NCBI GenBank assembly: GCA_022819985.1
Contig: JAJEGH010000028.1
Span: 62,001-126,000 of the forward strand
From: Alphaproteobacteria bacterium
GTDB lineage: Bacteria > Pseudomonadota > Alphaproteobacteria > Bin65
Direction of reading: 5' to 3'
Length of the DNA stretch: 64,000 nucleotides
In this document: positions 1 to 64,000 of the stretch, one piece after another
Layout: every line of letters begins with the position of its first letter
Numbering within the stretch: position 1 is the first letter of the stretch
Notes under the pieces: generated by a model
The model's input: only the letters and a program-made list of their open reading frames with translations
The model's database searches: none
What the model was told of the DNA's origin: nothing
Translations under genes and position numbers: made by a program

Positions 1-67
1 CGTGCCGCTGCGGATACAGGTCGCCATTGCACGGATCGAACCCGGAGCCACCTCAGGGACGGGCGCC

Positions 68-1045
68 CTACGGGTACAGACCATCGACCTGCGCCCGCAT
101 CTTCGCCAGCCCGGCGACGATATCGATCGCCGGGGTGTTCACCTCGACGAGCCGCGCCAACTCCTGCACCGCGCAGACCAGCGCGTCGATCTCCATTTTC
201 CGGCCAGCGTCGAGATCCTGCAGCATGGAGGTGCGGTGCGCGCCGACCTTGCCCGCGCCGTCGATCCGCTTGTCGAGGTCGATCCCGAACGACACGCCGA
301 GCGCCTCTCCCACGGTCTGCGCCTCGGCCATCATGGCGACGATCACCGGGCGGACAAGCGAGTCTTGCGCCATCTGCCCCAGGGTCGCGCCAGTGAGCGC
401 ACTCACCGGGTTAAAGCTCAGATTACCCCACAATTTCAGCCAGATTTCGTCCCGGATGCGCTGCCGGACCGGCGCCGAAAAGCCGGCGGCCTTGAGGGCG
501 TCCGACAGGCGCCGCACCCGGTCGGACTTGCTGCCGTCGGGCTCGCCCAGCGAAAAGCGGTTAAGCGAAATGTGGCGGATCACGCCGGGCGCGACGGCTT
601 CGGCCGCCGGGTAGACGACACAGCCGATCGCCCGCTCCGGCCCGATCGTCTGCCATTGGATACCGCCTGGATCGACGGTCTCGAGGCGCGTGCCGGCCAG
701 CGCACCGCCATGCTCGTGGAAATACCACCACGGGACGCCGTTGGTCGCCGTCACCACGGTGGTCTCCGGCCCCAGCATGGGCGCCATTTTCGGCGCGATG
801 GCAGGCGCCGCGTTGGCCTTGACGGCGACGATCACGGCGTCCTGCGGACCGGCTTCGGCAGGGTCGTCCGTCACCGCCGGTCGGCCGATCCGCGTTTCGC
901 CTTCGATATGCAGGATAATGCCGTTCTCGCGGATCGCTTCGAGAGTCCGGTTCCGGGCGATCACGGTGACGTCGGCCCCGGCGCGGGCCAGTTCACATCC
1001 CAGATAGCCGCCGATGGCGCCGGCGCCATAGATCGCGATTTTCAT
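68..1045 (-). CDS. 2-dehydropantoate 2-reductase family (ApbA/PanE) oxidoreductase
   Basis: A protein of 325 residues, the usual length for the ketopantoate reductase family. The N-terminus is a Rossmann nucleotide-binding motif (GAGAIGGYLG at residues 8-17), followed by the conserved RN pair after strand 2 that binds NADP phosphate in the family. The C-terminal half is the all-helical substrate domain, with the lysine/asparagine region KLWGNLSFNPV. The family reduces ketopantoate to pantoate with NADPH, but many members next to catabolic genes act on other 2-oxoacids. The ATG overlaps the stop of the upstream acyl-CoA ligase by four bases, so the two are co-translated. That pairing suggests a catabolic role rather than pantothenate synthesis, which is inference. 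Confidence 0.85.
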   Translation of the reverse strand: MKIAIYGAGAIGGYLGCELARAGADVTVIARNRTLEAIRENGIILHIEGETRIGRPAVTDDPAEAGPQDAVIVAVKANAAPAIAPKMAPMLGPETTVVTATNGVPWWYFHEHGGALAGTRLETVDPGGIQWQTIGPERAIGCVVYPAAEAVAPGVIRHISLNRFSLGEPDGSKSDRVRRLSDALKAAGFSAPVRQRIRDEIWLKLWGNLSFNPVSALTGATLGQMAQDSLVRPVIVAMMAEAQTVGEALGVSFGIDLDKRIDGAGKVGAHRTSMLQDLDAGRKMEIDALVCAVQELARLVEVNTPAIDIVAGLAKMRAQVDGLYP

Positions 1046-2565
1046 AGGTATTGCGCCAGTTTTTCGTGCAGGCCGATGCGCTGGACCTTGCCGGTCGCGC
1101 CCTTCGGAATTTCCTCAAGAACGACGATACGGCGCGGCACCTTGAAGTCGGCCAGCCGCACGGCCGCGAAGTCCCGCAGCGCGCGCTCGTCCACGCCATC
1201 TTCCCCGGCCGGCACGATGGCCGCGGCAACCTCCTCGCCGAGCTTGTCGTGCGGCAGGGCGAAGGTGACGGCCTGCGCTACGGCGGGATGGTCGAGCAGC
1301 ACTTCATCGACTTCGCGCGGCGAGATCTTCTCGCCGCCCCGATTGATGATCTCCTTGATGCGCCCGGTAATGGTCAGATAGCCGTCGGCATCCAGCAGTC
1401 CGAGATCGCCGGTATGGAACCAGCCGCCGGCAAAGGCTTCCGCGTTGGCCTCGGGGTTGGCCTCATAGCCGGGCGTGACGTTGGCGCCGCGGATACAGAC
1501 TTCGCCGACTGCTCCGGCGGGCAAAGGCCGGTTCGCGCCGTCGAGAACCGCGATTTCGGGTCCGGCGGCCAGGCCCACGGTGCCCGGCTTGCGTGCGGCG
1601 GGCGGCAGCGGATTCGACGCCATCTGGTGGGCCGCCTCGGTCATGCCGTAGCTCTCGATCACCGGGCAGCCGAACGACTCTTCCAGCGTGGCCATCACTT
1701 GCGGCGGCAGCGAAGCGGAGGACGAACGGATGAAGCGCAGATCGGCGCCGTCGATCGCAGCCCTGTTGCGGCCGGCGCGGGGCAGGACCGCCTGGTGCAT
1801 GGTCGGCACTGCGCTGTACCAGCTCGGCGCTGCTTCCGCCATCCAGGCGAAGAAGCGTAACGCGTTGAACCCCGGCGCGCACCAGACCGAGGCACCGGCG
1901 GCGAGGCTCGCCAGCACCGCGCCGATCAGGCCGTGAATGTGGAACAGCGGCATGACGTTCAGGCATCGGTCGGCGGGCGTCAGCGCCAGGGTCTGCGCGA
2001 TGTTCGCCGCCGACGTACAAATGTTGCGCTGGGTCAGCGGAACGATCTTCGGCCGCGAGGTAGTGCCTGAAGTGTGCAGGATAAGCGCGACATCGTCCGG
2101 AGACGGCGGTTCGCTGTCCGCAGCCCGGCTGCCGCCGTTTCCGGACAGCGCAAACGCGCCGGCGGGGCCGTCGGCGTCCGGCGAGAGTTCGATGACCGGC
2201 AAGGCCAGATCGGCCGCAACCTGCCGCGCCGGGCTCTTCATGCCCCGTTCGAGAATCAGGGCGTCGGCGCGCAAATCATCGAGATAAAAGCGGAACTCTT
2301 CGGTCCGGTAGGCCGGGTTGAGCGGCGCAGTGGTCGCGCAGCTCGCGACGGCGACGAAGGCCGCGGCCATCTCCGGGCTGTTGGGCAGCACGATGGCAAC
2401 CCGGCCGCCGCGGCCGATTCCGCAGCCGGCAAGGCTCGCCGCAGTCTTACCGCGCAGGGCATGCAGCCCTTCATAGGTCAGCCTGGTGCGCCGTGCGCCG
2501 CCGATCGCCGGCGCCCCGTCGGCGCCGGCCTGCAACAGGTCCAGAATGGTTTCCGGCTTGTCCAT
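1042..2565 (-). CDS. AMP-dependent acyl-CoA synthetase/ligase
   Basis: A 507-residue ANL-superfamily adenylate-forming enzyme that would convert a carboxylate, ATP and CoA to an acyl-CoA. The P-loop-like motif LHTSGTTSRPK, the YGMTEA motif, GWFHTGDLG with its ribose-binding aspartate, the hinge GRIKEIINRGGEKI and the C-terminal catalytic lysine context PKGATGKVQR are all present in order. Length and the short N-terminus resemble the oxalate-CoA ligase (Pcs60/AAE3) branch, but the substrate cannot be read from sequence. It is the first gene of a two-gene minus-strand unit with the PanE-like reductase. Confidence 0.88.
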   Translation of the reverse strand: MDKPETILDLLQAGADGAPAIGGARRTRLTYEGLHALRGKTAASLAGCGIGRGGRVAIVLPNSPEMAAAFVAVASCATTAPLNPAYRTEEFRFYLDDLRADALILERGMKSPARQVAADLALPVIELSPDADGPAGAFALSGNGGSRAADSEPPSPDDVALILHTSGTTSRPKIVPLTQRNICTSAANIAQTLALTPADRCLNVMPLFHIHGLIGAVLASLAAGASVWCAPGFNALRFFAWMAEAAPSWYSAVPTMHQAVLPRAGRNRAAIDGADLRFIRSSSASLPPQVMATLEESFGCPVIESYGMTEAAHQMASNPLPPAARKPGTVGLAAGPEIAVLDGANRPLPAGAVGEVCIRGANVTPGYEANPEANAEAFAGGWFHTGDLGLLDADGYLTITGRIKEIINRGGEKISPREVDEVLLDHPAVAQAVTFALPHDKLGEEVAAAIVPAGEDGVDERALRDFAAVRLADFKVPRRIVVLEEIPKGATGKVQRIGLHEKLAQYL

Positions 2566-2617
2566 GGGCAGTCGCTGCTGTCGGAATCGCCGGCGAGCCG
2601 GCCGTCGGGAGGGGCGC

Positions 2618-3217
2618 CTATTTCTTCCTGTTCAGGCCGGCCAGTGCCTGCATCTGTTCCTGCAACGCATCGATCTGCGCCTGCATCAGGGCGAAGGGAT
2701 CGCCGGCGCCTGCCGCCGGTTTGCCGTCCTCCGGCCTGGCGGTGCGGGAGGCTTGGTACGGATTGAACATCGCCAGCGCCTGCTTCATCATTTCCATGTT
2801 CTGCTGGCTCAGGTCTTCCAGTGAGCCGAACGGGAACATTCCGTCGAAGGCTTGGGTCATGTACTCGCGCATCTGCTCCTGGTTGTCGATGAAACTCTCC
2901 ATGCTGTGCTCGAGATATTTGGGCACGAGCTCCTGGAGCGAATCGCCATACATGCCGATCAACTGGCGCAGGAAGCCGATCGGCAGGAGGTTCTGCCCCT
3001 TGGCCTCTTCCTCAACGATGATCTGGGTCAGCACCGACCGCGTGATGTCGTCGCCGGTCTTCGCGTCGTAGACGACGAAATCGATGTCGTTGCGGACCAT
3101 GCCGCTCAGGTCGTCCAGGGTGACGTAGCTGCTGGTCGCCGTGTTGTAGAGGCGGCGGTTGGCGTATTTCTTGATGACGACCTGGCCGTCGTCGCCCGGT
3201 TTTTTCCTGCTCGGCAT
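2618..3217 (-). CDS. phaR: Polyhydroxyalkanoate synthesis repressor PhaR
   Basis: A 199-residue regulator. The N-terminal PHB/PHA accumulation DNA-binding domain (about residues 12-75) carries the hallmark string IKKYANRRLYNT, followed by the PHB_acc repeat region (GMYGDSLQELVPKYLE) and a glutamine/methionine-rich C-terminal helix. In the family, PhaR binds both PHB and DNA and represses phasin and PHB genes until polymer is made. I chose the ATG at 3217 because GGGAGGG lies just upstream and the conserved domain begins soon after; a longer in-frame extension is possible but non-conserved. It is divergent from the phaC unit and shares a 213 bp regulatory region with it. Confidence 0.95.
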   Translation of the reverse strand: MPSRKKPGDDGQVVIKKYANRRLYNTATSSYVTLDDLSGMVRNDIDFVVYDAKTGDDITRSVLTQIIVEEEAKGQNLLPIGFLRQLIGMYGDSLQELVPKYLEHSMESFIDNQEQMREYMTQAFDGMFPFGSLEDLSQQNMEMMKQALAMFNPYQASRTARPEDGKPAAGAGDPFALMQAQIDALQEQMQALAGLNRKK

Positions 3218-3300
3218 GGCGATGCAGCCCTCCCGCAACTTCCGGCGCCCGCACCCGATCGAACGATCCCCGAGGGCGGGGAGCCTGTCCCTTGAGCCGA

Positions 3301-3365
3301 TTTTCTCAAGACTGCCAGCAATTTGCCGCAATGCGCAAGAATCATTTCGCAAGCGCGCAATGACA
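3301..3365. promoter_or_regulatory. GCAA-repeat region between phaR and phaC, possible PhaR autoregulatory site
   Basis: The divergent phaR/phaC spacer contains the perfect palindrome TTGCCGCAA at 3323-3331 and four GCAA elements at 3328, 3335, 3349 and 3357. Known PhaR sites are TGC/GCA-rich inverted repeats, so this is a plausible autoregulatory operator, but it matches less well than the phaA site. No convincing promoter boxes were identified. Confidence 0.35.
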
Positions 3366-3430
3366 TCAGCGCGGAAAAAGGCCGGACGCAAAGAAATTGG
3401 CCCGGATTTCCGGCCGCGCTATGGTGGGCC

Positions 3431-3817
3431 ATGACCGGCACGGAAGAAGAGGGCGCGCGTCGCGATACGCCGGACCCGCTGGACGAACTGGCCCGGCAAT
3501 ATCTCGACCTGTGGCAGGATCAGCTGACGGCGCTCTCCGCGAACCCGGCCGTTTCGGAGGCGATCTCCGGCTTTTTTGCCCGGTGGGCGCAGGCCGCCGC
3601 TACCGCGGTCCCGGGAGAACCGGGAGCAGCGCCGGCGACCCCGGCGGGAAACGCAGCGGGGAAGACGCAGGATGAATTCGGATCGGATCGCTCTCAACCG
3701 GACGATGTCGCCGCGCCCCTTCGGCCTGCATCTGTGGATGGCGACGATCGCTTCGGCGAATTGCTTGAGCGGCTTGAGCGGATTGAGAAGCGGCTGGCCC
3801 GGCTGGAACGGTCCTGA
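3431..3817 (+). CDS. Small conserved protein upstream of PHA synthase, possibly PhaE-like
   Basis: A 128-residue acidic protein. Residues 18-55 (LDELARQYLDLWQDQLTAL onwards) form a helical segment typical of short proteins encoded directly before class III-like PHA synthases. The middle is an Ala/Pro/Gly-rich linker and the C-terminus is a charged coiled-coil-like helix (ERLERIEKRLARLE). The resemblance to the PhaE subunit of class III synthases is in size, position and helix pattern; I cannot show clear homology. Its 3' end overlaps the probable phaC start by about 146 bases in another frame, implying coupled translation. It may be a synthase partner or granule-surface protein. Confidence 0.6.
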   Translation: MTGTEEEGARRDTPDPLDELARQYLDLWQDQLTALSANPAVSEAISGFFARWAQAAATAVPGEPGAAPATPAGNAAGKTQDEFGSDRSQPDDVAAPLRPASVDGDDRFGELLERLERIEKRLARLERS

Positions 3818-4907
3818 AGCGCTGGCGCTTCGGGCGCGCCTGGCAAGCCATGACGATACATCCGTCGCCGCCGCAGTCGGCCGGCTGTCGGCGGAGGCGT
3901 ACGGCGATTTCCTCGCGGGCATCGACGCCTACCGCAACCATCCCTACCGGCGGGACATGCCAGAGCCGCCCGTTGCCGCCAGCTACGGCACAGCGCGTCT
4001 GCTCGACTATTCGGCGCCCGGCCGGTCGGGCGGGGGCGCCGGACCGCCGGTCCTGCTGGTGCCGTCGCTGGTCAACCGCGGCTATGTACTCGATCTCATG
4101 CCGGGCGTCTCGCTCGCCCGGTTCCTGGCGGATGCGGGCGCGCCGGTCTTTCTGCTGGAATGGAACACGCCCGACACCGAAGAGAGCGGCTTCGACCTGG
4201 CGCGGCTGATCGGCGAACGGCTGTTGCCGGCGCTGGACGACGTGACGGCGCGGGCCGGCCGGCCGGCCGTGGTCGGATATTGCATGGGCGGGCTGCTCGC
4301 ACTGAGCGCCGCCCGGCAGCGCATGGCCGGCATTGCCGGCCTCGCGGTCCTGGCCACACCGTGGGATTTCCACGCCGAGCGGCCGGAGCAGGCGCGCGCC
4401 CTGGCGCATTTCACCGGAACCTGGCTGCCTGCGCTCGAAACGCTCGGTCAGTTTCCGGTCGATGGCCTGCAGGCCCTGTTTGCCGTCAACGATCCGATGG
4501 TGGCTTTCCGGAAGTTCCGGGCGTTTGCCCGCATGGACCCGGACTCGGAGGCAGCGCGGCGCTTCGTGGCGCTCGAAGACTGGCTGAACGACGGTATCCC
4601 CCTGCCGTTGCCCATCGCGCGCGAAACCCTGCACGGCTGGTATGGGGACAATCTTACCGCCGCCGGGCGCTGGACGGTCGGCGGCTTCGAGATACGGCCG
4701 GAGGAAATCGACCTGCCGGCCCTCGCCATCATCCCGGACAAGGACCGGATCGTGCCGCAGGAATCTGCCATGGCCCTGGCCCGCCTGCTGCCGGAAGCCG
4801 AGATCCGCATCGCCCGGGCCGGCCATATCGGCATGATGGCCGGCCGCCGGGCCGAGCGCGAGACCTGGAGACCGCTGCTGGCATGGCAACAGTCCCTTGC
4901 CGGTTAG
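3672..4907 (+). CDS. phaC: Poly(3-hydroxyalkanoate) synthase, class III-like alpha/beta hydrolase
   Basis: Polymerises (R)-3-hydroxyacyl-CoA to PHA. The lipase-box-like GYCMGG places the catalytic cysteine at about residue 204 of a 411-residue product. The aspartate in DKDRIVP and the histidine in GHIGMM complete the Cys-Asp-His triad. Residues 40-100 (SGWPGWNGP, YRRDMPEPP) match the N-terminal region of short PHA synthases. The start is uncertain: ATG 3672 is preceded by a purine-rich GGGGAAG...AGG, while ATG 3705 directly precedes PRPFGLHL, which resembles the conserved N-terminus. Both lie inside the upstream gene. The product is shorter than class I PhaC (about 590 residues) and fits the class III PhaC size. 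phaA and phaB follow. Confidence 0.82.
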   Translation: MNSDRIALNRTMSPRPFGLHLWMATIASANCLSGLSGLRSGWPGWNGPEALALRARLASHDDTSVAAAVGRLSAEAYGDFLAGIDAYRNHPYRRDMPEPPVAASYGTARLLDYSAPGRSGGGAGPPVLLVPSLVNRGYVLDLMPGVSLARFLADAGAPVFLLEWNTPDTEESGFDLARLIGERLLPALDDVTARAGRPAVVGYCMGGLLALSAARQRMAGIAGLAVLATPWDFHAERPEQARALAHFTGTWLPALETLGQFPVDGLQALFAVNDPMVAFRKFRAFARMDPDSEAARRFVALEDWLNDGIPLPLPIARETLHGWYGDNLTAAGRWTVGGFEIRPEEIDLPALAIIPDKDRIVPQESAMALARLLPEAEIRIARAGHIGMMAGRRAERETWRPLLAWQQSLAG

Positions 4908-4975
4908 GAAGCGCGGCTCGCTTGGGTTGAAGCCCGCCTAGCCGCGACGATAGCGCCCGCTCTTCGCAGGTGCAC

Positions 4976-5004
4976 TTGAAAATGCTGCATTGCAGCATTA
5001 TAGT
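4976..5004 (+). promoter_or_regulatory. phaA promoter with embedded PhaR-type operator
   Basis: TTGAAA (4976-4981), a 17-base spacer and TATAGT (4999-5004) form a good sigma-70 promoter. The spacer is almost entirely the inverted repeat AATGCTGCATTGCAGCATT (4981-4999), two 9-bp arms around one T. Its core is CTGC-N3-GCAG, the arrangement reported for PhaR operators. PhaR binding here would block RNA polymerase directly. It lies 127 bases before the phaA ATG. Confidence 0.75.
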
Positions 5005-5130
5005 GGTTGCGTTAGCCGGAAAATGCCGTGCGACCGCTGCGCGACAACGCTTTCCGGGCCGGCCGGCGCGCCGCAGGCCCCGGATCGACACAAGCGGCCC
5101 TCCGGGCCGGACCTTCAGGAGGAACCTTCC

Positions 5131-6306
<1,176 letters not shown>

Positions 6307-6468
6307 CCCTGCGCGCCTCACCCCAAGCGCCTCACAGGAGGCCACGATCCTTTCGCGCGGCGACCGGGCCGTTCCGGGCCGCCGCAAAACCTCTAACCGA
6401 ACCCGGCAGGACGCAGCCTGCCCAGGCATGGGAAGGCGGGACGAACTGCACAACAGGAGACAGACATC

Positions 6469-7191
6469 ATGGCGCGCGTAGCACTGGTCACGGGCGGCAC
6501 CCGCGGCATCGGCGAGGCGATTTCCATCGCGCTCAAGGACGCCGGCTGCAAGGTGGCGGCCAACTATGGCGGCAACGACGAGCGGGCGAAGGAATTTTTC
6601 GACCGCACCGGCATCGGGGCCTACAAGTTCGACGTCGGCGATTTCGGGGCGGTCAAGGACGGCGTGGCGCAGGTCGAAGCCGATCTCGGACCCATCGACA
6701 TCCTGGTCAACAACGCCGGCATCACCCGCGACGGCACCATGCACCGGATGTCGTACGACAACTGGGACGATGTCATCCGCACCAACCTCACCTCCTGCTT
6801 CAACTGCTCGCGCGCCGTCATCGAGGGCATGCGGGCGCGCAAATTCGGCCGCATCGTCAACATCGGCTCGATCAACGGCCAGGGCGGCCAGTACGGCCAA
6901 GTGAACTACGCCGCCGCCAAATCCGGCATCCACGGCTTCACCAAGGCGCTGGCCCAGGAGGGCGCCGCACAGGGCATCACCGTCAACGCCATCGCGCCCG
7001 GCTATGTCGATACCGATATGGTGCGCGCGGTGCCGCAGAAAGTGCTGGAGCGGATCATCCAGCGGATCCCGGTCGGCCGCCTCGGCAACGCGCAGGACAT
7101 CGCCCGCGGCGTGGTCTTCCTGACCGGCGAGGATGCCGATTTCATCACCGGCTCGACACTCAGCATCAATGGCGGCCAGCACATGTACTAG
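6469..7191 (+). CDS. phaB: Acetoacetyl-CoA reductase (NADPH-dependent)
   Basis: A 240-residue short-chain dehydrogenase that reduces acetoacetyl-CoA to (R)-3-hydroxybutyryl-CoA, the monomer for PhaC. The cofactor motif is GGTRGIGEAI. NNAGITRDGTMHRM is the diagnostic PhaB segment after the NNAG motif. The catalytic Ser-Tyr-Lys is in GSINGQ...YGQVNYAAAKSG, and the C-terminus has the usual GxxLSINGGQHMY ending. CAGGAGA precedes the ATG. It is second in the phaA-phaB unit and converges on the enoyl-CoA hydratase gene. Confidence 0.95.
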   Translation: MARVALVTGGTRGIGEAISIALKDAGCKVAANYGGNDERAKEFFDRTGIGAYKFDVGDFGAVKDGVAQVEADLGPIDILVNNAGITRDGTMHRMSYDNWDDVIRTNLTSCFNCSRAVIEGMRARKFGRIVNIGSINGQGGQYGQVNYAAAKSGIHGFTKALAQEGAAQGITVNAIAPGYVDTDMVRAVPQKVLERIIQRIPVGRLGNAQDIARGVVFLTGEDADFITGSTLSINGGQHMY

Positions 7192-7229
7192 GCCGCCTCG
7201 GGGCGGGTTCGGGCCCGGTTCCGGGCGGC

Positions 7230-8021
7230 TCAGGCCCCCTTGAACTCCGGCGCCTGCTTCGCCGAGAAGGCGGCGAGACCTTCGTTCATATCGCGGGTGC
7301 GGGCGCTGGCGGCCATCGCGAGGGTTTCCAGTTCCATCTGGTGCTCGGCCCCGTTGGCCCAGGTCTCGGCGAACAGCTGCTTGACCCGGCCGTAGGCGAG
7401 GGTCGGCCCTTCGGCGAACCGGCGCGCCGTTTCCATCGCGGTTTCCGCCAGTTCACCGTCGGGCACGACCCGGGTAATCAGGTTGATGTCCAGCGCTTCC
7501 TGCGCCGTGAGCGTCGGGTTTTCGAGCGCCAGACGCTGCGCCACCCGCAGGCCGACCAGCCGGGGCAGGAACCAGGTCGAGCCGCCGTCCGGGCTGATGC
7601 CCGAAGCGGTGTAGGCCATCTTGAATTTCGCGCTTTCCGCGGCGATGACGATGTCGCCGGTGATCGCGAAGCTGAAACCGCCGCCGGCCGCCGCGCCCTG
7701 GATCGCCATGACGACCGGCGCGTTGCCGCGCATCAACCGCGACACGGCCGCGTGGAAATAGGTCGTCGTCACCTTCAGCGCTTTGGCGAGCGCGGCTTCG
7801 TCCTCCATTGCCAGCATGTATTTCAGGTCGCCGCCGGAACAGAACATCCTGCCGTTGGCCCGGACGAGAACCGCGCGCACGGACGGATCCTCGGTCAACT
7901 CGGTCGTCGCGTCCCACAATTCCTTGGCCGCGTCGGCGTTGAGCGCATTGTTCGCCTCCGGCCGGTCGAGGGTGATGATGCCGACGCCGTTGTCGGCGGC
8001 GCATTGAATGAACTCAGCCAC
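7230..8021 (-). CDS. Enoyl-CoA hydratase/isomerase family protein
   Basis: A 263-residue crotonase-fold enzyme. The oxyanion-hole motif after MFCSGGDLK and the [19 protein letters not shown] segment are typical. A catalytic-type acidic residue cannot be assigned with certainty ([12 protein letters not shown] contains Asp and Ser where many hydratases have Glu), so an isomerase or hydrolase role is possible. Start is GTG at 8021, supported by AGGAG seven bases upstream; no ATG exists at the conserved N-terminus. It overlaps the end of the upstream Nudix gene by eight bases. Confidence 0.85.
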
Positions 8022-8697
8022 GCGGTTGCTCCTGGTTCTGGGGTCGATCGCCCGCGCCGTCGGCGGCCGGATCGATGGATCCGGGGGGCGGGTTGGTGCG
8101 GACGGCGAAGGCGGTTTTGCCGGCGATTTCGCGGTAATGCTGCAGCGCCCAGGGGACCGACGGAAAGGCGAATTCGTCCTCCGGCAGCTCGTCCCAGCCG
8201 AACAGGCGGACTTCGGTGCTCTCCGGCCCCGGTTCGATCGCCGGCGATCTGAGCGTGGCGCGATAGAAAAGCTGGACCTGGCTGATGCGCGGGATGTTGT
8301 AGAGCGCGAACAGGTCGTGCACCTCGATATCGGCGCGCGCCTCCTCCCAGGCCTCGCGCGCCGCAGCGGCCTCGGACCGCTCGTGCAGCTCCATGAAGCC
8401 GGCCGGCAGGGTCCAGTAGCCGATGCGCGGCGCGATCGCCCGCCGGCACATGAGCACCTTGTCTTCCCACACCGCCACGGAACCGACGACGATCTTCGGG
8501 TTGTCGTAGTGGATGAAGCCGCAATCGGAGCAGACCAGCCGCTCGCGCTCGTCGCCCTCCGGAATCTTCCAGACGTCCGGTCCGACATTCTGCCCCGTGC
8601 CTGCCCGGCCGCCGGAGCGCGGGCGCGAGAGCCGGTCCCCGGAAGCCGCGGGGCCGGCCGGCCCGGGTTTCAGGGGGGTGGCCGGATTATGCGTCAT
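8014..8697 (-). CDS. Nudix hydrolase with N-terminal zinc-ribbon-like motif
   Basis: A 227-residue Nudix-fold pyrophosphohydrolase, likely acting on a nucleoside diphosphate derivative such as NAD(H) or ADP-ribose. The Nudix box is complete ([21 protein letters not shown]; pattern Gx5Ex7REUxEExGU). An upstream [12 protein letters not shown] motif resembles half of the zinc ribbon of NudC-like enzymes, with only two cysteines visible. The first 45 residues are Pro/Gly-rich and probably disordered. Start ATG 8697 is divergent from the thioesterase pair, and the 3' end overlaps the hydratase gene. The exact substrate is not readable. Confidence 0.82.
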
Positions 8698-8743
8698 GAA
8701 GGCAATTTGACCGGCTTCGGGCGGGCTGACAAGACACGGGACC

Positions 8744-9283
8744 ATGGCAGAAGACCCCGTAACGCCGCCGCGCCCCGGATTGAAAAACAGTCTGGCGGAT
8801 GGCAAGCCGCCGACCACCGAAGAGATGATCAGGCTGATCAGCGGCTCGACCCCGCACAGCCGGGAGCTCGGGCTGGAGGTGGTCCATTCCGCCCGGGGCA
8901 TGGCGATCATGCGCCTGCCGTGGCACGAGCGGCTGGTCGGCAACCCGGACGAACTGGTGCTGCACGGCGGCGTCGTGACGACCCTGCTCGACAGCGTGTG
9001 CGGCATGGCGACGATGAGCGCGCGGCAGCCGCCGGAGCGCATCGTGACCCTCGACCTGCGGATCGACTATCAGCGCCCGGCCACGCCGCATCTCGACCTG
9101 TTCGCCCGGGCCGAGGTGACCAAGATGACCCGCACCATCGCCTTCCTCAGCGCCGTCGCCTACCAGGACGACCCCAAGGACACGGTCGCTCTCGCCACCG
9201 GCACCTTCATGTTCGTCGGCAGCCGGAAGAAAAAGAGCGGCCCGAGAACCGGTGGGGACGCCGGCGGCAAGAAGCCGGCATGA
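8744..9283 (+). CDS. PaaI-family hotdog-fold thioesterase
   Basis: A 179-residue 4HBT-type acyl-CoA thioesterase. The hotdog core has the family motif [17 protein letters not shown] around residues 70-90, where the helix start carries the catalytic-region Gly and Asp, followed by [12 protein letters not shown]. The C-terminal 20 residues are Lys/Gly-rich. Members hydrolyse short or aromatic acyl-CoAs. It is translationally coupled to the next, paralogous thioesterase (ATGA overlap), suggesting the two form a hetero-oligomer or serve one pathway. Confidence 0.85.
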
Positions 9284-9723
9284 GCGGCACGCTGACCGAG
9301 CGGCTTGCGGCGGCGCGCGAATCGGGCGATCCGAACGCCATGGCCGAGGCAATTCCCTACGCCCGCTTCCTGAACATCACTGCGGGGCTCGACGGCAACG
9401 ACCTGGTCTCGTGCATGAATTACAGTCCGCACATCATCGGCAACCCGATCCTGCCGGCAATCCACGGCGGCACGATCGGCGGCCTGCTGGAGACCGCGGC
9501 GATCCTGAAATTACTGTGGATGCAGGAGACCCTGCGCATCCCCAAGACGATCACGATCACAGTCGACTATCTGCGCTCGGCCGGGCCGAAGGACACCTTC
9601 GCCCGCGCCGGCGTGACCAAGCTGGGCGCCCGGGTCGCCAATGTCCGGGTCTTCGCCTGGCAGGACGATCCGGCCCGGCCGGTCGCCGGCGCCAACGCCA
9701 ACTTCATGCTGTCGCCCGCCTGA
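9280..9723 (+). CDS. PaaI-family thioesterase, paired copy
   Basis: A 147-residue hotdog-fold protein. The motif IHGGTIGGLLETAAI aligns with [15 protein letters not shown] of the upstream gene, with Glu in place of Asp at the equivalent position, and TITVDYLRSAGP is the second family motif. The ATG overlaps the upstream stop. The two paralogues differ enough that this is an old duplication. Confidence 0.83.
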   Translation: MSGTLTERLAAARESGDPNAMAEAIPYARFLNITAGLDGNDLVSCMNYSPHIIGNPILPAIHGGTIGGLLETAAILKLLWMQETLRIPKTITITVDYLRSAGPKDTFARAGVTKLGARVANVRVFAWQDDPARPVAGANANFMLSPA

Positions 9724-9780
9724 GCGGGGCGGCATCGTTCGCCTCCCGCCGCACCCGCATCCCGGGACAGGAGCGCTTCG

Positions 9781-9800
9781 CGGCCGCAATGTTGCGGCCG
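9781..9800. terminator. Perfect inverted repeat between convergent genes, possible bidirectional terminator
   Basis: CGGCCGCAA-TG-TTGCGGCCG, nine-base arms with a two-base loop, lies between the thioesterase pair and the convergent araC gene. No T-tract follows on either strand, so a Rho-independent terminator is uncertain. Confidence 0.35.
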
Positions 9801-9818
9801 GCACACATCCGACGACGG

Positions 9819-10715
9819 CTAACCGAGCGTCGTACGGTAGGCCCCGGGCGTGGTGCCGACGATCCGCTTGAACCAGCGCGTCAGGTGCGCCTGGGAGGAA
9901 AAACCGCAGACATCGGCGATTTCGACGAGCGGCAGCCGGCCTTCGGCGATCAGCGCCTTGGCGTGTTCGATCCGGCGGTCGGTAAGGTAGCGGTGCGGCG
10001 CCGTCCCGGTCGCGGCCTTGAACGCGCGGGCGAAATGGAACGGGCTCAGGCAGGCCTCGTTCGCCAGAGTCTCGACGGAAAGGTCCTCGCTGAGATGGGC
10101 GTCGATGAATTCCACGATCCGCTGCAGGCGCCGCGGATCGAGCGCGCCGCGAGCGTTCGGAAGGGAAATCGTAGCCCGCTCCAGGTTGGAATGCTGCCGC
10201 AGAATCTGGACGCCCAGGGCCGCGGCCAGGGTTTCGACCAGCATCTTGCCGGCCGGCGCCGGCTCGACGATCTCGCTGTGAACCGCTCGCGCAATGCGTT
10301 CGATCAGCGGATCGCGAAAGCCGCCGTCGAAGTGGAGCCTGACGCTGTCGGGATCGACATCGAGTTCCCGCAGCGCCGTATCGGACAGCAGCATCGCGGG
10401 CAGATAGAGGTGGATCATCTCGGGGATATCGCCGTAAGCCTTGATCATGTCCTCCCGAACGCCGGCAGGACACAACCAGATCATTCCCGGTACCGCATCG
10501 CTGTGTTGCAACCGGCCGTCGCCGCGCCAGCGCAGATGGACGCGGCCTTCGACCATGACGGCGATTTCGGTTTCGCGCGGCAGGAATTCGGCGAGCTCGC
10601 CTTCCGCATGGCGCCAGCGTTCGGCCAGAAGCACACCCCATCCGCGATCGCGGCTCGATGCAAGCAGCGTCCCGGTCGTGTATTTCGCCTGCCCGTGTCC
10701 TGCCACACGGTCCAC
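9819..10715 (-). CDS. AraC-family transcriptional regulator with cupin sensor domain
   Basis: A 298-residue regulator. The N-terminal half is a cupin-like ligand-binding region (EIAVMVEGRVHLRWRGDG then PGMIWLCPAG). The C-terminal 100 residues are the double helix-turn-helix AraC domain, with LANEACLSPFHFARAFKAATG and the second HTH ADVCGFSSQAHLTRWFKR followed by GTTPGAYR. The start is GTG 10715. A decayed paralogue lies at 12370-12726, and both genes carry a shared repeated motif upstream. The ligand is unknown. Confidence 0.88.
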   Translation of the reverse strand: MDRVAGHGQAKYTTGTLLASSRDRGWGVLLAERWRHAEGELAEFLPRETEIAVMVEGRVHLRWRGDGRLQHSDAVPGMIWLCPAGVREDMIKAYGDIPEMIHLYLPAMLLSDTALRELDVDPDSVRLHFDGGFRDPLIERIARAVHSEIVEPAPAGKMLVETLAAALGVQILRQHSNLERATISLPNARGALDPRRLQRIVEFIDAHLSEDLSVETLANEACLSPFHFARAFKAATGTAPHRYLTDRRIEHAKALIAEGRLPLVEIADVCGFSSQAHLTRWFKRIVGTTPGAYRTTLG

Positions 10716-11145
10716 GCTGTCCTACCCCCTCGCACGCCCTCCCGACGACGCTTTGGGTCGGATTAACATTCACTCCGCCTGCAAGCGGCAGTCAATGGCT
10801 TTACAAATATCGGCCAACAATACAGCAAATGCATGCAAAAACAGCAAGAATGGACAAATTTACCCGCTTAAGTCGCGGGATTTGACCAATTTGACGAAAT
10901 GCATCGATCAATTTGCGAATCGAAATTCAAAAGGCAGATATATGCAACGAAACAGCAAAAACATATAATGCGGAACGACCTTGCTGTGCTTTAGAGTTAA
11001 TGAGTACGATGCCAGTCAAATGAATGGTGCATTTCGAATGCAATAATCTGTTGTTGCAATTGGGTAATCTGAAATGCGCAGTTCAAGAGAAGCGCAAGTA
11101 ATGCCGGAATATTGAACGCTTGAAACGGGGCAGGTTTAGCCAACT
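10716..11145. other. AT-rich intergenic region upstream of araC
   Basis: A 430 bp spacer that is markedly AT-richer than the surroundings. From 10831 it contains GCATGCAAAAACAGCAAGAA followed by TGGACAAA, a motif repeated upstream of the araC relic. A related GCAACGAAACAGCAAAAACA lies at 10941-10960. No convincing gene is seen; it most likely holds the araC promoter and operators and the promoter of the divergent DUF900 gene. Confidence 0.5.
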
Positions 11146-12204
11146 ATGGTTGAAGTTTTTTTTGGAACCAACAGGAACCCCATACCGGCCCGGGCGCCGA
11201 GAGATTTCGGCGACCAACTCAATAATCGCGGATCGTTCCTGCGCTTCGGGAAGGCCCAGGTTTCCGACGAGCTTGACAGCATCACGGAGATCGAGGTGGC
11301 GCCGGAGCGGTTACGCCCGGGCCGTGGGTCGCAACTGCTCGGCAGCACTGCGATTTTCGAAGAGATCCGGAAAAGGATGCGCGCCGGGATCGACACGGTG
11401 CTGTTCATTCACGGGTTCAACTATACCTTCCACGAATCGCTGATCGACGCCGCCCGGCTTAAGCGGACCTACGAAACCGACGATTGTCCGTATACCTTCT
11501 TCGTTTTCTCCTGGCCGTCCGACGGCTCGCTGATGCCCTACATCGCCTACGCGAACGACCGGGCCGACGCCCGCACGTCGGGTACGGCACTGGGCCGCGG
11601 CCTGCTGACGCTCGGGAAATTCGTACAGCAGGTCTCCGCCGAACTGGGGCAGCGGGCGCGCTCCGACCTCGGCCGCGACGCGGAAGCGGCCCGCCTGCGC
11701 AAGGAGCTCTGCGCCGGACGCCTGCACCTGATGGCCCACAGCATGGGTGGCTACGTCCTGCGCCACGCCGTCCAGGGCATGCGCCGGGAAATCGGCGACG
11801 ACCTGCCGCGCCTGTTCGACGAAATCCTCCTGATCGCCGTCGACGAAGACGCCGACGCCTTCGAATACGACCACAAGCTGGCGCTCCTGCCGCGCCTCGG
11901 GCGCCGCGTCACCGTCTACCACAACCGCGAGGATATCCCGCTCGCCATCAGCGACATGACCAAGGGAAACCCCGACCGCCTCGGCGCCGATGGGCCGACG
12001 CATCCGCATCTACTGCCGGCGAAAGTGTCGGTCGTCGACTGTACGGACGTTGTCACCGGGTTCCAGGAACATCGGTACCACAAAGACAATGACATTATCG
12101 TCAACGATATTCTTACTGTGTTGCTCGGTGAACCTACTCACCTAATCAAGAATCGTACATATTTATTAGAAACGAACAGCTATCGCACAAGAACAGAGAG
12201 TTAG
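11146..12204 (+). CDS. DUF900-type alpha/beta hydrolase
   Basis: A 352-residue protein of the alpha/beta hydrolase superfamily. The strand-nucleophile elbow is LHLMAHSMGGYVLRHAV with Ser in GHSMGG-like context (A-H-S-M-G-G). The oxyanion strand is TVLFIHGFNYTFHES, which is characteristic of DUF900 proteins. An acidic residue (LLIAVDEDADAF) and a late histidine complete a plausible triad. No signal peptide is visible. The last 30 codons are AT-rich. It sits between the intact araC gene and its relic, so the three form one duplicated or recombined block. The substrate is unknown; an esterase or lipase-like activity is likely. Confidence 0.8.
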   Translation: MVEVFFGTNRNPIPARAPRDFGDQLNNRGSFLRFGKAQVSDELDSITEIEVAPERLRPGRGSQLLGSTAIFEEIRKRMRAGIDTVLFIHGFNYTFHESLIDAARLKRTYETDDCPYTFFVFSWPSDGSLMPYIAYANDRADARTSGTALGRGLLTLGKFVQQVSAELGQRARSDLGRDAEAARLRKELCAGRLHLMAHSMGGYVLRHAVQGMRREIGDDLPRLFDEILLIAVDEDADAFEYDHKLALLPRLGRRVTVYHNREDIPLAISDMTKGNPDRLGADGPTHPHLLPAKVSVVDCTDVVTGFQEHRYHKDNDIIVNDILTVLLGEPTHLIKNRTYLLETNSYRTRTES

Positions 12205-12369
12205 TAGCAACTTTGCTTTAGTGTCAAGATCCGACTTCATAGGCCGAGTTGATTGAAAAATGTTATTCTATTGCAATTGCTAGTTGCGGTTCTGGCACTC
12301 CCAATGATGCAAGCCAAACTTGTGAACGCAAAACTAGTGCCGATGGCCAACCAACAGGCGTTGTTCAGC

Positions 12370-12726
12370 GGACAGTTGCGCCGAAGCGCCGCAAAGTGCT
12401 CAAGAATCTGAACGCTTAGGGGCGGCGGCCAAGGTCTCAGCCAGCATCCTGCTGGCCAGCGCCAGATAGACTATCTCAGCGTAAACCGGCTGCACGAGGC
12501 GTTCGATCAACGGATCGCGGAAGCCATCGTCGCCGCGCCTCCGGAGATGCACTCGGCCTTCGAGCAGGACGGCGATTTCGGTTTTACGCGGCAGGAATAC
12601 AGTCAGTTCGCCTGCTATGTGGCTCCAGCGCTCAGAAAACAGCCAATTCCAATGGCGATCGCGGTTCGATGTAAATCGTGTCCCGGTCACATATTTCGCC
12701 TGCCCTCGTCCTGCCAGAAGGACCAC
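12370..12726 (-). pseudogene. Decayed AraC-family regulator (relic of the 9819-10715 gene)
   Basis: From GTG 12726 the translation matches the N-terminus of the intact AraC regulator (43 of 67 residues identical by eye, for example GQAKY, RDR, GEL, FLPR, TEIAV, EGRVHLR). About 60 residues are then missing in frame: RRGDD runs straight into GFRDPLIER, joining intact residues ~66 and ~131. After TLAAA the frame shifts, and homology resumes as SVQILEHFAALRR in the next frame, against GVQILRQHSN in the intact copy. The DNA-binding domain is gone. A short open frame to 12400 survives, but it cannot work as a regulator. Confidence 0.85.
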
Positions 12727-13102
12727 GCCGTACTATTCCGCGAAGCCGTCGGCCCGAATGACGCTTTGAGTTCAGCCTGAAGGCGCTCTGGATGGCGTCG
12801 ATAACTTTTGTGCCGACCGCTTTTAGTCAACGGCTCTACTAAGTCTGCTATAATTTTGAAAAGTACATACAAAAAGGCAAGAATGAACAAACAGAATTTC
12901 CCGATACCTCACATAGAGGATCAAATACTAAAATAGCAAAATTATGCAAAAACATAGCAAGAATAGACAAGCGGCAGCCATATATTTCATTATACTTTTT
13001 CACCAAGCGTCGCGCTGATTAAATTCGATCTGTTTAGATTGGACAGAGAGATATAGTGTTCTTGAACAATGCTGCACAGCGCGTAATGTAGATGGTGCGC
13101 AG
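12727..13102. repeat. AT-rich spacer with copies of the araC-upstream motif
   Basis: The spacer upstream of the araC relic has two copies of a motif shared with the region upstream of the intact araC gene: ACAAAAAGGCAAGAATGAAC at 12869-12888 and ATGCAAAAACATAGCAAGAA at 12944-12963 followed by TAGACAA. The consensus is roughly GCAAAAACA-GCAAGAATGGACAA. These may be AraC half-sites kept from the duplicated promoter. No gene is seen here. Confidence 0.5.
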
Positions 13103-13609
13103 ATGAATGATCCTACAAGACCTAATCCCGTAGACTCCTCCGCCAATGGAGAAGCATCATCCGGCCAAAAAAATGAGGGAGGTTTATCAAAACGTAAGTT
13201 GTGGCTGTACGGATGTGCTGGTGGCCTTATTTCGGTACTGATAGCTAATGGAATTCTCGACAATGGTGCAGTAGAAGCTATGATAAACGGTGATAAACCT
13301 CGCGTCCAGCTGGTAACGCTGTTTGTAGTCGGCATTGCTACGGCAGCGCTCGGCGGTCTGTGGGCTTCACTTCACTTTCCCGTACATTCTGCGATGATAG
13401 CACTACAACTTGGATTGATCGCCCCAAGTGCGGTTACAGCGACTCTCGAAACAATCGGCAGACAGGCCCAATCAGATGAAATTAGTCTACTCAGCAGCTC
13501 GGCGAATGCCCTGATTTTGGACTCTAGAAGTAAATTAATCTTTACCAAAGGAAAGAAACCAAGCACGTTCAAATGTATTGTTCGCTCGATTATCAGACAA
13601 AAATGCTGA
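13103..13609 (+). CDS. Orphan membrane protein of unknown function
   Basis: A 168-residue hypothetical protein that I do not recognise. The N-terminal 30 residues are polar (Ser/Asn/Gly-rich). Three hydrophobic stretches follow: residues ~33-52 (LWLYGCAGGLISVLIANGIL), ~69-92 and ~96-114. The tail is basic. Codon use is AT-richer than the window average, matching the islet around it. The ribosome site is weak. It is probably a real gene because the membrane pattern is coherent, but it could be strain-specific or decaying. Confidence 0.5.
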   Translation: MNDPTRPNPVDSSANGEASSGQKNEGGLSKRKLWLYGCAGGLISVLIANGILDNGAVEAMINGDKPRVQLVTLFVVGIATAALGGLWASLHFPVHSAMIALQLGLIAPSAVTATLETIGRQAQSDEISLLSSSANALILDSRSKLIFTKGKKPSTFKCIVRSIIRQKC

Positions 13610-13740
13610 CCTCTTAGCACATCACACCCAAGCATTGATTGAATTTTTCAGTCGGTTTACAAAGAACAGGTTGGAGAAATCGAATGATCATGTCATCTAA
13701 CTCAAGTGAATTATCCTATAGTTTTTAAGTCATCCCTATT

Positions 13741-15342
13741 TCAAGCCTTGGTAATTAATAGATGCGCATTCAGTTTATTTATCTTTTCTCTATGTTCCGC
13801 ACTGCCGTTAATTTCGGTGTATGCATACCGATCAGGGCGAACGAGAAAGCCCAAGGGGCTGGACCGGAAGCACCAGCGACTGAAGGTGCTGTTGGTTTCC
13901 TGCAAGAATTCGACACCGGTGGATGGTTTTGCCGATGTTAAAGGAATGCGAGAATTAATGACGATGCGTCGCCCACCGATACCGTGCCAAATGTCTTCTA
14001 ATCCCTTCATCCATTTCTGCGCCTCCATCCCCGTCGTCACATACAGCCATTCCATCGGCACGAGATCGTCGAGCAGGCGTTTGGTGCCGTCCGGCGCATA
14101 AACCTCCGGCTGCGGCATCAGGGTGCCGGCGACCTGGTCCTCCCGCGGCACGCCCTCCTCGAAATCGACCAGCCCGGCCTCCAGGTTCGGGACGAACTTC
14201 TGGCGCCTCGTCTCCATCCGCCCCGCCTTCAGGTCCGCCATCAGCGCCGCGTCGCGGACCCGGGCCCTGTCCATGTCCAGCTCGCCGACGATCTCGCCGA
14301 ATTCCTTGGCCGCCGCGACCACGGCGACGACATGGGGCCGCCGCTCGTCGCGGTAGCTGTCGAGCAGCGCCGCGTTGAAGCCGCAGCGCTTGATGTGGAC
14401 CAGCTTCCAGGCGAGGTTGGCGGCGTCGCGGATGCCGGAGCACAGACCCTGGCCGAGGAAGGGCGGCGTCTGGTGCACCGCGTCGCCGGCGAGGATGACC
14501 CGCCCCTTGCGCCATTCCCGGCCGACCCGCGCGGCGAAGCGGTAGGTCGCGCTGCGCCAGATCTCCACGGCATCGACATCGACATGATCGGCCAGCACCG
14601 CGCGCACCCGCGCCGGATCGTCGAACTCCGCCGGCATCTCGCCCGGCAGGATCCTGAGCTCCCAGCGCCGCAGCCGGCCCGGCCCCGGAATGAAAGTCGC
14701 GGGCCGCCACGGATGGCAGAATTGCGTGCCCTTGGCCGGAATCGCGGTCTCGCGCTGCTGCAGGGTATCGACCACCAGCCAGTTCTCGTCGAAGCCGAGA
14801 TCGTCGAGCGGCAGGCCGAGCGCCCGCCGCACGCCGCTGTTCGCGCCGTCGCAGCCGACCAGGAAGTCTCCGGTCACGGTCTCCGTTTCGCCGGTCTCCG
14901 GGTCCAGAATGTCCACCTCAACCCCGTCGCCCCTATCCCGAAAGCCCTCGACCGACCGGCCGAGCATCAGGGTGACGGTCTCGCGCCGGGCCAGCGCCTC
15001 GCGCAGCAGCCGCTCCATCTCCGGCTGGACGAAGGTGAATGTCGGCGGCCAGCCGAGGTCCCAGGGCGGCGGCAGCGGATCGAACAGCTTGATGACCTGG
15101 CCGTCGATGCCGCGGAAATCGGTGCCGGGATGGGGCCGGATGCCCTTGGCGAATTCCTCCGCCACGCCGCAGAACTGGAGGACGCGCATGCCCTCCCAGT
15201 CGAAGGTGATGGCGCGCGGCTTGTCGTAGACCTCGCGGTGCTTCTCGGCGATGCAGACGCTCAGCCCCCGGGCCGCCAGCAGATTGCCCAGCGCGGCGCC
15301 GACCGGCCCGCAGCCGGCGATGACGACGTCATAGTGGGTCAT
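13741..15342 (-). CDS. FAD-dependent aromatic monooxygenase (MhpA/PheA type)
   Basis: A 533-residue class A flavoprotein hydroxylase. The FAD dinucleotide motif is IAGCGPVGAALGNLLAARG at residues 8-26. The DG motif is GCDGANSGVRRALG, and the second FAD motif is GDAVHQTPPFLGQGLCSGIRD. Overall similarity is to 3-(3-hydroxyphenyl)propionate hydroxylase. The last ~30 residues (after LVRPDRYAY) and their DNA are AT-rich and atypical, suggesting that the natural 3' end was replaced at the islet border. It is the last gene of the minus-strand cluster that begins with DUF2848 at 19350. The true substrate is probably a phenolic compound. Confidence 0.85.
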   Translation of the reverse strand: MTHYDVVIAGCGPVGAALGNLLAARGLSVCIAEKHREVYDKPRAITFDWEGMRVLQFCGVAEEFAKGIRPHPGTDFRGIDGQVIKLFDPLPPPWDLGWPPTFTFVQPEMERLLREALARRETVTLMLGRSVEGFRDRGDGVEVDILDPETGETETVTGDFLVGCDGANSGVRRALGLPLDDLGFDENWLVVDTLQQRETAIPAKGTQFCHPWRPATFIPGPGRLRRWELRILPGEMPAEFDDPARVRAVLADHVDVDAVEIWRSATYRFAARVGREWRKGRVILAGDAVHQTPPFLGQGLCSGIRDAANLAWKLVHIKRCGFNAALLDSYRDERRPHVVAVVAAAKEFGEIVGELDMDRARVRDAALMADLKAGRMETRRQKFVPNLEAGLVDFEEGVPREDQVAGTLMPQPEVYAPDGTKRLLDDLVPMEWLYVTTGMEAQKWMKGLEDIWHGIGGRRIVINSRIPLTSAKPSTGVEFLQETNSTFSRWCFRSSPLGFLVRPDRYAYTEINGSAEHREKINKLNAHLLITKA

Positions 15343-15366
15343 GGCCGGGCCGTGGCCTCCGCCGTC

Positions 15367-16641
15367 TCAGCCGCGGTCATGCCCATGTCCATGGTCATGC
15401 CCGTGGTCCGCACCGCCGTTGTGCGACCGGCGGTAGTGCTGGCGCAGCAGGTCGATGCCGTAGTCGTTACCGTTGGGCGTGCGCACGATGGTGTGGACAT
15501 GGAATTTCGCCGGTTCCCGGTTGGTCAGGAAAACGCCGCTGTGCATGTCGAACTCGATGAACAGCACCGGGCTCTGGATGCGGTAATAGAAGGCGTCGGC
15601 CTCGCCCGTGCCGCCGATCCAGCAAAAATGCGTCTCGCCCAGATGGCGCTCGAAGTCCTCCAGGCGCGCCTGGCGCGGCCCGTCCGGCAGCATGGAAAGA
15701 TATTCGCCCGCCAGGTCGGTCAGCATCCGGCGGCGCCGGGCATCCATCCGCGCCGCTTCGAGCCCCTCGTAGGGCACGACGCGATTGTCCCGATATGCGC
15801 CGCCCAGATGCATGTGATCGGCGAAATGGCGCCTGCCCTCCGGCAGGCCGTCGCCGAGGATCGACCGGCCGACGATCGCCCTGTCCTGCAAATCCGGTGG
15901 CAGGGCGTTCATCAGCTCCAGGCCAAGCCGTTCGTGATCTCGGAACAGGCGCAGGCCGGCGTGGCGCCCGGTGCCGGCGCCGGTGATCTCGGCGCCCAGG
16001 AAAGCTGGCGTCAGCACCATCTGCCCGCCGAGCGCTAGGCAGTTGAGCGACAGGTGATGGCCGAACAGCTGCCAGCCCCAGGGATCGGCCGCCGAGGGCG
16101 CGCCGAACAGGCAGAAAGTGTAGCTCCATTCGTTGAGCACGCCGGGCGCGCTGAGCACTTCGCCGAGGAAAGCGTTGAGGCGCATGACGCCCTCGCTCGC
16201 CGCATAGCCGGCCTCGCTCAGGCTCGCCCGCACTACCGCCATGGCGAGCGAGCGCACAGGGGCGGCGGCCGTTTCCAGGCGCAGGCCGTGGTCCTCGACC
16301 AGCATCTCGGTGTTCTGCCACTTGTGCCACAGGGGAGAGCCGACGGGGTGCAGGGTCCGCGCCCGCTGGTCCGGTGTCAGGGCGTCGATCAGGCGCCAGG
16401 CCGCTTCGGCCATCGCCGCGGCCGGCGCTCCTTCCGGTTTCAGCGCGAACAGACCCTCGCGCTTCCGCCCGTTGTCGGTCAGGCCGTAGAAAGGTTCCTC
16501 CGCCAACGCCGCCCATTCGGCGAACAACTGCTGCGGCCGGGGCGTCGCCAGCCGCGCGGCGGTATGGTCCTCCGCCGTCGCCCCGGCGATCCTGGTTTCG
16601 CCGGGACCGGGGACATACGGGCGATAATCCAGCTGCGCCAT
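15367..16641 (-). CDS. DUF3500 domain protein
   Basis: A 424-residue protein of the uncharacterised DUF3500 family. Features typical of the family are the central WQLFGHHLSLN and the C-terminal IVRTPNGNDYGIDLLRQHY. An odd feature is a histidine-rich tail (HNGGADHGHDHGHGHDRG), which could bind metal. No catalytic motif is known to me. It lies between HpaB-like and MhpA-like oxygenases in one transcription unit (24 and 53 base gaps), so a role in the same catabolic pathway is likely. Confidence 0.75.
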   Translation of the reverse strand: MAQLDYRPYVPGPGETRIAGATAEDHTAARLATPRPQQLFAEWAALAEEPFYGLTDNGRKREGLFALKPEGAPAAAMAEAAWRLIDALTPDQRARTLHPVGSPLWHKWQNTEMLVEDHGLRLETAAAPVRSLAMAVVRASLSEAGYAASEGVMRLNAFLGEVLSAPGVLNEWSYTFCLFGAPSAADPWGWQLFGHHLSLNCLALGGQMVLTPAFLGAEITGAGTGRHAGLRLFRDHERLGLELMNALPPDLQDRAIVGRSILGDGLPEGRRHFADHMHLGGAYRDNRVVPYEGLEAARMDARRRRMLTDLAGEYLSMLPDGPRQARLEDFERHLGETHFCWIGGTGEADAFYYRIQSPVLFIEFDMHSGVFLTNREPAKFHVHTIVRTPNGNDYGIDLLRQHYRRSHNGGADHGHDHGHGHDRG

Positions 16642-16694
16642 TCAGCCCGAGCCTGACCGTAACGCCGGCAGAACGCATGGCGGCGGGCGGCCGC

Positions 16695-18176
16695 CTACTC
16701 CGCGGCCTCCGCCGCCATGTCCGCCTCCGGGACGTCGTAACTGTCCATCAGCCGGTCAACGACGGCGCCGAAATCGTCCCAGGGCGCTTCGCGATAGTTG
16801 TGGTTGCGGATGATGAAGGAGGCGCCGGCATAGAATTTCTCGTATTGCTGCTGACGCCCGGCGAATTCGCTGCCCACCATGTCCCACACCAGCTTGAACA
16901 GCTTCATCCGTTCGAGCGCCGGCAGCTGCGGCGTCTGCCAGTAGGTCTCGAACTGCGCGCGGATCTCCGGGTCGTTCATTACCGTGGCACTCGCCGGCAT
17001 CTGGAACACGCCGCCGCCGGACAGTTCGCGCAGCTGGTCGATGATCGCCGAGTAGCCCTCCGTACACCAGTTGAGCGCGGCATACATCATGCGCCGGTTG
17101 AAGGTGACGTAGCCGTCCGGCCATTGCTCCGCCGCCTCGATCTGGCCGTGGATCATGCCCGAGAGGGTCGCCTCCAGCGCCGCCATCCGGCCCAGCACTT
17201 CAAGGACCGCCGGCACCTCGATCGCGCCGGTCGCCTGCGCCACCTTGGAACACAGGCCGACGATCAGCTCCATCTTGGACCAGTAGCGCACGTTGGACTG
17301 GTGGTTGCCGTAGCAGTGCGCCGGCGTCTCGATATAGATGCTGCGCGCCTTGATGGCGTCGTCCATGACGAACACCTTCTCCCACGGCACGAAGACGTTC
17401 TCGCACATCACCATCGAGTCGGTCTCGTCGAAGCGCCAGGCGAGCGGGCCGTCGAACTCGTTCGAGGTATTGAGATTGAGCGGCTGGCGCGACCACAGGG
17501 TGAGGCCCGGCGCGCCCACCGGCACGGCGCAGGTCACCGCCTGCTTGACCTGGGTTGGCGCGAGCGGCAGCAGGTTGCCGATCCAAATGTCGTCGCAGAA
17601 GACCGCGCTGGTCGCCAGCATCTTCATGCCGCTGATGACGATGCCGTCGTCGCGCTCGTCGATCACCGAAAGCGTCGGCACCGGCAGGTTCTGGCGCGTG
17701 TAGAATTCCGGGTTGCGCGCCGCCTGGGGCGGCAGCACGGCATAGGTCGCGTAAACGTCGTTCCTGCGGCAGTGCTCGTAATAGGCGACCAGGCTGTCGC
17801 CGAACTTCCAGGTCTCGGTATCGAAGGCCGACGGCAGGGTCGACATGCCGGTGACGAAGCCGGAGACATGGTCCGGCGAGCGGCCGAACATGCCATAGGT
17901 CATGTCGGCGATGCCCTTATGGCATTTCAGGCGCCGGCGCAGATCGTCCTTCGATTTCGCGCGCAGATACCAGGTCGAATAGCGTTCGCCGTCCTCCTCG
18001 AAGGAATAGGTTTCGAGGTTTTCCGGCGCCCGCTTGGCGTCGTACATGTCGGCGACGGTCTGCGCCGCGGTCGCGAAGGCCGGATGGGTCGTCACGTCGT
18101 CGACCTTCTCGCCGCCGAGATAGACCGTCCGGCCGTCGCGCAGCCCTTCCAGATGCTCCTTGCCGGTCTTCAGCAT
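16695..18176 (-). CDS. 4-hydroxyphenylacetate 3-monooxygenase family (HpaB) oxygenase
   Basis: A 493-residue FADH2-dependent oxygenase related to HpaB. Recognisable pieces are LKTGKEHLEGLRDGRTVYL at the N-terminus, DDGIVISGMKMLATSAVFCDD in the central flavin/substrate region, ENVFVPWEKVFV and the ELSGGGVFQMPAS segment. The family hydroxylates phenols using FADH2 supplied by a separate reductase (HpaC). No reductase gene is adjacent. Start ATG 18176 matches the conserved N-terminus; the longer open frame upstream is spurious. It is followed by DUF3500 and MhpA-like genes. Confidence 0.88.
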   Translation of the reverse strand: MLKTGKEHLEGLRDGRTVYLGGEKVDDVTTHPAFATAAQTVADMYDAKRAPENLETYSFEEDGERYSTWYLRAKSKDDLRRRLKCHKGIADMTYGMFGRSPDHVSGFVTGMSTLPSAFDTETWKFGDSLVAYYEHCRRNDVYATYAVLPPQAARNPEFYTRQNLPVPTLSVIDERDDGIVISGMKMLATSAVFCDDIWIGNLLPLAPTQVKQAVTCAVPVGAPGLTLWSRQPLNLNTSNEFDGPLAWRFDETDSMVMCENVFVPWEKVFVMDDAIKARSIYIETPAHCYGNHQSNVRYWSKMELIVGLCSKVAQATGAIEVPAVLEVLGRMAALEATLSGMIHGQIEAAEQWPDGYVTFNRRMMYAALNWCTEGYSAIIDQLRELSGGGVFQMPASATVMNDPEIRAQFETYWQTPQLPALERMKLFKLVWDMVGSEFAGRQQQYEKFYAGASFIIRNHNYREAPWDDFGAVVDRLMDSYDVPEADMAAEAAE

Positions 18177-18235
18177 GTCGGGGCCTCCCGCCTCTCCGCG
18201 GCCTGCCGGGTTGCGCCGCGCCCGGCCCTTATAAC

Positions 18236-18640
18236 CTACAGTTCGCCCTCGAAAGGGTTTGTCTCGTCGTAATAATGGATTTCGTAGAGCAGGCAGCCGC
18301 CTTCGCTCTTGAACGGGCCATGATAGACGCCCGGCGGCCGGCAGGCATAGGTCGGCGCCAGGAAATTCTCCCCGCCCTCGCCCTTCTCGTCGTTGCCGAC
18401 GGTGAGGTCGCCCGAGACCAGATACACCTCTTCCCAATGATCGTGGACGAAGGGCACGGTGCTGAAGGCGCCCGGACCGAAGCGCAGGAACCGGGTCCGG
18501 CTGCCGATCCCGTTCGCCTCGTCGATGTCGCTGGCGAGGATTTTCTGTTGCACGCCGTCGTCCGTATAGCCGGGCGGCCTTTCCCAGCCGCTGTCCATAT
18601 CGAGCGCGAAGAACTCCATGTGCGGTTTGTTGAACGGCAC
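18236..18640 (-). CDS. Cupin-domain protein in aromatic oxygenase cluster
   Basis: A 134-residue single-domain cupin. Metal ligands are expected from FVHDHWEEVYLVSGDL (His, His, Glu) and CRPPGVYHGPF (His), i.e. a complete cupin metal site. It starts at GTG 18640 after GGGAGGG. It could be a small dioxygenase or a metal-binding isomerase. Its position directly before the HpaB-like gene suggests action on the hydroxylated product, which is inference. Confidence 0.8.
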   Translation of the reverse strand: MPFNKPHMEFFALDMDSGWERPPGYTDDGVQQKILASDIDEANGIGSRTRFLRFGPGAFSTVPFVHDHWEEVYLVSGDLTVGNDEKGEGGENFLAPTYACRPPGVYHGPFKSEGGCLLYEIHYYDETNPFEGEL

Positions 18641-18660
18641 TCTTCCCTCCCCGGTTGTCG

Positions 18661-19350
18661 CTAGCCTTCGACCGGCAGCGGCACGATCGCGTAGCGGTGG
18701 CGCAGGCGGCGACCCAGCACCGGGTCATCCAGTTCCATCTCGAACGCGGCAGCCGGGCGGATTTCGCCCCTTACCGCGAGGGTACCGCCGAACATGGCCG
18801 CGCCCTCCGGCAGGTCGCCGTAGAGGCCCTGCAGTTCCGCGGGCGGGCGCATCGCGGCGACCGCGCCTTCCTGATACAGGCTGCGTCCGCCGTCTTCCTC
18901 GATCCACGACCGCAGGATCAGGTCGTCCCAGTGGCCGGCCACCTCGTCATAGGGCCAGACCGCCGGGCCGACAGGCTTGGCGCACATCTGCTTGGACAGG
19001 GATACGCCGACGGTCTCGGCCTGCCGGTCGGTATGGTCCGAGCCAACGGCGACATAGTGGCGTCCGTCCAGGTTCAGGATGACCGTTTCCGCCTCGCCGC
19101 TGGAATGCGGCCCCGAGACCTGGATTTCCGCCGCAGTCGTCAACAAGGCCGCCGCGACCCGGTAGAACATCGGCACAGTCTTCGGCCGGGCGATGCCGAT
19201 CGCCTCCAGTTCGGCGATATGCGCTTCCATCGCCTCCCGGTTGCGCCCAGTCCAGCCGGCGATGACAAGTTCGCCGACGGCGGCGGCAAGCGCTTCGTTG
19301 CCGTCCTTCGTCTGCACCGTCAGATCGAGCTGCGCGGCACTCTCGCTCAT
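18661..19350 (-). CDS. DUF2848 family protein
   Basis: A 229-residue protein of the uncharacterised DUF2848 family. The family pattern includes an N-terminal AAVGELVIAGWTGR, a central VGSDHTDRQAETVGVSLSKQ and the KPVGPAVWPYDEV segment. Layout resembles fumarylacetoacetate-hydrolase-like folds, which would fit ring-fission product hydrolysis, but this is not established. It is the first gene of the minus-strand oxygenase operon. Start ATG 19350 was chosen over a much longer Arg/Gly-rich open frame. Confidence 0.75.
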   Translation of the reverse strand: MSESAAQLDLTVQTKDGNEALAAAVGELVIAGWTGRNREAMEAHIAELEAIGIARPKTVPMFYRVAAALLTTAAEIQVSGPHSSGEAETVILNLDGRHYVAVGSDHTDRQAETVGVSLSKQMCAKPVGPAVWPYDEVAGHWDDLILRSWIEEDGGRSLYQEGAVAAMRPPAELQGLYGDLPEGAAMFGGTLAVRGEIRPAAAFEMELDDPVLGRRLRHRYAIVPLPVEG

Positions 19351-19641
19351 GAGACCCCCGGATTGCGCTTCGTTCCGGCCGGCGCGGCCGGCGGACGCGC
19401 ATCCTAGCCCGGTTTTCCAACCGCAGTCACGGCCCCGCTTCGCCTGAGGATGCACCCGTTCCCGCCGCTTCCTCCGGTGCGGTCGCAGGGCGCGGTTACG
19501 CGCTGCGGGAACAGGAATGTCACGCCCGCGACGGCGACGACCGCCCGGACCGGCACGTCGTGGACCTGCGCTTTCGGTCATACGGCCCCGAACCGCCCCG
19601 GGGGTGGCAGGGATCGGCGGAGCGCCGCCAGGTCCTGCACG

Positions 19642-20292
19642 TCAGTGCATCGGGACGAACGCCATGGCAAGCGAGGTTTCGATCTCCGTCACCGCCTTCG
19701 AAACCTCCCGCCCTATCAGGTCCATCCGGCGGACCTGCTCGATTCGCGGCGCCGCGGATTTCAGCTCCCGCCCGGACATCAGGCCTTCGAAGATCCGGCA
19801 GACATCGGCCAGCGAAATGATGATGATGTCGCGCGCGTCCGGGATCTCGTCGCTCAGGATCACGCCCATGATCCGGAGCTTCACCTCGCGGACCGTCTTG
19901 TAGTCGTCGATCGGGTAGCGCCGGGTCCGCAGCACCCACATGAAGCGGTCCTCTTCGCGATGCAGGATGCCGCGCTCGACCAGACGGGCGAGCGACCGCT
20001 CGCGGATTTCCTCTGCGCTTCCGACCGTTTCCTTGATCCAGTGCCGCGAGTCGTAGGTTTCTTCCGCCTCGACGATCCGTTCCAGTACCGGATCGAGCAG
20101 ATCGTCGCCGACCGGGGTCGGATCGATCACGAAGAGGCGCTCCGGATCGGTATCGATCCGCCCTTCCATCGCGAGATCCATGAGAACCGCTCCGGCAAGG
20201 GCGTATTCGAGCGACAGCGTGGGCACGTCGATGAATCGTCCCCCCTTGTCGTCCAGCATGAGCAGCATGATCTCTTCCGAGAATCTCAACAT
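19642..20292 (-). CDS. GOLPH3/VPS74-family (GPP34) protein
   Basis: A 216-residue helical protein beginning MLRFSEEIMLLMLDDKGG, the hallmark of GPP34/GOLPH3 proteins, with LSLEYALAGAVLMDLAMEGRI and the RLVERGILHREED segment further in. In eukaryotes GOLPH3 binds phosphoinositides; bacterial members are uncharacterised, and a membrane-lipid-associated role is only a guess. The upstream open frame is unlikely to be coding. It is divergent from the microcompartment operon with a 332 bp spacer. Confidence 0.82.
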   Translation of the reverse strand: MLRFSEEIMLLMLDDKGGRFIDVPTLSLEYALAGAVLMDLAMEGRIDTDPERLFVIDPTPVGDDLLDPVLERIVEAEETYDSRHWIKETVGSAEEIRERSLARLVERGILHREEDRFMWVLRTRRYPIDDYKTVREVKLRIMGVILSDEIPDARDIIIISLADVCRIFEGLMSGRELKSAAPRIEQVRRMDLIGREVSKAVTEIETSLAMAFVPMH

Positions 20293-20624
20293 TCGGGCGA
20301 ACTCCTGAATCGGGACGTGGGCAATCGCTGTAGCTTGACAGTCGCCCGACCATAGCGCGGCGTTTGCGGCTTGCACAATTCCATTCGGCACGCGCCCGTC
20401 GAAATTTCGTGAGCCCGCCCGGAGGCGCGAGCGGACCGCTGCAGCGGTGGCCCGATCGCCCCCGGCATTCCCTCGTCGCACAACCCGTAACCTTCCGGAG
20501 GGCGAAACAACCGCGGAATCGTCCGATCCTGCCGTGTGGCCCGGCAGCCACTTGAGACGGCGATCGGGACGGACGACACTTCCGCCCTACAGCCGGCCGC
20601 CGGCCCTTTCGGGAGGAAGCCTCC
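20293..20624. promoter_or_regulatory. Divergent control region of the BMC operon, with a 14-bp palindrome
   Basis: This 332 bp spacer separates the GPP34 gene and the microcompartment operon. It contains the perfect palindrome ACCGCTGCAGCGGT at 20435-20448, a candidate operator. No clear sigma-70 pair was seen; an isolated TTGACA lies at 20335-20340. GGGAGGAAG precedes the dioxygenase ATG. Confidence 0.45.
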
Positions 20625-21701
20625 ATGAGCCACGCCCATATCACGGTCGAGCCGATGACGCCGACGATCGGCGCCATGGTCTCGAATGTCGATCTTAACA
20701 ATGTCCGCTCCGACGCGGTCTACGAAGAGATCAAGGCGGCGCTGTGGGAGTATCACGTCCTGTTCTTCCGCAACCAGCCGATCGAGCCGGAGCCCTATAT
20801 CCGGCTGGGAAAACAGTTCGGCGAACTGGAAGAGCATGAATTCTTCCCCCACATCGAAGGCTATCCGCAGATCCAGACCATCGCCCATGAGGGCTACGAC
20901 CAGCCGGAAACCGACCGCTGGCACACCGATGTCACGTTTCGCGCCCGGCCGAGCAGCGTCAACCTGCTGCGCGCGGTGAAGCTGCCGCCGGCCGGCGGCG
21001 ACACGGTCTGGTCGTCCACCGCGGCGGCCTTCAACGCCCTGCCGGACCAGGTCAAGACCATGCTGCTCGGCCTCCAGGCGGACCACGACCTGCCGCACCA
21101 TCAGCGCCGGATCGATTTCTACCGCCGGGTCGAGGAAGGCCGGATCGGCGGCCAGTCGATGATGAACTCGATGGCCAATGAGCACGAGTTCCGGCTGATC
21201 GAGCAGAACCCGATCGTGACCCATCCCGCGGTCATCAACCATCCGGTCACCGGGCGGCTGACCCTGTTCGTCAACTCGATCTGGACCAAGAAATTCTTCG
21301 GCGTCCATCTGGATATCAGCGACGCGCTCCTGGCCATGCTCTTCGAGTGGGTCAAGAAGCCGGAATTCCTAGTGCGCTTCCGCTGGGAGACCGATTCGCT
21401 GGTGATCTGGGACAATTTCGCGACCCAGCATTACGCGGTGTTCGATTACGCACCGAACTACCGGGGCATGCACCGGATGACGGCCGGTTCGGCCGAACCG
21501 CGCCTCGACATGGCGACGGTTCCGGTGCATCTGCGGCCGCCCTCGGCCTCGGCCGGCAACGGCGCGGGGCCGCGTTCGATCGTCGATACCGAGCGGCTGG
21601 CCGCTGCGCCCGCGGCGGAACGGGCCGCGGTTCACGCCGTATTCAATGCCCTCGACGGCGTCGATCTCGATGCCATCGGCGCGCGCGCGGCCGGCATCTG
21701 A
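20625..21701 (+). CDS. TauD/TfdA-family Fe(II)/2-oxoglutarate dioxygenase with BMC-linked C-terminal tail
   Basis: A 358-residue dioxygenase. The Fe-binding facial triad is His100 and Asp102 (WHTD) and His269 (QHYAVFDY). Arg280 or Arg284 would hold 2-oxoglutarate (YRGMHRMT). Family members oxidise substrates such as taurine, often releasing an aldehyde, with O2 and 2-oxoglutarate. TauD proteins normally end shortly after the last arginine: a second family member at 56335-57201 is only 288 residues. Here about 70 residues follow: a Pro/Ser/Gly/Ala linker (~304-317) and a helical segment (~325-355). Such linker-plus-helix tails are how many cargo enzymes enter microcompartments. It is the first gene of the BMC operon, 32 bases before the aldehyde dehydrogenase. 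The substrate is unknown; taurine is only one candidate. Confidence 0.82.
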   Translation: MSHAHITVEPMTPTIGAMVSNVDLNNVRSDAVYEEIKAALWEYHVLFFRNQPIEPEPYIRLGKQFGELEEHEFFPHIEGYPQIQTIAHEGYDQPETDRWHTDVTFRARPSSVNLLRAVKLPPAGGDTVWSSTAAAFNALPDQVKTMLLGLQADHDLPHHQRRIDFYRRVEEGRIGGQSMMNSMANEHEFRLIEQNPIVTHPAVINHPVTGRLTLFVNSIWTKKFFGVHLDISDALLAMLFEWVKKPEFLVRFRWETDSLVIWDNFATQHYAVFDYAPNYRGMHRMTAGSAEPRLDMATVPVHLRPPSASAGNGAGPRSIVDTERLAAAPAAERAAVHAVFNALDGVDLDAIGARAAGI

Positions 21702-21733
21702 GCCGCGGCATCGGACGCGCCGGGCCCGACCCG

Positions 21734-23191
21734 ATGGACAAGGACCCCCAAGCACTGCAAAGCAGCCGGGACCTGCTGCGCCGCGCGCAAGCGGCAGCGG
21801 AAGAGTTCCGGCACATTCCACCGGCCCGGGCCATGGCGATTGCGGGCACGGTCGCCAAGGCGGCGGCCGGGCGCGCCCGTCACTACGCCGAATGGGCGGT
21901 CCGGGAAACCGGCTTCGGCAAGGTCGAAGACAAGATCGACAAGAACCTTTCCGGCAGCATCCGGATCTACGAGGCGCACCGCGACCGGCCGATCGGCGGC
22001 ATCCGGCAGGACCGGGCGCGCAACATCGTCGAGATCGGCCGCCCGGCCGGCGTGATCGTCGGCCTGTCCAATTCGACCTCGCCGGTCGGCACCATCTATT
22101 TCAAGGCGATGCTGGCGCTGATGACGCGCAACGCCATCGTGTTCAGCCCGCACCCGGCGGCGCTCGCCTGCAGCGGCGATGCGACGCAATTTCTCGAAAA
22201 GGCGGCCCGGCTCGCCGGCGCACCGGCCGACGCCATCCAGATTCTCGCCGAGCCGACCCTAAAGGCGACCAACGCGCTGATGCAGGCCGACGAGACCGAT
22301 CTGGTGATCGCGACCGGCGGTGCCGCAATGGTGCGCGCGGCCTACAGTTCGGGCAATCCGGCGCTCGGCGTCGGGCCGGGCAACACGCCGGTCTATGTTG
22401 ACCGGACGGCCGATCTGTCCTTCGCGGCGGAAAAGATCGTCGAGGGCAAGCAATACGACTACGGCACGCCCTGTTCGGCGCCGTCGGTCGTATTGGCCGA
22501 CAAGCCGATCGGGCGCGAGTTGCGCGACCTGTTCGAGCGGGAGGGCGCCTATTTCTGTTCCGACGAGGAACTGGCGACGCTCGAGGCGGCGGCGTTCCCC
22601 GGAGGCCGGCTCAATCCCGCAATCATCGGCCAGCCCGCCGGCCGGGTGGCGCAAATCGCCGGGCTGTCGCTGCCGCCGGAAACCCGGGCGATCGTCGGGT
22701 TCGTGAAGGATGCCGAACGCGTGCCGCCGATGGCGCGGGAGAAACTCTCCGTCCTGCTCGGCGCCGCGGCCGTCGACGGGGTGGAAGGCGCCATCGCCAT
22801 CGCCCGCTACATGCTCCGTTCGGCCGGCAGCGGCCACACTGCCGCCATCTTCACCGGCGACCCGGAACAGGCGGTACTGTTCGGCGCCGCGCTGGACTAT
22901 TACCGCGTCGTGGTCAACGGCGACCCGACCGTCGGCGCGATCGGCCAGGGCACCGGCCTGCCCGTCACCTTCACCATTGGCACCGGCTTCGCCGGCAAGA
23001 GCTCGATCGACCATAACCTCGGTCCCGAAGACCTGGTCGACTGGAAGCGTGTCGCCTTTCCCGTCGGCGAAGCTCCGGCGACCGGGGCGGATGCGGAACG
23101 GGCCAGGCCGGCCCGCGGCACCGACGCGACGGTGGACGCGTTGAAGGAAGAAATCCGGCGCATCGTCGCCGAGGAACTGGCGCGGAACTGA
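21734..23191 (+). CDS. BMC-type aldehyde dehydrogenase (CoA-acylating family)
   Basis: A 485-residue enzyme of the PduP/EutE/SauS-like acylating aldehyde dehydrogenase group. Catalytic Cys247 lies in YDYGTPCSAPSVV. The nucleotide/CoA loop GVGPGNTPVYVD and ATGGAAMVRAAYSSG are diagnostic. The family converts aldehyde, NAD and CoA to acyl-CoA and NADH. After an Ala/Pro/Gly linker (~445-465) the C-terminus is an amphipathic helix, VDALKEEIRRIVAEELARN, which looks like a shell-targeting encapsulation peptide. It lies directly before the first shell gene with a 4-base gap. The substrate would be whatever aldehyde the TauD-like enzyme makes, which is inference. Confidence 0.88.
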   Translation: MDKDPQALQSSRDLLRRAQAAAEEFRHIPPARAMAIAGTVAKAAAGRARHYAEWAVRETGFGKVEDKIDKNLSGSIRIYEAHRDRPIGGIRQDRARNIVEIGRPAGVIVGLSNSTSPVGTIYFKAMLALMTRNAIVFSPHPAALACSGDATQFLEKAARLAGAPADAIQILAEPTLKATNALMQADETDLVIATGGAAMVRAAYSSGNPALGVGPGNTPVYVDRTADLSFAAEKIVEGKQYDYGTPCSAPSVVLADKPIGRELRDLFEREGAYFCSDEELATLEAAAFPGGRLNPAIIGQPAGRVAQIAGLSLPPETRAIVGFVKDAERVPPMAREKLSVLLGAAAVDGVEGAIAIARYMLRSAGSGHTAAIFTGDPEQAVLFGAALDYYRVVVNGDPTVGAIGQGTGLPVTFTIGTGFAGKSSIDHNLGPEDLVDWKRVAFPVGEAPATGADAERARPARGTDATVDALKEEIRRIVAEELARN

Positions 23192-23195
23192 GCCG

Positions 23196-23813
23196 ATGCC
23201 GACCCTGCGCTCCTATATCTTCCTCGACCAGCTGCAGCCGCAGACCATGTGCTACATCGGCTCGACGATGCGCGGCTTCCTGCCTCGCCAGCGCGATGCG
23301 GCGATGATCGTCGAGGTCGCGCCGGGCATGGATATCGAGTGGCTGACCGACATCGCGCTCAAGCACGACGACATCCGCCCCGGCAATCTCGTCGTCGAGC
23401 GCCAGTTCGGCTATCTGGAGTTCCACGCCGGCGATCCGGCCTCGGTCCGTTCGGCAGGCGCGGCGATCCTGGAAGCGGCCGGCGCTTCGGCGGCAGACGC
23501 GATACCGCCGGAAATCCTGGCGTCGAAAATCGTCGACCGGGTCGACCCCTACCATTCCTTCCTGGTGAACCGGAACAAGCAGGGCAGCATGCTCCTGCCC
23601 GGCGACACCCTGTTCATATTCGAGATGACACCGTCGGCCAACGCGCTGCTGGCCGCCAACGAGGCCGAGAAGGTGGCCGACGTGAAGCTGGTCGACTGCC
23701 GCTTCATGGGCGCCGCCGGCCGGCTTTACATGGCGGGCACGGCGTCGGACGTGCGCACGGCCGCCGAGGCCGCCAGGGCGGCGCTCGGCGCCGTGGGTGC
23801 GGGAGGGGCATAG
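23196..23813 (+). CDS. Microcompartment shell protein, tandem BMC domain trimer (BMC-T), copy 1
   Basis: A 205-residue protein with two fused BMC domains (~5-105 and ~106-200). It strongly resembles the gated, double-stacking BMC-T type (CsoS1D and the Haliangium T2/T3 group), for example LRSYIFLDQLQPQ at the N-terminus and LANRN/VNRNKQGSMLLPG in the second domain, with NEAEKVADVKL near the end. Three copies form a pseudohexamer tile, and the family can form stacked dimers with a pore that opens for larger metabolites such as cofactors. It lies two bases before the next gene. Confidence 0.9.
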   Translation: MPTLRSYIFLDQLQPQTMCYIGSTMRGFLPRQRDAAMIVEVAPGMDIEWLTDIALKHDDIRPGNLVVERQFGYLEFHAGDPASVRSAGAAILEAAGASAADAIPPEILASKIVDRVDPYHSFLVNRNKQGSMLLPGDTLFIFEMTPSANALLAANEAEKVADVKLVDCRFMGAAGRLYMAGTASDVRTAAEAARAALGAVGAGGA

Positions 23814-23815
23814 CG

Positions 23816-24679
23816 ATGGCGGAGCACACGGAAGCGATCCGGAAACTGGTTCGGGAGGCGATCGCCGAATTGCAGGGTGCAGACGCGCCGCCGCCCGCCG
23901 CCGGCACCTCACCAACCGCGCCGCTGCGTATTCCCGTCGTCATCCGAGACAGCGCCGACGCCGGCCGACTGGCGCAGCTGGTAACGGCCATCGCCGCCTC
24001 GCCCGAACTGGGGCCGCGCCTGAAGGGCGGCGCCATCGCCTTCGACGCACGTCTGGCGGCCCAGACCGATGGGAGGGCGGACGGGCCCGCGGAAGCCGAA
24101 GCGCGGGCGGCGTTCGACCGGTTCTTCGAGGCCTTCAACACCGGCGAGTTCGACCGGGTCTGGGAAACCGTCACCGACGATTTCGAATGGCGCCTGCCGG
24201 GCGGCCCCGATGCGCCCTACACCTCGGCGAAAGGCAAGGCCGCTTTCCGCGACGCCTATACGAAGCGCTGGGATTTTCTCAAGCATTTCACCGCGGTCAA
24301 CGAGGTCGTGTTCGTCAGCGGCGACCGCGTCTACCAGCACTACCGCGTCACTGGCACCGGGCCCGACGGCAAAATCTACGATTTCACCGGGCTGGACTTC
24401 TACATTGTGCGCGACGGGAAGATCGCGCTGAAGGACGCCTTCAACAAGTCCGTGCCGCCCGACAGCCGATCGGGCGCTGCGAAGCGCGCCGCCCCGGGCG
24501 GTGCGCGTACAGGTGCACCGTCGATCGATATCGCCAACGGCGTCGTCACCGAGCGCAAGGTCGCAGAGGCCGCCCGGCTCGGCACCCGACTGGTCGTCGG
24601 TCGCCATGCGGTCGTCACGCCGCTCGCCCGCGACCGCGCCAAATCCCTCGGCCTGACCATCGAGAGGAGCGACCCATGA
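23816..24679 (+). CDS. BMC-locus SnoaL-like (NTF2-fold) protein with N-terminal encapsulation-like helix
   Basis: A 287-residue protein of unusual architecture. Residues 1-20 (MAEHTEAIRKLVREAIAELQ) form an amphipathic helix, followed by a Pro/Ala linker. Residues ~38-82 are a short unassigned domain. Residues ~95-212 match the SnoaL/NTF2-like fold (FDRFFEAFNTGEFDRVWETV, DFTGLDFYIVRDGKI), a family of small isomerases, cyclases and hydratases. Residues ~236-284 contain VVTPLARDRAKSLGL, a motif I associate from memory with termini of other BMC proteins such as EutQ. The N-terminal helix closely matches the aldehyde dehydrogenase tail (IRKLVREAI versus IRRIVAEEL), so both are probably cargo. The reaction is unknown. 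The stop overlaps the BMC-P ATG. Confidence 0.8.
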   Translation: MAEHTEAIRKLVREAIAELQGADAPPPAAGTSPTAPLRIPVVIRDSADAGRLAQLVTAIAASPELGPRLKGGAIAFDARLAAQTDGRADGPAEAEARAAFDRFFEAFNTGEFDRVWETVTDDFEWRLPGGPDAPYTSAKGKAAFRDAYTKRWDFLKHFTAVNEVVFVSGDRVYQHYRVTGTGPDGKIYDFTGLDFYIVRDGKIALKDAFNKSVPPDSRSGAAKRAAPGGARTGAPSIDIANGVVTERKVAEAARLGTRLVVGRHAVVTPLARDRAKSLGLTIERSDP

Positions 24680-24927
24680 AATCCGGCACCGTCGTCGGCC
24701 GCGTCTGGGCCACCAAGCGGATCGACCGGCTTCCGGCCGGCGCCCTGCTGGAAATCGAGCTGGACGGCCGCGCCAAGGAGCGGGTGATCGCCTTCGACCC
24801 GCTCGGCTCGGGCGACGGCGAGCGCGTGCTCGTCACCTTCGGGCGCGCCGCCACCAACTGGTTCCCCGAGGGCAAGGCCGTCGTGGACGCCCTGATCGTC
24901 GGCTCGCTCGACGAAAACGGAAGCTGA
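24676..24927 (+). CDS. Microcompartment vertex protein BMC-P (EutN/CcmL family)
   Basis: An 83-residue pentameric vertex protein that caps the icosahedral corners of the shell. The N-terminus MKSGTVVGRVWATKRIDRLP is characteristic of EutN/CcmL proteins, followed by the beta-barrel strand motif VIAFDPLGSGDGERVLVTFG and the conserved RAATN loop. The ATG at 24676 overlaps the upstream stop (ATGA), giving coupled translation. Only one BMC-P is present. Longer upstream-frame readings are spurious. Confidence 0.93.
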   Translation: MKSGTVVGRVWATKRIDRLPAGALLEIELDGRAKERVIAFDPLGSGDGERVLVTFGRAATNWFPEGKAVVDALIVGSLDENGS

Positions 24928-24972
24928 AACAGTACGTTATCCCAAAAACCACCCATCGATATGGAGGATGGA

Positions 24973-25248
24973 ATGTCTCAAGCTGTAGGAATGATCGAAA
25001 CGGTCGGCTACGTCGCCGCCTATGCGGCGGCCGACGCCATGGTCAAGGCCGCGAACGTCACCATCGCGGGCCGCGAGCAGGTCGGCGGCGGCCTGGTCGC
25101 GGTCAGCGTCACCGGCGATGTCGGCGCAGTCAAGGCGGCGACCGAGGCCGGCGCAGAGGCGGCATCCCAGGTCGGCGAGGTCAAGTCGGTGCACGTCATC
25201 CCGCGTCCGCACGCCGACGTGCAGAAAGCGTTCGCCGGCGGCAAATGA
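24973..25248 (+). CDS. Microcompartment hexameric shell protein BMC-H
   Basis: A 91-residue single-domain BMC protein, the bulk shell tile. Features include [20 protein letters not shown] at the start, the pore/edge motif [20 protein letters not shown] with a glycine-rich pore loop, and the family C-terminal [16 protein letters not shown] chose ATG 24973 over ATG 24961 because GGAGG lies five bases before it; the longer form would place that site inside the gene. It lies 45 bases after BMC-P and before the second BMC-T. Confidence 0.95.
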
Positions 25249-25299
25249 CAGCGCTGCGGGCAACGGCCCGGCAAGTGAACGGGCGCGTGAGCGGACGTC

Positions 25300-25929
25300 A
25301 TGCCTGAGCTGCGGGTCTACCTGACGCTGAACGGGCTGCAGCGCCAGTTTGCGGCCTATCTCAGTTCGCCGGTGCCGGCGCGCGGCTACGTTCCGCTCGA
25401 GGGCATGCATTCGCTGATCATCGAGATCGCGCCCGGCTTGGTGATCGAGCGGGTGATCGATCTCGCGCTCAAGTCGGTGCCGTCCCTCGAACCGGGCATC
25501 CTTGCGGTCGAGCGCCAGTTCGGCGTGCTCGAACTGCACAGCGAGGACCGGAGGGCGCTCGGCCGGGGCGGCCGGGCGATCCTCAAATGGCTCGGGGCAA
25601 AGCCGGAGGATCAGCTCAAGCCGCAGATCCTGTTCTCCGACATTATCGAGGACGTCACCGACCAGCATGCCGTTATCGTCAACCGGTCGAAGCAGGCCAA
25701 CATGATCCTGCCCGGCCAGAGCCTCCTGCTGATCGAGTGCGTGCCGGCCCTGTTCGCCGCCTTCATCGCCAACGAGGCGGAAAAGGTGCAGCCCGGCATC
25801 AGCCTGGTCGAGTGCCGCATGATCGGCGCCAGTGGCCGGGTTTACATGGCGGGCGAGGCCGGTACGCTGAACGACGCGCTTGCGCACGTTACCGAGGCGC
25901 TTGACGCGCTGCCCGGCCGAGCGGACTGA
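25300..25929 (+). CDS. Microcompartment shell protein, tandem BMC domain trimer (BMC-T), copy 2
   Basis: A 209-residue tandem BMC protein paralogous to the 23196 gene (shared landmarks ELRVYLTLNGLQRQ at the N-terminus, IVNRSKQANMILPG, NEAEKVQPGISLVECRM). It has the same gated double-stacking (T-double) type as copy 1. Paired T-double proteins can mix in stacked pores. It begins 51 bases after BMC-H and is the last shell gene. No single-layer BMC-T (T1 type) is encoded in the window. Confidence 0.9.
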   Translation: MPELRVYLTLNGLQRQFAAYLSSPVPARGYVPLEGMHSLIIEIAPGLVIERVIDLALKSVPSLEPGILAVERQFGVLELHSEDRRALGRGGRAILKWLGAKPEDQLKPQILFSDIIEDVTDQHAVIVNRSKQANMILPGQSLLLIECVPALFAAFIANEAEKVQPGISLVECRMIGASGRVYMAGEAGTLNDALAHVTEALDALPGRAD

Positions 25930-26032
25930 GTTCCGGCCATGCCTCACCGTTCCGCCAGCAATTGCGTCGCACCGGCCGATGCTATTCAATCGGCGGCAAT
26001 CGTAGTCGGAGAGGTGCCTCGGGCGGCTTGGG

Positions 26033-27115
26033 GTGACGGACCCGAAACCAACGACAGTGGCGATCGTGGCTGCCGACGGGGTGCTGTCTTCGGCAATTGC
26101 GGGGCCGTTCGATATCCTGTCCAGCGCCGGTTACCTGTGGCAGGTGCTGAATGCAGACCCGGCTTCGGCGCGGCGCTTCGACGTGACCGTAGGCGCGCGC
26201 CGGAAGGGACCGTTGCGCTGCTATCAGGGCCTGACCGCCATGGCGGACAAGGCGCTCAAGGACATGCCTGCGCCGGATATTGCCTTCGTGCCGACGGTGT
26301 TCCTGCCCTCGCTGCTGGAAGAGCCGATCGGGATTGCGGATACCTGGCGCCCGATCGTGTCCTGGCTCGCGGCGGCCTACACCAACGGCAGCCTGGTCTG
26401 CTCGAATTCGTCGGGCGCGCTGCTGCTCGCCGAGGCCGGCCTGCTCGACGGCCGGGCGGCGACGATCCACTGGACGCTGGCCGAGCGGGCGCAACGGAAA
26501 TATCCGGCGATCCGATTTCAGCCCCACCGGGTGCTCATACCGGCCGGTCCGGGCGAGCGCATCGTTACGGCCGGCGGCGGCACCTGCTGGCAGGATCTGG
26601 CACTCTACCTGATCGCCCGCTTCGCCGGATCGGTGACCGCCGCGCAAACCGCCAAGTCCTTCACGATCTTCCGCAAGGTGCGCGGCCAGCAGCCCTACGC
26701 CGAATGGTTTCCGCCGCGCAAACACGGCGACGCGGCGGTCGCCCGGGCGCAGCAGATCCTGCACCGGGACTTTCCGTCCGCCGACGTGCTGTCCTGCGCC
26801 GTCGCGGCGTCGCGCCTGTCGCCGCGCACCTTCAAGCGGCGCTTCAAGGCGGCGACCGGCCAATCGGCGACCGACTATATCCAGCACCTCCGGGTCAAGG
26901 AGGCCCGCTTCAGGCTGGAGACCACCAACAACAGCATCGAGGAAATCGGCGCGCGGATCGGCTACCGGGACGTCGCCTTTTTCCGCACCCTGTTCCGGCG
27001 TCTCGTAGGCCTGACGCCCGGCCAGTATCGCGAACAGTTCGGCCTGCTGGAATATCCGGGGGCCGATCCGTTCGATTCCGCCGTCGAACCCTTTGACGCC
27101 GGGGCGGCGTCATAG
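26033..27115 (+). CDS. GlxA-family transcriptional regulator (DJ-1/PfpI plus AraC domains)
   Basis: A 360-residue regulator. Residues ~8-190 form a DJ-1/PfpI class I glutamine-amidotransferase-like sensor domain (VAIVAADGVLSSAIAGPFDIL; the nucleophile-elbow region reads VCSNSSGALLLAEAG, with Ser in place of the usual reactive Cys). Residues ~225-330 are the AraC-type helix-turn-helix (VAASRLSPRTFKRRFKAATG, LVGLTPGQYREQFG). The start is GTG 26033. It sits between the shell genes and the TRAP transporter, so it is the likely regulator of the locus. Confidence 0.88.
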   Translation: MTDPKPTTVAIVAADGVLSSAIAGPFDILSSAGYLWQVLNADPASARRFDVTVGARRKGPLRCYQGLTAMADKALKDMPAPDIAFVPTVFLPSLLEEPIGIADTWRPIVSWLAAAYTNGSLVCSNSSGALLLAEAGLLDGRAATIHWTLAERAQRKYPAIRFQPHRVLIPAGPGERIVTAGGGTCWQDLALYLIARFAGSVTAAQTAKSFTIFRKVRGQQPYAEWFPPRKHGDAAVARAQQILHRDFPSADVLSCAVAASRLSPRTFKRRFKAATGQSATDYIQHLRVKEARFRLETTNNSIEEIGARIGYRDVAFFRTLFRRLVGLTPGQYREQFGLLEYPGADPFDSAVEPFDAGAAS

Positions 27116-27169
27116 CAAGTTCGGCACCGTCCACTGCATGTCAGGTTCATCACCATCGGGAGGAAACAG

Positions 27170-28168
27170 ATGAAATTCCGTTCGACCATTCTGGCGCTGA
27201 GCGCAGCAGCGCTGCTGACCGCGCCTGCCGCTCAGGCGCTGGAGCTCAAGCTTTCCATTTCGCCGCCGCCGCAAACGCCGTGGGGCAAATTCGTCATAAG
27301 AATTGCCGAGAAGGTCAAGAAGGCTTCGGGCGGCACGCTGACGATCAAGAACTATTTCAACGACCAGCTTTCCGGCAACGAGCAGAACACGATCCGCCAG
27401 ATCGTGCGCGGCCGCGTCGACCTGGGCGCGCACTCGAACACGGGCATTTCGCTGGTCGCGCCGGAATTTGCCCTGCTCGCTGCGCCGTACCTCTGGAAAG
27501 ACCTGAAGGAAGCCGATTGCGTGGCCGACAAGCATCTGCTGCCGGTCTACGAAGGGCTGCTGCGCAAGGGCGGCGTGGTGCCGCTGAGCTGGATGGAGGT
27601 CGGCAACCAGATCGTGTTCGCCAAGAAGACGATCAAGTCGCCGGCCGATCTCGCCGGCGTCAAGCTGCGCACCGCGCCGACGCCGACCGATACGACCTAT
27701 ATGAAGGTCGCCGGCGCCAGCGCCATTCCGCTGGGGACCGCGGAAAGCATGCCCGCGATCAAGACCGGCGTCGTCAACGCCACGACATGGCCCACGGTCT
27801 ACGGCATTGCGGTCGGCTATCACAAGGTCGCCCCGTATGTGACCGTGACCAACCATTCGCACCAGCTCGGCGGGGTCGTTATCAGCAAGAAGGTCTGGGA
27901 CGGCCTTAACAAGCAGCAGCAGGGTTGGCTGAAGTCCGCGCACGAAGAGGTCGGATTCCTGCGCAAAGCCGTCCGGGGCGCCGAAGTCGCGTTGCTCGGA
28001 AAGATCGCGAAGGGCGGCGCGACGGTCTACCGGCCGAATGCAGAGGAAATGAAGGCCTGGCGCGCCAAGGCGCCGGCCGCCCAGGCGCAGATCATCAAGG
28101 ATCTCGGTGGCCAGGCGGCCGAGGTCTGGAAGCGCCTGCAGGCCGCCCGCAAGGCCTGCGCCGCTTGA
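27170..28168 (+). CDS. dctP: TRAP transporter substrate-binding protein DctP family
   Basis: A 332-residue periplasmic binding protein of a TRAP transporter. Residues 1-23 are a signal peptide ending QALELKLS. DctP features include WGKFVIRIAEKVKKASGG at the start of the mature part, LAGVKLRT in the hinge with the arginine that binds the ligand carboxylate in the family, and NATTWPTVYGIAVG. It binds probably a carboxylate or sulfonate compound for import. A GGGAGGAAA ribosome site precedes it. DctQ and DctM follow at once, completing the transporter, which likely feeds the BMC locus. Confidence 0.88.
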   Translation: MKFRSTILALSAAALLTAPAAQALELKLSISPPPQTPWGKFVIRIAEKVKKASGGTLTIKNYFNDQLSGNEQNTIRQIVRGRVDLGAHSNTGISLVAPEFALLAAPYLWKDLKEADCVADKHLLPVYEGLLRKGGVVPLSWMEVGNQIVFAKKTIKSPADLAGVKLRTAPTPTDTTYMKVAGASAIPLGTAESMPAIKTGVVNATTWPTVYGIAVGYHKVAPYVTVTNHSHQLGGVVISKKVWDGLNKQQQGWLKSAHEEVGFLRKAVRGAEVALLGKIAKGGATVYRPNAEEMKAWRAKAPAAQAQIIKDLGGQAAEVWKRLQAARKACAA

Positions 28169-28184
28169 CCGGCACCAAGCTCGT

Positions 28185-28688
28185 ATGCGCAGCGGCCTAG
28201 CCCGCGCGCTGCGCACGCTCTACTGGTTCGAGGCCGGGCTCGCCACCGCCGCCAACGCGGCGGTGGCGAGCCGGCTTCTTGCCGATGTCCAGTCGCGGGA
28301 AATACTCGGCGAGGCGATCTGGGGCGCGCAGAAAATAGCGGTTTTCGGCGCGATTATCGCTGGCTTTCTCGGTCTGGTGCTCTCAACCGCATCGAACAGC
28401 CATTTGCGCCCGCAATTCGCCGACGGCTGGTTCCCGCGCGCCTGGAGCCCGGGCGTCAGCCGCATCGGCGATGTCGTGTCGGGTCTGCTCTATATCGGCT
28501 TCGGCATCGTGGCGCTCGGCTATGTCGAGGAGAGCATCGTCGCCAGGGAACGCGCCGCGGTGCTGTATACGCCCCTGTGGCCGATCCAGATCGTCCTGCC
28601 CTACGCCTTCTTCTCGTCGGCGGTGCGGCACTTCTCCTTTGCCGCCTTTCCGGAGCTGAAGCCCGCGGCGCGGCCCGAAGAGGGCTGA
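28185..28688 (+). CDS. dctQ: TRAP transporter small permease DctQ family
   Basis: A 167-residue integral membrane protein with four hydrophobic segments (GAIIAGFLGLVLS, ISVVSGLLYIGFGIVAL, PIQIVLPYAFFSSAVR are recognisable). It is the small membrane subunit that partners DctM. Start ATG 28185 overlaps no gene and lies 16 bases after dctP; longer upstream frames are dctP shadow. The GVSRIGDVVSG segment matches DctQ size and pattern rather than exact motifs. Confidence 0.78.
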   Translation: MRSGLARALRTLYWFEAGLATAANAAVASRLLADVQSREILGEAIWGAQKIAVFGAIIAGFLGLVLSTASNSHLRPQFADGWFPRAWSPGVSRIGDVVSGLLYIGFGIVALGYVEESIVARERAAVLYTPLWPIQIVLPYAFFSSAVRHFSFAAFPELKPAARPEEG

Positions 28689-28692
28689 CGCC

Positions 28693-29952
28693 ATGGAAGC
28701 GCTCGGCCTGATCGGCCTCGTCCTGCTGCTTCTGGCATTCCGCCAGAACGTCATCCTGATTCTGCTAACGGCGACCGCCTTTGTCCATCTGGTGTGGGGC
28801 GACGGCCGGATCTCCTATCTGGTCGACGATATGTGGGGCAGCCTCAACAACGAGGTCCTGCTCGCCATCCCCATGTTCATCGCCGCCGGCAACGTGATGA
28901 CGCGCGGCTCGATCGCCGAACGGCTGATCGAGGTCATGCGCGTCCTGACGCAATGGCTGCCCGGCGGCCTCGCGGTCGCTACCATTCTGTCCTGCGCGGT
29001 TTTCGCCGCGATTTCCGGCTCGTCGCCGGTCACGTTGCTGGCGGTCGGCACGATCCTGTATCCGGCCTTGCTGCGCGAAGGCTATTCCAGGAGCTTCTCG
29101 CTCGGTGCGCTCACTTCAGGCGGCACGCTCGGCATCATTATTCCGCCGTCGATCCCGCTCATCCTCTACGGGATCGTAACCGAGAAATCGATTTCCGACC
29201 TGTTCACGGCCGGCATCATGCCGGGGCTCCTGCTGACGGCGGTGCTCAGCATCTACGCCCTCTGGGTCAACCGGCAACTGCCGGCGAAGCCGTGGGATTT
29301 TCTGGCCATAGGCGAGGCGCTGCGCAAGGGCATCTGGGCGCTCCTTCTGCCGGTCGTCCTGCTCGGCGGCATCTATTCCGGTTATTTCTCGGCGACCGAA
29401 GCCGCCGCGGTGGCGCTGGGCTATGCGCTGTTCATCGAGATTTTCGTGCATCGCGAGATGCGGGTGCGGGACTTCTTCAACACCTCGGTCGAGACGGCGA
29501 AGCTGCTCGGCACGCTGTTTCCTATCGTGGCGGTCGCGCTCAGCATCAAGTCGCTGCTGACCGTCGAGCAGGTACCCCACGCGCTCGCCGAATGGATCGG
29601 CACGATTGTTACCGATCCGGTCACCTTCCTGCTGGCGATGAACCTGCTGCTGTTGCTGGTCGGCTGTTTCATCGACGTGATTTCGGCCATCCTGATCCTC
29701 GGGCCGCTGATGCTCGGCATTGCCGAAACCTACGGCATCAACCCGATCCATCTCGGCATCATCATGGTGATCAATCTGGAGGTCGGTTTCCTGACGCCGC
29801 CGGTCGGCCTCAACCTGATCGTTGCGATGACGGCCTTCCGGGAATCCTTCTTCCTGGTCTGCCGGGCCGTCCTGCCCTTCATCGCCCTGATCCTGGCGGT
29901 GCTGATGATTGTGACCTTCGTGCCCGAAGTGTCGCTGTTCTTCCTCCAGTAG
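28693..29952 (+). CDS. dctM: TRAP transporter large permease DctM family
   Basis: A 419-residue polytopic protein with about 12 hydrophobic segments. Diagnostic motifs are AIPMFIAAGNVMTRG near the N-terminus, FAAISGSSPVTLLAVGTILYP and SLGALTSGGTLGIIIPPSIPLILYG, with LNLIVAMTAFRESF near the end. It is the channel component of the TRAP importer with DctP and DctQ, probably cation-coupled as in the family. It lies four bases after dctQ and before the amidase gene. Confidence 0.92.
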   Translation: MEALGLIGLVLLLLAFRQNVILILLTATAFVHLVWGDGRISYLVDDMWGSLNNEVLLAIPMFIAAGNVMTRGSIAERLIEVMRVLTQWLPGGLAVATILSCAVFAAISGSSPVTLLAVGTILYPALLREGYSRSFSLGALTSGGTLGIIIPPSIPLILYGIVTEKSISDLFTAGIMPGLLLTAVLSIYALWVNRQLPAKPWDFLAIGEALRKGIWALLLPVVLLGGIYSGYFSATEAAAVALGYALFIEIFVHREMRVRDFFNTSVETAKLLGTLFPIVAVALSIKSLLTVEQVPHALAEWIGTIVTDPVTFLLAMNLLLLLVGCFIDVISAILILGPLMLGIAETYGINPIHLGIIMVINLEVGFLTPPVGLNLIVAMTAFRESFFLVCRAVLPFIALILAVLMIVTFVPEVSLFFLQ

Positions 29953-30019
29953 CCGAGCTGCAACCGGCCGGAATTTGCCCCTTCGCGACGTTGGTGTAGA
30001 CTGCGCGGCGAGAAGCGGG

Positions 30020-31288
30020 GTGCGGATCGTGAGCGAAATCTACAACGCCATCGGGTTGCAGACCGACACGGTCGACTGCAAGTTCCGAATCGGCGATGCA
30101 CCGGACTACGAGCGCAACCTGCGCCATCTCGACCACATGATCGACATGGCGGTGCTCCATTCCATGGAATACCGGCCGCGCCTGCTGGTGCTTTGCGAGG
30201 GCGCGATCCAGGGTTTCCCGGACGAGTATCACGACTGGGAATCGGCGGCCTACGCCCGCAGCGGCGCCATCGACATTCCCGGCCCGGTCACCGACCGCCT
30301 GGCGGAAAAAGCGGTCAAATGGGATCTCTACCTGATCGGCCAGGCCAAGGCGCGCATGCCGGAGTTTCCCGACCGCTTCTTCAACACCGCCTTCATCATC
30401 GATCCGGCCGGCGAGATCGTTCACCTCCACCGCAAGAACGTCGTCTTCACCATCGAGCACACGACCACGCCGCACGATGTCTGGGACCAGTGGGTCGCGA
30501 TGTTCGGCGACGGGCTCGACGCCTTCTTCCCGGTTGCGAGAACGCCGATCGGCAATATCGGCTGCCTGATCTGCATGGAGGGCAACTATCCGGAACTGGC
30601 GCGCGGTCTGATGATGAACGGTGCGGAAATCGTTTACCGGCCGAGTTCCATCGAGAACAAGATTTCGACCGGCGTCTGGCAGATCCAGAACCGGGCCCGC
30701 GCGCTGGACAACAACTGCTACGTCATCGCGCCGAATACCGGCTATCACATCGTCGATTCAGCCGGCACGCGCGGCTTCGTGACCGGCGGCCACCCGATGA
30801 TCGTCGATTATCGCGGCCGGATCGCGCACGAGATCCGGACCCAGGGCGACGCCTTCGTCGCCGCGCCGATCAATATCGAGGGGTTGCGCCAGCACCGCGC
30901 GAACGCACGCCAGAACAACTGGGCGCCCCACATGAAGACCGAGCTCTACCGGCTGATCTACGAGATGGCGGTGTGGCCGAAGAACCTGGCGGCGACCCGG
31001 CCGCCGCAGCGCCGCGAGGCGACGGACGAAATCTATTTCCAGACCATCCGGAACCTGCAGGAAGCGGGGGTGCAGATGCCGCCGGCCGCCGTTTCCAGCC
31101 GGGCCGACGCGGGCGGTACGTCGGCCGGACAGTCGCTCAGGGAGCACATTCTCGAACGGGCTGCGGCGATGGAAAACGGCGGGCGTGCCGAACCGCAGGC
31201 CCCCAGGCTGCGAGTCGTGCGGACCGGCAGACCGGATGGAGAACCGACAGAAGAAGCCGCGCCCGTTCCGTCCGAGGCCGCGGAATAG
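30020..31288 (+). CDS. Nitrilase/aliphatic amidase family hydrolase with long C-terminal tail
   Basis: A 422-residue member of the carbon-nitrogen hydrolase superfamily. The Glu-Lys-Cys triad is visible as Glu60 (VLCEGAIQGF), Lys139 (HRKN) and Cys185 (LICMEGNYPE). It would hydrolyse an amide, nitrile or formamide to acid and ammonia. The core ends at about residue 335. The last ~90 residues are Ala/Pro/Gly-rich, apart from a helix QSLREHILERAAAM at ~375-388 resembling encapsulation-peptide helices. The GTG 30020 start follows GAGAAG; GTG 30029 is an alternative. It is the last gene of the BMC-TRAP unit. The substrate is unknown. Confidence 0.82.
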   Translation: MRIVSEIYNAIGLQTDTVDCKFRIGDAPDYERNLRHLDHMIDMAVLHSMEYRPRLLVLCEGAIQGFPDEYHDWESAAYARSGAIDIPGPVTDRLAEKAVKWDLYLIGQAKARMPEFPDRFFNTAFIIDPAGEIVHLHRKNVVFTIEHTTTPHDVWDQWVAMFGDGLDAFFPVARTPIGNIGCLICMEGNYPELARGLMMNGAEIVYRPSSIENKISTGVWQIQNRARALDNNCYVIAPNTGYHIVDSAGTRGFVTGGHPMIVDYRGRIAHEIRTQGDAFVAAPINIEGLRQHRANARQNNWAPHMKTELYRLIYEMAVWPKNLAATRPPQRREATDEIYFQTIRNLQEAGVQMPPAAVSSRADAGGTSAGQSLREHILERAAAMENGGRAEPQAPRLRVVRTGRPDGEPTEEAAPVPSEAAE

Positions 31289-31329
31289 CCGAAGTCTCTA
31301 CCTGCCGCCGGATTACTGCGAGAGTCCGG

Positions 31330-33456
31330 TCATGCGCCGAGCGCGGGTACGCCGAGCAGGTCGGCGACCATCGGCACCTGTTCCAGCGCCCATTTCATTT
31401 CCTGCCTTTCAAAGCCGCCGAGTTCCGCCGGATCGACCTTGTTGGACAGTTTCAGGCCGCGGTCGATATCGCGCAACTGCTGGTCGAGGATGAGACCGAG
31501 CAGTATCCGGTGCGCCTCGACAAGATTGTCGACCGTCTTCTCCGGAACTGTCTCCAGCGCGCGTGCCGCCGCCAGGCGCTTCGGCGTCGTGCGTGCGTCG
31601 ACGCCGTGCATCAGCGCGACGACGCGGGCGGTCGAGAAGATCGGCATGATGCCGCCGATCTTCAGGTCGACGCGTCCGGCCTCGGTCTTGAACCGTCCGA
31701 ACAGTCCGAGGGGCGTGTCGAATTCTCCGGCGTGCATGGCAAGGAATTTGTGGAACGCAGGTGCATGCCGGGCGATGTCCAGCGCCTCCATGCGCAGGCT
31801 TTCGGCCATATCCGCAGCGCCGAGCACCGCCTGGGCGTCGAAGAAGATATCGCAGTTGAGAAGATCGTCGGCGCGCGACCGCTCGATCCAGGACCGGACG
31901 GTCTCGCGCCATACCCTGAGCGGTTTACGCCAAGCGGCATTGGACGCCATGATACCGCCGGGGCAGTAGACGACGCCGGCTTCGTTCAGGATGTCGGCAA
32001 TGCGGCGGCCGAGTTCCGCGAACCAGTCGTCTGCATCCTCCGGTGCGTCGTCCGCGTAAATCAGCGCGTTGTCCTGATCCATGGCGAGCAGGCTCTCGCC
32101 GCGGCCGCCGGAGCCGAGCACGAGAAGCGCATAGGACGCCGGCGCCTCGCCCAGGCCCGCTTCCGCCATTTCCGCTTCCGCCAGTTGGCACGCCCGGCCC
32201 GTCAATGCGCGCAATTCGCGGGAGACCAGCGAAGCGACCGTTCTGGCGTCGACTTCCTCAAACACCAGCGCGCGGGCAACTGCGGTCAGTTGCGACCAGA
32301 CCCGGCCGAGCTCGAAGCGCGACCGGGCGGATTCGATGCTGTCGCCGAGCGAAACCGCATCGCCGGCCCGCTGACGCAGCAGATCGCGCGCACTGAGCGC
32401 GCCGCAGAGTTTGCCGTCGTCATCCGATACGCCGAGATGCCGGAACCCGCCATCGGACATCCGCGCCAGCGCCCGGTAAACGAATTCGTTCCTGTGAATC
32501 GTGACCAGGGGGCGGCGCCCGAGCGCGCCGACCGGCGATTGCAGAGCCGGCGGGCCGTCCCGGTCGATAGCGCGCAGAATATCCCGCTCCGTTACGATGC
32601 CGTAAGGGCCGCCGGCCGTTTCGGGAACCAGGAAAAGGGAGCTGACCTTTTCCGCCATCATCCGAGCGAGTACCGATTTTGCCGGCCGCTCGTTCTCCGC
32701 CGTCAGCGGAGGCGTCTTCATCAGATCGGCAACGCGGTGGCGGTAGGGATAGCTGTCGATCCGGACATACTCCGCGATGGCCTCCTTCGCGCCGCTCTGC
32801 GCCATATCGTGCCAGCCGGCCTGGGCTTCCTCCGTCATCCGGGCGGACAGGGCCCGGATGGCCCGTTCCGCCTGCGCCAGCGTGACGAGGCCCCGGTCCC
32901 GCAGCTTCGGTACTACGGCGCGGTAAACTTCGGCGGCGACCCGGGCATCTCCCAGGGCCCGATGGCGATCCGCCACCTCGACACCGAGCCAGCCTGCCGC
33001 CATTTCGAGCGACTGCTCCGGCAACTCCGGCGCGACCAGTTCAACCAGATGGCGGACATCGAGGGCGCGGGGCGGGCGCCAGGCCAGGCCGTGGCGCTCG
33101 TGCTCCGCCTTCAGCACCGCCAGATCGAAGCCGACCGAATAGCCGATAACGACCGCAGAGCCGGCCCAGGCCCCGAACTCCGCCATCCGCTCCGGAAAAG
33201 GCGGCGCTTCGGCGACATCGGAATCGGCAATACCGTGAATTCCCGTGGCAGCCGCCGGGATCGCAATACCGGGATCGACCAGTTCGGAAAACTCGCGCCG
33301 GGGACCGGGCGCGCACGTTTCGAGACGCACCGCGCCGATTTCGACGATCCGCACCTTCTCGACATCGAGGCCGGTCGTTTCAGTATCGATAACGACAGCC
33401 GGCACGCTCGAAAGCGGCATGCCCGACAACCCGCCCGATGTGGACCGAAAGCTCAT
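31330..33456 (-). CDS. Fusion of DEDDh exonuclease, CBS pair and DUF294 nucleotidyltransferase domains
   Basis: A 708-residue protein. Residues ~20-185 are a DnaQ-like 3'-5' exonuclease (VVIDTETTGL with Asp24 and Glu26, HxxxxD in HRALGDARVA). Residues ~243-365 are a CBS pair (GIVTERDILRAI). Residues ~370-515 are the DUF294 nucleotidyltransferase-like domain (GSGGRGE at 448-454, DQDNALIY with Asp460 and Asp462), then the DUF294 C-terminal helical region. Such fusions are often encoded beside acetate/cation symporters and are thought to regulate transport, as here (symporter at 34565). It is convergent to the amidase gene. Confidence 0.85.
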   Translation of the reverse strand: MSFRSTSGGLSGMPLSSVPAVVIDTETTGLDVEKVRIVEIGAVRLETCAPGPRREFSELVDPGIAIPAAATGIHGIADSDVAEAPPFPERMAEFGAWAGSAVVIGYSVGFDLAVLKAEHERHGLAWRPPRALDVRHLVELVAPELPEQSLEMAAGWLGVEVADRHRALGDARVAAEVYRAVVPKLRDRGLVTLAQAERAIRALSARMTEEAQAGWHDMAQSGAKEAIAEYVRIDSYPYRHRVADLMKTPPLTAENERPAKSVLARMMAEKVSSLFLVPETAGGPYGIVTERDILRAIDRDGPPALQSPVGALGRRPLVTIHRNEFVYRALARMSDGGFRHLGVSDDDGKLCGALSARDLLRQRAGDAVSLGDSIESARSRFELGRVWSQLTAVARALVFEEVDARTVASLVSRELRALTGRACQLAEAEMAEAGLGEAPASYALLVLGSGGRGESLLAMDQDNALIYADDAPEDADDWFAELGRRIADILNEAGVVYCPGGIMASNAAWRKPLRVWRETVRSWIERSRADDLLNCDIFFDAQAVLGAADMAESLRMEALDIARHAPAFHKFLAMHAGEFDTPLGLFGRFKTEAGRVDLKIGGIMPIFSTARVVALMHGVDARTTPKRLAAARALETVPEKTVDNLVEAHRILLGLILDQQLRDIDRGLKLSNKVDPAELGGFERQEMKWALEQVPMVADLLGVPALGA

Positions 33457-33471
33457 ATGCGGCCTCGAACG

Positions 33472-34122
33472 CTATGAACTGGAAGCGTTCCGCCAGTCGA
33501 GCGCGATACTGTCGGGAACGACACGATCCCGGAAGGAAGCGCGAACCTCGCGCCACTTGTTGCCGACGGACGTAGCAACGATCTTCCGGTCGAGTCTCTT
33601 GAATTCGTCGACAACGGGCGCAAAACGCGGCAGGTCGACGGAGCTGAGGGAAAATGCGGCGGCGCCGACTGCCGCCGCGGACCAGTCGGTCTCGCGCAAC
33701 CGCTGCTCGAACCGCTCGCGGGCATCGGCCGGGATCTTTCCCGGTTCGATGTCGACCAGACCGCCCCGCATGCCGTTGTCGAAGCACAGCCGGGCGATGG
33801 CCTGGGCCTCCTGCGGCGCCAGACGCGCGGACTCCGCCACGATGGCAACGACATGAACCGTGAGGTCGGACAGGCAGGAAACAAACACCTTTACCGACGA
33901 ATCCTGAATTGCCTGAGCAAATACTTCGTCAGTAAAGTACTCGCGAAATTGTGTCCCCATACGAGCCTTCAAATATCCGAACAGCGCCGTCTGCGCAACG
34001 AATGAGGCTCTGGTCCTTGCAAACAAGCATAGATTCTCGACTGAATCTATCGGTGTCCGGTCGAATCGTTCGGCAATACTCTTGAAGGGGCCGGGCAGTC
34101 TTGCAAGCAGGGTAAGGATCAT
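33472..34122 (-). CDS. Conserved protein of unknown function next to the exonuclease fusion
   Basis: A 216-residue protein that I do not recognise. It is mostly helical, with a central HVVAIVAESARLAPQEAQAIAR region. No signal peptide, clear catalytic motif or metal site is seen. It ends 16 bases before the exonuclease fusion in the same orientation, so the two probably form an operon. The ATG at 34122 is preceded by GGATC only, so the start is uncertain. Confidence 0.6.
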   Translation of the reverse strand: MILTLLARLPGPFKSIAERFDRTPIDSVENLCLFARTRASFVAQTALFGYLKARMGTQFREYFTDEVFAQAIQDSSVKVFVSCLSDLTVHVVAIVAESARLAPQEAQAIARLCFDNGMRGGLVDIEPGKIPADARERFEQRLRETDWSAAAVGAAAFSLSSVDLPRFAPVVDEFKRLDRKIVATSVGNKWREVRASFRDRVVPDSIALDWRNASSS

Positions 34123-34279
34123 TGGATATATTTAAGTGGATGCGAAATAACAGGAAATTACGATACCTTGACACATTTCGGCCTCATCGTTTAAGTTTCC
34201 CGCTCCGTGTGCCCGGTCTTTCGGAAACCGGGGTTGCCCGCGGAAACGCACTCGACAAAAACTCAAAGGACGGTGCCGC

Positions 34280-34552
34280 ATGTCCGATTCGTCAGGCCAG
34301 CGGACGCGCCATTGGGGGAGGACCAGGAACCTTACGATCCTCGTACTGGTCATCTGGTTCGTCTTCTCCCTGCTGGTGCACTGGTTCGCTAAGAGCCTAA
34401 ACGGGGTTTCCTTTATCGGCTTCCCGCTAGGCTACTATCTCGCAGTCCAAGGCTCGCTGATCATTTTCGTGCTGCTGATCTTCTACCAGAACTGGCAGCA
34501 GGACAAGATCGACAACGAGGCCGGTCTCTCCGGCGACGAAACCGAAGGTTAG
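34280..34552 (+). CDS. DUF4212 small subunit of sodium/solute symporter
   Basis: A 90-residue membrane protein with two hydrophobic segments (NLTILVLVIWFVFSLLVHWF and YLAVQGSLIIFVLLIFYQNW), the DUF4212 pattern. These short proteins precede SSS-family symporters and are required subunits in known pairs. The gene lies 12 bases before the symporter ATG. Confidence 0.85.
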   Translation: MSDSSGQRTRHWGRTRNLTILVLVIWFVFSLLVHWFAKSLNGVSFIGFPLGYYLAVQGSLIIFVLLIFYQNWQQDKIDNEAGLSGDETEG

Positions 34553-34564
34553 GGGGAGATCGCC

Positions 34565-36373
34565 ATGTTTAAAGGGAACTTCATCGAGAATCTGCCGAAA
34601 ATCTACGGCATGTATACCGGCGGGTTCATCGTCTTCATCATCCTGATGGCGATCCTGGAGCAGGCGGGCCTGGGGGCCGACACCATCGGCATCCTGTTCG
34701 TCATCTTCACGGTTGTCATCTACGCGGCGATCGGCTGGCTGTCGCGCACTATGCAGGTGTCGGCCTACTATGTCGCCGGGCGCGAAGTGCCGCCCGTCTT
34801 CAACGGCATGGCCACTGCGGCGGACTGGATGTCCGGCGCGTCCTTCGTGGCGTTGGCCGGCGGTATCTATTTCGGCGGACACGGCTACCTCGCCTTCGTC
34901 GTCGGCTGGACCGGCGGCTATGTGCTGGTGAACGCGCTGCTCGCCCCGTATCTGCGCAAGTTCGGCTGCTACACGGTACCGGACTTCATCGGCACCCGTT
35001 ACGGCGGCAACACGGCGCGGTTCGTGGCCGTGGTCATCCTGGTGATTACGTCCTTCACCTATGTGACGGCGCAAATCAACGCCACCGGAACGATCGCGGC
35101 GCGCGCGCTGCACATTCCGTTCGAGGTCGGCGTCTGGTTCGGCCTCCTGGGCATTCTGCTCTGCTCGATGCTCGGCGGCATGCGCGCGGTGACCTGGACG
35201 CAGGTGGCGCAGTACATCGTGCTGATCATCGCCTACCTGGTGCCGGTCATCTGGATGTCCAACGCCCAAGGCTTCGGTATCATTCCGCACTTCACCTACG
35301 GCGAAGCCGTGGCGCGGATTACCGAGCTGGAGCCGACGCTCGGCGTCGGCGCGGCGGCGGTCGAGAAGGTGCCGGGGGTAAGGATCCTCACCAACCTGCA
35401 CAACGCACCCGGTGACGCTGCGCATAGCTGGCAGTTCGTGACCCTGGCCCTCTGCATGATGGCCGGCACGGCATCGCTGCCGCACATCCTGATGCGTTAC
35501 TTCACGACGCCGACCGTTCGCGCGGCCCGCCGTTCCGTGTCCTTCTCGCTGTTCTTCATCTTCCTGCTGTACTTCACGGCGCCGGCCCTGGCCACGCTGA
35601 CCAAGCTGCAGCTGTTCGATCCGAACCTCGCGACCAGCATCATCGGCAAGTCCGTTGCGGAGGTGAACAACCTCGAATGGGTCAAGAACTGGGTCGACGT
35701 GAAGATGCTGGCCATCACGGACGGCAACAAGGACGGCATCCTCCAGGTCAACGAGTTCTTCATGCGGCCCGACATCGTCGTGCTGGCCACGCCGGAAATT
35801 GCGGGGTTGCCGTATGTGATCTCCGGTCTGGTTGCGGCCGGCGGCATGGCGGCCGCCATGTCGACGGCGGACGGGCTGCTGCTCGCCATCGCCAACGCCC
35901 TGAGCCACGATCTGTATTACAAGATCATCGATCCGAAGGCCGACACCGCACGGCGATTGATTGTCGCCCGCGTGTTGCTGATCGTGATCGGCGCGCTCGG
36001 CGCTGCGGTTGCCAGCCTGCAGCTCACCGGCATCCTGGGAGCGGTCGCCTGGGCCTTCTGCTTCGCCTGCTCGGGCCTGTTCTTCCCGCTCGTCCTCGGC
36101 GTGTGGTGGAAACGGGCGACGACGGCGGGTGCGATCGCCGGCATGGTCCTCGGCTTCGGGGCCGGGTCGGTCTACCTGTGGTGGACCTACACTACCGGTC
36201 AGATGCTGTTCGACCTGAACCATCTCCGCTTCGGCATCATCGGCATGCCGGTCAGCCTGGTGGCGATGGTCGTCGTCAGCCTGGTGACTCCGGCGCCGAG
36301 CGAAGAAGTCCAGAAGATGGTCGACGACACCCGCGATCCCAGCGGGTCCGCGATCCTCGAAGCTTCGCACTGA
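34565..36373 (+). CDS. Sodium:solute symporter family protein (acetate-permease-like)
   Basis: A 602-residue SSS-family transporter with about 13 hydrophobic segments. Characteristic pieces are SAYYVAGREVPPVFNGMATA with the ADWMSGASFVALAGGIYFGG segment, and PDFIGTRYGG. It is closest in pattern to the VC_2705/ActP-like branch that takes up acetate or other monocarboxylates. It would form a complex with the DUF4212 protein. Downstream lies a strong intrinsic terminator. The exonuclease-CBS-DUF294 protein encoded divergently may control it. Confidence 0.88.
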   Translation: MFKGNFIENLPKIYGMYTGGFIVFIILMAILEQAGLGADTIGILFVIFTVVIYAAIGWLSRTMQVSAYYVAGREVPPVFNGMATAADWMSGASFVALAGGIYFGGHGYLAFVVGWTGGYVLVNALLAPYLRKFGCYTVPDFIGTRYGGNTARFVAVVILVITSFTYVTAQINATGTIAARALHIPFEVGVWFGLLGILLCSMLGGMRAVTWTQVAQYIVLIIAYLVPVIWMSNAQGFGIIPHFTYGEAVARITELEPTLGVGAAAVEKVPGVRILTNLHNAPGDAAHSWQFVTLALCMMAGTASLPHILMRYFTTPTVRAARRSVSFSLFFIFLLYFTAPALATLTKLQLFDPNLATSIIGKSVAEVNNLEWVKNWVDVKMLAITDGNKDGILQVNEFFMRPDIVVLATPEIAGLPYVISGLVAAGGMAAAMSTADGLLLAIANALSHDLYYKIIDPKADTARRLIVARVLLIVIGALGAAVASLQLTGILGAVAWAFCFACSGLFFPLVLGVWWKRATTAGAIAGMVLGFGAGSVYLWWTYTTGQMLFDLNHLRFGIIGMPVSLVAMVVVSLVTPAPSEEVQKMVDDTRDPSGSAILEASH

Positions 36374-36397
36374 CGCCAACCAACCTTTACCTTGCAC

Positions 36398-36433
36398 CGG
36401 GGGCGGAACGCTGTTCCGCCCCCGATTTTTTTT
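36398..36433 (+). terminator. Intrinsic terminator after the symporter gene
   Basis: A 12-bp perfect stem (CGGGGGCGGAAC, loop GCT, GTTCCGCCCCCG at 36398-36424) is followed by A and eight Ts (36426-36433). It is one of the strongest Rho-independent terminators in the window. Confidence 0.95.
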
Positions 36434-36508
36434 CGGCTTCGGGCCGACGCTTGTCCCGTCCCGCAATTCTTTTATGCTGCCGACGCGACGGGAAACGAGA
36501 GGCGGAAC

Positions 36509-36865
36509 ATGACCGCAGGCATCCCGGTCTGGGCAGTGGGCCTCGACTATATCCTGGGCGCGATCATGTGGACCCTGATCGGCCGTTTCGGCATGAACAT
36601 TTTCCTGCCGACCACTTCGCCATTCTTCTTCATGAAGGCCTTCGTGAAGATCACGGACCCGATCCTCCGGGTCTTCAAGCCGATCACTCCCGGCTTCCTG
36701 ATCGAACCGATGATCCCGCTCTACGTCGCCTGGTTCTTCTACATGATCCGCTTCTATCTGATGCCGTGGCTGCTGGGCTATTCGGTCCTGGGCATGCTGT
36801 CCTTCCCGCTGGAGGACGATTTCGCCGCCTGGCTTTACAGCACCTTCGGGTCGTTGCTGCCGTAG
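36509..36865 (+). CDS. Small membrane protein linked to the symporter locus
   Basis: A 118-residue protein with three hydrophobic segments (for example PLYVAWFFYMIRFYLMPW and DYILGAIMWTLIGRF). Segments ITDPILRVFKPITPGFLIEP resemble YggT-like membrane proteins, without certainty. A GAGAGGCGG ribosome site precedes ATG 36509. It follows the symporter terminator, so it has its own promoter or reads through. Function unknown. Confidence 0.65.
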   Translation: MTAGIPVWAVGLDYILGAIMWTLIGRFGMNIFLPTTSPFFFMKAFVKITDPILRVFKPITPGFLIEPMIPLYVAWFFYMIRFYLMPWLLGYSVLGMLSFPLEDDFAAWLYSTFGSLLP

Positions 36866-36918
36866 CCCGGTCGAGAGGCGATTCCGCCACGGCGATCTCT
36901 CGCCGGCGGTTCGGCACA

Positions 36919-36945
36919 GGGACGGGGACGGGGACGGGGACGGGG
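36919..36945 (+). repeat. Hexanucleotide G-run repeat, G-quadruplex candidate
   Basis: Five G-runs of three to four (36919-21, 36924-27, 36930-33, 36936-39, 36942-45) are separated by AC dinucleotides, i.e. a GGGGAC repeat. This fits the classical intramolecular G-quadruplex pattern with two-base loops and lies ~65 bases before the DUF169 ATG on its coding strand. Confidence 0.75.
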
Positions 36946-37009
36946 ATGTGGCTGGGTCCGGGGCCGTCCCTGTGGTTGAATGCGCCGACACCGCCCCCGG
37001 AGACCTGCC

Positions 37010-37816
37010 ATGTCCTTGACCTCCTCCGAAACCCCCAAGGCCGGCGAAGCGCGCCTGGCCTACGACTACGGCGCTCTCGTCGCCGGGCTGAACCGGTATC
37101 TGCGCCTGCGCACGACGCCCATCGGCATGAAGCTGTTCGAAACGGTCGAAGCGATGGAGGCTGTGCCGCGCATCCGGCGGCCGAAGGGGACGATCCATAC
37201 CACCGACCAGATCGTCGCCCAGTCCTGCCGCCTCGGCTGGACCGTCGGCATCACCCAGGAGGACCTGGTCGGCGCCCAGTGCGGCGCCGTGATCGGCCTG
37301 CATCCGCAGAACCCGGAGTGGCTCTCCGGCGAACACATGGCCGGCGTGTGGTTCGAGACCCAAGCCGACGCAGCGGCCCACCAAGAAGCGATGGATGTGG
37401 TTCCGCACGGAACCTACGCGGCGATGGCGGTTTCGCCGCTCGCCGCCGGACGCCTCGATCCGCCGGACATCTGCCTGATCTACGCCACGCCGGCCCAGAT
37501 GATCCTGTTCATCAACGGGCTGCAATGGACCGGCTACCGCAAACTCGAATGGGGCTGCGTCGGCGAGAGCGCCTGCGCCGACAGCTGGGGCCGGGCGCTC
37601 ACGACCGGCGAGCCCAGCTTGTCGATCCCGTGCTTCGCCGAGCGGCGCTACGGCGGCGTGCTGGAGGACGAACTGCTGATGGCGCTTCCGCCGTCCTACC
37701 TGCCGGGCGTGATCGACGGTCTGGCGGCCCTGTCGAAGAACGGCCTGCGCTACCCGATTCCGCAATACGGCATCCAGGGCGATGCGCGGGCCGGCCTGTC
37801 GGCAAGCTACGGCTGA
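37010..37816 (+). CDS. DUF169 domain protein
   Basis: A 268-residue DUF169 family member. Typical segments are LRLRTTPIGMKLFE near residue 35, GTIHTTDQIVAQSCRLGWTVG and the ICLIYATPAQMILFINGLQW region, with conserved cysteines (QSCR, AQCGA, ESACADS). The family is uncharacterised; the cysteines suggest a metal or cofactor role. Start ATG 37010 lies after the G-quadruplex repeat. The 3' end overlaps the convergent EamA gene by ten bases. Confidence 0.78.
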   Translation: MSLTSSETPKAGEARLAYDYGALVAGLNRYLRLRTTPIGMKLFETVEAMEAVPRIRRPKGTIHTTDQIVAQSCRLGWTVGITQEDLVGAQCGAVIGLHPQNPEWLSGEHMAGVWFETQADAAAHQEAMDVVPHGTYAAMAVSPLAAGRLDPPDICLIYATPAQMILFINGLQWTGYRKLEWGCVGESACADSWGRALTTGEPSLSIPCFAERRYGGVLEDELLMALPPSYLPGVIDGLAALSKNGLRYPIPQYGIQGDARAGLSASYG

Positions 37817-38709
37817 TTGCGCCGGCGCGCGCCTATCGGGACCGGCACGACAGCCGACGCCAGGGCCGCAAGGATCAGCAATCCGGCGATAACCTCGCGG
37901 ATCAGCACCGGATCGCCGAGCCAGAGCCATCCGACATGCAGCGCGACGACCAGTTCGAAGGCGCCGGCAATGGCGGTCAGGCCCGCGCCGGCATAGGCGG
38001 AGCCCGCGGTATAGAGCAGTTGCGGGATCACGGTGGTCGCTGCGGCAAACACGATGAGAAGGGCTGTCGCCTCCGGCGCCGCCGGCAGAAGCGGCCCGGC
38101 GTCGAACAGCAGGAATCCCGGCGCGAGGCCGGCCAGCGCGCCGGTCAGGCCGATGCTGGCGCGGGGCAGGACGGGGATGGGCGTCAGCGTGCGCGACAGG
38201 GCGACGATCAGTATCGCGAATCCGACCGGCGAGGCGAAGGCCAGAAGGAAGATTTCCGCTCGTCCGCCGCCCAACCCGCCACCCGGCACCACGACGACGG
38301 CAGCGGCGACGATGAGCAACGAGGCAACGACCGCCCGGCGGCGGATCCGTTCGCCGAACAGGAGACGGTCAAGCAGGATCGTGAACAGCGGGTAGCTGAA
38401 ATAGATCACCGAGACCGTTGCCACGCTCAGGTGCCGGAGCGCGGTGAAGTAGCCGACCATGCCGAGCGCGGCGATGGCGCCGACGGCGAGTCCGATGAAG
38501 GCGAGCCGGCCGTGGGCGAAGGCGCGCGGCAGGAACGGCGACAGGACCAGCACCGGAATGACAAAGCGCCAGGCTGTCGTTGCCAGCGGAGAGAGGCCGT
38601 TGTCGGCGGCGAATTGCCCAAGCGCAGGACCCAGGCCGAAACAAGCCGAAGCGACCAGGACGAGGGCGAATCCAAGCCGGTAATCCGGTTCGGGCAGAAG
38701 CCGGTTCAT
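37807..38709 (-). CDS. EamA/DMT-family transporter
   Basis: A 300-residue membrane protein with about ten hydrophobic segments, the drug/metabolite transporter superfamily layout of two EamA repeats. It includes FALVLVASACFGLGPALGQF at the N-terminus, VSVIYFSYPLFTILLDRLLFGERI at the end of the first repeat, and VALHVGWLWLGDPVLIREVI in the second. It probably exports a small metabolite, which cannot be specified. Confidence 0.87.
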   Translation of the reverse strand: MNRLLPEPDYRLGFALVLVASACFGLGPALGQFAADNGLSPLATTAWRFVIPVLVLSPFLPRAFAHGRLAFIGLAVGAIAALGMVGYFTALRHLSVATVSVIYFSYPLFTILLDRLLFGERIRRRAVVASLLIVAAAVVVVPGGGLGGGRAEIFLLAFASPVGFAILIVALSRTLTPIPVLPRASIGLTGALAGLAPGFLLFDAGPLLPAAPEATALLIVFAAATTVIPQLLYTAGSAYAGAGLTAIAGAFELVVALHVGWLWLGDPVLIREVIAGLLILAALASAVVPVPIGARRRNQP

Positions 38710-38924
38710 GGCTCCGCCCTATCATCGAAACGGCGCCGGAAAAAGGGCGGTGCCGCCGATCGCGACCCGGCGCAGCCGCAGCGGCGCCCGGAAAGAGGTG
38801 CCCGGAAAGAAATGCGGCGCGACCGGACAGGAAAACCTATAATCGCCTTCGGCTTCCGGCGGCTTCTCCCGTTGCCGCGGCCGGAAAGGAACGTTATCGG
38901 TGATGACGGCCGGGGACAGGGAGC

Positions 38925-40055
38925 ATGGCCAGGCTTCTCGGATATCTGACCGCCGGGCTTCTCGCCGTGTCAATCGTCGGCGCCATCGCGATTTACGGCC
39001 TGGACGAATCGGGCAGGATCGAGGCCGGGCTCCAGCGCGCCGCCGGAACTAAACTGGATGCGACCGGGCCGGTATGGGCCTCCGTCGAGGTTCGCGGGCG
39101 CGACGCCGTTCTCATGGGCGAAGCGCTGCTGCCGGCGGAGCGCAGGCAGGGTGCGGAAAAGGCCGCCGGCACCCTCGACGCCATTCCCGGAATTCGCGAA
39201 GTCCGCGACAATACGACGGCGCGCTTCAAATCCCTGGCCGAAATCGAAACGAAGCTTGCCGCCCTCTGCGCCCGGGCGGTGTCGGACCTGCGGGCAACCT
39301 GGTTGAAATGTGCGGTAAAGGGACGAACCGTGACATTGAGCGGCGGTGCCGTAACCCATTCGGCGCGCCGGCAGATCGTCGAAAAGGTCTTCAGTGCCGT
39401 GGAGCGGCTGGGCGCCCGCGAAACCGTCCGCGACACAACGCAGGCCTACTACAATACCTTCGAGGAAATGCGAAAGGCATTCGACGACGCCTGCAGCGCC
39501 GCAATCGAGGACTTCGCGCTCAACTGGCTGCAATGCCGGTCTCAGCACCAGCGCTTCGTCCTGTCCGGCGCTGCCCCGGTCGAAGCGGAGCGCAACACTC
39601 GGGTAGCCGCGGCGCGGGCAATACTCGAGGCGGTCGAGGGTGTTGACAGCGTCGCCGACGAAACGACCGTCCTGCCGGCCCTTGCGTCCGCCGAGGCCTG
39701 CCGCAACGCCTTCGACGGAGTGACGAAAGGCAGGCCGATCCGGTTCGCCGCCGGTACGGCGACGATCGCGCCCGAAAGCGAAGCGCTGCTGGATGCGCTC
39801 TCCGTGGCGGCGAAACGCTGCATTGGCGCAAGGATCGAGGTACAGGGCCACATGGACGAATCCGGCGATGCGGACCGCGACCGGAAACTGAGCGAGGCAA
39901 GAGCCGCGGCAGTGGCCGACTATATGACCGGCCTCGGCGTCCCTGCCGGCCGGATCGCCGCCCGCGGCTACGGCAGCACGCAGCCGCGCGTCGCCGGCGC
40001 CACGGCAGAAAGCAGGGCATTGAACCGGCGGATCGAATTCGAGATTTCGGAATAG
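38925..40055 (+). CDS. OmpA-family protein with BON-like repeats
   Basis: A 376-residue protein. The N-terminus has one hydrophobic segment (LLGYLTAGLLAVSIVGAIAI), either a signal or a membrane anchor. BON-like segments follow (RGRDAVLMGEALLPAERRQG, KGRTVTLSGGAVTHSARRQI). The C-terminal ~105 residues are the OmpA peptidoglycan-binding domain (IEVQGHMDESGDADRDRKLS, ARGYGSTQPR). Layout is like the OmpATb/ArfA type and links envelope to cell wall. The next small membrane protein lies 58 bases downstream. Confidence 0.85.
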   Translation: MARLLGYLTAGLLAVSIVGAIAIYGLDESGRIEAGLQRAAGTKLDATGPVWASVEVRGRDAVLMGEALLPAERRQGAEKAAGTLDAIPGIREVRDNTTARFKSLAEIETKLAALCARAVSDLRATWLKCAVKGRTVTLSGGAVTHSARRQIVEKVFSAVERLGARETVRDTTQAYYNTFEEMRKAFDDACSAAIEDFALNWLQCRSQHQRFVLSGAAPVEAERNTRVAAARAILEAVEGVDSVADETTVLPALASAEACRNAFDGVTKGRPIRFAAGTATIAPESEALLDALSVAAKRCIGARIEVQGHMDESGDADRDRKLSEARAAAVADYMTGLGVPAGRIAARGYGSTQPRVAGATAESRALNRRIEFEISE

Positions 40056-40113
40056 CCGGCAAAACCGGGATTCCGGCGTCCGCCCGCTTCCGGCGCCAAC
40101 CGGGGAGAACATC

Positions 40114-40395
40114 ATGGGATACCTGATCGGCGAAATCTGGCTTTGGCTGGCCATCGCCTACGCAATCGGCCTGGTTGCCGGCTGGCTGATCTGGGGACTC
40201 CACCGGCGAAAGACGCAAAGCCGGATCGACGATCTCGAGCGGCAGGTTTCCGCTGCAAAGACCGAGGCCCTCGAGGGCGAGGCCGAGCGATCGGAACTGG
40301 CCGCAGCCGCGGTCGCCGCCGAGGCCGAGATTGCCCGGTTGAACGCCCGGATATCCGAACTGATGGAGGATGACGACGGGGAGAGCGGGAACTGA
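40114..40395 (+). CDS. Small membrane-anchored coiled-coil protein
   Basis: A 93-residue protein with one N-terminal membrane segment (LWLWLAIAYAIGLVAGWLIW) and a charged coiled coil (SRIDDLERQVSAAKTEA to ARLNARISELMEDD). The GGGGAGAAC ribosome site is good. It probably acts with the upstream OmpA-like protein at the envelope, inferred from adjacency. No named family was recognised. Confidence 0.65.
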   Translation: MGYLIGEIWLWLAIAYAIGLVAGWLIWGLHRRKTQSRIDDLERQVSAAKTEALEGEAERSELAAAAVAAEAEIARLNARISELMEDDDGESGN

Positions 40396-40435
40396 GGAAC
40401 CGCCCCGAACCGACGCTGCCGATAACGTCTGCGCC

Positions 40436-41236
40436 CTACGCCCGGTCGAAACCGTGGGCGTGGTTGAGCGGCCCGTGCCCGGCGCCGTAGCCGGGCGCCG
40501 CCAGAATCGCGCTGCGCACATACTCCCGCGCCCGCGCCACCGCCGGCTCCAGGGCCAGGCCTTGCGCCAGCCCGGCGGCGACGGCAGACGCCAGCGTGCA
40601 GCCCGTTCCGTGGGTGTGCATGGTATCGATCTTCGCAGCGGTCCAACGGACCGGTCCCGTGCCGCCGGCCGCCAGCAGATCGAGGACGGTGTCGCCTTCG
40701 AGATGGCCGCCCTTGAGCAAGGCTGCGCGCGGGCCGAAGTCCCGCAACGCTTCTGCGGCGTCCGCCATGCCGTCCGCATCGGGAATGTCCCGGCCGAGCA
40801 GCATACCGGCCTCAGGCAGATTCGGCGTCACGACAGTCGCCAGAGGCAACAGCGTATCGCGCAGAGTGGCGATCGCCCGGGGCTCGAGCAGCGGCGCGCC
40901 CCCTTTGGCGACCATGACCGGATCGACCACCAGCGGCGTTGCGGGCGCGAGGTCCCGAATCGCGCCGGCCACCGCCTCGATCACCGCACTGCTGTGCAGC
41001 ATGCCGGTCTTGATCGCATCGACGCCGAGGTCGTCCGCCACCACCTCGATCTGCTGTCGGATAAAGGCCGGCTCGATTCCGACGACGCCGTGGACGCCCA
41101 GCGTGTTCTGGGCCGTAAGCGCGGTCACGGCTGTCATGGCAAAGCCACCGAGCGCCGTGACCGTTTTGATGTCGGCCTGGATTCCCGCGCCGCCTCCGGA
41201 ATCCGATCCGGCGACGATCAGGACCCGGCCTTTCAC
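40436..41236 (-). CDS. thiD: Hydroxymethylpyrimidine/phosphomethylpyrimidine kinase
   Basis: A 266-residue ribokinase-like enzyme that phosphorylates HMP and HMP-P for thiamine synthesis. [20 protein letters not shown] at the N-terminus, [11 protein letters not shown] and the C-terminal [20 protein letters not shown], with the catalytic Asp-less GTGC anion hole, are diagnostic. It begins at GTG 41236, overlapping the glmM stop, so it is co-translated with glmM. Confidence 0.93.
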
Positions 41237-42591
41237 CGGACCGCCGCCTCGATGGAGGCGCAGACGGACTCGACGACGGCGGCGACCAGGCTTGCGTCGT
41301 CGCCTTCGGCCATAACGCGGATCACCGGTTCGGTGCCGGACTTGCGGATGACGAGGCGGCCAACGTCACCCAACCGGCTCTCGCCGTCGGCGATCGCTTG
41401 CTTTACGGCGACGGCCTCCAGCGGAGCGGTCTCGGCTCCGTCCCGGTAACGCACGTTCCTGAGCAACTGGGGCGCGGGCTCGAACAGATGCATGACCTCG
41501 CTCGCCGGCCTGCCGGTGCGCACCAGTTCCGCCAGCACCTGGAGCGCGGTCACCAGGCCGTCGCCGGTAGCGATATAGTCGCTGAGCACGATATGGCCGG
41601 ATTGTTCGCCGCCGACATTGATGCCGTGCCTGCGCATGTTTTCAACCACATACCGGTCGCCGACCCGGGCGCGCACCAGCGCCAGGTCCATCTCCCGGAG
41701 ATAACGCTCCAGACCGAGGTTCGACATCACGGTGGAGACGACCCCGCCGCCCCGCAGTTTGCCGGCGCGGCGCCAGGCGCCGGCGATCAGGGCCATGATC
41801 TGGTCGCCGTCGACGATCCGCCCGGTCTCGTCCACCATGCGGACCCGGTCGCCGTCGCCGTCCAGCGCGATCCCGACATGCGCGTTGTGGGCCACGACCG
41901 CCGTGGCAAGGGCTTCCGGCGCCGTGGCGCCGCAGTCCCGGTTGATATTGAAGCCGTCGGGCGAAACGGCGACCGGCACGACCTCGGCGCCCAGCTCGAA
42001 AAGCACGGTAGGCGCAACCCGGTAGGCGGCGCCGTTGGCGCAATCGACCGCAACTTTGAGGCCGTCGAGGCGCAGTTCGGCCGGAAAGGTCGCCTTGGCG
42101 AATTCCATATAGCGGCCGGGCGCGTCGTCCAGCCGCTGGGCCCGGCCGAGATCGCGCGGACCGGCGAGCCCCTGCTCGGCCGTCCCCGATTCCATCCGCC
42201 GTTCGATCTCCAGTTCGATATCGTCGGACAGCTTGTTGCCGTCCGGCCCGAACAGCTTGATGCCGTTGTCCTGAAAGGCGTTGTGCGATGCCGAGATCAT
42301 CACCCCGAGATCCGCGCGCAGGGACGGCGTCAGCATGGCGACGGCGGGCGTCGGCATCGGGCCGACCAGGATGACGTCCATACCCATGGAGATGAAACCG
42401 GCGGTCAGCGCCGGCTCCAGCAGGTAGCCGGAGAGGCGCGTATCCTTGCCGATCACCACCCGGTGACGGTGCGCGCCGCGGCGGAAATGGTCGCCGGCCG
42501 CCGCCGCCAGCGCCAGCGCCGTCGTCGCGGTCATCGGCTCGCAGTTGGCGACGCCGCGAATGCCGTCGGTGCCGAAAAGTTTGCGGCTCAT
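41233..42591 (-). CDS. glmM: Phosphoglucosamine mutase
   Basis: A 452-residue alpha-D-phosphohexomutase that interconverts glucosamine-6-phosphate and glucosamine-1-phosphate for UDP-GlcNAc. The phosphoserine loop is [15 protein letters not shown]. The metal loop [12 protein letters not shown] and the substrate loop GGEQSGHI follow, with the phosphate-binding [13 protein letters not shown] near the C-terminus. The N-terminus is [12 protein letters not shown]. It lies in a folP-glmM-thiD unit typical of proteobacteria. Confidence 0.96.
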
Positions 42592-42659
42592 GCTCCGGTT
42601 CCGCCTTCCGGTTCCGCCCCGGTCCGGTTCCGCCCAATCCGGGCGCTTCGGTCGGAGTC

Positions 42660-43538
42660 CTATACGATTGCGGCGCTTTCGGCCATGCCGGGACCCGGTC
42701 CTTCCGCGGGCCGCGGCATGGCGAACCCGGCGATGCGCAGCGCCACCCGGGTCTCGGCGACATCGTGGACCCGCAGGATCGCAGCGCCCTTCTGTGCCGC
42801 CAAAACCGCCGCTGCCGTGGACGCTGCCAGCCGGACTCCCGACGGCGCCGCCGGCGCGGCCAGCTTGCGCGATGCGCCGATGCAGACCGGATAACCAAGG
42901 GCCGTCAGCCTGTCCAGATCGTGCAGCAGGGCGAGATTATGCCGGTGCGACTTGCCGAAACCGAGGCCCGGATCGACGGCGATCTGCGACTTCATCAGGC
43001 CGGCAGCGATATAGCGTTCGGCCTGTTCGCCCAGCGTATCGGCGACTTCCGCAACGACGTCGCCATAGCGCGGGTCGTCGTTCATCGTCGCCGGATCGCC
43101 TTTCATATGCATCAGGATAACCGGCGCCCCGCTGCGCCGGACCGCCTCGAAACTGTCCGGATCGTGGGTCAGCGCGCTCACATCGTTAACGATCGCCGCG
43201 CCGGCGCCGAGCGCGGCGCGCATGACGGCGGCGTTGCGGGTGTCGATCGATACGGTCCGGCCGTCGGCCGCAAGGCGGCGCAGGGCCGGCATGACCCGGT
43301 CGAGTTCGATCTCCGGCGCCACCGGTGCGGCGCCCGGCCGGGTCGATTCGCCGCCGATGTCGATCATGTCCGCGCCGGCCGCGATCAGTCGCCCGGCGTG
43401 GGCCAGCGCCGCATCGGGCATCTCGTAGCGGCCGCCGTCGGAGAAGCTGTCCGGCGTGGGATTGAGAATGCCCATCAGGGCCGGCCGGCCGGCGGGCAGC
43501 AGGTCGGGCCATCGGGGTGTCGGGGCAGCGGAAGGCAA
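42660..43538 (-). CDS. folP: Dihydropteroate synthase
   Basis: A 292-residue TIM-barrel enzyme making dihydropteroate from p-aminobenzoate and the pterin pyrophosphate. Motifs are [16 protein letters not shown] and [14 protein letters not shown] at the start, [17 protein letters not shown] in the middle and a histidine-rich C-terminal [14 protein letters not shown]. The start appears to be TTG 43538, preceded by GAGAGG; no suitable ATG lies upstream of the conserved core. It precedes glmM by 68 bases. Confidence 0.93.
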
Positions 43539-43642
43539 GGCAGCCTCTCGGCGGGAAAACGAACGGGCGGGATGTTGGCCTTCGCGGCCGGGAAAGCAAC
43601 AGGGCGGCGCGGCGCGTCCCGGCCCGTACCGGAGGGCGCGCC

Positions 43643-44920
43643 TCAGAACCGGTCGGAGCGATAGGGCGTCAGGTCGACCCTGGGTTCGCGGCCGCTAGCC
43701 AGATCGGCGATCAGCAGGCCGGTGATTGCGCCCATGGTCAGGCCGAGCTGGCCGTGGCCGAAGGCGAAGAAGGTGTTGGGATGCCGGCGCGACCGCTCGA
43801 TGACCGGCAGGCTGTCCGGAAGCATCGGCCGGTGGCCCATCCAGGGCCGGGTCTTCGCGCCCTTCAGGTCCGGCAGCATGTCCCGGGCCAGGGGCAGCAG
43901 CATTTCGGCGCGTTCGTAATTCGGCGCGGCCTCGAGGCTCGCCAGCTCCACCATTCCGGCCAAGCGTATACCGCCGGACATGGGCGTCGCAGCGAAATGC
44001 CGTTTGCCGTCCAGCACCGGGCCGTTGATCCGCACGGTCTCGTCCAGCAGCATCAGATGATAGCCGCGCGCCGATTCCAGCGGCACTGAAATACCCAACT
44101 CCTTCGCGAAGGTCCTGGAGTATACACCGGCGGCAAGAACCAGCCGCTCGACCGGAATCGTCTCCGATGCCGTGCGCAAACCCGTCGGCCCGCCGGCGCC
44201 CATCTCGATCCCCGTGACCTCCGCCTTCCGGAATACGCCGCCCATCCTGCCGAACGCTTCGGCAAGCCGCTCGGTCAGATACTTCGGATCGACGGTATAG
44301 AAGCAGTCCGGCAGGTGGAACCCGTGGGTGTAGGCCCGGTTCAGCGCCGGCTCCATCTGGCGCAATTCGTCGGCACCCACCGGGTCGACCCGGACGCCGT
44401 GGCGGCGGAACATGTCCATCTCCCAGCCGGCGGCCCGGGCATCCGCCGCGCCGCGGTAGACGAACAGCAGCCCCTTGTAGCGCAGCATGTCCTCGGCGCC
44501 GGCCGCCTTGACCAGCTCGCGATAGGCGTCGCCGACACGATCGAGCAGGCGCATCTGGTCGCGGGCGTTGGCCGCGGTCCGCCGGGCCGACGATTCGCGG
44601 ATAAAGCGCCAGAGCCAGGGGATCAGCCGGGGCAGGTAGCGCCAGCGGATGACCAGCGAGCCCTTCGGATCGAGCAGCATGGCGGGCACCTGGCGCAGCA
44701 TGCCGGGCGTCGCCATCGGCATCGGCGTGCCGGTCTGGATCAGGCCGGCATTGCCGCTGGACGTGCCGGCGCCCGGCGTGTCCCGGTCGATCAGGGTGAC
44801 GCTGAAGCCCTCGCGTTGGAGCGCCAGCGCGCAACAGGTGCCGACGATGCCGGCGCCGAGGACCGTTATTCCGCCCCGGTCCGCCCCTGGGTCGGCCCCT
44901 CCTGAACCGCTAGTCGGCAA
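43643..44920 (-). CDS. FAD-dependent D-amino acid dehydrogenase-like oxidase (DadA family)
   Basis: A 425-residue DAO-family flavoprotein. The FAD motif is VLGAGIVGTCCALALQREGF. SSGNAGLIQTG is the DadA-type motif, and FAFGHGQLGLTMGAITGLLIA is the C-terminal flavin-binding segment. It oxidises a D-amino acid or a related amine. The start is unclear: TTG 44920 is the longest reading, overlapping the RidA gene by 11 bases. Adjacency to RidA fits, because RidA removes reactive enamine/imine products of such oxidases. Confidence 0.85.
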   Translation of the reverse strand: MPTSGSGGADPGADRGGITVLGAGIVGTCCALALQREGFSVTLIDRDTPGAGTSSGNAGLIQTGTPMPMATPGMLRQVPAMLLDPKGSLVIRWRYLPRLIPWLWRFIRESSARRTAANARDQMRLLDRVGDAYRELVKAAGAEDMLRYKGLLFVYRGAADARAAGWEMDMFRRHGVRVDPVGADELRQMEPALNRAYTHGFHLPDCFYTVDPKYLTERLAEAFGRMGGVFRKAEVTGIEMGAGGPTGLRTASETIPVERLVLAAGVYSRTFAKELGISVPLESARGYHLMLLDETVRINGPVLDGKRHFAATPMSGGIRLAGMVELASLEAAPNYERAEMLLPLARDMLPDLKGAKTRPWMGHRPMLPDSLPVIERSRRHPNTFFAFGHGQLGLTMGAITGLLIADLASGREPRVDLTPYRSDRF

Positions 44921-45305
44921 GGGCGATGCACTCGATCTCGATATCGAAATCCAGCGGCCAGGAGGCGACGGTCACGAAGCTCCGGGCCGGCGGGTCTTTC
45001 GGGAAGTAGGTTTTGTAGACCTCGTTGAAGCGTTTGAAATGGGCGGCGTTGACCGAAAAGACCGTGACCTTCACCACCTGCTCCATCGAGGAGCCGGCGC
45101 ATTCCAGGCAGTATTTCACCGCCTCCAGGCAGGCGCGCGTCTGGGTCTCCAGATCGCCTTTCACGAGGTCGCCGGTCTCGATATCGAACGGCGGCTGGCC
45201 GGAGACGAAGACGAAGCCGTTCGCCTTGACCACCGGCGACAGCGGCACGTTGTTCTTGCGCAGTCCCTCGGACAGGCCGGGGACTTCGGGAATCTCCTTG
45301 GGCAT
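44910..45305 (-). CDS. RidA-family enamine/imine deaminase
   Basis: A 131-residue member of the Rid (YjgF/YER057c/UK114) family. The conserved GFVFVSGQPPFD near residue 30 and the C-terminal FVTVASWPLDFDIEIECIA are present, although the family arginine that binds the carboxylate is at ARSFVT. It hydrolyses enamines/imines made by the neighbouring flavoprotein. AGGAG precedes ATG 45305. It is co-transcribed with the DadA-like gene (overlap 11 bases). Confidence 0.87.
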   Translation of the reverse strand: MPKEIPEVPGLSEGLRKNNVPLSPVVKANGFVFVSGQPPFDIETGDLVKGDLETQTRACLEAVKYCLECAGSSMEQVVKVTVFSVNAAHFKRFNEVYKTYFPKDPPARSFVTVASWPLDFDIEIECIALAD

Positions 45306-45399
45306 GGATCGCTCCTGTTTCGGGTTAGGCCGGCGCAACCCTACACAAGCCGCCGCCCGAAGGGGAGCGGGAAGCGCGCCTTCGGACCCGTCGCTTTCG

Positions 45400-46611
45400 C
45401 TACGCCCTCCCATGCACCTCGAACAGGCCCGCCGCGCCCATGCCGCCGCCGATGCACATGGTGCAGACGACGTATTTCGCGCCCCGGCGCCGGCCCTCGA
45501 TCAGGGCGTGGCCGACCATGCGCGCGCCCGACATGCCGTAGGGATGGCCGATCGAGATGGCGCCGCCGTTGACATTGTAGATGTCCGGGTCGATGCCCAG
45601 CCGCTCGCGGCAGTAGAGGGCCTGCACGGCGAAGGCCTCGTTCAGCTCCCAAAGGTCGATGTCTTCGATCTTGAGGCCGTTGCGCTCCAGCAGCTTCGGC
45701 ACGGCAAAGACCGGCCCGATGCCCATCTCGTCGGGATCGCAGCCGGCGACGGCCATGCCGCGATAGACGCCGAGCGGCTCCAGGCCACGCCGGGACGCTT
45801 CCGACGCTTCCATGAGGACCGCCGCCGAAGCGCCGTCGGAAAGCTGTGAGGCATTGCCCGCGGTGATGCATTTTCCCTCTTTGATGACCTGCCCGTCCCT
45901 GAACACCGGCTGCAGCCCGGCGACGGCTTCGTAGGTCGTGCCCGGCCGGTTGCCCTCGTCCTTCTCCAGGACGACGTCGCGCTCCGAAACCGCGCCGGTT
46001 TCCCTGTCCTTGAACTTCATCGTCGAGGGCAGGGGCACGATCTCGTCGTCCAGCCGGCCGGCCTCCTGCGCCGCGGCCGTGCGCGCCTGACTCTCCACGG
46101 CGTATTCGTCCTGCCGCTCGCGCGACACGCCGTAGCGCCCGGCGACGACCTCGGCGGTCTCCAGCATGGTCATGTAGAGGGCCGGCAGGCGCTCGACGAT
46201 CCACGGATCGTTGGCCCGGTGCAGGTTCATGCTCTCGTTCTGGACCAGCGAAATGCTCTCCAGCCCGCCGCCGACCGCGACCGCCATGCCGTCGTCGACG
46301 ATTTCCTTGGCCGCCGTCGCAATGGCCATCATGCCGGACGAACACTGCCGATCCAGCGACATGGCGGCGACCGTGTTCGGCAGGCCGGCGCGGACCGCGC
46401 ACTGGCGCGCGGTGTTGCCGCCTGTCGAGCCCTGCTGCAGGGCCGCGCCCATGATCACATCGTCGATTTCCGCCGGATCGACCCCCGCGCGCTCGACCGC
46501 ATGGCGGATGGCGTGGCCGCCGAGTTCCTGGGCCTGGGTGTCGTTGAACGCGCCGCGATAGGCCTTGCCGATCGGCGTGCGGGCGGTGGAGACGATAACG
46601 GCTTCGCGCAT
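45400..46611 (-). CDS. Thiolase family acyltransferase
   Basis: A 403-residue thiolase. The acyl cysteine is in [11 protein letters not shown], the histidine in [11 protein letters not shown] and the second cysteine in [11 protein letters not shown]. It is either an acetyl-CoA acetyltransferase or a degradative 3-oxoacyl-CoA thiolase. It is distinct from PhaA (loops such as [12 protein letters not shown] differ), so likely a catabolic enzyme. It is divergent from the Liv-type transporter. Confidence 0.9.
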
Positions 46612-46812
46612 GGCGGGGCTCCCTGGATATGGCTTTTGCGCCGAACGGGCGACGGCGAACTTCCGCTCATCCCTACAGGATGCCGGGCGGCCGCGGCCAT
46701 GTGATCGGATGGCGCGCCAGGAAAACGGGCACCGCCGCGAAGCAAAATCGGCGTCGGCCGATTTACACCGCCGCGATCCCCGCTATGCTGCGCCGGCTTT
46801 GGGGGAGAGCGC

Positions 46813-47610
46813 ATGGCGCAGGCGGACTCGTCCGGGACGATGGTCTCGGTCCGGGGGATAACGAAGCGGTTCGGCGGCCTGACGGCCGTCGACGATTGTT
46901 CGCTCGAAGTCGAGGCCGGGACGATCACCGGTTTGATCGGCCCCAACGGCGCCGGCAAATCGACCCTGTTCAACATCATCGCGGGCGTGTTTCCGCCGAC
47001 CGGCGGGCAGGTTTTTCTCGACGGCGAAAACGTCACCGGGATGAAGCCGCACCGCCTCTTCGAGCGCGGCCTGGTGCGCACCTTCCAGATCGCCCACGAA
47101 TACGCCCGGCTGCCGGTGATCGAAAACCTGATGGTCGTGCCGCCCGGCCAGGACGGCGAAAGACTGGCGACCGCCCTGCTCCGGCCCGGCCGGATCCGCG
47201 CGCAGGATACCGAGGTGCGCCGCCGCGCGGAGGACGTGCTGGATTTCCTGCGTCTGAGCCCGCTGAAATACGAACTGGCGGGCAACCTGTCCGGCGGGCA
47301 GAAGAAGCTGCTGGAACTGGGCCGCACGATGATGACGGATGCCCGCATCGTCCTGCTCGACGAGGTCGCCGCCGGCATCAACCGGGCGCTGCTGGCCTCG
47401 CTCGCCAACGACATCGAGCGCCTGAACCGCGAGCGCGGCTACACCTTCTTCGTGATCGAACACGATATGGACCTGATCGGCCGGCTATGCGACCCGGTGA
47501 TCGTCATGGCCCAGGGCAGCGTGCTGACCCAGGGCAGCATGGCGGACATCCGCGCCGACCGGCGGGTGATCGAGGCCTATCTCGGCATGAGCGACGAGGA
47601 AGCCGCCTGA
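46813..47610 (+). CDS. Branched-chain amino acid-type ABC transporter ATPase (LivG family)
   Basis: A 265-residue ATPase. Walker A is GPNGAGKST, the signature is LSGGQKKLLELGRTMM and Walker B is RIVLLDEVAAG; the switch His is in VIEHDMDL. The LivG-type segment NVTGMKPHRLFERGLVRTFQ is present. A GGGGGAGAG ribosome site precedes the ATG. It powers uptake of hydrophobic amino acids or related compounds with LivF, LivH and LivM. No binding protein is encoded nearby. Confidence 0.9.
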   Translation: MAQADSSGTMVSVRGITKRFGGLTAVDDCSLEVEAGTITGLIGPNGAGKSTLFNIIAGVFPPTGGQVFLDGENVTGMKPHRLFERGLVRTFQIAHEYARLPVIENLMVVPPGQDGERLATALLRPGRIRAQDTEVRRRAEDVLDFLRLSPLKYELAGNLSGGQKKLLELGRTMMTDARIVLLDEVAAGINRALLASLANDIERLNRERGYTFFVIEHDMDLIGRLCDPVIVMAQGSVLTQGSMADIRADRRVIEAYLGMSDEEAA

Positions 47611-47611
47611 C

Positions 47612-48358
47612 ATGGGCTCCGACCTGTTACGGGCGAACGGCATGACCGGCGGCTACGGCGGCGCCGATATCCTCAAAGGCGTCGACCTGGCGGTAGAAGC
47701 CGGCGAGATCGTGGCGATCATCGGGCCGAACGGCGCGGGCAAATCCACCGCCATGAAGGCGGTGTTCGGCCTGGTCCGGCTGCGCGAGGGCGAGATCCGC
47801 TTCCGGGGCGAAGATATCGGCGCCTGCCAGCCCGACGAACTGGTCCGCAAGGGCATGGCTTACGTTCCGCAGGAGCGCAGCATCTTCCCCTCGCTCACCG
47901 TGCACGAGAATCTGGAGATGGGCGCCTTCATCCGGCGCGACGATTTCAGCCATGTCATCGACCTGGTCTACAACCTTTTCCCGCCCCTGAAGGACAAGCG
48001 CCGCCAGCAGGCCGGCGAGCTTTCCGGCGGCCAGCGCCAGATGGTGGCGTTCGGCCGGGCGCTGATGACCGAGCCGGCGCTGCTCCTGCTCGACGAGCCG
48101 ACCGCCGGCCTGTCGCCGGTCTATATGCGTGAGATTTTCGAGCGGGTGATCGCCGTCAACGAGACCGGAGTCGGCATCCTGATGGTCGAGCAGAACGCCC
48201 GCCAGGCGCTGAAGATCGCCCATCGCGGCTATGTGCTGGCGACGGGCGAGAATATCTTTACCGACAGCGGCGATGCGCTGCTCGCCAACCCGGAAGTGGC
48301 CGAGAGCTTTCTCGGCGGACACGGCAACCAGGCCGATCGGGGCGGGACGCACGCTTGA
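47612..48358 (+). CDS. Branched-chain amino acid-type ABC transporter ATPase (LivF family)
   Basis: A 248-residue ATPase. Walker A is IGPNGAGKSTAMKAV, the signature LSGGQRQMVAFGRALM and Walker B PALLLLDEPTAGLSP. The GMAYVPQERSIFPSLTVHENL segment is typical LivF. The start is two bases after the LivG stop. It pairs with LivG to form the ATPase heterodimer. Confidence 0.92.
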   Translation: MGSDLLRANGMTGGYGGADILKGVDLAVEAGEIVAIIGPNGAGKSTAMKAVFGLVRLREGEIRFRGEDIGACQPDELVRKGMAYVPQERSIFPSLTVHENLEMGAFIRRDDFSHVIDLVYNLFPPLKDKRRQQAGELSGGQRQMVAFGRALMTEPALLLLDEPTAGLSPVYMREIFERVIAVNETGVGILMVEQNARQALKIAHRGYVLATGENIFTDSGDALLANPEVAESFLGGHGNQADRGGTHA

Positions 48359-49278
48359 TCGACTTCGTCAACCAGTATCTGATCCCGGCGCTGGTGCTGG
48401 GCGGCATCTACGCCCTGGGCGCGATCGGCGTCTCGATGATCTACGCCATCCTGCGCTTCGCCCATTTCGCCCATGGAGACCTGATGGCGACAGGCGCCTA
48501 TATCGGCCTGCTCGTCGTCTGGGTGCTCGACGCGACGCCGCTCGCCGAACTCTCGGTCAATGTCCGGCTGCTGATCGGGCTGCCCGCGGCCTTCGCCGGC
48601 ACCGCAGCGGTCGCCATCCTGATCGACCGCCTGTTCTACAGGCCGTTCCGGCGCGCCCGCTCGATGATCGTCGTGGTGATCGCGTCCTTCGGCGTGGCGC
48701 TGATGCTGCGTTCGCTGGTCCAGCTCTTCTTCGGCGTCGACGTGATCAACTATGCCGACGGCATCCAGTTCCCGCTCAAGATGTTCCAGCCTTTGCGCAT
48801 CCTGGAGCGCCACATCTACATCGTCGTCGTCACGATCGCCCTCATGCTGATCCTGCACTGGTTCCTGACCCGCACCCGGACGGGCAAGGCGATGCGGGCG
48901 ATGAGCGACGATGCCGACCTGGCCCGGGTCTCCGGCATCGACACCGAACGGGTCGTGATCTGGACCTGGATCCTCGGCGCCGGACTGGTCGCGGTGGCGG
49001 GCGTCTTCCTCGGCATGGACACCCGGCTGGTGCCGACCATGGGCTGGGATCTGCTCCTGCCGGTGTTCGCCGCGGCGATCCTGGGCGGCCTCGGCCAGCC
49101 CTACGGCGCGATCGCCGGCGGACTCATCATCGGCGCGATGGAGGAGCTTTCGACCTATCCGTGGGTCGGCGACGGTCCGCTCGTGCCGCCGGACTACAAG
49201 ACGGCCGTCGCCTTCGCGGTCATGGTGCTGATGCTGATCTTCCGGCCGCGCGGCATTTTCAGGGGAAGGGTGCTGTAG
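48355..49278 (+). CDS. Branched-chain amino acid-type ABC transporter permease (LivH family)
   Basis: A 307-residue permease with eight or so membrane segments. LivH motifs are LVLGGIYALGAIGVSMIYAILRFAHFAHGD and MRAMSDDADLARVSGIDTERVV, followed by PVFAAAILGGLGQPYGAIAGG. It uses a TTG start at 48355, whose last two bases begin the upstream TGA, so translation is coupled to livF. It forms the translocation path with LivM. Confidence 0.9.
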   Translation: MIDFVNQYLIPALVLGGIYALGAIGVSMIYAILRFAHFAHGDLMATGAYIGLLVVWVLDATPLAELSVNVRLLIGLPAAFAGTAAVAILIDRLFYRPFRRARSMIVVVIASFGVALMLRSLVQLFFGVDVINYADGIQFPLKMFQPLRILERHIYIVVVTIALMLILHWFLTRTRTGKAMRAMSDDADLARVSGIDTERVVIWTWILGAGLVAVAGVFLGMDTRLVPTMGWDLLLPVFAAAILGGLGQPYGAIAGGLIIGAMEELSTYPWVGDGPLVPPDYKTAVAFAVMVLMLIFRPRGIFRGRVL

Positions 49279-50220
49279 ATGGAACTGTACGGCCTTTTCC
49301 TGTTCGCCGTCGGCTTCCTGACCATGGCCATGATCTATGCGGTCGGCAGCCTGGGCGTGAATATCAACTGGGGCTTCACCGGCCTGTTCAACGTCGGCGT
49401 GGCCGGTTTCTTCGCCGTCGGGGCCTATTCTTCCGCAGTGCTGACGGCGCCGGAAAGCGTCAACCATATCGGCGGCTTCGGCCTGCCCGTGCCGGTCGGC
49501 ATCCTCGCCGCCATGGTGCTGGCGGCCCTGGTCGCCTGGCCGATCGGCAGGATCTGCCTGCGCCTGCGCTCCGACTATCTGGCGATCGCCACCATCGGCA
49601 TCGCGGAAATCCTGCGCCTCAGCTTCCGCAACTACCAGCCGCTGGGCGGCGGCCCGTTCGGCGTCAACAACATCCCGCGGCCGTTCGAAAGCCTGCCCGG
49701 GCCGTGGGACCAGATCGCCTTCCTGCTGCTGGTCGTCGCCATCGTCGGCGTCATCCTGTTCCTGGTGCAGCGGGCCTGGGCGGCGCCCTGGGGCCGGGTG
49801 CTGCGCGCCATCCGCGAGAATGAGGACGCGGCGGAGGCCGCCGGCAAGAATGTCGAGAAATTCCGCCTCCAGGCCTTCATCCTCGGCTCGGCGCTGATGG
49901 GCCTGTTCGGCGCCCTGATGGCCCACTACGTCAAGATCATCAGCCCGGAGGGCACCGAGCCGCTGCTCGTCACTTTCCTGCCCTGGGTGATGCTGATCGT
50001 CGGCGGGGCTGGCAACAACAAGGGCGCGGTGCTCGGCGCGATCCTGGTCTGGGGCCTGTGGACGATGACCGAATTGCTGACTGGCCGGCTGCCCGACGAA
50101 TGGGCCCTGCGCGTCGGCTATCTGCGCATCTTCCTGATCGGCCTCCTGCTCCAGGTCGTATTGCAGAAATTCCCCGGCGGCCTGCTGCCCGAACGCCCGC
50201 CCACCGTGCCGCGGGATTGA
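49279..50220 (+). CDS. Branched-chain amino acid-type ABC transporter permease (LivM family)
   Basis: A 313-residue permease. LivM motifs are GFTGLFNVGVAGFFAVGAYSSAV, SDYLAIATIGIAEILRL and RAIRENEDAAEAAGKNV. It directly abuts livH (start follows the stop). It completes the membrane part of the transporter. No LivK-type periplasmic binding protein lies in the window. Confidence 0.9.
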   Translation: MELYGLFLFAVGFLTMAMIYAVGSLGVNINWGFTGLFNVGVAGFFAVGAYSSAVLTAPESVNHIGGFGLPVPVGILAAMVLAALVAWPIGRICLRLRSDYLAIATIGIAEILRLSFRNYQPLGGGPFGVNNIPRPFESLPGPWDQIAFLLLVVAIVGVILFLVQRAWAAPWGRVLRAIRENEDAAEAAGKNVEKFRLQAFILGSALMGLFGALMAHYVKIISPEGTEPLLVTFLPWVMLIVGGAGNNKGAVLGAILVWGLWTMTELLTGRLPDEWALRVGYLRIFLIGLLLQVVLQKFPGGLLPERPPTVPRD

Positions 50221-51167
50221 AGCGCCCGCCCCGGGTCTCCGGCGGGGCGGCGCGGGAAAGAGCGGCGATGTCAGGAAATGTCATGCTTTGAAATCAAAGG
50301 AGTTTATAGATGGCACGGCTGGGTTCATTCTCTCTAAGCGACTGAATAATAGTCATAAATTGAGATTTTGTCTGCAATAGGAAAGCGCCTCGGTTTCCGT
50401 TCGATATTTTCGTAAGCAATTCGCAGGCGGATTCGATCAACATTCCGGGCCCACTTGCGCATTCTTGTCATCCTTCACCACCACCGCACAACCAACGCTT
50501 CCGGTTTTCGTTCGGTCACGCGGTGACAGGGGGCATTATGTCCCCGGTTGAGAATTCGCCGCGAATCCTTCCTGAGGGGTCGGGGGTCAGATGATTTTCC
50601 TGGGCTGGTCCCGCTTGTTGTGCCCGTCGTAGCGACCGCGGCCTTGAGTGGTTCTGACTTAGAACCAGTTTGGCGCTCTGTACAGCGCACCGGTGAGGCG
50701 CGGGGTCTAGATGAGCACCGGCGTGACCTTGTGGCGCTCGGTCCAGTTCTCGGGCAGTTGCCAACGAAGACGGGCGAGGATGTGCGAGCCCAAGTTGGCG
50801 ATCGTGATCCACGGCAAGATGAGGAACCTCGGGTTCGGCCGAAATTAGCCTCTTACCTGATTGCGAGGGCTCGCAACCACCGAGACCGACATTTGATCGA
50901 GATTCCGGTCTGAGCTTTACCAGCCCTTTGATTATCAGGAAGAATTTGGTGCGGCGTGTCTGTGTCGCTTGCTCCCATGGGCTAAAGGGACAAGCGGCCA
51001 CTGAGCCATGGTGTTTCTCGTCCCGCCGCGCCGAGCGGCCCCATGCCCCATAAGGCCGCGTAGTTGGTTTGAACATATTTGCCGGTGCGCGAGGCAATCG
51101 GAGGATCGACGCCGGACATCCTGACGGCCGCCTCAACGACTTCCAGGTTCGGAACTCCACCAGCCTG
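50221..51167. other. Degraded intergenic region
   Basis: The 947 bp between LivM and the ThuA-like gene hold no intact gene. 50270-50470 is AT-rich and featureless. 50541-50840 is a DUF4338 pseudogene on the minus strand (separate entry). The remainder to 51167 reads open in several frames but has no recognisable content; a long minus-strand reading at 50516-51190 is Arg/Pro-rich and probably not coding. Confidence 0.55.
50541..50840 (-). pseudogene. Remnant of a DUF4338 (DruA-like) gene
   Basis: Minus-strand translation near 50833-50700 gives NPRFLILPW, NLGSHILARL and ENWTERHKVTPVLI, the hallmark region of DUF4338 proteins (now often labelled Druantia DruA-like). A stop follows at VLI, where the family reads into LETFVE. 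Homology resumes as RLTGALYRAPNWF, stop, then QGRGRYDGHNKRDQPRK and a frameshift to RPLRKDSRRILN. The N-terminal third is missing. At least two stops and one frameshift show it is dead. Confidence 0.8.
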
Positions 51168-51878
51168 TCAAGCCGATATGCCCGGCGCACCGTCTACGGC
51201 GCCTGCGGCCCACCTCGCAGCGCGCCGGATGATCTCTGCATGATTGTCCTGTTCGATCGACGCCCGGTTGTGGCCGAGCGCGTCGAAAACCACCCGGCCC
51301 TCACCGTAGCGGTGCACCCATAGAACGGGTTCGGGCCGTTCCATCGTTCCCGCCCTGGCTTCGAGCAGCGGGCGAACGCCGTTCGCCAGGCTGAGGCCGC
51401 TATAGACCTCGTCGACGATGTCGAACCCGCCGAGGTCGTCCGTGAGCGGGTGCGCTTCGGCTGTCTTCGTAACGCAGGCCGGCCCGAGCGGCGGATGCCA
51501 GGATCGACCCCAGACCCAGACGCCGCCGAGGATGTTCCGCCATTCGTCCCAGCCGTCGAAGCAGAGGCAGGCCGTGTGAAAGCCGAACAAGCCGCCGCCG
51601 CTGCCGACAAAGCCGCCGAGCCGGGCCCGGCCCTTCTGTGAGAGGCTGAAGGCCCATTCCGCCCGGTAGGGCGCATATTTTGCGTCGCCGTCCATGCGCC
51701 AGCGCAGCGCCATCACTGTCAGCAGCGCGTAGCGGCCGTCCTCGAGACGGGCCAGCCCGGCTTCGATATCCGTCTCGATTTCCGGGTCGAACCCGGCCGC
51801 GGCGAGCTGTCCGGCCAGCGCCGCGGCATTGTCCGCGAAATCGTGCCTGATTCCGCCGGAAAGGATCAGGGTGCGCAT
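51168..51878 (-). CDS. ThuA-like domain protein
   Basis: A 236-residue protein with the class I glutamine-amidotransferase-like ThuA fold. The family-typical GSGGGLFGFHTACLCFDGWDEW segment (residues ~92-113) and the C-terminal PVLWVHRYGEGRVVFDALGHN are present. The fold lacks a known catalytic cysteine at the usual position, so the activity is unclear; relatives act in sugar catabolism. It ends near the pseudogene and is followed upstream by an SDR gene five bases away. Confidence 0.8.
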   Translation of the reverse strand: MRTLILSGGIRHDFADNAAALAGQLAAAGFDPEIETDIEAGLARLEDGRYALLTVMALRWRMDGDAKYAPYRAEWAFSLSQKGRARLGGFVGSGGGLFGFHTACLCFDGWDEWRNILGGVWVWGRSWHPPLGPACVTKTAEAHPLTDDLGGFDIVDEVYSGLSLANGVRPLLEARAGTMERPEPVLWVHRYGEGRVVFDALGHNRASIEQDNHAEIIRRAARWAAGAVDGAPGISA

Positions 51879-51882
51879 GGCG

Positions 51883-52671
51883 CTATTTCTCGGCTTCCTT
51901 CGGCGCCTTGCGGGGCAGCTGGCGCTTCAGGCTGAAGGAAACCCCGCCGTCCACCATCAGATGCTGGCCGTGAATGTAGCCGGCCTCATCCGACGCCAGA
52001 AAGGCGACGGCGGCGGCGACGTCCTCCGCCGTGCCGATCCGCCCGGCCGGCACGGCGGCGCCGCGCACCGCGCGCACCGCCGGATCGCGGTAGATCGGTT
52101 CCGACATGCCGGCGTCGACGAAGCCCGGCCCGACGGCGTTGACCCGGACGCCCCTGGGGCCGAGCGCCAGAGCGAACTGTTCGGTCAGCTTGGCGACCGC
52201 CGCCTTGGTCGCCGGATAGGCGCCCGCATCCGGGCTGGTCTGCACGGCGTTGAGCGACGTGATGTTGACGATGGCGCCGCTGCCCCGCGCCGCCATGCGC
52301 GCGCCGGCCTCGCGCGACATCAGGAACACGCCGACAAGATTGACCTCGGTCACCTTCCGGAATTCCTCGACCGTGTGTTCCAGCAGATCGCCGAAGCGCA
52401 CGATGCCGGCATTGTTGACCAGAATGTCCGGCGGGCCGCCGAAGGCCGCCTCGAACCGCCCCAGCGTCTCCGCAACCGAATCCTCCGAGGTCACGTCGCA
52501 GCGAATGCCTATGGCGCCGTCCAGGTCCGCCGCCGCGCGGACGGCGCCGTCGCCGTCGATATCGACCGGCGCCACGCGGCAGCCGTCGGCAGCAAGGCGT
52601 CGGGCGATCGCCAGGCCCAGCCCGCCGGCCGCCCCGGTCACCAGCGCCGATTTCCCGCTGCTATCGCTCAT
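51883..52671 (-). CDS. Short-chain dehydrogenase/reductase
   Basis: A 262-residue classical SDR. The cofactor motif is VTGAAGGLGLAIARRL, NNAG is present in DILVNNAGIVRFG, and the catalytic Ser-Tyr-Lys is in NITSLNAVQTSPDAGAYPATKAAV. The NAD-type acidic residue (DIDGDG) follows strand 2. It oxidises or reduces an unknown alcohol or carbonyl substrate. It is in a unit with ThuA and the cupin protein. Confidence 0.88.
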   Translation of the reverse strand: MSDSSGKSALVTGAAGGLGLAIARRLAADGCRVAPVDIDGDGAVRAAADLDGAIGIRCDVTSEDSVAETLGRFEAAFGGPPDILVNNAGIVRFGDLLEHTVEEFRKVTEVNLVGVFLMSREAGARMAARGSGAIVNITSLNAVQTSPDAGAYPATKAAVAKLTEQFALALGPRGVRVNAVGPGFVDAGMSEPIYRDPAVRAVRGAAVPAGRIGTAEDVAAAVAFLASDEAGYIHGQHLMVDGGVSFSLKRQLPRKAPKEAEK

Positions 52672-52695
52672 GCAGGCCGGTCTTCCGCCGCCGGC

Positions 52696-53265
52696 CTAGC
52701 GCAGGTTGGCCGCGCGCCTGACGACATAGCTGTTCGCTTCCGGATCGTAGTAGTGGCGGTCCGGCTTGTAGGCGCCGGAAACGACGGTCAGCCCCATGGC
52801 GCCGCCGCCCAGCGCCGTGAAGCCGTGGATATCAGCCGGCGGCGCGACGATGGCCGATTCGCCGGCTTCCATCACCCGGTCGTCGGTCGCTTCCAGCGTG
52901 GCGTATCCCGCGACCGAGCCGTCGTCGGTGCGGCGGTAGACCGTGTGGCGCATGCGTCCGCGATAGACGGCGAACAGCTCCCAGACGCCGTGGTCGTGGG
53001 GCGGGATCCGGCCGCCCTCGGGCACCTCGAACAGCAGGAAGGACAGGTCGCCGTCGAAATAGAGATAGTGCGACCAGTCGACATTGTTGCCCTGCCGCGG
53101 AATGCCCATCCCGCGCAGGTCGCCCCGCTCCAGCAGGGCGGCGATCGGCTGCCTTATGGCGGCAAGAAAGACCGCCGGGTCTTCGGCGTCGTGGCGGCGC
53201 TGCGCCGCGATCACGGCTTCGGCGCACTCCCTGACCGTCATCGGCGTCGGGGCGGCTGCGGGCAT
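52696..53265 (-). CDS. Cysteine-dioxygenase-like cupin protein
   Basis: A 189-residue protein. IPPHDHGVWELFAVYRGRMRHTVYRR carries the metal-binding His-x-His and Glu; a later His is in PADIHGFTALGG. This is the thiol dioxygenase/metal-dependent cupin pattern, though the substrate-binding arginine of CDO is not certain. Start ATG 53265 was chosen; the long upstream extension overlaps the divergent amidohydrolase and is not coding. It is first of a three-gene unit with the SDR and ThuA genes. Confidence 0.78.
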   Translation of the reverse strand: MPAAAPTPMTVRECAEAVIAAQRRHDAEDPAVFLAAIRQPIAALLERGDLRGMGIPRQGNNVDWSHYLYFDGDLSFLLFEVPEGGRIPPHDHGVWELFAVYRGRMRHTVYRRTDDGSVAGYATLEATDDRVMEAGESAIVAPPADIHGFTALGGGAMGLTVVSGAYKPDRHYYDPEANSYVVRRAANLR

Positions 53266-53425
53266 GCGGATTTCCTGCGGTAGGACCGGTCGGCCGCGAT
53301 GCTGGCACAGTTGGATATGCCGCGCAAATTTCCCAGAATACGGGCGCGCGGTGCCGGGTTTGATCCTCCCGCAGCGCGGTCCATAATGCGCGGTACCTTT
53401 CGGACCTTCGAGGGCGGAGTACGCG

Positions 53426-54424
53426 ATGACGGGAATCGGGACAGCGTCGGTCATCGATGTGCATGCCCATGTCCGGCTCAATTCGACGACCGGGGCGGCC
53501 GGGCGGCACGGGCCGGAGTTCGGCGAGGACGCGGACGGCACGCCCTGGTACCGGGTCGGCAACTACAAGCTGGTCGGCGTCCGGCACAAGGCGAGCCCGT
53601 TCACCGATCCCGAAATGCGCCTGGCGCGAATGGACCGGGACGGCACGGATTTCCAGGTCCTGTCGCCGAGCCCGCTGACCTATTTCCACCATATCGAAAC
53701 CGCCGAGGCGGTTGCCTTCTGCCGCAAGCACAACGACGCCTGCGCCGAACTCGTGCGCCGCTTTCCCGACCGCCTCGGCGGCCTCGCCTCGCTGCCGATG
53801 CAGGATGCCGGCGCGGCGGCCGAGGAATTGCACCGGGCGGTCGGCGAGCTCGGCCTCTGGGGCGCGGCGACCGGCACGGAATTCGGCGAGCCGCTGCACA
53901 GCCCGGCGCTCGATCCGCTGTACGAAACCTTCGTGAAGCTGGATGTGCCGCTGTTCTTTCACCCGGCGCCGTCGGGCATCGACGGACCGCCCGGCGATCC
54001 GAACCTGAAGCGCTTCGACCTCGACGTCGTCATCGGCTTCGCGGCGCAGGAATCCATCGCCGTCGCCACCCTGATCTTCGGCGGTGTGCTCGACCGCCAT
54101 CCCGATCTCGACATCTGGATCAGCCATGGCGGCGGCGGCCTGCCGATGCTGGCCGGCCGGCTCGCCCAGGCGGCGCGCAAACGACCGTGGGCCGGCGAGG
54201 ACATCCGCAAGGATGGCGCGTTCGAGGAGGCCGTCACCCGGCTCTGGTACGACGCCCATGTCACCGACCCTTCGGCGCTCGACCTGCTCCGGCAATGGGT
54301 CGGCTACGACCGCATCGTCTACGGCACGAACTTCGCCGGCTGGGACCAGCCGGGAGAGGGCGAACACGGCGAGATCGATCCGGTCTGGGCCGACAATGCA
54401 AGGCGGCTGCTGCGGCAGGGCTAA
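53426..54424 (+). CDS. Amidohydrolase family protein (ACMSD-like TIM barrel)
   Basis: A 332-residue metal-dependent hydrolase or decarboxylase of the amidohydrolase-2 family. The metal motif HxH is VIDVHAHVRL, a second histidine is in PLFFHPAPSG, and the ISHGGGGLPMLAGRL and YGTNFAGWD segments fit metal His and Asp positions. Relatives include 2-amino-3-carboxymuconate semialdehyde decarboxylase and gamma-resorcylate decarboxylase. The stop codon lies inside a hairpin (54421-54440). Confidence 0.85.
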   Translation: MTGIGTASVIDVHAHVRLNSTTGAAGRHGPEFGEDADGTPWYRVGNYKLVGVRHKASPFTDPEMRLARMDRDGTDFQVLSPSPLTYFHHIETAEAVAFCRKHNDACAELVRRFPDRLGGLASLPMQDAGAAAEELHRAVGELGLWGAATGTEFGEPLHSPALDPLYETFVKLDVPLFFHPAPSGIDGPPGDPNLKRFDLDVVIGFAAQESIAVATLIFGGVLDRHPDLDIWISHGGGGLPMLAGRLAQAARKRPWAGEDIRKDGAFEEAVTRLWYDAHVTDPSALDLLRQWVGYDRIVYGTNFAGWDQPGEGEHGEIDPVWADNARRLLRQG

Positions 54425-54440
54425 AGCGTATCCGCTTTAG
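54421..54440 (+). terminator. Hairpin at the amidohydrolase stop codon
   Basis: CTAAAGCG-TATC-CGCTTTAG forms an 8-bp perfect stem that includes the stop codon. Only a short TTT follows, so it is a weak terminator at best, or part of the adjacent repeat. Confidence 0.4.
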
Positions 54441-54468
54441 TTTGAACCGCCATCTCAGCGATTGCCGG

Positions 54469-54583
54469 CCCTTCGATACGCCCCGGCCTGACGGCCGGGG
54501 CTACTCAGGGTGAGGGGTTGGGAGTATCTCGAACACCTTTCCCCTCATCCCGAGTAGGCGTGCTTGCGCGCCGTATCGAGGGA
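54469..54583. repeat. REP-like palindromic repeat
   Basis: Two imperfect inverted arms face each other. The left arm (54469-54516) reads CCCTTCGATACGCC...CTACTCAGGGTGAGGGG and holds an inner hairpin (CCCCGGCCTGACGGCCGGGG). The right arm (54541-54583) reads CCCCTCATCCCGAGTAGG...CGTATCGAGGG. The pattern resembles dispersed palindromic elements common in alphaproteobacterial intergenic DNA. The rest of the 54425-54643 spacer holds nothing else I can name. Confidence 0.75.
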
Positions 54584-54643
54584 TGCCGCGCCGCCGTGGT
54601 TCCATCCAAGGTGGATACGCCCTTGGCGGGCCTGGAGGCTGCC

Positions 54644-55420
54644 TCAGAACTTCCGCACGCCGCCGAACTGGGCCCAGGTCGCGGCGATTTCCCAGCCGGC
54701 GTCGACGACCAGGTTTTGCCCGGTGATCGCCGAAGAGCGGTCTGACGCGAGGAATTCCACTGCCTCCGCGACCTCGTTCGGTTCGACCATCCGTCCGAGC
54801 GCGGTGAATTCGCCGGGATGGGCGGCGTAGCGCCCGGAGTCCAGCCGCGCCTCGACCCGCGGTACCAGCGTCGAGCCCGGCGAGACGGCGTTGACCCGGA
54901 CCCCGGCGTGGCCCCATTCGCCGGCCAGGTTGCGGGTCAGGTGGACGACGCCGGCCTTGCTCGCGCCATAGGCCTGGGCCGGCATCGAGCTGAATGCCGC
55001 GATCGAGGCGATGTTGACGACGCTGCCCCGGCCGCGCCCGACCATGCGCCGGCCGAACGCCTTGTTCGCGATCAATGTGCCGGTGAGGTTGACCCGCAGA
55101 ATCCGCTCCCACTCGTCGACCGGCAGATCTTCGGCCGGTACGATGTCCTGGAACACCGCCGCCGACACGACCAGCGCGGCAACCGGCCCGGCCTCGCGCT
55201 CTATCCGCTCCGCGGCTTCCTCGACGGCGGCCTCGTCGGCGATGTCGAGAGCACAGCCGAAACCATCGAGTTTCCGGGCCACCCGCCCGGCCGCCTCGCC
55301 GTCGATATCCGCGACGGCAACCCGCCAGCCCCGCGCATGCATGAGACGGCAGACCGTCGCGCCGATGCCGTTGCCGCCGCCGACGACCGCCGCGACCGGC
55401 CGGCTACCGCTTTCACTCAT
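54644..55420 (-). CDS. Short-chain dehydrogenase/reductase, second copy
   Basis: A 258-residue SDR. The cofactor motif is VVGGGNGIGATVCRLM, and the catalytic region is NIASIAAFSSMPAQAYGASKAGVV (Ser, Tyr, Lys). NLTGTLIANKAFGRRM precedes it. The VSAA in the NNAG position is atypical. It starts at ATG 55420, chosen over the longer Arg-rich reading. It is divergent from the TIM-barrel gene, and the substrate is unknown. Confidence 0.85.
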   Translation of the reverse strand: MSESGSRPVAAVVGGGNGIGATVCRLMHARGWRVAVADIDGEAAGRVARKLDGFGCALDIADEAAVEEAAERIEREAGPVAALVVSAAVFQDIVPAEDLPVDEWERILRVNLTGTLIANKAFGRRMVGRGRGSVVNIASIAAFSSMPAQAYGASKAGVVHLTRNLAGEWGHAGVRVNAVSPGSTLVPRVEARLDSGRYAAHPGEFTALGRMVEPNEVAEAVEFLASDRSSAITGQNLVVDAGWEIAATWAQFGGVRKF

Positions 55421-55533
55421 CGGCTGTTGCCGGCATCGTCGGCATCCCGGTTTTCCTTTCGGGAGTCGCAGCATTGCCCGGCCAACGGGCCGATGCTTAT
55501 CTGGCCGCACCGTAACTCCACAGCCGCGCGCCT

Positions 55534-56358
55534 ATGACCCGACCGCTCTCCCTCTCCTATTACACGGCGCCGGAATTGTCGCCGCTTGAGACGGTCGCAG
55601 TCGCGGCGCAGGCCGGCTGCAGCCATGTCGGCCTGCGCCTGCTCGGCGGCCAGCCCGGCGGGAGCGAGACGCCGCTGCTGCTCGACCGCGGCCTGCAGAC
55701 GGCCATGCTGGAGGCGATGGCGGACGCCGGCATCGCGGCGCTGGACGCGAACACGGCGCGCATCGTTCCCGAAACGCAGGTTGCCGATTATGCGCCGTTT
55801 CTGGATGCCGCGGCCCGTCTGGGCGCCCGGCACGTCATGGCGTCGGTCGACGACGCCGATCCGGACCGGTCGGCCGACAATGTCGGCCGCCTCTGCGACC
55901 TGGCCGCCGAGCGCGGCCTGACGGTCGATCTGGAATTCGTGCCCTGGACGGCGCTCTCCGGCCTTCGGGCGGCGGCGGACCTAGTCCGGACGTGCAGGCA
56001 CGATGCCCTCGGCATTGCCGTCGATACCCTGCATTTCCATCGCTCGGGCAGTTCTGCCGATGAGCTGGCGCGTCTGCCGCGGCGCTGGTTCCGCTATGCC
56101 CAGATCTGCGACGCGCCGGGATCGAAGACGCTTCCGCCGCGCGAACGACTCGTCTACGAAGCGACGAAGGAACGGCTGCTGCCCGGCGAAGGCGACATCG
56201 ACCTCGCGGCGATCCTGCGGGCGCTCCCCGCCGGCATTCCGCTCGCTCTCGAAATCCCGCAGGCCGCGCTGACCGCCTCGGGCCTAGGGGCGGCCGAACG
56301 GGTCTCCCGGGCCGTGGCGGCGACGCGTCGGTTGCTAACTGTGGCCGGGACCGGCTGA
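55534..56358 (+). CDS. Sugar phosphate isomerase/epimerase-like TIM-barrel protein
   Basis: A 274-residue protein of the xylose-isomerase-like TIM-barrel (AP endonuclease family 2) fold. Segments such as AAQAGCSHVGLRL at the start, LEFVPWTALSG (acidic metal ligand in DLEF) and GIAVDTLHFHRSG (Asp and His ligands) support a metal site, with ALEIPQAAL near the end. It probably isomerises a sugar or hydroxy acid. Its 3' end overlaps the convergent TauD-like gene by 24 bases. Confidence 0.82.
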   Translation: MTRPLSLSYYTAPELSPLETVAVAAQAGCSHVGLRLLGGQPGGSETPLLLDRGLQTAMLEAMADAGIAALDANTARIVPETQVADYAPFLDAAARLGARHVMASVDDADPDRSADNVGRLCDLAAERGLTVDLEFVPWTALSGLRAAADLVRTCRHDALGIAVDTLHFHRSGSSADELARLPRRWFRYAQICDAPGSKTLPPRERLVYEATKERLLPGEGDIDLAAILRALPAGIPLALEIPQAALTASGLGAAERVSRAVAATRRLLTVAGTG

Positions 56359-57201
56359 CCCGGAGACCTGCCCGGCGGGGTCCTGTACGCAGACCCGCTT
56401 CATGACCCGGCGCTCGCGGTCCATTTCGTAGTTCGCCACACCGCGATGCATCAGGCAGCGGTTGTCCCAGATCATCACGTCGCCGGGCTGCCAGCGGTGG
56501 GAATAGACGAAGGGCGGCTGGGTCGACTGTTCCTGAAGGCGGGCCAGGATCGTGCGGCCCTCGGCGACCGGGCGGCCTTCGACATGGGAAGCGTACATGC
56601 CGATGTAGAGGCAGGGCTCGCCGGTTTCGGGATGGCGCCGGACGATGGGGTGGCTGACCGGCGGCGCATTGCGCTTCTGGTCCTCGGTCGGCGGCGGGTT
56701 GTCGAGACTCTCGCGCATGAATTCCAGGCTGTGGATCGCCCGGCGGCCGGCAATTTTCTCTTTCGTCACGTCCGGCAGCGCCGCGTAGGCCATGCCCATA
56801 TGGGCGAGTTGCGTATCGCCGCCGGCCGGCGGCAGTTCGACCGGATGCAGCATGGTCGCCAGCGACGGCACGGCGAGATACGACTTGTCGGTGTGCCAGA
56901 AATAGTTGGTGTTGATGTAGGGCCGGGCGGAGGGCCGGCCTTCGGAATCGAAGTTGGTGATGCAGTGGACGGCGCTCATGATCCGGCCGTCGCTGTTCTC
57001 GATCAGATGCGTCTCGAGCGGTCCGAACAACGCGCCGAGCGCGGCGAGATGGGCGTCCTCGGGCTGCTGGTTGCGGAAGACAAGCGCAGCATGCCCGAGA
57101 AACGCCGCGCGAATGGCCGAGACGGTGGCCGGCTCCAGGGGCCGGGACAGATCGACCGACCGGGATTCCGCGCCGAAGGGGGCGTCCAGCCTCTCAAACA
57201 T
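56335..57201 (-). CDS. TauD/TfdA-family Fe(II)/2-oxoglutarate dioxygenase, standard length
   Basis: A 288-residue dioxygenase. The iron triad is FWHTDKSYL (His, Asp) and LMHRGVANY (His); arginines near RRVMKRV bind 2-oxoglutarate. It ends about 15 residues after the conserved core, the usual length. It is a useful comparator for the 358-residue BMC-linked copy at 20625. Start ATG 57201 follows GAGAGG; the longer reading includes unlikely sequence. The substrate is unknown. Confidence 0.88.
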   Translation of the reverse strand: MFERLDAPFGAESRSVDLSRPLEPATVSAIRAAFLGHAALVFRNQQPEDAHLAALGALFGPLETHLIENSDGRIMSAVHCITNFDSEGRPSARPYINTNYFWHTDKSYLAVPSLATMLHPVELPPAGGDTQLAHMGMAYAALPDVTKEKIAGRRAIHSLEFMRESLDNPPPTEDQKRNAPPVSHPIVRRHPETGEPCLYIGMYASHVEGRPVAEGRTILARLQEQSTQPPFVYSHRWQPGDVMIWDNRCLMHRGVANYEMDRERRVMKRVCVQDPAGQVSGSAGPGHS

Positions 57202-57338
57202 CCTCTCATGGTCCCGTTCGGTTGCTATGCACATACGGCATGCCGCCTGGCTGCGGCCAGACCGGCCGGGGGCGGAATTTTGGCAGAAATCCGCGAATTT
57301 TCCCGGATTCGAACGCACCCGCCGGCGCCGCCGTTCCG

Positions 57339-57366
57339 TTGACAGCTAGGGGACGCTACTTATACT
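57339..57366 (+). promoter_or_regulatory. Near-consensus sigma-70 promoter of the ABC transporter
   Basis: TTGACA (57339-57344), a 16-base spacer and TATACT (57361-57366). It is the best promoter match in the window, about 230 bases before the substrate-binding-protein ATG. Confidence 0.75.
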
Positions 57367-57597
57367 GGCGCCGGATTTGGAGTGCAAAATCCGACTTCCG
57401 CCTTTGTCGTCGTAGCAAACGACGGTCAGGACCGTCGGTCCCGTCTCATGCGCTCCGGCAATCGGAGGCGGGTCAGGGGAGAGAGTGGCGAACCGGACGA
57501 AATGAAGGCATTCCGCCTCTTTCGGAGGAAATTTCCGAAGCCGCTCTCAGGAAAATCGCCCGCCGGAAGCGGAGCGGGCAATCGAGAGGAGACGTTC
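57367..57597 (+). promoter_or_regulatory. Long structured 5' leader of the ABC transporter, possible RNA regulator
   Basis: The ~225-base leader is rich in local inverted repeats, for example GACGGTC-AG-GACCGTC (57421-57436), TTCGGA...TCCGAA (57511-57538) and GCCCGC...GCGGGC near 57560-57578, just before GAGAGGAG. GGGGAGAG (57477-57484) and CTCTCAGGAAAA (57544-57555) resemble pieces of the glycine riboswitch, but its conserved core cannot be traced, so no family is assigned. Confidence 0.4.
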
Positions 57598-58575
57598 ATG
57601 TTAAAGACCTGGCGCATTCACAGCCTTGCCGTGACGGCGTTCGCCGTCGCCGCTGCAGCCGTCCCGGCTCAGGCTGAGACCATCGTCGCATCGCACTACG
57701 GCTTCCTGTTCAACACCGCGCCGATCGCCGTCGCCATCGAGCGCGGCGAATTCAAGAAGCGCGGCATCGACATCACCCAGGTGATTTCGTCGTCCGGCGG
57801 CGGCACCACGATGCGCAACCAGATCGCTTCGGGCGCCGGTTACGGCGTGGTCGGCACGGCGGCCGTGTTGGCGGCGTTCCGCGAAGGCCACGACGTCAAG
57901 ATCGTCAGCGCCAATGTCATGACGCTTGCGGACCTGTTCTGGGTCTCCATGCCGGGCAGCGGCATCAAATCGATCCACGACCTCAAGGGCAAGAAAGTCT
58001 CCTACACAAGGCCGCGCTCGACCAGCCAGACGCTGGCCAAGATGGCGGTCGCCGCAGCCGGCATCAAGCCGAACGAAATCGAGCTGGTTTCGCTGGGCAA
58101 GGTGGGCGCAGGACTGGCGGCGCTGGAGCGCGGCGATGTCCAGGCCGCCCTTATCCTGGAGCCGATCTGGAGCGGCCGGAAGGGCAAGTATCAGATCGCG
58201 TTCGATCTCAGCAACCTGCCGCGCATGACCCAGACCGTCGGCGTGACGACTGCCGAATTCGCCAAGAAACAGCCGGAAAAGCTGCGCAACATCATCGCGG
58301 CGCGCCGGGCGGCTGTGGACTATCTCTACAGCGAGCCGGTCAAGGCGGCGAAGCTGGTCGCTAAAGCCTATGGCAAAAAGGTCTCGGAAGAGGTCGCCAT
58401 CAGCGCGGTCAAGAATATGGTCAAGATCAACTACTGGGGCCGCGGAAAGTTCGACCTTCCGGCGCTCAACGCGATGCTTGACGGACTGCGCGACCAGGGC
58501 GCCTGGAAAGGCCCGATCAACTGGAAGGACATTCTGGACGATTCTTTCCTGCCGGAAGACCAGAAGGGCATGTAA
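57598..58575 (+). CDS. NitT/TauT-family ABC transporter substrate-binding protein
   Basis: A 325-residue periplasmic protein. Residues 1-26 are a signal peptide ending VPAQAETI. The NMT1/THI5-like fold shows in APIAVAIERGEFKKRGIDI near residue 45, SGAGYGVVGTAAVLAAFREG and RNIIAARRAAVDYLYSEP. The family binds sulfonates, nitrate, thiamine precursors or aromatic acids; the ligand is not readable. An intrinsic terminator after it would favour its surplus over the membrane parts. GAGAGGAG precedes the ATG. Confidence 0.88.
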   Translation: MLKTWRIHSLAVTAFAVAAAAVPAQAETIVASHYGFLFNTAPIAVAIERGEFKKRGIDITQVISSSGGGTTMRNQIASGAGYGVVGTAAVLAAFREGHDVKIVSANVMTLADLFWVSMPGSGIKSIHDLKGKKVSYTRPRSTSQTLAKMAVAAAGIKPNEIELVSLGKVGAGLAALERGDVQAALILEPIWSGRKGKYQIAFDLSNLPRMTQTVGVTTAEFAKKQPEKLRNIIAARRAAVDYLYSEPVKAAKLVAKAYGKKVSEEVAISAVKNMVKINYWGRGKFDLPALNAMLDGLRDQGAWKGPINWKDILDDSFLPEDQKGM

Positions 58576-58599
58576 CCCGGCTTTCGAAACCGGATAGAG

Positions 58600-58632
58600 A
58601 AAGGCGGCGCCGTACCTTCGGCGCCGCCTTTT
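58600..58632 (+). terminator. Intrinsic terminator/attenuator between binding protein and ATPase genes
   Basis: A 13-bp stem (AAAGGCGGCGCCG, loop TACCTT, CGGCGCCGCCTTTT) spans 58600-58632. Partial readthrough would set the ratio of binding protein to ATPase and permease. Confidence 0.88.
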
Positions 58633-58648
58633 AGCTTGTCGGTTGTCA

Positions 58649-59482
58649 ATGTCACCCGAATCGCACGCCGAAACGAATTCCGAGGAACCCGCTGCGGCGG
58701 TTGAGACGGCCGTCATGCTCGAGGCGGTCGAGCATGTCTATGGCGGGACCGTGCATGCGCTCGGCCCGATCGACCTCGCGCTGCGGCAGGGCGAGTTCTT
58801 CGCCACGATCGGCCCGTCGGGCTGCGGCAAGACCACCATGATGGACATCGTTGCCGGTCTGACCGAGCCGACAGGCGGCGGAGTGGTGTTTGAGGGGAGG
58901 CCGGTCCGCGGCGCGGTTCCGGAAGGCGTCGGCATCGTGTTTCAGGACGATGCGTCATTTCCCTGGCTGACCGTATTCGACAATATCGCCTTCGGCCTGC
59001 GCCGCCTGGGCATGGCCGGCGCCGAGGTCCGGGACCGGGTCGATTACGCCATCGACTTCATGGGGCTCCAGGGATTTGCGAACGCCCGGCCCTCGGAACT
59101 GTCCGGCGGCATGCGCCAGCGCGTTTGCATCGCGCGCACCTTCGTCATGGAACCGAGGCTCATCCTGCTCGACGAGCCGTTCGGATCGCTGGACCAGCAG
59201 ACCCGCATCCTGATGGGCGACGAGCTGCTGCGCCTGTGGCGGGAGACCGGCGCGACCGTGCTGCTGATCACCCATTCGCTCGACGAGGCGGCGCTGCTGT
59301 CGGACCGTATCGGCGTCATGTCGGCCCGGCCCGGCGTATTCATCGACATCGTCGAAACCGGCTGGCCGGCCGACCGCGACAGCCGCATGGCCTCGAAGGA
59401 CGAGTTCGGTCTGGTCACGACCCATCTGTGGGAGATGCTACGCGGCGAATCGATGAAGGCGATGGGAGACGAAGGCGCGTGA
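58649..59482 (+). CDS. NitT/TauT-family ABC transporter ATPase
   Basis: A 277-residue ATPase. Walker A is GPSGCGKTTMMD, the signature LSGGMRQRVCIARTFV, Walker B LILLDEPFGSLD and the switch His in LLITHSLDEA. QDDASFPWLTVFDNIAFGL is the SsuB/TauB-type Q-loop. Start ATG 58649 is chosen; TTG 58643 is possible. It lies after the terminator, and its stop overlaps the permease GTG. Confidence 0.92.
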   Translation: MSPESHAETNSEEPAAAVETAVMLEAVEHVYGGTVHALGPIDLALRQGEFFATIGPSGCGKTTMMDIVAGLTEPTGGGVVFEGRPVRGAVPEGVGIVFQDDASFPWLTVFDNIAFGLRRLGMAGAEVRDRVDYAIDFMGLQGFANARPSELSGGMRQRVCIARTFVMEPRLILLDEPFGSLDQQTRILMGDELLRLWRETGATVLLITHSLDEAALLSDRIGVMSARPGVFIDIVETGWPADRDSRMASKDEFGLVTTHLWEMLRGESMKAMGDEGA

Positions 59483-61008
59483 GGCGGAGTTCGACCAATA
59501 TCCGGATCGCGCTGCTGGTTTCCGCGGTCCTTCTGCTCGAAATACTGTGCCAGACCGGGGTCATCAGCCCGCTGCAGCTCACCGCGCCGTCGCGCATGGT
59601 AACGACTCTGGCCGGCCTGATGGGCGAGGCCGGGTTCTGGCAGCAGACCACCAAGACCATCCGCAACATCTTTATCGCAATTATCCTCGCGACCGTGCTG
59701 GGATTCCTTATCGGACTGCTTCTCTACCGGCTGCCGCGCCTGCGCCGGGCGATGGAGCCGGTCATCGCCAGCTATTACGCGCTGCCCTTCTTCGTGCTTT
59801 ATCCGCTCGCCATCGTCGTGGTCGGGATGAACGACTTTTCGATCATCCTGATGGGCTTTGCCTATGCGCTGGTCGCCATGATCACCAATACGCTGAGCGG
59901 ACTGGACCGGATTCCGCCGGTGCTCGCCAAGACCGGCCGGAGCTTCCGGATGGGCCGGGTGGAGACGGCGGTGCGGATTCAGCTGCCGGCGGCGGCGCCC
60001 TACATTTTCACCGGCATCAAGCTGGTCCTCGGCTACGGCATGGCCGGGGTGATCGGGTCGGAGTTCATCCTGTCCAATTCCGGCCTCGGCTTTTCCATCG
60101 CCTTCGCCTATGACGGCTTCGAAAGCGAGAAGATGTACGGGCTGCTGCTCTTCGTCATTCTTCTCGTCACCCTCTTGCTGACCGGCGTGCATATCTTCGA
60201 GCGCCGCTCCCAATTCACCGCCGGATCGGCCTGGACGGTTTCGACCGCGAAAAAGATCTCGATCGAAGGCGGGACGCTGAGCAAGACGTTCGACGCCGTC
60301 ATCGTGATCGTCGCCCTGCTCGCGATCTGGCAGTTCCTGCACTATCTGGTCGGCAGCGAGGCGCTGACTTCGCCGCTCGAAACCCTGGAACGCGCCGAAA
60401 TCATGTTCCCGACCGCCCGCTTCTGGGGCCATGCCGAGGAGACGCTGCGGGCGCTCGGCGTCGCACTGGTCATCGCCATCTTCGGCGGCGCGCTGATCGG
60501 CATGATTCTCGGGCTGAACCGTCGCGCCGGCGAGATTTTCGCGCCCATGTTCGTGGCGCTCCAGGCGACGCCCAAGGTAACGCTCTATCCGGTCATGCTG
60601 CTGTTTTTCGGCCTCGGCTTCGCGGCCAAGGTCGCCTTCGGTGCGATCCACGGCATCATCCCGATGACGCTGATTACCTACAACGCCGTGCGCTCGATCA
60701 ACCCTGCCCTGATCCGCACGGCCAGAAGCATGCGGATGAGCCCGTGGCAGACCTTCCCGCTCATCTATGCGCCGGCGACGATCCCGGAGCTTGTGACCGC
60801 GACGCGGCTCAGCTTTTCGATCACCTTTCTCGGGGTGATGATCGGCGAGATGTTCGCCTCGGTGCGCGGGCTTGGCCACCTGATCATGGGCGGGATCGAG
60901 GTCAACGACGTCTCGATGATGATCGCGATTACCGTTCTGATCGGCGTTTTCGCCGTCTCGATCAACGGCTTCCTGCTTGTCCTCGACAACCGCCTGCACC
61001 GGCGTTGA
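59479..61008 (+). CDS. ABC transporter permease, two fused BPD_transp_1 domains
   Basis: A 509-residue protein with two SsuC/TauC-like permease units in one chain. Unit 1 (~1-240) has the EAA-like region TGRSFRMGRVETAVRIQLPAAAP; unit 2 (~270-505) has ARSMRMSPWQTFPLIYAPATIPE. Normally one ~260-residue permease dimerises, so the fusion would let the two halves diverge. The GTG start overlaps the ATPase stop (GTGA). The two halves are linked by SQFTAGSAWTV-like polar sequence. Confidence 0.9.
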   Translation: MRRSSTNIRIALLVSAVLLLEILCQTGVISPLQLTAPSRMVTTLAGLMGEAGFWQQTTKTIRNIFIAIILATVLGFLIGLLLYRLPRLRRAMEPVIASYYALPFFVLYPLAIVVVGMNDFSIILMGFAYALVAMITNTLSGLDRIPPVLAKTGRSFRMGRVETAVRIQLPAAAPYIFTGIKLVLGYGMAGVIGSEFILSNSGLGFSIAFAYDGFESEKMYGLLLFVILLVTLLLTGVHIFERRSQFTAGSAWTVSTAKKISIEGGTLSKTFDAVIVIVALLAIWQFLHYLVGSEALTSPLETLERAEIMFPTARFWGHAEETLRALGVALVIAIFGGALIGMILGLNRRAGEIFAPMFVALQATPKVTLYPVMLLFFGLGFAAKVAFGAIHGIIPMTLITYNAVRSINPALIRTARSMRMSPWQTFPLIYAPATIPELVTATRLSFSITFLGVMIGEMFASVRGLGHLIMGGIEVNDVSMMIAITVLIGVFAVSINGFLLVLDNRLHRR

Positions 61009-61033
61009 GCCCCCGGCCGGCGACGCCGTCGCG

Positions 61034-61729
61034 GTGAGCGGCCGGCCCAAGCTGATCTATTTCGCCGAACGCCGGTCGGACATGGACCGCGACGCCTTCC
61101 GGGCGCGTTGGCGCGAACACGCCCGGCTCGGCATGTCGATGCCGCGCTGGCGCAACATCGACCGCTACGTCCATTGCGACGCCGTCGAGCTACCGGCGCT
61201 GCGTATGCCGGTCATCCCGTGCGACGGCGTGGCGGCGGTCTGGTACAGGGACGAAGCGAGCCGCCGGAAGCATATCGCCGACCGGAGCGCCGGCCCGGTC
61301 CTCAAACGCGACGAACTGGAAACCTTCGCCCGGCCGGTGCGCGAGGTCGCCGTGCTCACCGGGGAACATCGGATCGTCCCGTTCGGCGCAGAGCGGCGGA
61401 AACTGTTTCTCCGGGTCCGGCGCAACCCGCAGGTCGGCTCTGCAAAATTCCAGGCCTGGTGGCTCGACAAGGTGGCTCCGAAGGTCGCGAAGCTCCTGTC
61501 GGAAACAGGCCCGGGCTGCGGCTACGTCCAGAACCACGCCCGGCCGGCCGATGACGACGCACCGGAGCCGCTGTGCGATTGCGTCGACGAGATTGCCTCC
61601 GGGGAGGCGCTGCGCGTCGATGCGTTCCTCGCCGGCCCGATCCGGGAAATTGCGGGTTTTTCCGATCATGTCCGCGATCTGGCGGGTATCTGGACGGAGG
61701 AAACCGTCCTCCACCCGGCGGCGCCGTGA
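61034..61729 (+). CDS. EthD-domain-like protein
   Basis: A 231-residue protein that resembles tandem EthD (dimeric alpha-beta barrel) domains: LIYFAERRSDMDRDAFRARW near the start, then LFLRVRRNPQVGSAKFQAWW at the second half. The EthD family is seen near ether and steroid degradation genes, with unknown chemistry. The GTG start at 61034 lies 25 bases after the permease stop and has no clear ribosome site. It probably belongs to the transporter unit. Confidence 0.65.
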   Translation: MSGRPKLIYFAERRSDMDRDAFRARWREHARLGMSMPRWRNIDRYVHCDAVELPALRMPVIPCDGVAAVWYRDEASRRKHIADRSAGPVLKRDELETFARPVREVAVLTGEHRIVPFGAERRKLFLRVRRNPQVGSAKFQAWWLDKVAPKVAKLLSETGPGCGYVQNHARPADDDAPEPLCDCVDEIASGEALRVDAFLAGPIREIAGFSDHVRDLAGIWTEETVLHPAAP

Positions 61730-61737
61730 TCCGGCGA

Positions 61738-62868
61738 TCACCGATAGGCCGCCAGGTCCGCCCGCTCGAAGGGCCGGATATCGGCGATCCGGCCGGTGCG
61801 AACTTTCTCCGGCCATTCCGGGTCGGCGAGGATCGCGCGGCCGACTGCGGCGAGGTCGAAATCGCGCCGCGCCAGGGCCTCGACGACCGGCCCGAGATCG
61901 GCGACGTTCGCATCGATCCTCACCTTGTCCCGGAAGAATTTGGACTGGTGGGGCCGGTCGAGGCCGATGCTGCCGACGGCGATCGCCGGCCTGCCCGACA
62001 AATGGCGGGTCCAGGCGGCGAGGCTGCGCGGATCGTCGTCGAAGGCCGGCTCCCAGAAGCGCCGGGCGCTGACGTCGAACCAGTCGACGCCGGCGCGGAC
62101 AAGGAGCGTGAGCAAGGTCTTCAGCTCCTCAGGCGATTCGGCGATCCGGGCGTCGTAGTCGGTCATCTTCCATTGCGAGAAGCGGAAGACGATCGGGAAC
62201 CCGGGGCCGACGGCATCGCGGATCCGTTCGACGACGAGGCAGGCGAAGCGGCAACGATTTTCAATGTCGCCGCCGTAGCGGTCGATCCGGCGGTTGGATT
62301 CGGGCCAGAAGAACTGGTCCATCAGGTAGCCGTGCGCTCCGTGCAGCGCCACGCCGGCGCAGCCCATCTGGCGCGCCGTCCGGGCGCATCGGGCGTAGGA
62401 CTCCGCGATCTCCTCGCAGTCCCGCGCCGACATTGCCTTGACCACGACCTCGCCGTCCTGGACGATTTCACGCGGCCCATAGCCGGGCACGGCTGGGTCG
62501 TCGGGCATGCCGAGGCGCCGGACCTCGCCGACATGCCAGAGCTGAGGCACGAAAATCGCGCCGGTGCCGTGGACCGCCTTCAGCACCCGCTCCCAGCCGC
62601 GCAGCGCCTCCCGGCCGAAGAAATGGGGGATGTTGTCATAGGCATTGCCCTCATGGGCCTGGGCCGACGGATGGTCGATGAAGGCGCCCTCGCTGAAGAT
62701 CAGGCCGGCGCCGCCCGTGCCGCGCCGCCGGTAATAGGACGCGACCTCCGCGGTCGGCACGCCGCCGGGCGAACGCTTGCGCGTCATCGGCGCCATGACG
62801 ATCCGGTTGCGCAGGGTCGCCGCGCCGAAAGTCTGCGGCTCGAACAGGATACCGGCGGACGCGGTCAC
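61738..62868 (-). CDS. Old Yellow Enzyme family NADH:flavin oxidoreductase
   Basis: A 376-residue FMN-dependent TIM barrel. MAPMTRKRSPGG is the N-terminal motif with the catalytic region, and HGAHGYLMDQFFWPESNRR is the signature with the substrate-binding His and the YGG that follows. AVGSIGLDRP and AAVGRAILADPEW bind FMN. It reduces an activated alkene or acts as a dehydrogenase. The start is GTG 62868. It is convergent to the EthD-like gene. Confidence 0.9.
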   Translation of the reverse strand: MTASAGILFEPQTFGAATLRNRIVMAPMTRKRSPGGVPTAEVASYYRRRGTGGAGLIFSEGAFIDHPSAQAHEGNAYDNIPHFFGREALRGWERVLKAVHGTGAIFVPQLWHVGEVRRLGMPDDPAVPGYGPREIVQDGEVVVKAMSARDCEEIAESYARCARTARQMGCAGVALHGAHGYLMDQFFWPESNRRIDRYGGDIENRCRFACLVVERIRDAVGPGFPIVFRFSQWKMTDYDARIAESPEELKTLLTLLVRAGVDWFDVSARRFWEPAFDDDPRSLAAWTRHLSGRPAIAVGSIGLDRPHQSKFFRDKVRIDANVADLGPVVEALARRDFDLAAVGRAILADPEWPEKVRTGRIADIRPFERADLAAYR

Positions 62869-62912
62869 GAGACCCGTCCCGGCGCGGTGGCGCTCAGACA
62901 GGGGAGCAGCCC

Positions 62913-63806
62913 ATGAAGATCGGTTTTGTCGGCCTCGGCCTGATGGGCCGTCCCATGGCCGGACGCCTGATCGAGGCGGGCCATGAAGTTCATGTCTTCA
63001 GCGCCAGCGCAGACGCAGTCGACGCGCTGGCCGCCCGGGGCGCCGCGGCGGGGGATTCGGTCGCCGATGTGGCCGGCCGCGTCGAGATTTTCTGTTCCTG
63101 CCGCGTGACGCCGGACCAGTCGCGCGCGGTCTTTACCGGACCCGGCGGTGTGCTCTCGGCAGACCCTGTCCCGCCGCTGTGCATCGACTTTGCAACCGTC
63201 GACCCGATGGCGTCGCGGGAGATCGGCCGGGCGCTCGGCTCCGCCGGTGCCGACTATATCGACGCGCCGGTCAGCGGCGGGCCGCACGCGGCGGCGGCGG
63301 GCACGCTCACCATCATCGCGGGCGGGGAAGCGGTGGCGGTCACGCGGGCCGGGCCGCTGTTCGAGGCCCTCGGCAAGCGGACGTTCCATATGGGCGGGAC
63401 CGGCGCCGGCGTGGCGGCGAAGCTGTGCAACAACCTGATCACGATCACCAGCCACGCCCTGATCGCCGAGGCCATGGTGCTCGGCGCAAAGGCCGGCATC
63501 GATGCCGAAGCACTCTACGAAGTCCTGTCGCAAAGCTCCGCTTACAGCCGGACGCTGGAACGGGTCGTGCCCAGTCATTTCCTGCCGCGAAACTTCGAGG
63601 CCGCGGCCTCCATGAAAACCATAATGAAAGACCTTCAGGGCGCGCTCGACCTTGCGGCGGCCGAAGGCATCCGGTCGGCGCTGGGCGAAACCGCCATGAC
63701 GCTGTTCGCCGAAGCCGCGGCCCGCGGCCATGCCGGCGACGACATCGCCTCGGTCATCCTGCCCATGGAGGAAGCCGCCGGCGTCCGGGTGGGATCGGCC
63801 GAATGA
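62913..63806 (+). CDS. 3-hydroxyisobutyrate dehydrogenase-family NAD(P)-dependent oxidoreductase
   Basis: A 297-residue beta-hydroxyacid dehydrogenase. The Rossmann motif is GFVGLGLMGRPMAGRL, DAPVSGGPHAAAAGTL is the family substrate-binding motif, and the catalytic lysine lies in GAGVAAKLCNNLITI. Family members oxidise 3-hydroxyisobutyrate, tartronate or similar acids. GGGGAG precedes the ATG. It is divergent from the Old Yellow Enzyme gene. Confidence 0.9.
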   Translation: MKIGFVGLGLMGRPMAGRLIEAGHEVHVFSASADAVDALAARGAAAGDSVADVAGRVEIFCSCRVTPDQSRAVFTGPGGVLSADPVPPLCIDFATVDPMASREIGRALGSAGADYIDAPVSGGPHAAAAGTLTIIAGGEAVAVTRAGPLFEALGKRTFHMGGTGAGVAAKLCNNLITITSHALIAEAMVLGAKAGIDAEALYEVLSQSSAYSRTLERVVPSHFLPRNFEAAASMKTIMKDLQGALDLAAAEGIRSALGETAMTLFAEAAARGHAGDDIASVILPMEEAAGVRVGSAE

Positions 63807-63885
63807 CGGCAGGGTTTCGCTTTGAGGGGCGGATATTGCAGGGAACGGCGGCACAGGGCGGTCAGGCTTCACAATCGGAGCGCCG

Positions 63886-64000
63886 ATGAATAGCATGCGG
63901 CCCCGTTCAGGCAAGACGGCGCGGGTGGAAACGGCGCCGACTGGAGGCGCCGGCCGGGATCGTCCGCAGGGCGCGGCGGCGCAAAAATCAACGGGAGATG
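63886..64000 (+). CDS. Open frame at the window edge, possible partial gene
   Basis: An ATG at 63886 opens a frame that runs off the window end. The first 38 residues are Pro/Gly/Arg-rich and unrecognised. It may be a gene start or just open GC-rich sequence; the window ends too soon to say. The 63807-63885 spacer shows nothing. Confidence 0.3.
   Translation, partial: MNSMRPRSGKTARVETAPTGGAGRDRPQGAAAQKSTGD

Follow-up and report, generated by a model that had tools for sequence, protein, structure and literature searches.

A SnoaL-like domain within a candidate shell-cargo linker protein of an alphaproteobacterial microcompartment locus

What does a SnoaL-like protein do when its gene lies among the shell genes of a bacterial microcompartment (BMC)? 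The question is raised by a locus in the window analyzed here, a stretch of 64,000 nucleotides of an alphaproteobacterial contig. A first-pass annotation had read the protein as a probable enzyme of the compartment, or possibly a scaffold of its core, and had known of no BMC type with a SnoaL-like core protein; our literature search likewise yielded no paper joining SnoaL with a bacterial microcompartment. A catalogue of BMC types has been published (PMC8217296).

Results

Organization of the microcompartment locus

The locus contains both a BMC-H and a BMC-P gene, the combination by which a bacterial microcompartment locus is recognized. Its genes are as follows.

20625-21701, plus strand: TauD-family 2-oxoglutarate dioxygenase with a C-terminal extension of about 70 amino acids; proposed aldehyde-forming enzyme
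21734-23191, plus strand: acylating aldehyde dehydrogenase (EutE/AdhE-like)
23196-23813, plus strand: BMC-T shell protein 1 (CcmP-like)
23816-24679, plus strand: SnoaL-bearing candidate linker protein, 287 amino acids (open reading frame, Pfam, alignments with orthologs and short homologues)
24676-24927, plus strand: BMC-P vertex protein (EutN/CcmL; Pfam)
24973-25248, plus strand: BMC-H hexamer shell protein (EutM-like)
25300-25929, plus strand: BMC-T shell protein 2 (CcmP-like)
26033-27115, plus strand: DJ-1/PfpI-AraC type regulator (Pfam)
27170-29952, plus strand: TRAP transporter DctP-DctQ-DctM (DctP by Pfam; DctQ and DctM from sequence and synteny)
30026-31288, plus strand: carbon-nitrogen hydrolase of the amidase family, found at the locus in each of the six congeners (Pfam, synteny)

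The C-terminal helix of the aldehyde dehydrogenase resembles an encapsulation peptide by eye, with a hydrophobic moment no better than that of shuffled sequences. Divergently oriented genes lie upstream (13741-20481, minus strand) and encode an FAD monooxygenase, a DUF3500-like protein, HpaB, a GntR-like regulator and a further small protein interpreted as a flavin reductase; in L042, an alphaproteobacterial locus outside the genus, genes for HpaB and a reductase-like protein likewise adjoin the BMC genes. In some congeners, genes for a permease-like protein (read as of xanthine/uracil type) and a phosphopantetheinyl-transferase-like protein separate the TRAP transporter genes from the amidase gene (L014, 16189-17979; L015, 15854-18535; L016, 2020-4878).

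The SnoaL-bearing gene and its four parts

The gene at 23816-24679 is an open reading frame on the plus strand with an ATG start, encoding a protein of 287 amino acids (P0001), and its GC content by codon position (0.70/0.53/0.84) is typical of real genes in the window. Its ATG follows the BMC-T stop at 23813 by two bases, and its own stop codon shares bases with the start codon of BMC-P at 24676 (ATGA); translation of the gene and its neighbors is therefore probably coupled, as the first-pass annotation had proposed for a gene lying between shell genes. The protein is divided as follows.

23816-23875, plus strand: N-terminal amphipathic helix, residues 1-20, encapsulation-peptide-like, also in the short homologues (alignment, hydrophobic moment)
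23924-24058, plus strand: short domain, residues 37-81, also in the short homologues; beta-alpha-alpha-beta predicted with low confidence (alignment, model)
24098-24454, plus strand: SnoaL_2/NTF2-fold domain, residues 95-213, confined to this genus among homologous loci (Pfam, Foldseek, alignment, profile)
24521-24670, plus strand: C-terminal module, residues 236-285, with VTPLARDRA (profile and family matches to the C-termini of TIGR02536 and PduM; weak resemblance to the EutQ N-terminus)

This order of helix, short domain, SnoaL domain and VTPLARDRA module is the one described in the first-pass annotation, and it was confirmed. The helix that it had called targeting-like is, as a sequence pattern, modestly amphipathic, since 4.7% of shuffled sequences attain its hydrophobic moment of 0.53. 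Alignment showed that the short domain (about residues 37-81) and the C-terminal module (residues 236-285) are conserved across families.

The SnoaL domain

The fold assignment stood up to closer inspection. Pfam SnoaL_2 (PF12680) matched residues 101-204 with an E value of 2.5e-19 (70.2 bits; gathering cut-off, 27), and the Pfam SnoaL family matched P0001 with an E value of 3.2e-9. The AlphaFold model of the protein is weak (mean pLDDT, 56.7; about 70 over parts of the SnoaL domain), and a Foldseek search with this weak model retrieved the SnoaL/NTF2 folds 6hnl, 3kkg and 9iqm (E values of about 1e-6; probability, 1.00). The closest free-standing SnoaL_2 relatives are found in other Alphaproteobacteria at 41% identity, in varied gene contexts, some of them housekeeping, that do not hint at any reaction. 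Judged by its sequence, the domain is an ordinary member of the widespread NTF2-like family.

Five polar residues typical of the family (R151, D194, K206, D207 and K211) do not vary within the genus, while D122 does; G192, D194, K206, D207 and K211 are retained in all six orthologs and in the majority of 30 relatives. Because R151, D194, K206, D207 and K211 are invariant within the genus, catalysis by the domain is conceivable, and we put its chances at about even. Three further invariant residues, Y135, H157 and H175, differ from the commonest residue of the relatives or from the typical motif, which may indicate that the pocket has altered.

Homologues without SnoaL in other families

BMC-P genes were surveyed in 385 genomes of the class, and a second, overlapping sample comprised 398 genomes of the phylum. 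A BMC-P match was found in 14 of the 385 class genomes, several of which have shell genes arranged as in the window. The slot of the SnoaL-bearing gene is filled by a protein of about 140 amino acids without SnoaL in seven homologous BMC loci, which belong to four other families of Alphaproteobacteria. In genome G047, P0002 (144 amino acids) is encoded between BMC-T and BMC-P, and six further loci (L040 to L045) carry the same kind of short protein. The gene order BMC-T, linker gene, BMC-P, BMC-H, BMC-T is kept in L019 and L040 to L044, and in L045 as far as BMC-H, where the contig ends. Six of the seven short proteins align with three orthologs from the genus at the helix, the short domain and the C-terminal module, with nothing in the place of SnoaL; the seventh, from L042, is more divergent.

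Profile searches of the seven homologous loci detected neither a SnoaL protein anywhere in them nor a TauD protein, and no fusion of SnoaL to the C-terminal module was found outside the genus in the 385 class and 398 phylum genomes of the two overlapping samples. SnoaL was present in all six loci of the genus and absent, by profile, from nine other alphaproteobacterial loci with a BMC-P match, and a reading of SnoaL as a general BMC enzyme was rejected on these grounds. If absence of the gene from homologous loci is taken as the measure, the outcome is divided: the protein slot is present in them, and the SnoaL domain occurs only in this genus (six of six loci). The best reading of these alignments is a lineage-specific insertion of SnoaL into a pre-existing BMC protein family, since loss of SnoaL in all other loci, though possible, needs more steps.

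The same gene is present without SnoaL in seven related loci, and the conserved job therefore appears to lie in the flanking parts. This argues against the first-pass reading of the SnoaL protein as simply a core enzyme; the alternative guess made there, that the protein might scaffold the core, came nearer, as the flanks resemble the linkers PduM and EutQ.

Distribution within the genus and selection

Five of the six congeners carry an ortholog of the SnoaL-bearing gene (82-87% identity) in the same core gene order, and the domain is present in all six loci of the genus (the window and five congeners). In the remaining congener, G006, the SnoaL protein, BMC-P and TauD are missing together. 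The ortholog proteins come from six separately assembled genomes and share about 90% mean pairwise identity. Mean pairwise dN/dS within the genus was lowest for SnoaL (0.16), followed by the short domain (0.18), the C-terminal module (0.22) and the helix (0.23), and reached 0.40 and 0.78 in the two interdomain linkers. Judged by these substitution rates, SnoaL is therefore a maintained, functional part of the protein under purifying selection.

In a contig scan with two peptide seeds, which covered close relatives only, four congeners were Rhodospirillaceae metagenome-assembled genomes by their public names, and at least one is named after the sponge Spongia. Isolate names suggest a sponge origin of the remaining congeners.

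The C-terminal module and linker-type proteins

To place the C-terminal motif, which the first-pass annotation had described as of a kind seen in other BMC proteins, the nine members of the linker family were compared with NCBIfam models. All nine matched the C-terminus of TIGR02536 (about 42 amino acids; best E value, 2.5e-5), and four matched the C-terminus of PduM (TIGR04493; about 45 amino acids; best E value, 1.8e-5), in line with that description. In each of five BMC genomes searched, the module had a single strong match, which lay within the BMC locus.

The relationship is one of a module, and membership in PduM, EutQ or TIGR02536 is ruled out by the curated cut-offs. P0001 alone matched TIGR02536 with an E value of 0.029 (14.0 bits; curated cut-off, 152.6) and the EutQ NCBIfam model with an E value of 0.12, below the curated cut-off, and had no match to the PduM model at an E value of 1; the best family member scored 24.7 bits against PduM TIGR04493 (curated cut-off, 50). 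A search of P0001 for the cupin domain of EutQ (PRK15457) gave no match, SnoaL being present instead, and TIGR02536 was found in none of 100 phylum genomes searched.

The EutQ N-terminus matches the same stretch of TIGR02536 as the C-terminal module does (E values, 0.0025 to 0.026). Compared directly, the module and EutQ gave an hhalign E value of 0.003 and a BLAST E value of 2e-4 for the pair, with a profile E value of only 0.06. EutQ ranked top among 369 reading frames of the eut region for the C-module profile, and 3 of 5,000 shuffles of its N-terminus scored higher. This direct similarity is suggestive only.

A short module is seemingly common to P0001 (24521-24670), P0002, TIGR02536, PduM and the EutQ N-terminus; PduM has been described as without homologues outside Pdu compartments. 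Separately, the NCBIfam model PRK10719.1-1 (EutA) matches the N-terminus of E. coli EutQ (L078, 16303-17004) with an E value of 1.6e-9, a hint that the linker region of EutQ may also exist as a fusion with other Eut proteins.

The TauD-family dioxygenase and the metabolic setting

The TauD-family protein at 20625-21701 is 95-96% identical across the genus, including its C-terminal extension, and is confined to the BMC-bearing genomes of the genus, all six of which have it. The extension lies outside the region covered by other TauD hits and is modeled with a pLDDT of 30; it does not make a convincing amphipathic helix, and a reading as an encapsulation peptide was rejected, its hydrophobic moment being no better than that of shuffles. 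The protein retains the ligands of iron (H100, D102 and H269), of 2-oxoglutarate and of the sulfonate (H71 and R284), whereas the taurine-amine pocket positions Y73, D94, N95, S158 and F159 are changed; these roles follow the literature on E. coli TauD. Taurine itself was rejected as the substrate because the amine-pocket residues are lost, and the protein scored 257.8 bits against the taurine dioxygenase model PRK09553, below the cut-off of 313. The dioxygenase is likely the entry enzyme of the BMC, and a sulfonate or sulfate ester as substrate, with an aldehyde as product, is a reasonable guess. A second TauD-family protein (56335-57318, minus strand; E value of 9e-25 by TauD profile) is encoded away from the BMC locus.

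Related alphaproteobacterial loci have a class III aminotransferase beside the aldehyde dehydrogenase, and several also have an APH-type kinase, a layout known from aminoalcohol-type RMM/AAUM loci (PMC4207490). Neither the aminotransferase nor the kinase was found in the window or the congener loci. The gain of SnoaL and the swap to TauD thus coincide and, being confined to one genus, count as one evolutionary event. A literature search on BMCs and taurine dioxygenase returned one paper, on anaerobic C2 sulfonate degradation, and a further search on TauD gave no mention of bacterial microcompartments in the 12 best-ranked of 210 papers.

Discussion

Collectively, these findings suggest that the product of 23816-24679 is probably a shell-cargo linker of an uncharacterized aerobic metabolosome. 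The function is proposed because the relatives of its C-terminal module have published core-shell roles. Deletion of H1/H2 separates EutQ from shells, and deletion of H3/H4 separates it from cargo (PMC12487888). Loss of PduM partly separates core from shell, and the PduM N-terminus is a targeting signal (PMC9132943, PMC12108088), although part of the PduM linking model is disputed (PMC12108088). The features of a PduM-like linker, an N-terminal targeting-type helix (by sequence pattern) and a C-terminal module, are present in the window protein.

We propose that the N-terminal amphipathic helix would join the coalescing enzyme core, as the C-terminal helix of the aldehyde dehydrogenase would, and that the VTPLARDRA module would dock on the shell, like the related-looking H1/H2 region of EutQ. 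In this genus, SnoaL would have been inserted between the short domain and the C-terminal module and would be held in the lumen beside the shell, much as EutQ carries its cupin. The TauD-like dioxygenase would convert a sulfonate-type substrate to an aldehyde for the acylating aldehyde dehydrogenase, and the SnoaL domain may act on the product of the dioxygenase, a step to which we give slightly better than even chances.

The domain may instead be structural and non-catalytic, a dimerizing insert that makes the linker bivalent like the cupin dimer of EutQ; we regard this, the main alternative, as a realistic possibility, somewhat short of even. NTF2/SnoaL domains usually dimerize, EutQ dimerizes via its C-terminal domain (PMC12487888), the homologues without SnoaL imply that the domain is dispensable for the core job, and purifying selection on SnoaL also fits a structural part. 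However, the retained R151, D194, K206, D207 and K211 (D122 varies) are not obviously needed by a pure dimerization module, and the dimer domain of EutQ has itself been reported to have activity.

Rather unlikely is a protein that is the working enzyme of the core, an isomerase, hydrolase or lyase acting on an intermediate, with the helix and C-terminal module as mere targeting tags. Enzymes of the superfamily (limonene epoxide hydrolase, ketosteroid isomerase and polyketide cyclases) were among the Foldseek matches, and SnoaL appears together with a changed entry enzyme. Against this, the seven homologous loci that keep the protein without SnoaL imply that it is not primarily that enzyme, and the nearest free-standing relatives occur in contexts without a clue to a reaction. 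A neutral insertion, or a fusion with no function in the compartment, is very improbable: the confinement of SnoaL to one genus would fit, but six genomes keep it with a dN/dS no higher than that of the targeting modules.

Taken to its full extent, the reading of a linker with an inserted SnoaL domain would describe an oxygen-dependent BMC of sponge symbionts, in which an encapsulated TauD-family enzyme cleaves C-S or related bonds, the aldehyde passes to the acylating dehydrogenase and a shell-fixed SnoaL protein serves as both linker and enzyme. As a whole, this scenario is quite unlikely to be correct in every part. The combination of a SnoaL-carrying linker with a possible oxygen-using, sulfonate-type aldehyde source was described nowhere in the literature searched.

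Shell-cargo linkers are poorly recognized. A C-terminal module common to PduM, TIGR02536, the alphaproteobacterial family and possibly the EutQ N-terminus would be a sequence tag for linkers across BMC types, and its association with a cupin in one case and SnoaL in another suggests that linkers gain different domains. The replacement of an aminotransferase by TauD together with a new linker domain offers a natural test of whether the added domain tracks the substrate, and the locus suggests that sponge symbionts have an aerobic microcompartment, possibly one linked to sulfonates.

Among known systems, PduM shares with the window protein an N-terminal targeting helix, a C-terminal module and, according to the published studies, a structural role between core and shell. 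It differs in having no SnoaL domain; only the C-terminal 45 or so residues match, with scores below the cut-off, and shell contact is not assigned to the C-terminus of PduM, the part matched by the C-terminal module. The gene pduM lies directly upstream of the BMC-P gene pduN, as the window linker gene lies upstream of its BMC-P gene. EutQ likewise combines a linker region with a separate folded domain, and its H1/H2 region resembles the C-terminal module; however, the module is N-terminal in EutQ and C-terminal here, the folded domain is a cupin rather than SnoaL, and the direct similarity is weak. TIGR02536 (eut_hyp) belongs mostly to Gram-positive ethanolamine loci, and the rest of this 207-amino-acid family is unmatched, with all scores far below the curated cut-off. 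Free-standing SnoaL_2/NTF2-like proteins share the fold and conserved residues but lack the BMC modules and come from genomes without a detected BMC-P. Finally, the related alphaproteobacterial loci with the RMM/AAUM-type layout have shell and aldehyde dehydrogenase genes homologous to those of the window, whereas the window locus has a TauD-family dioxygenase in place of the aminotransferase and kinase.
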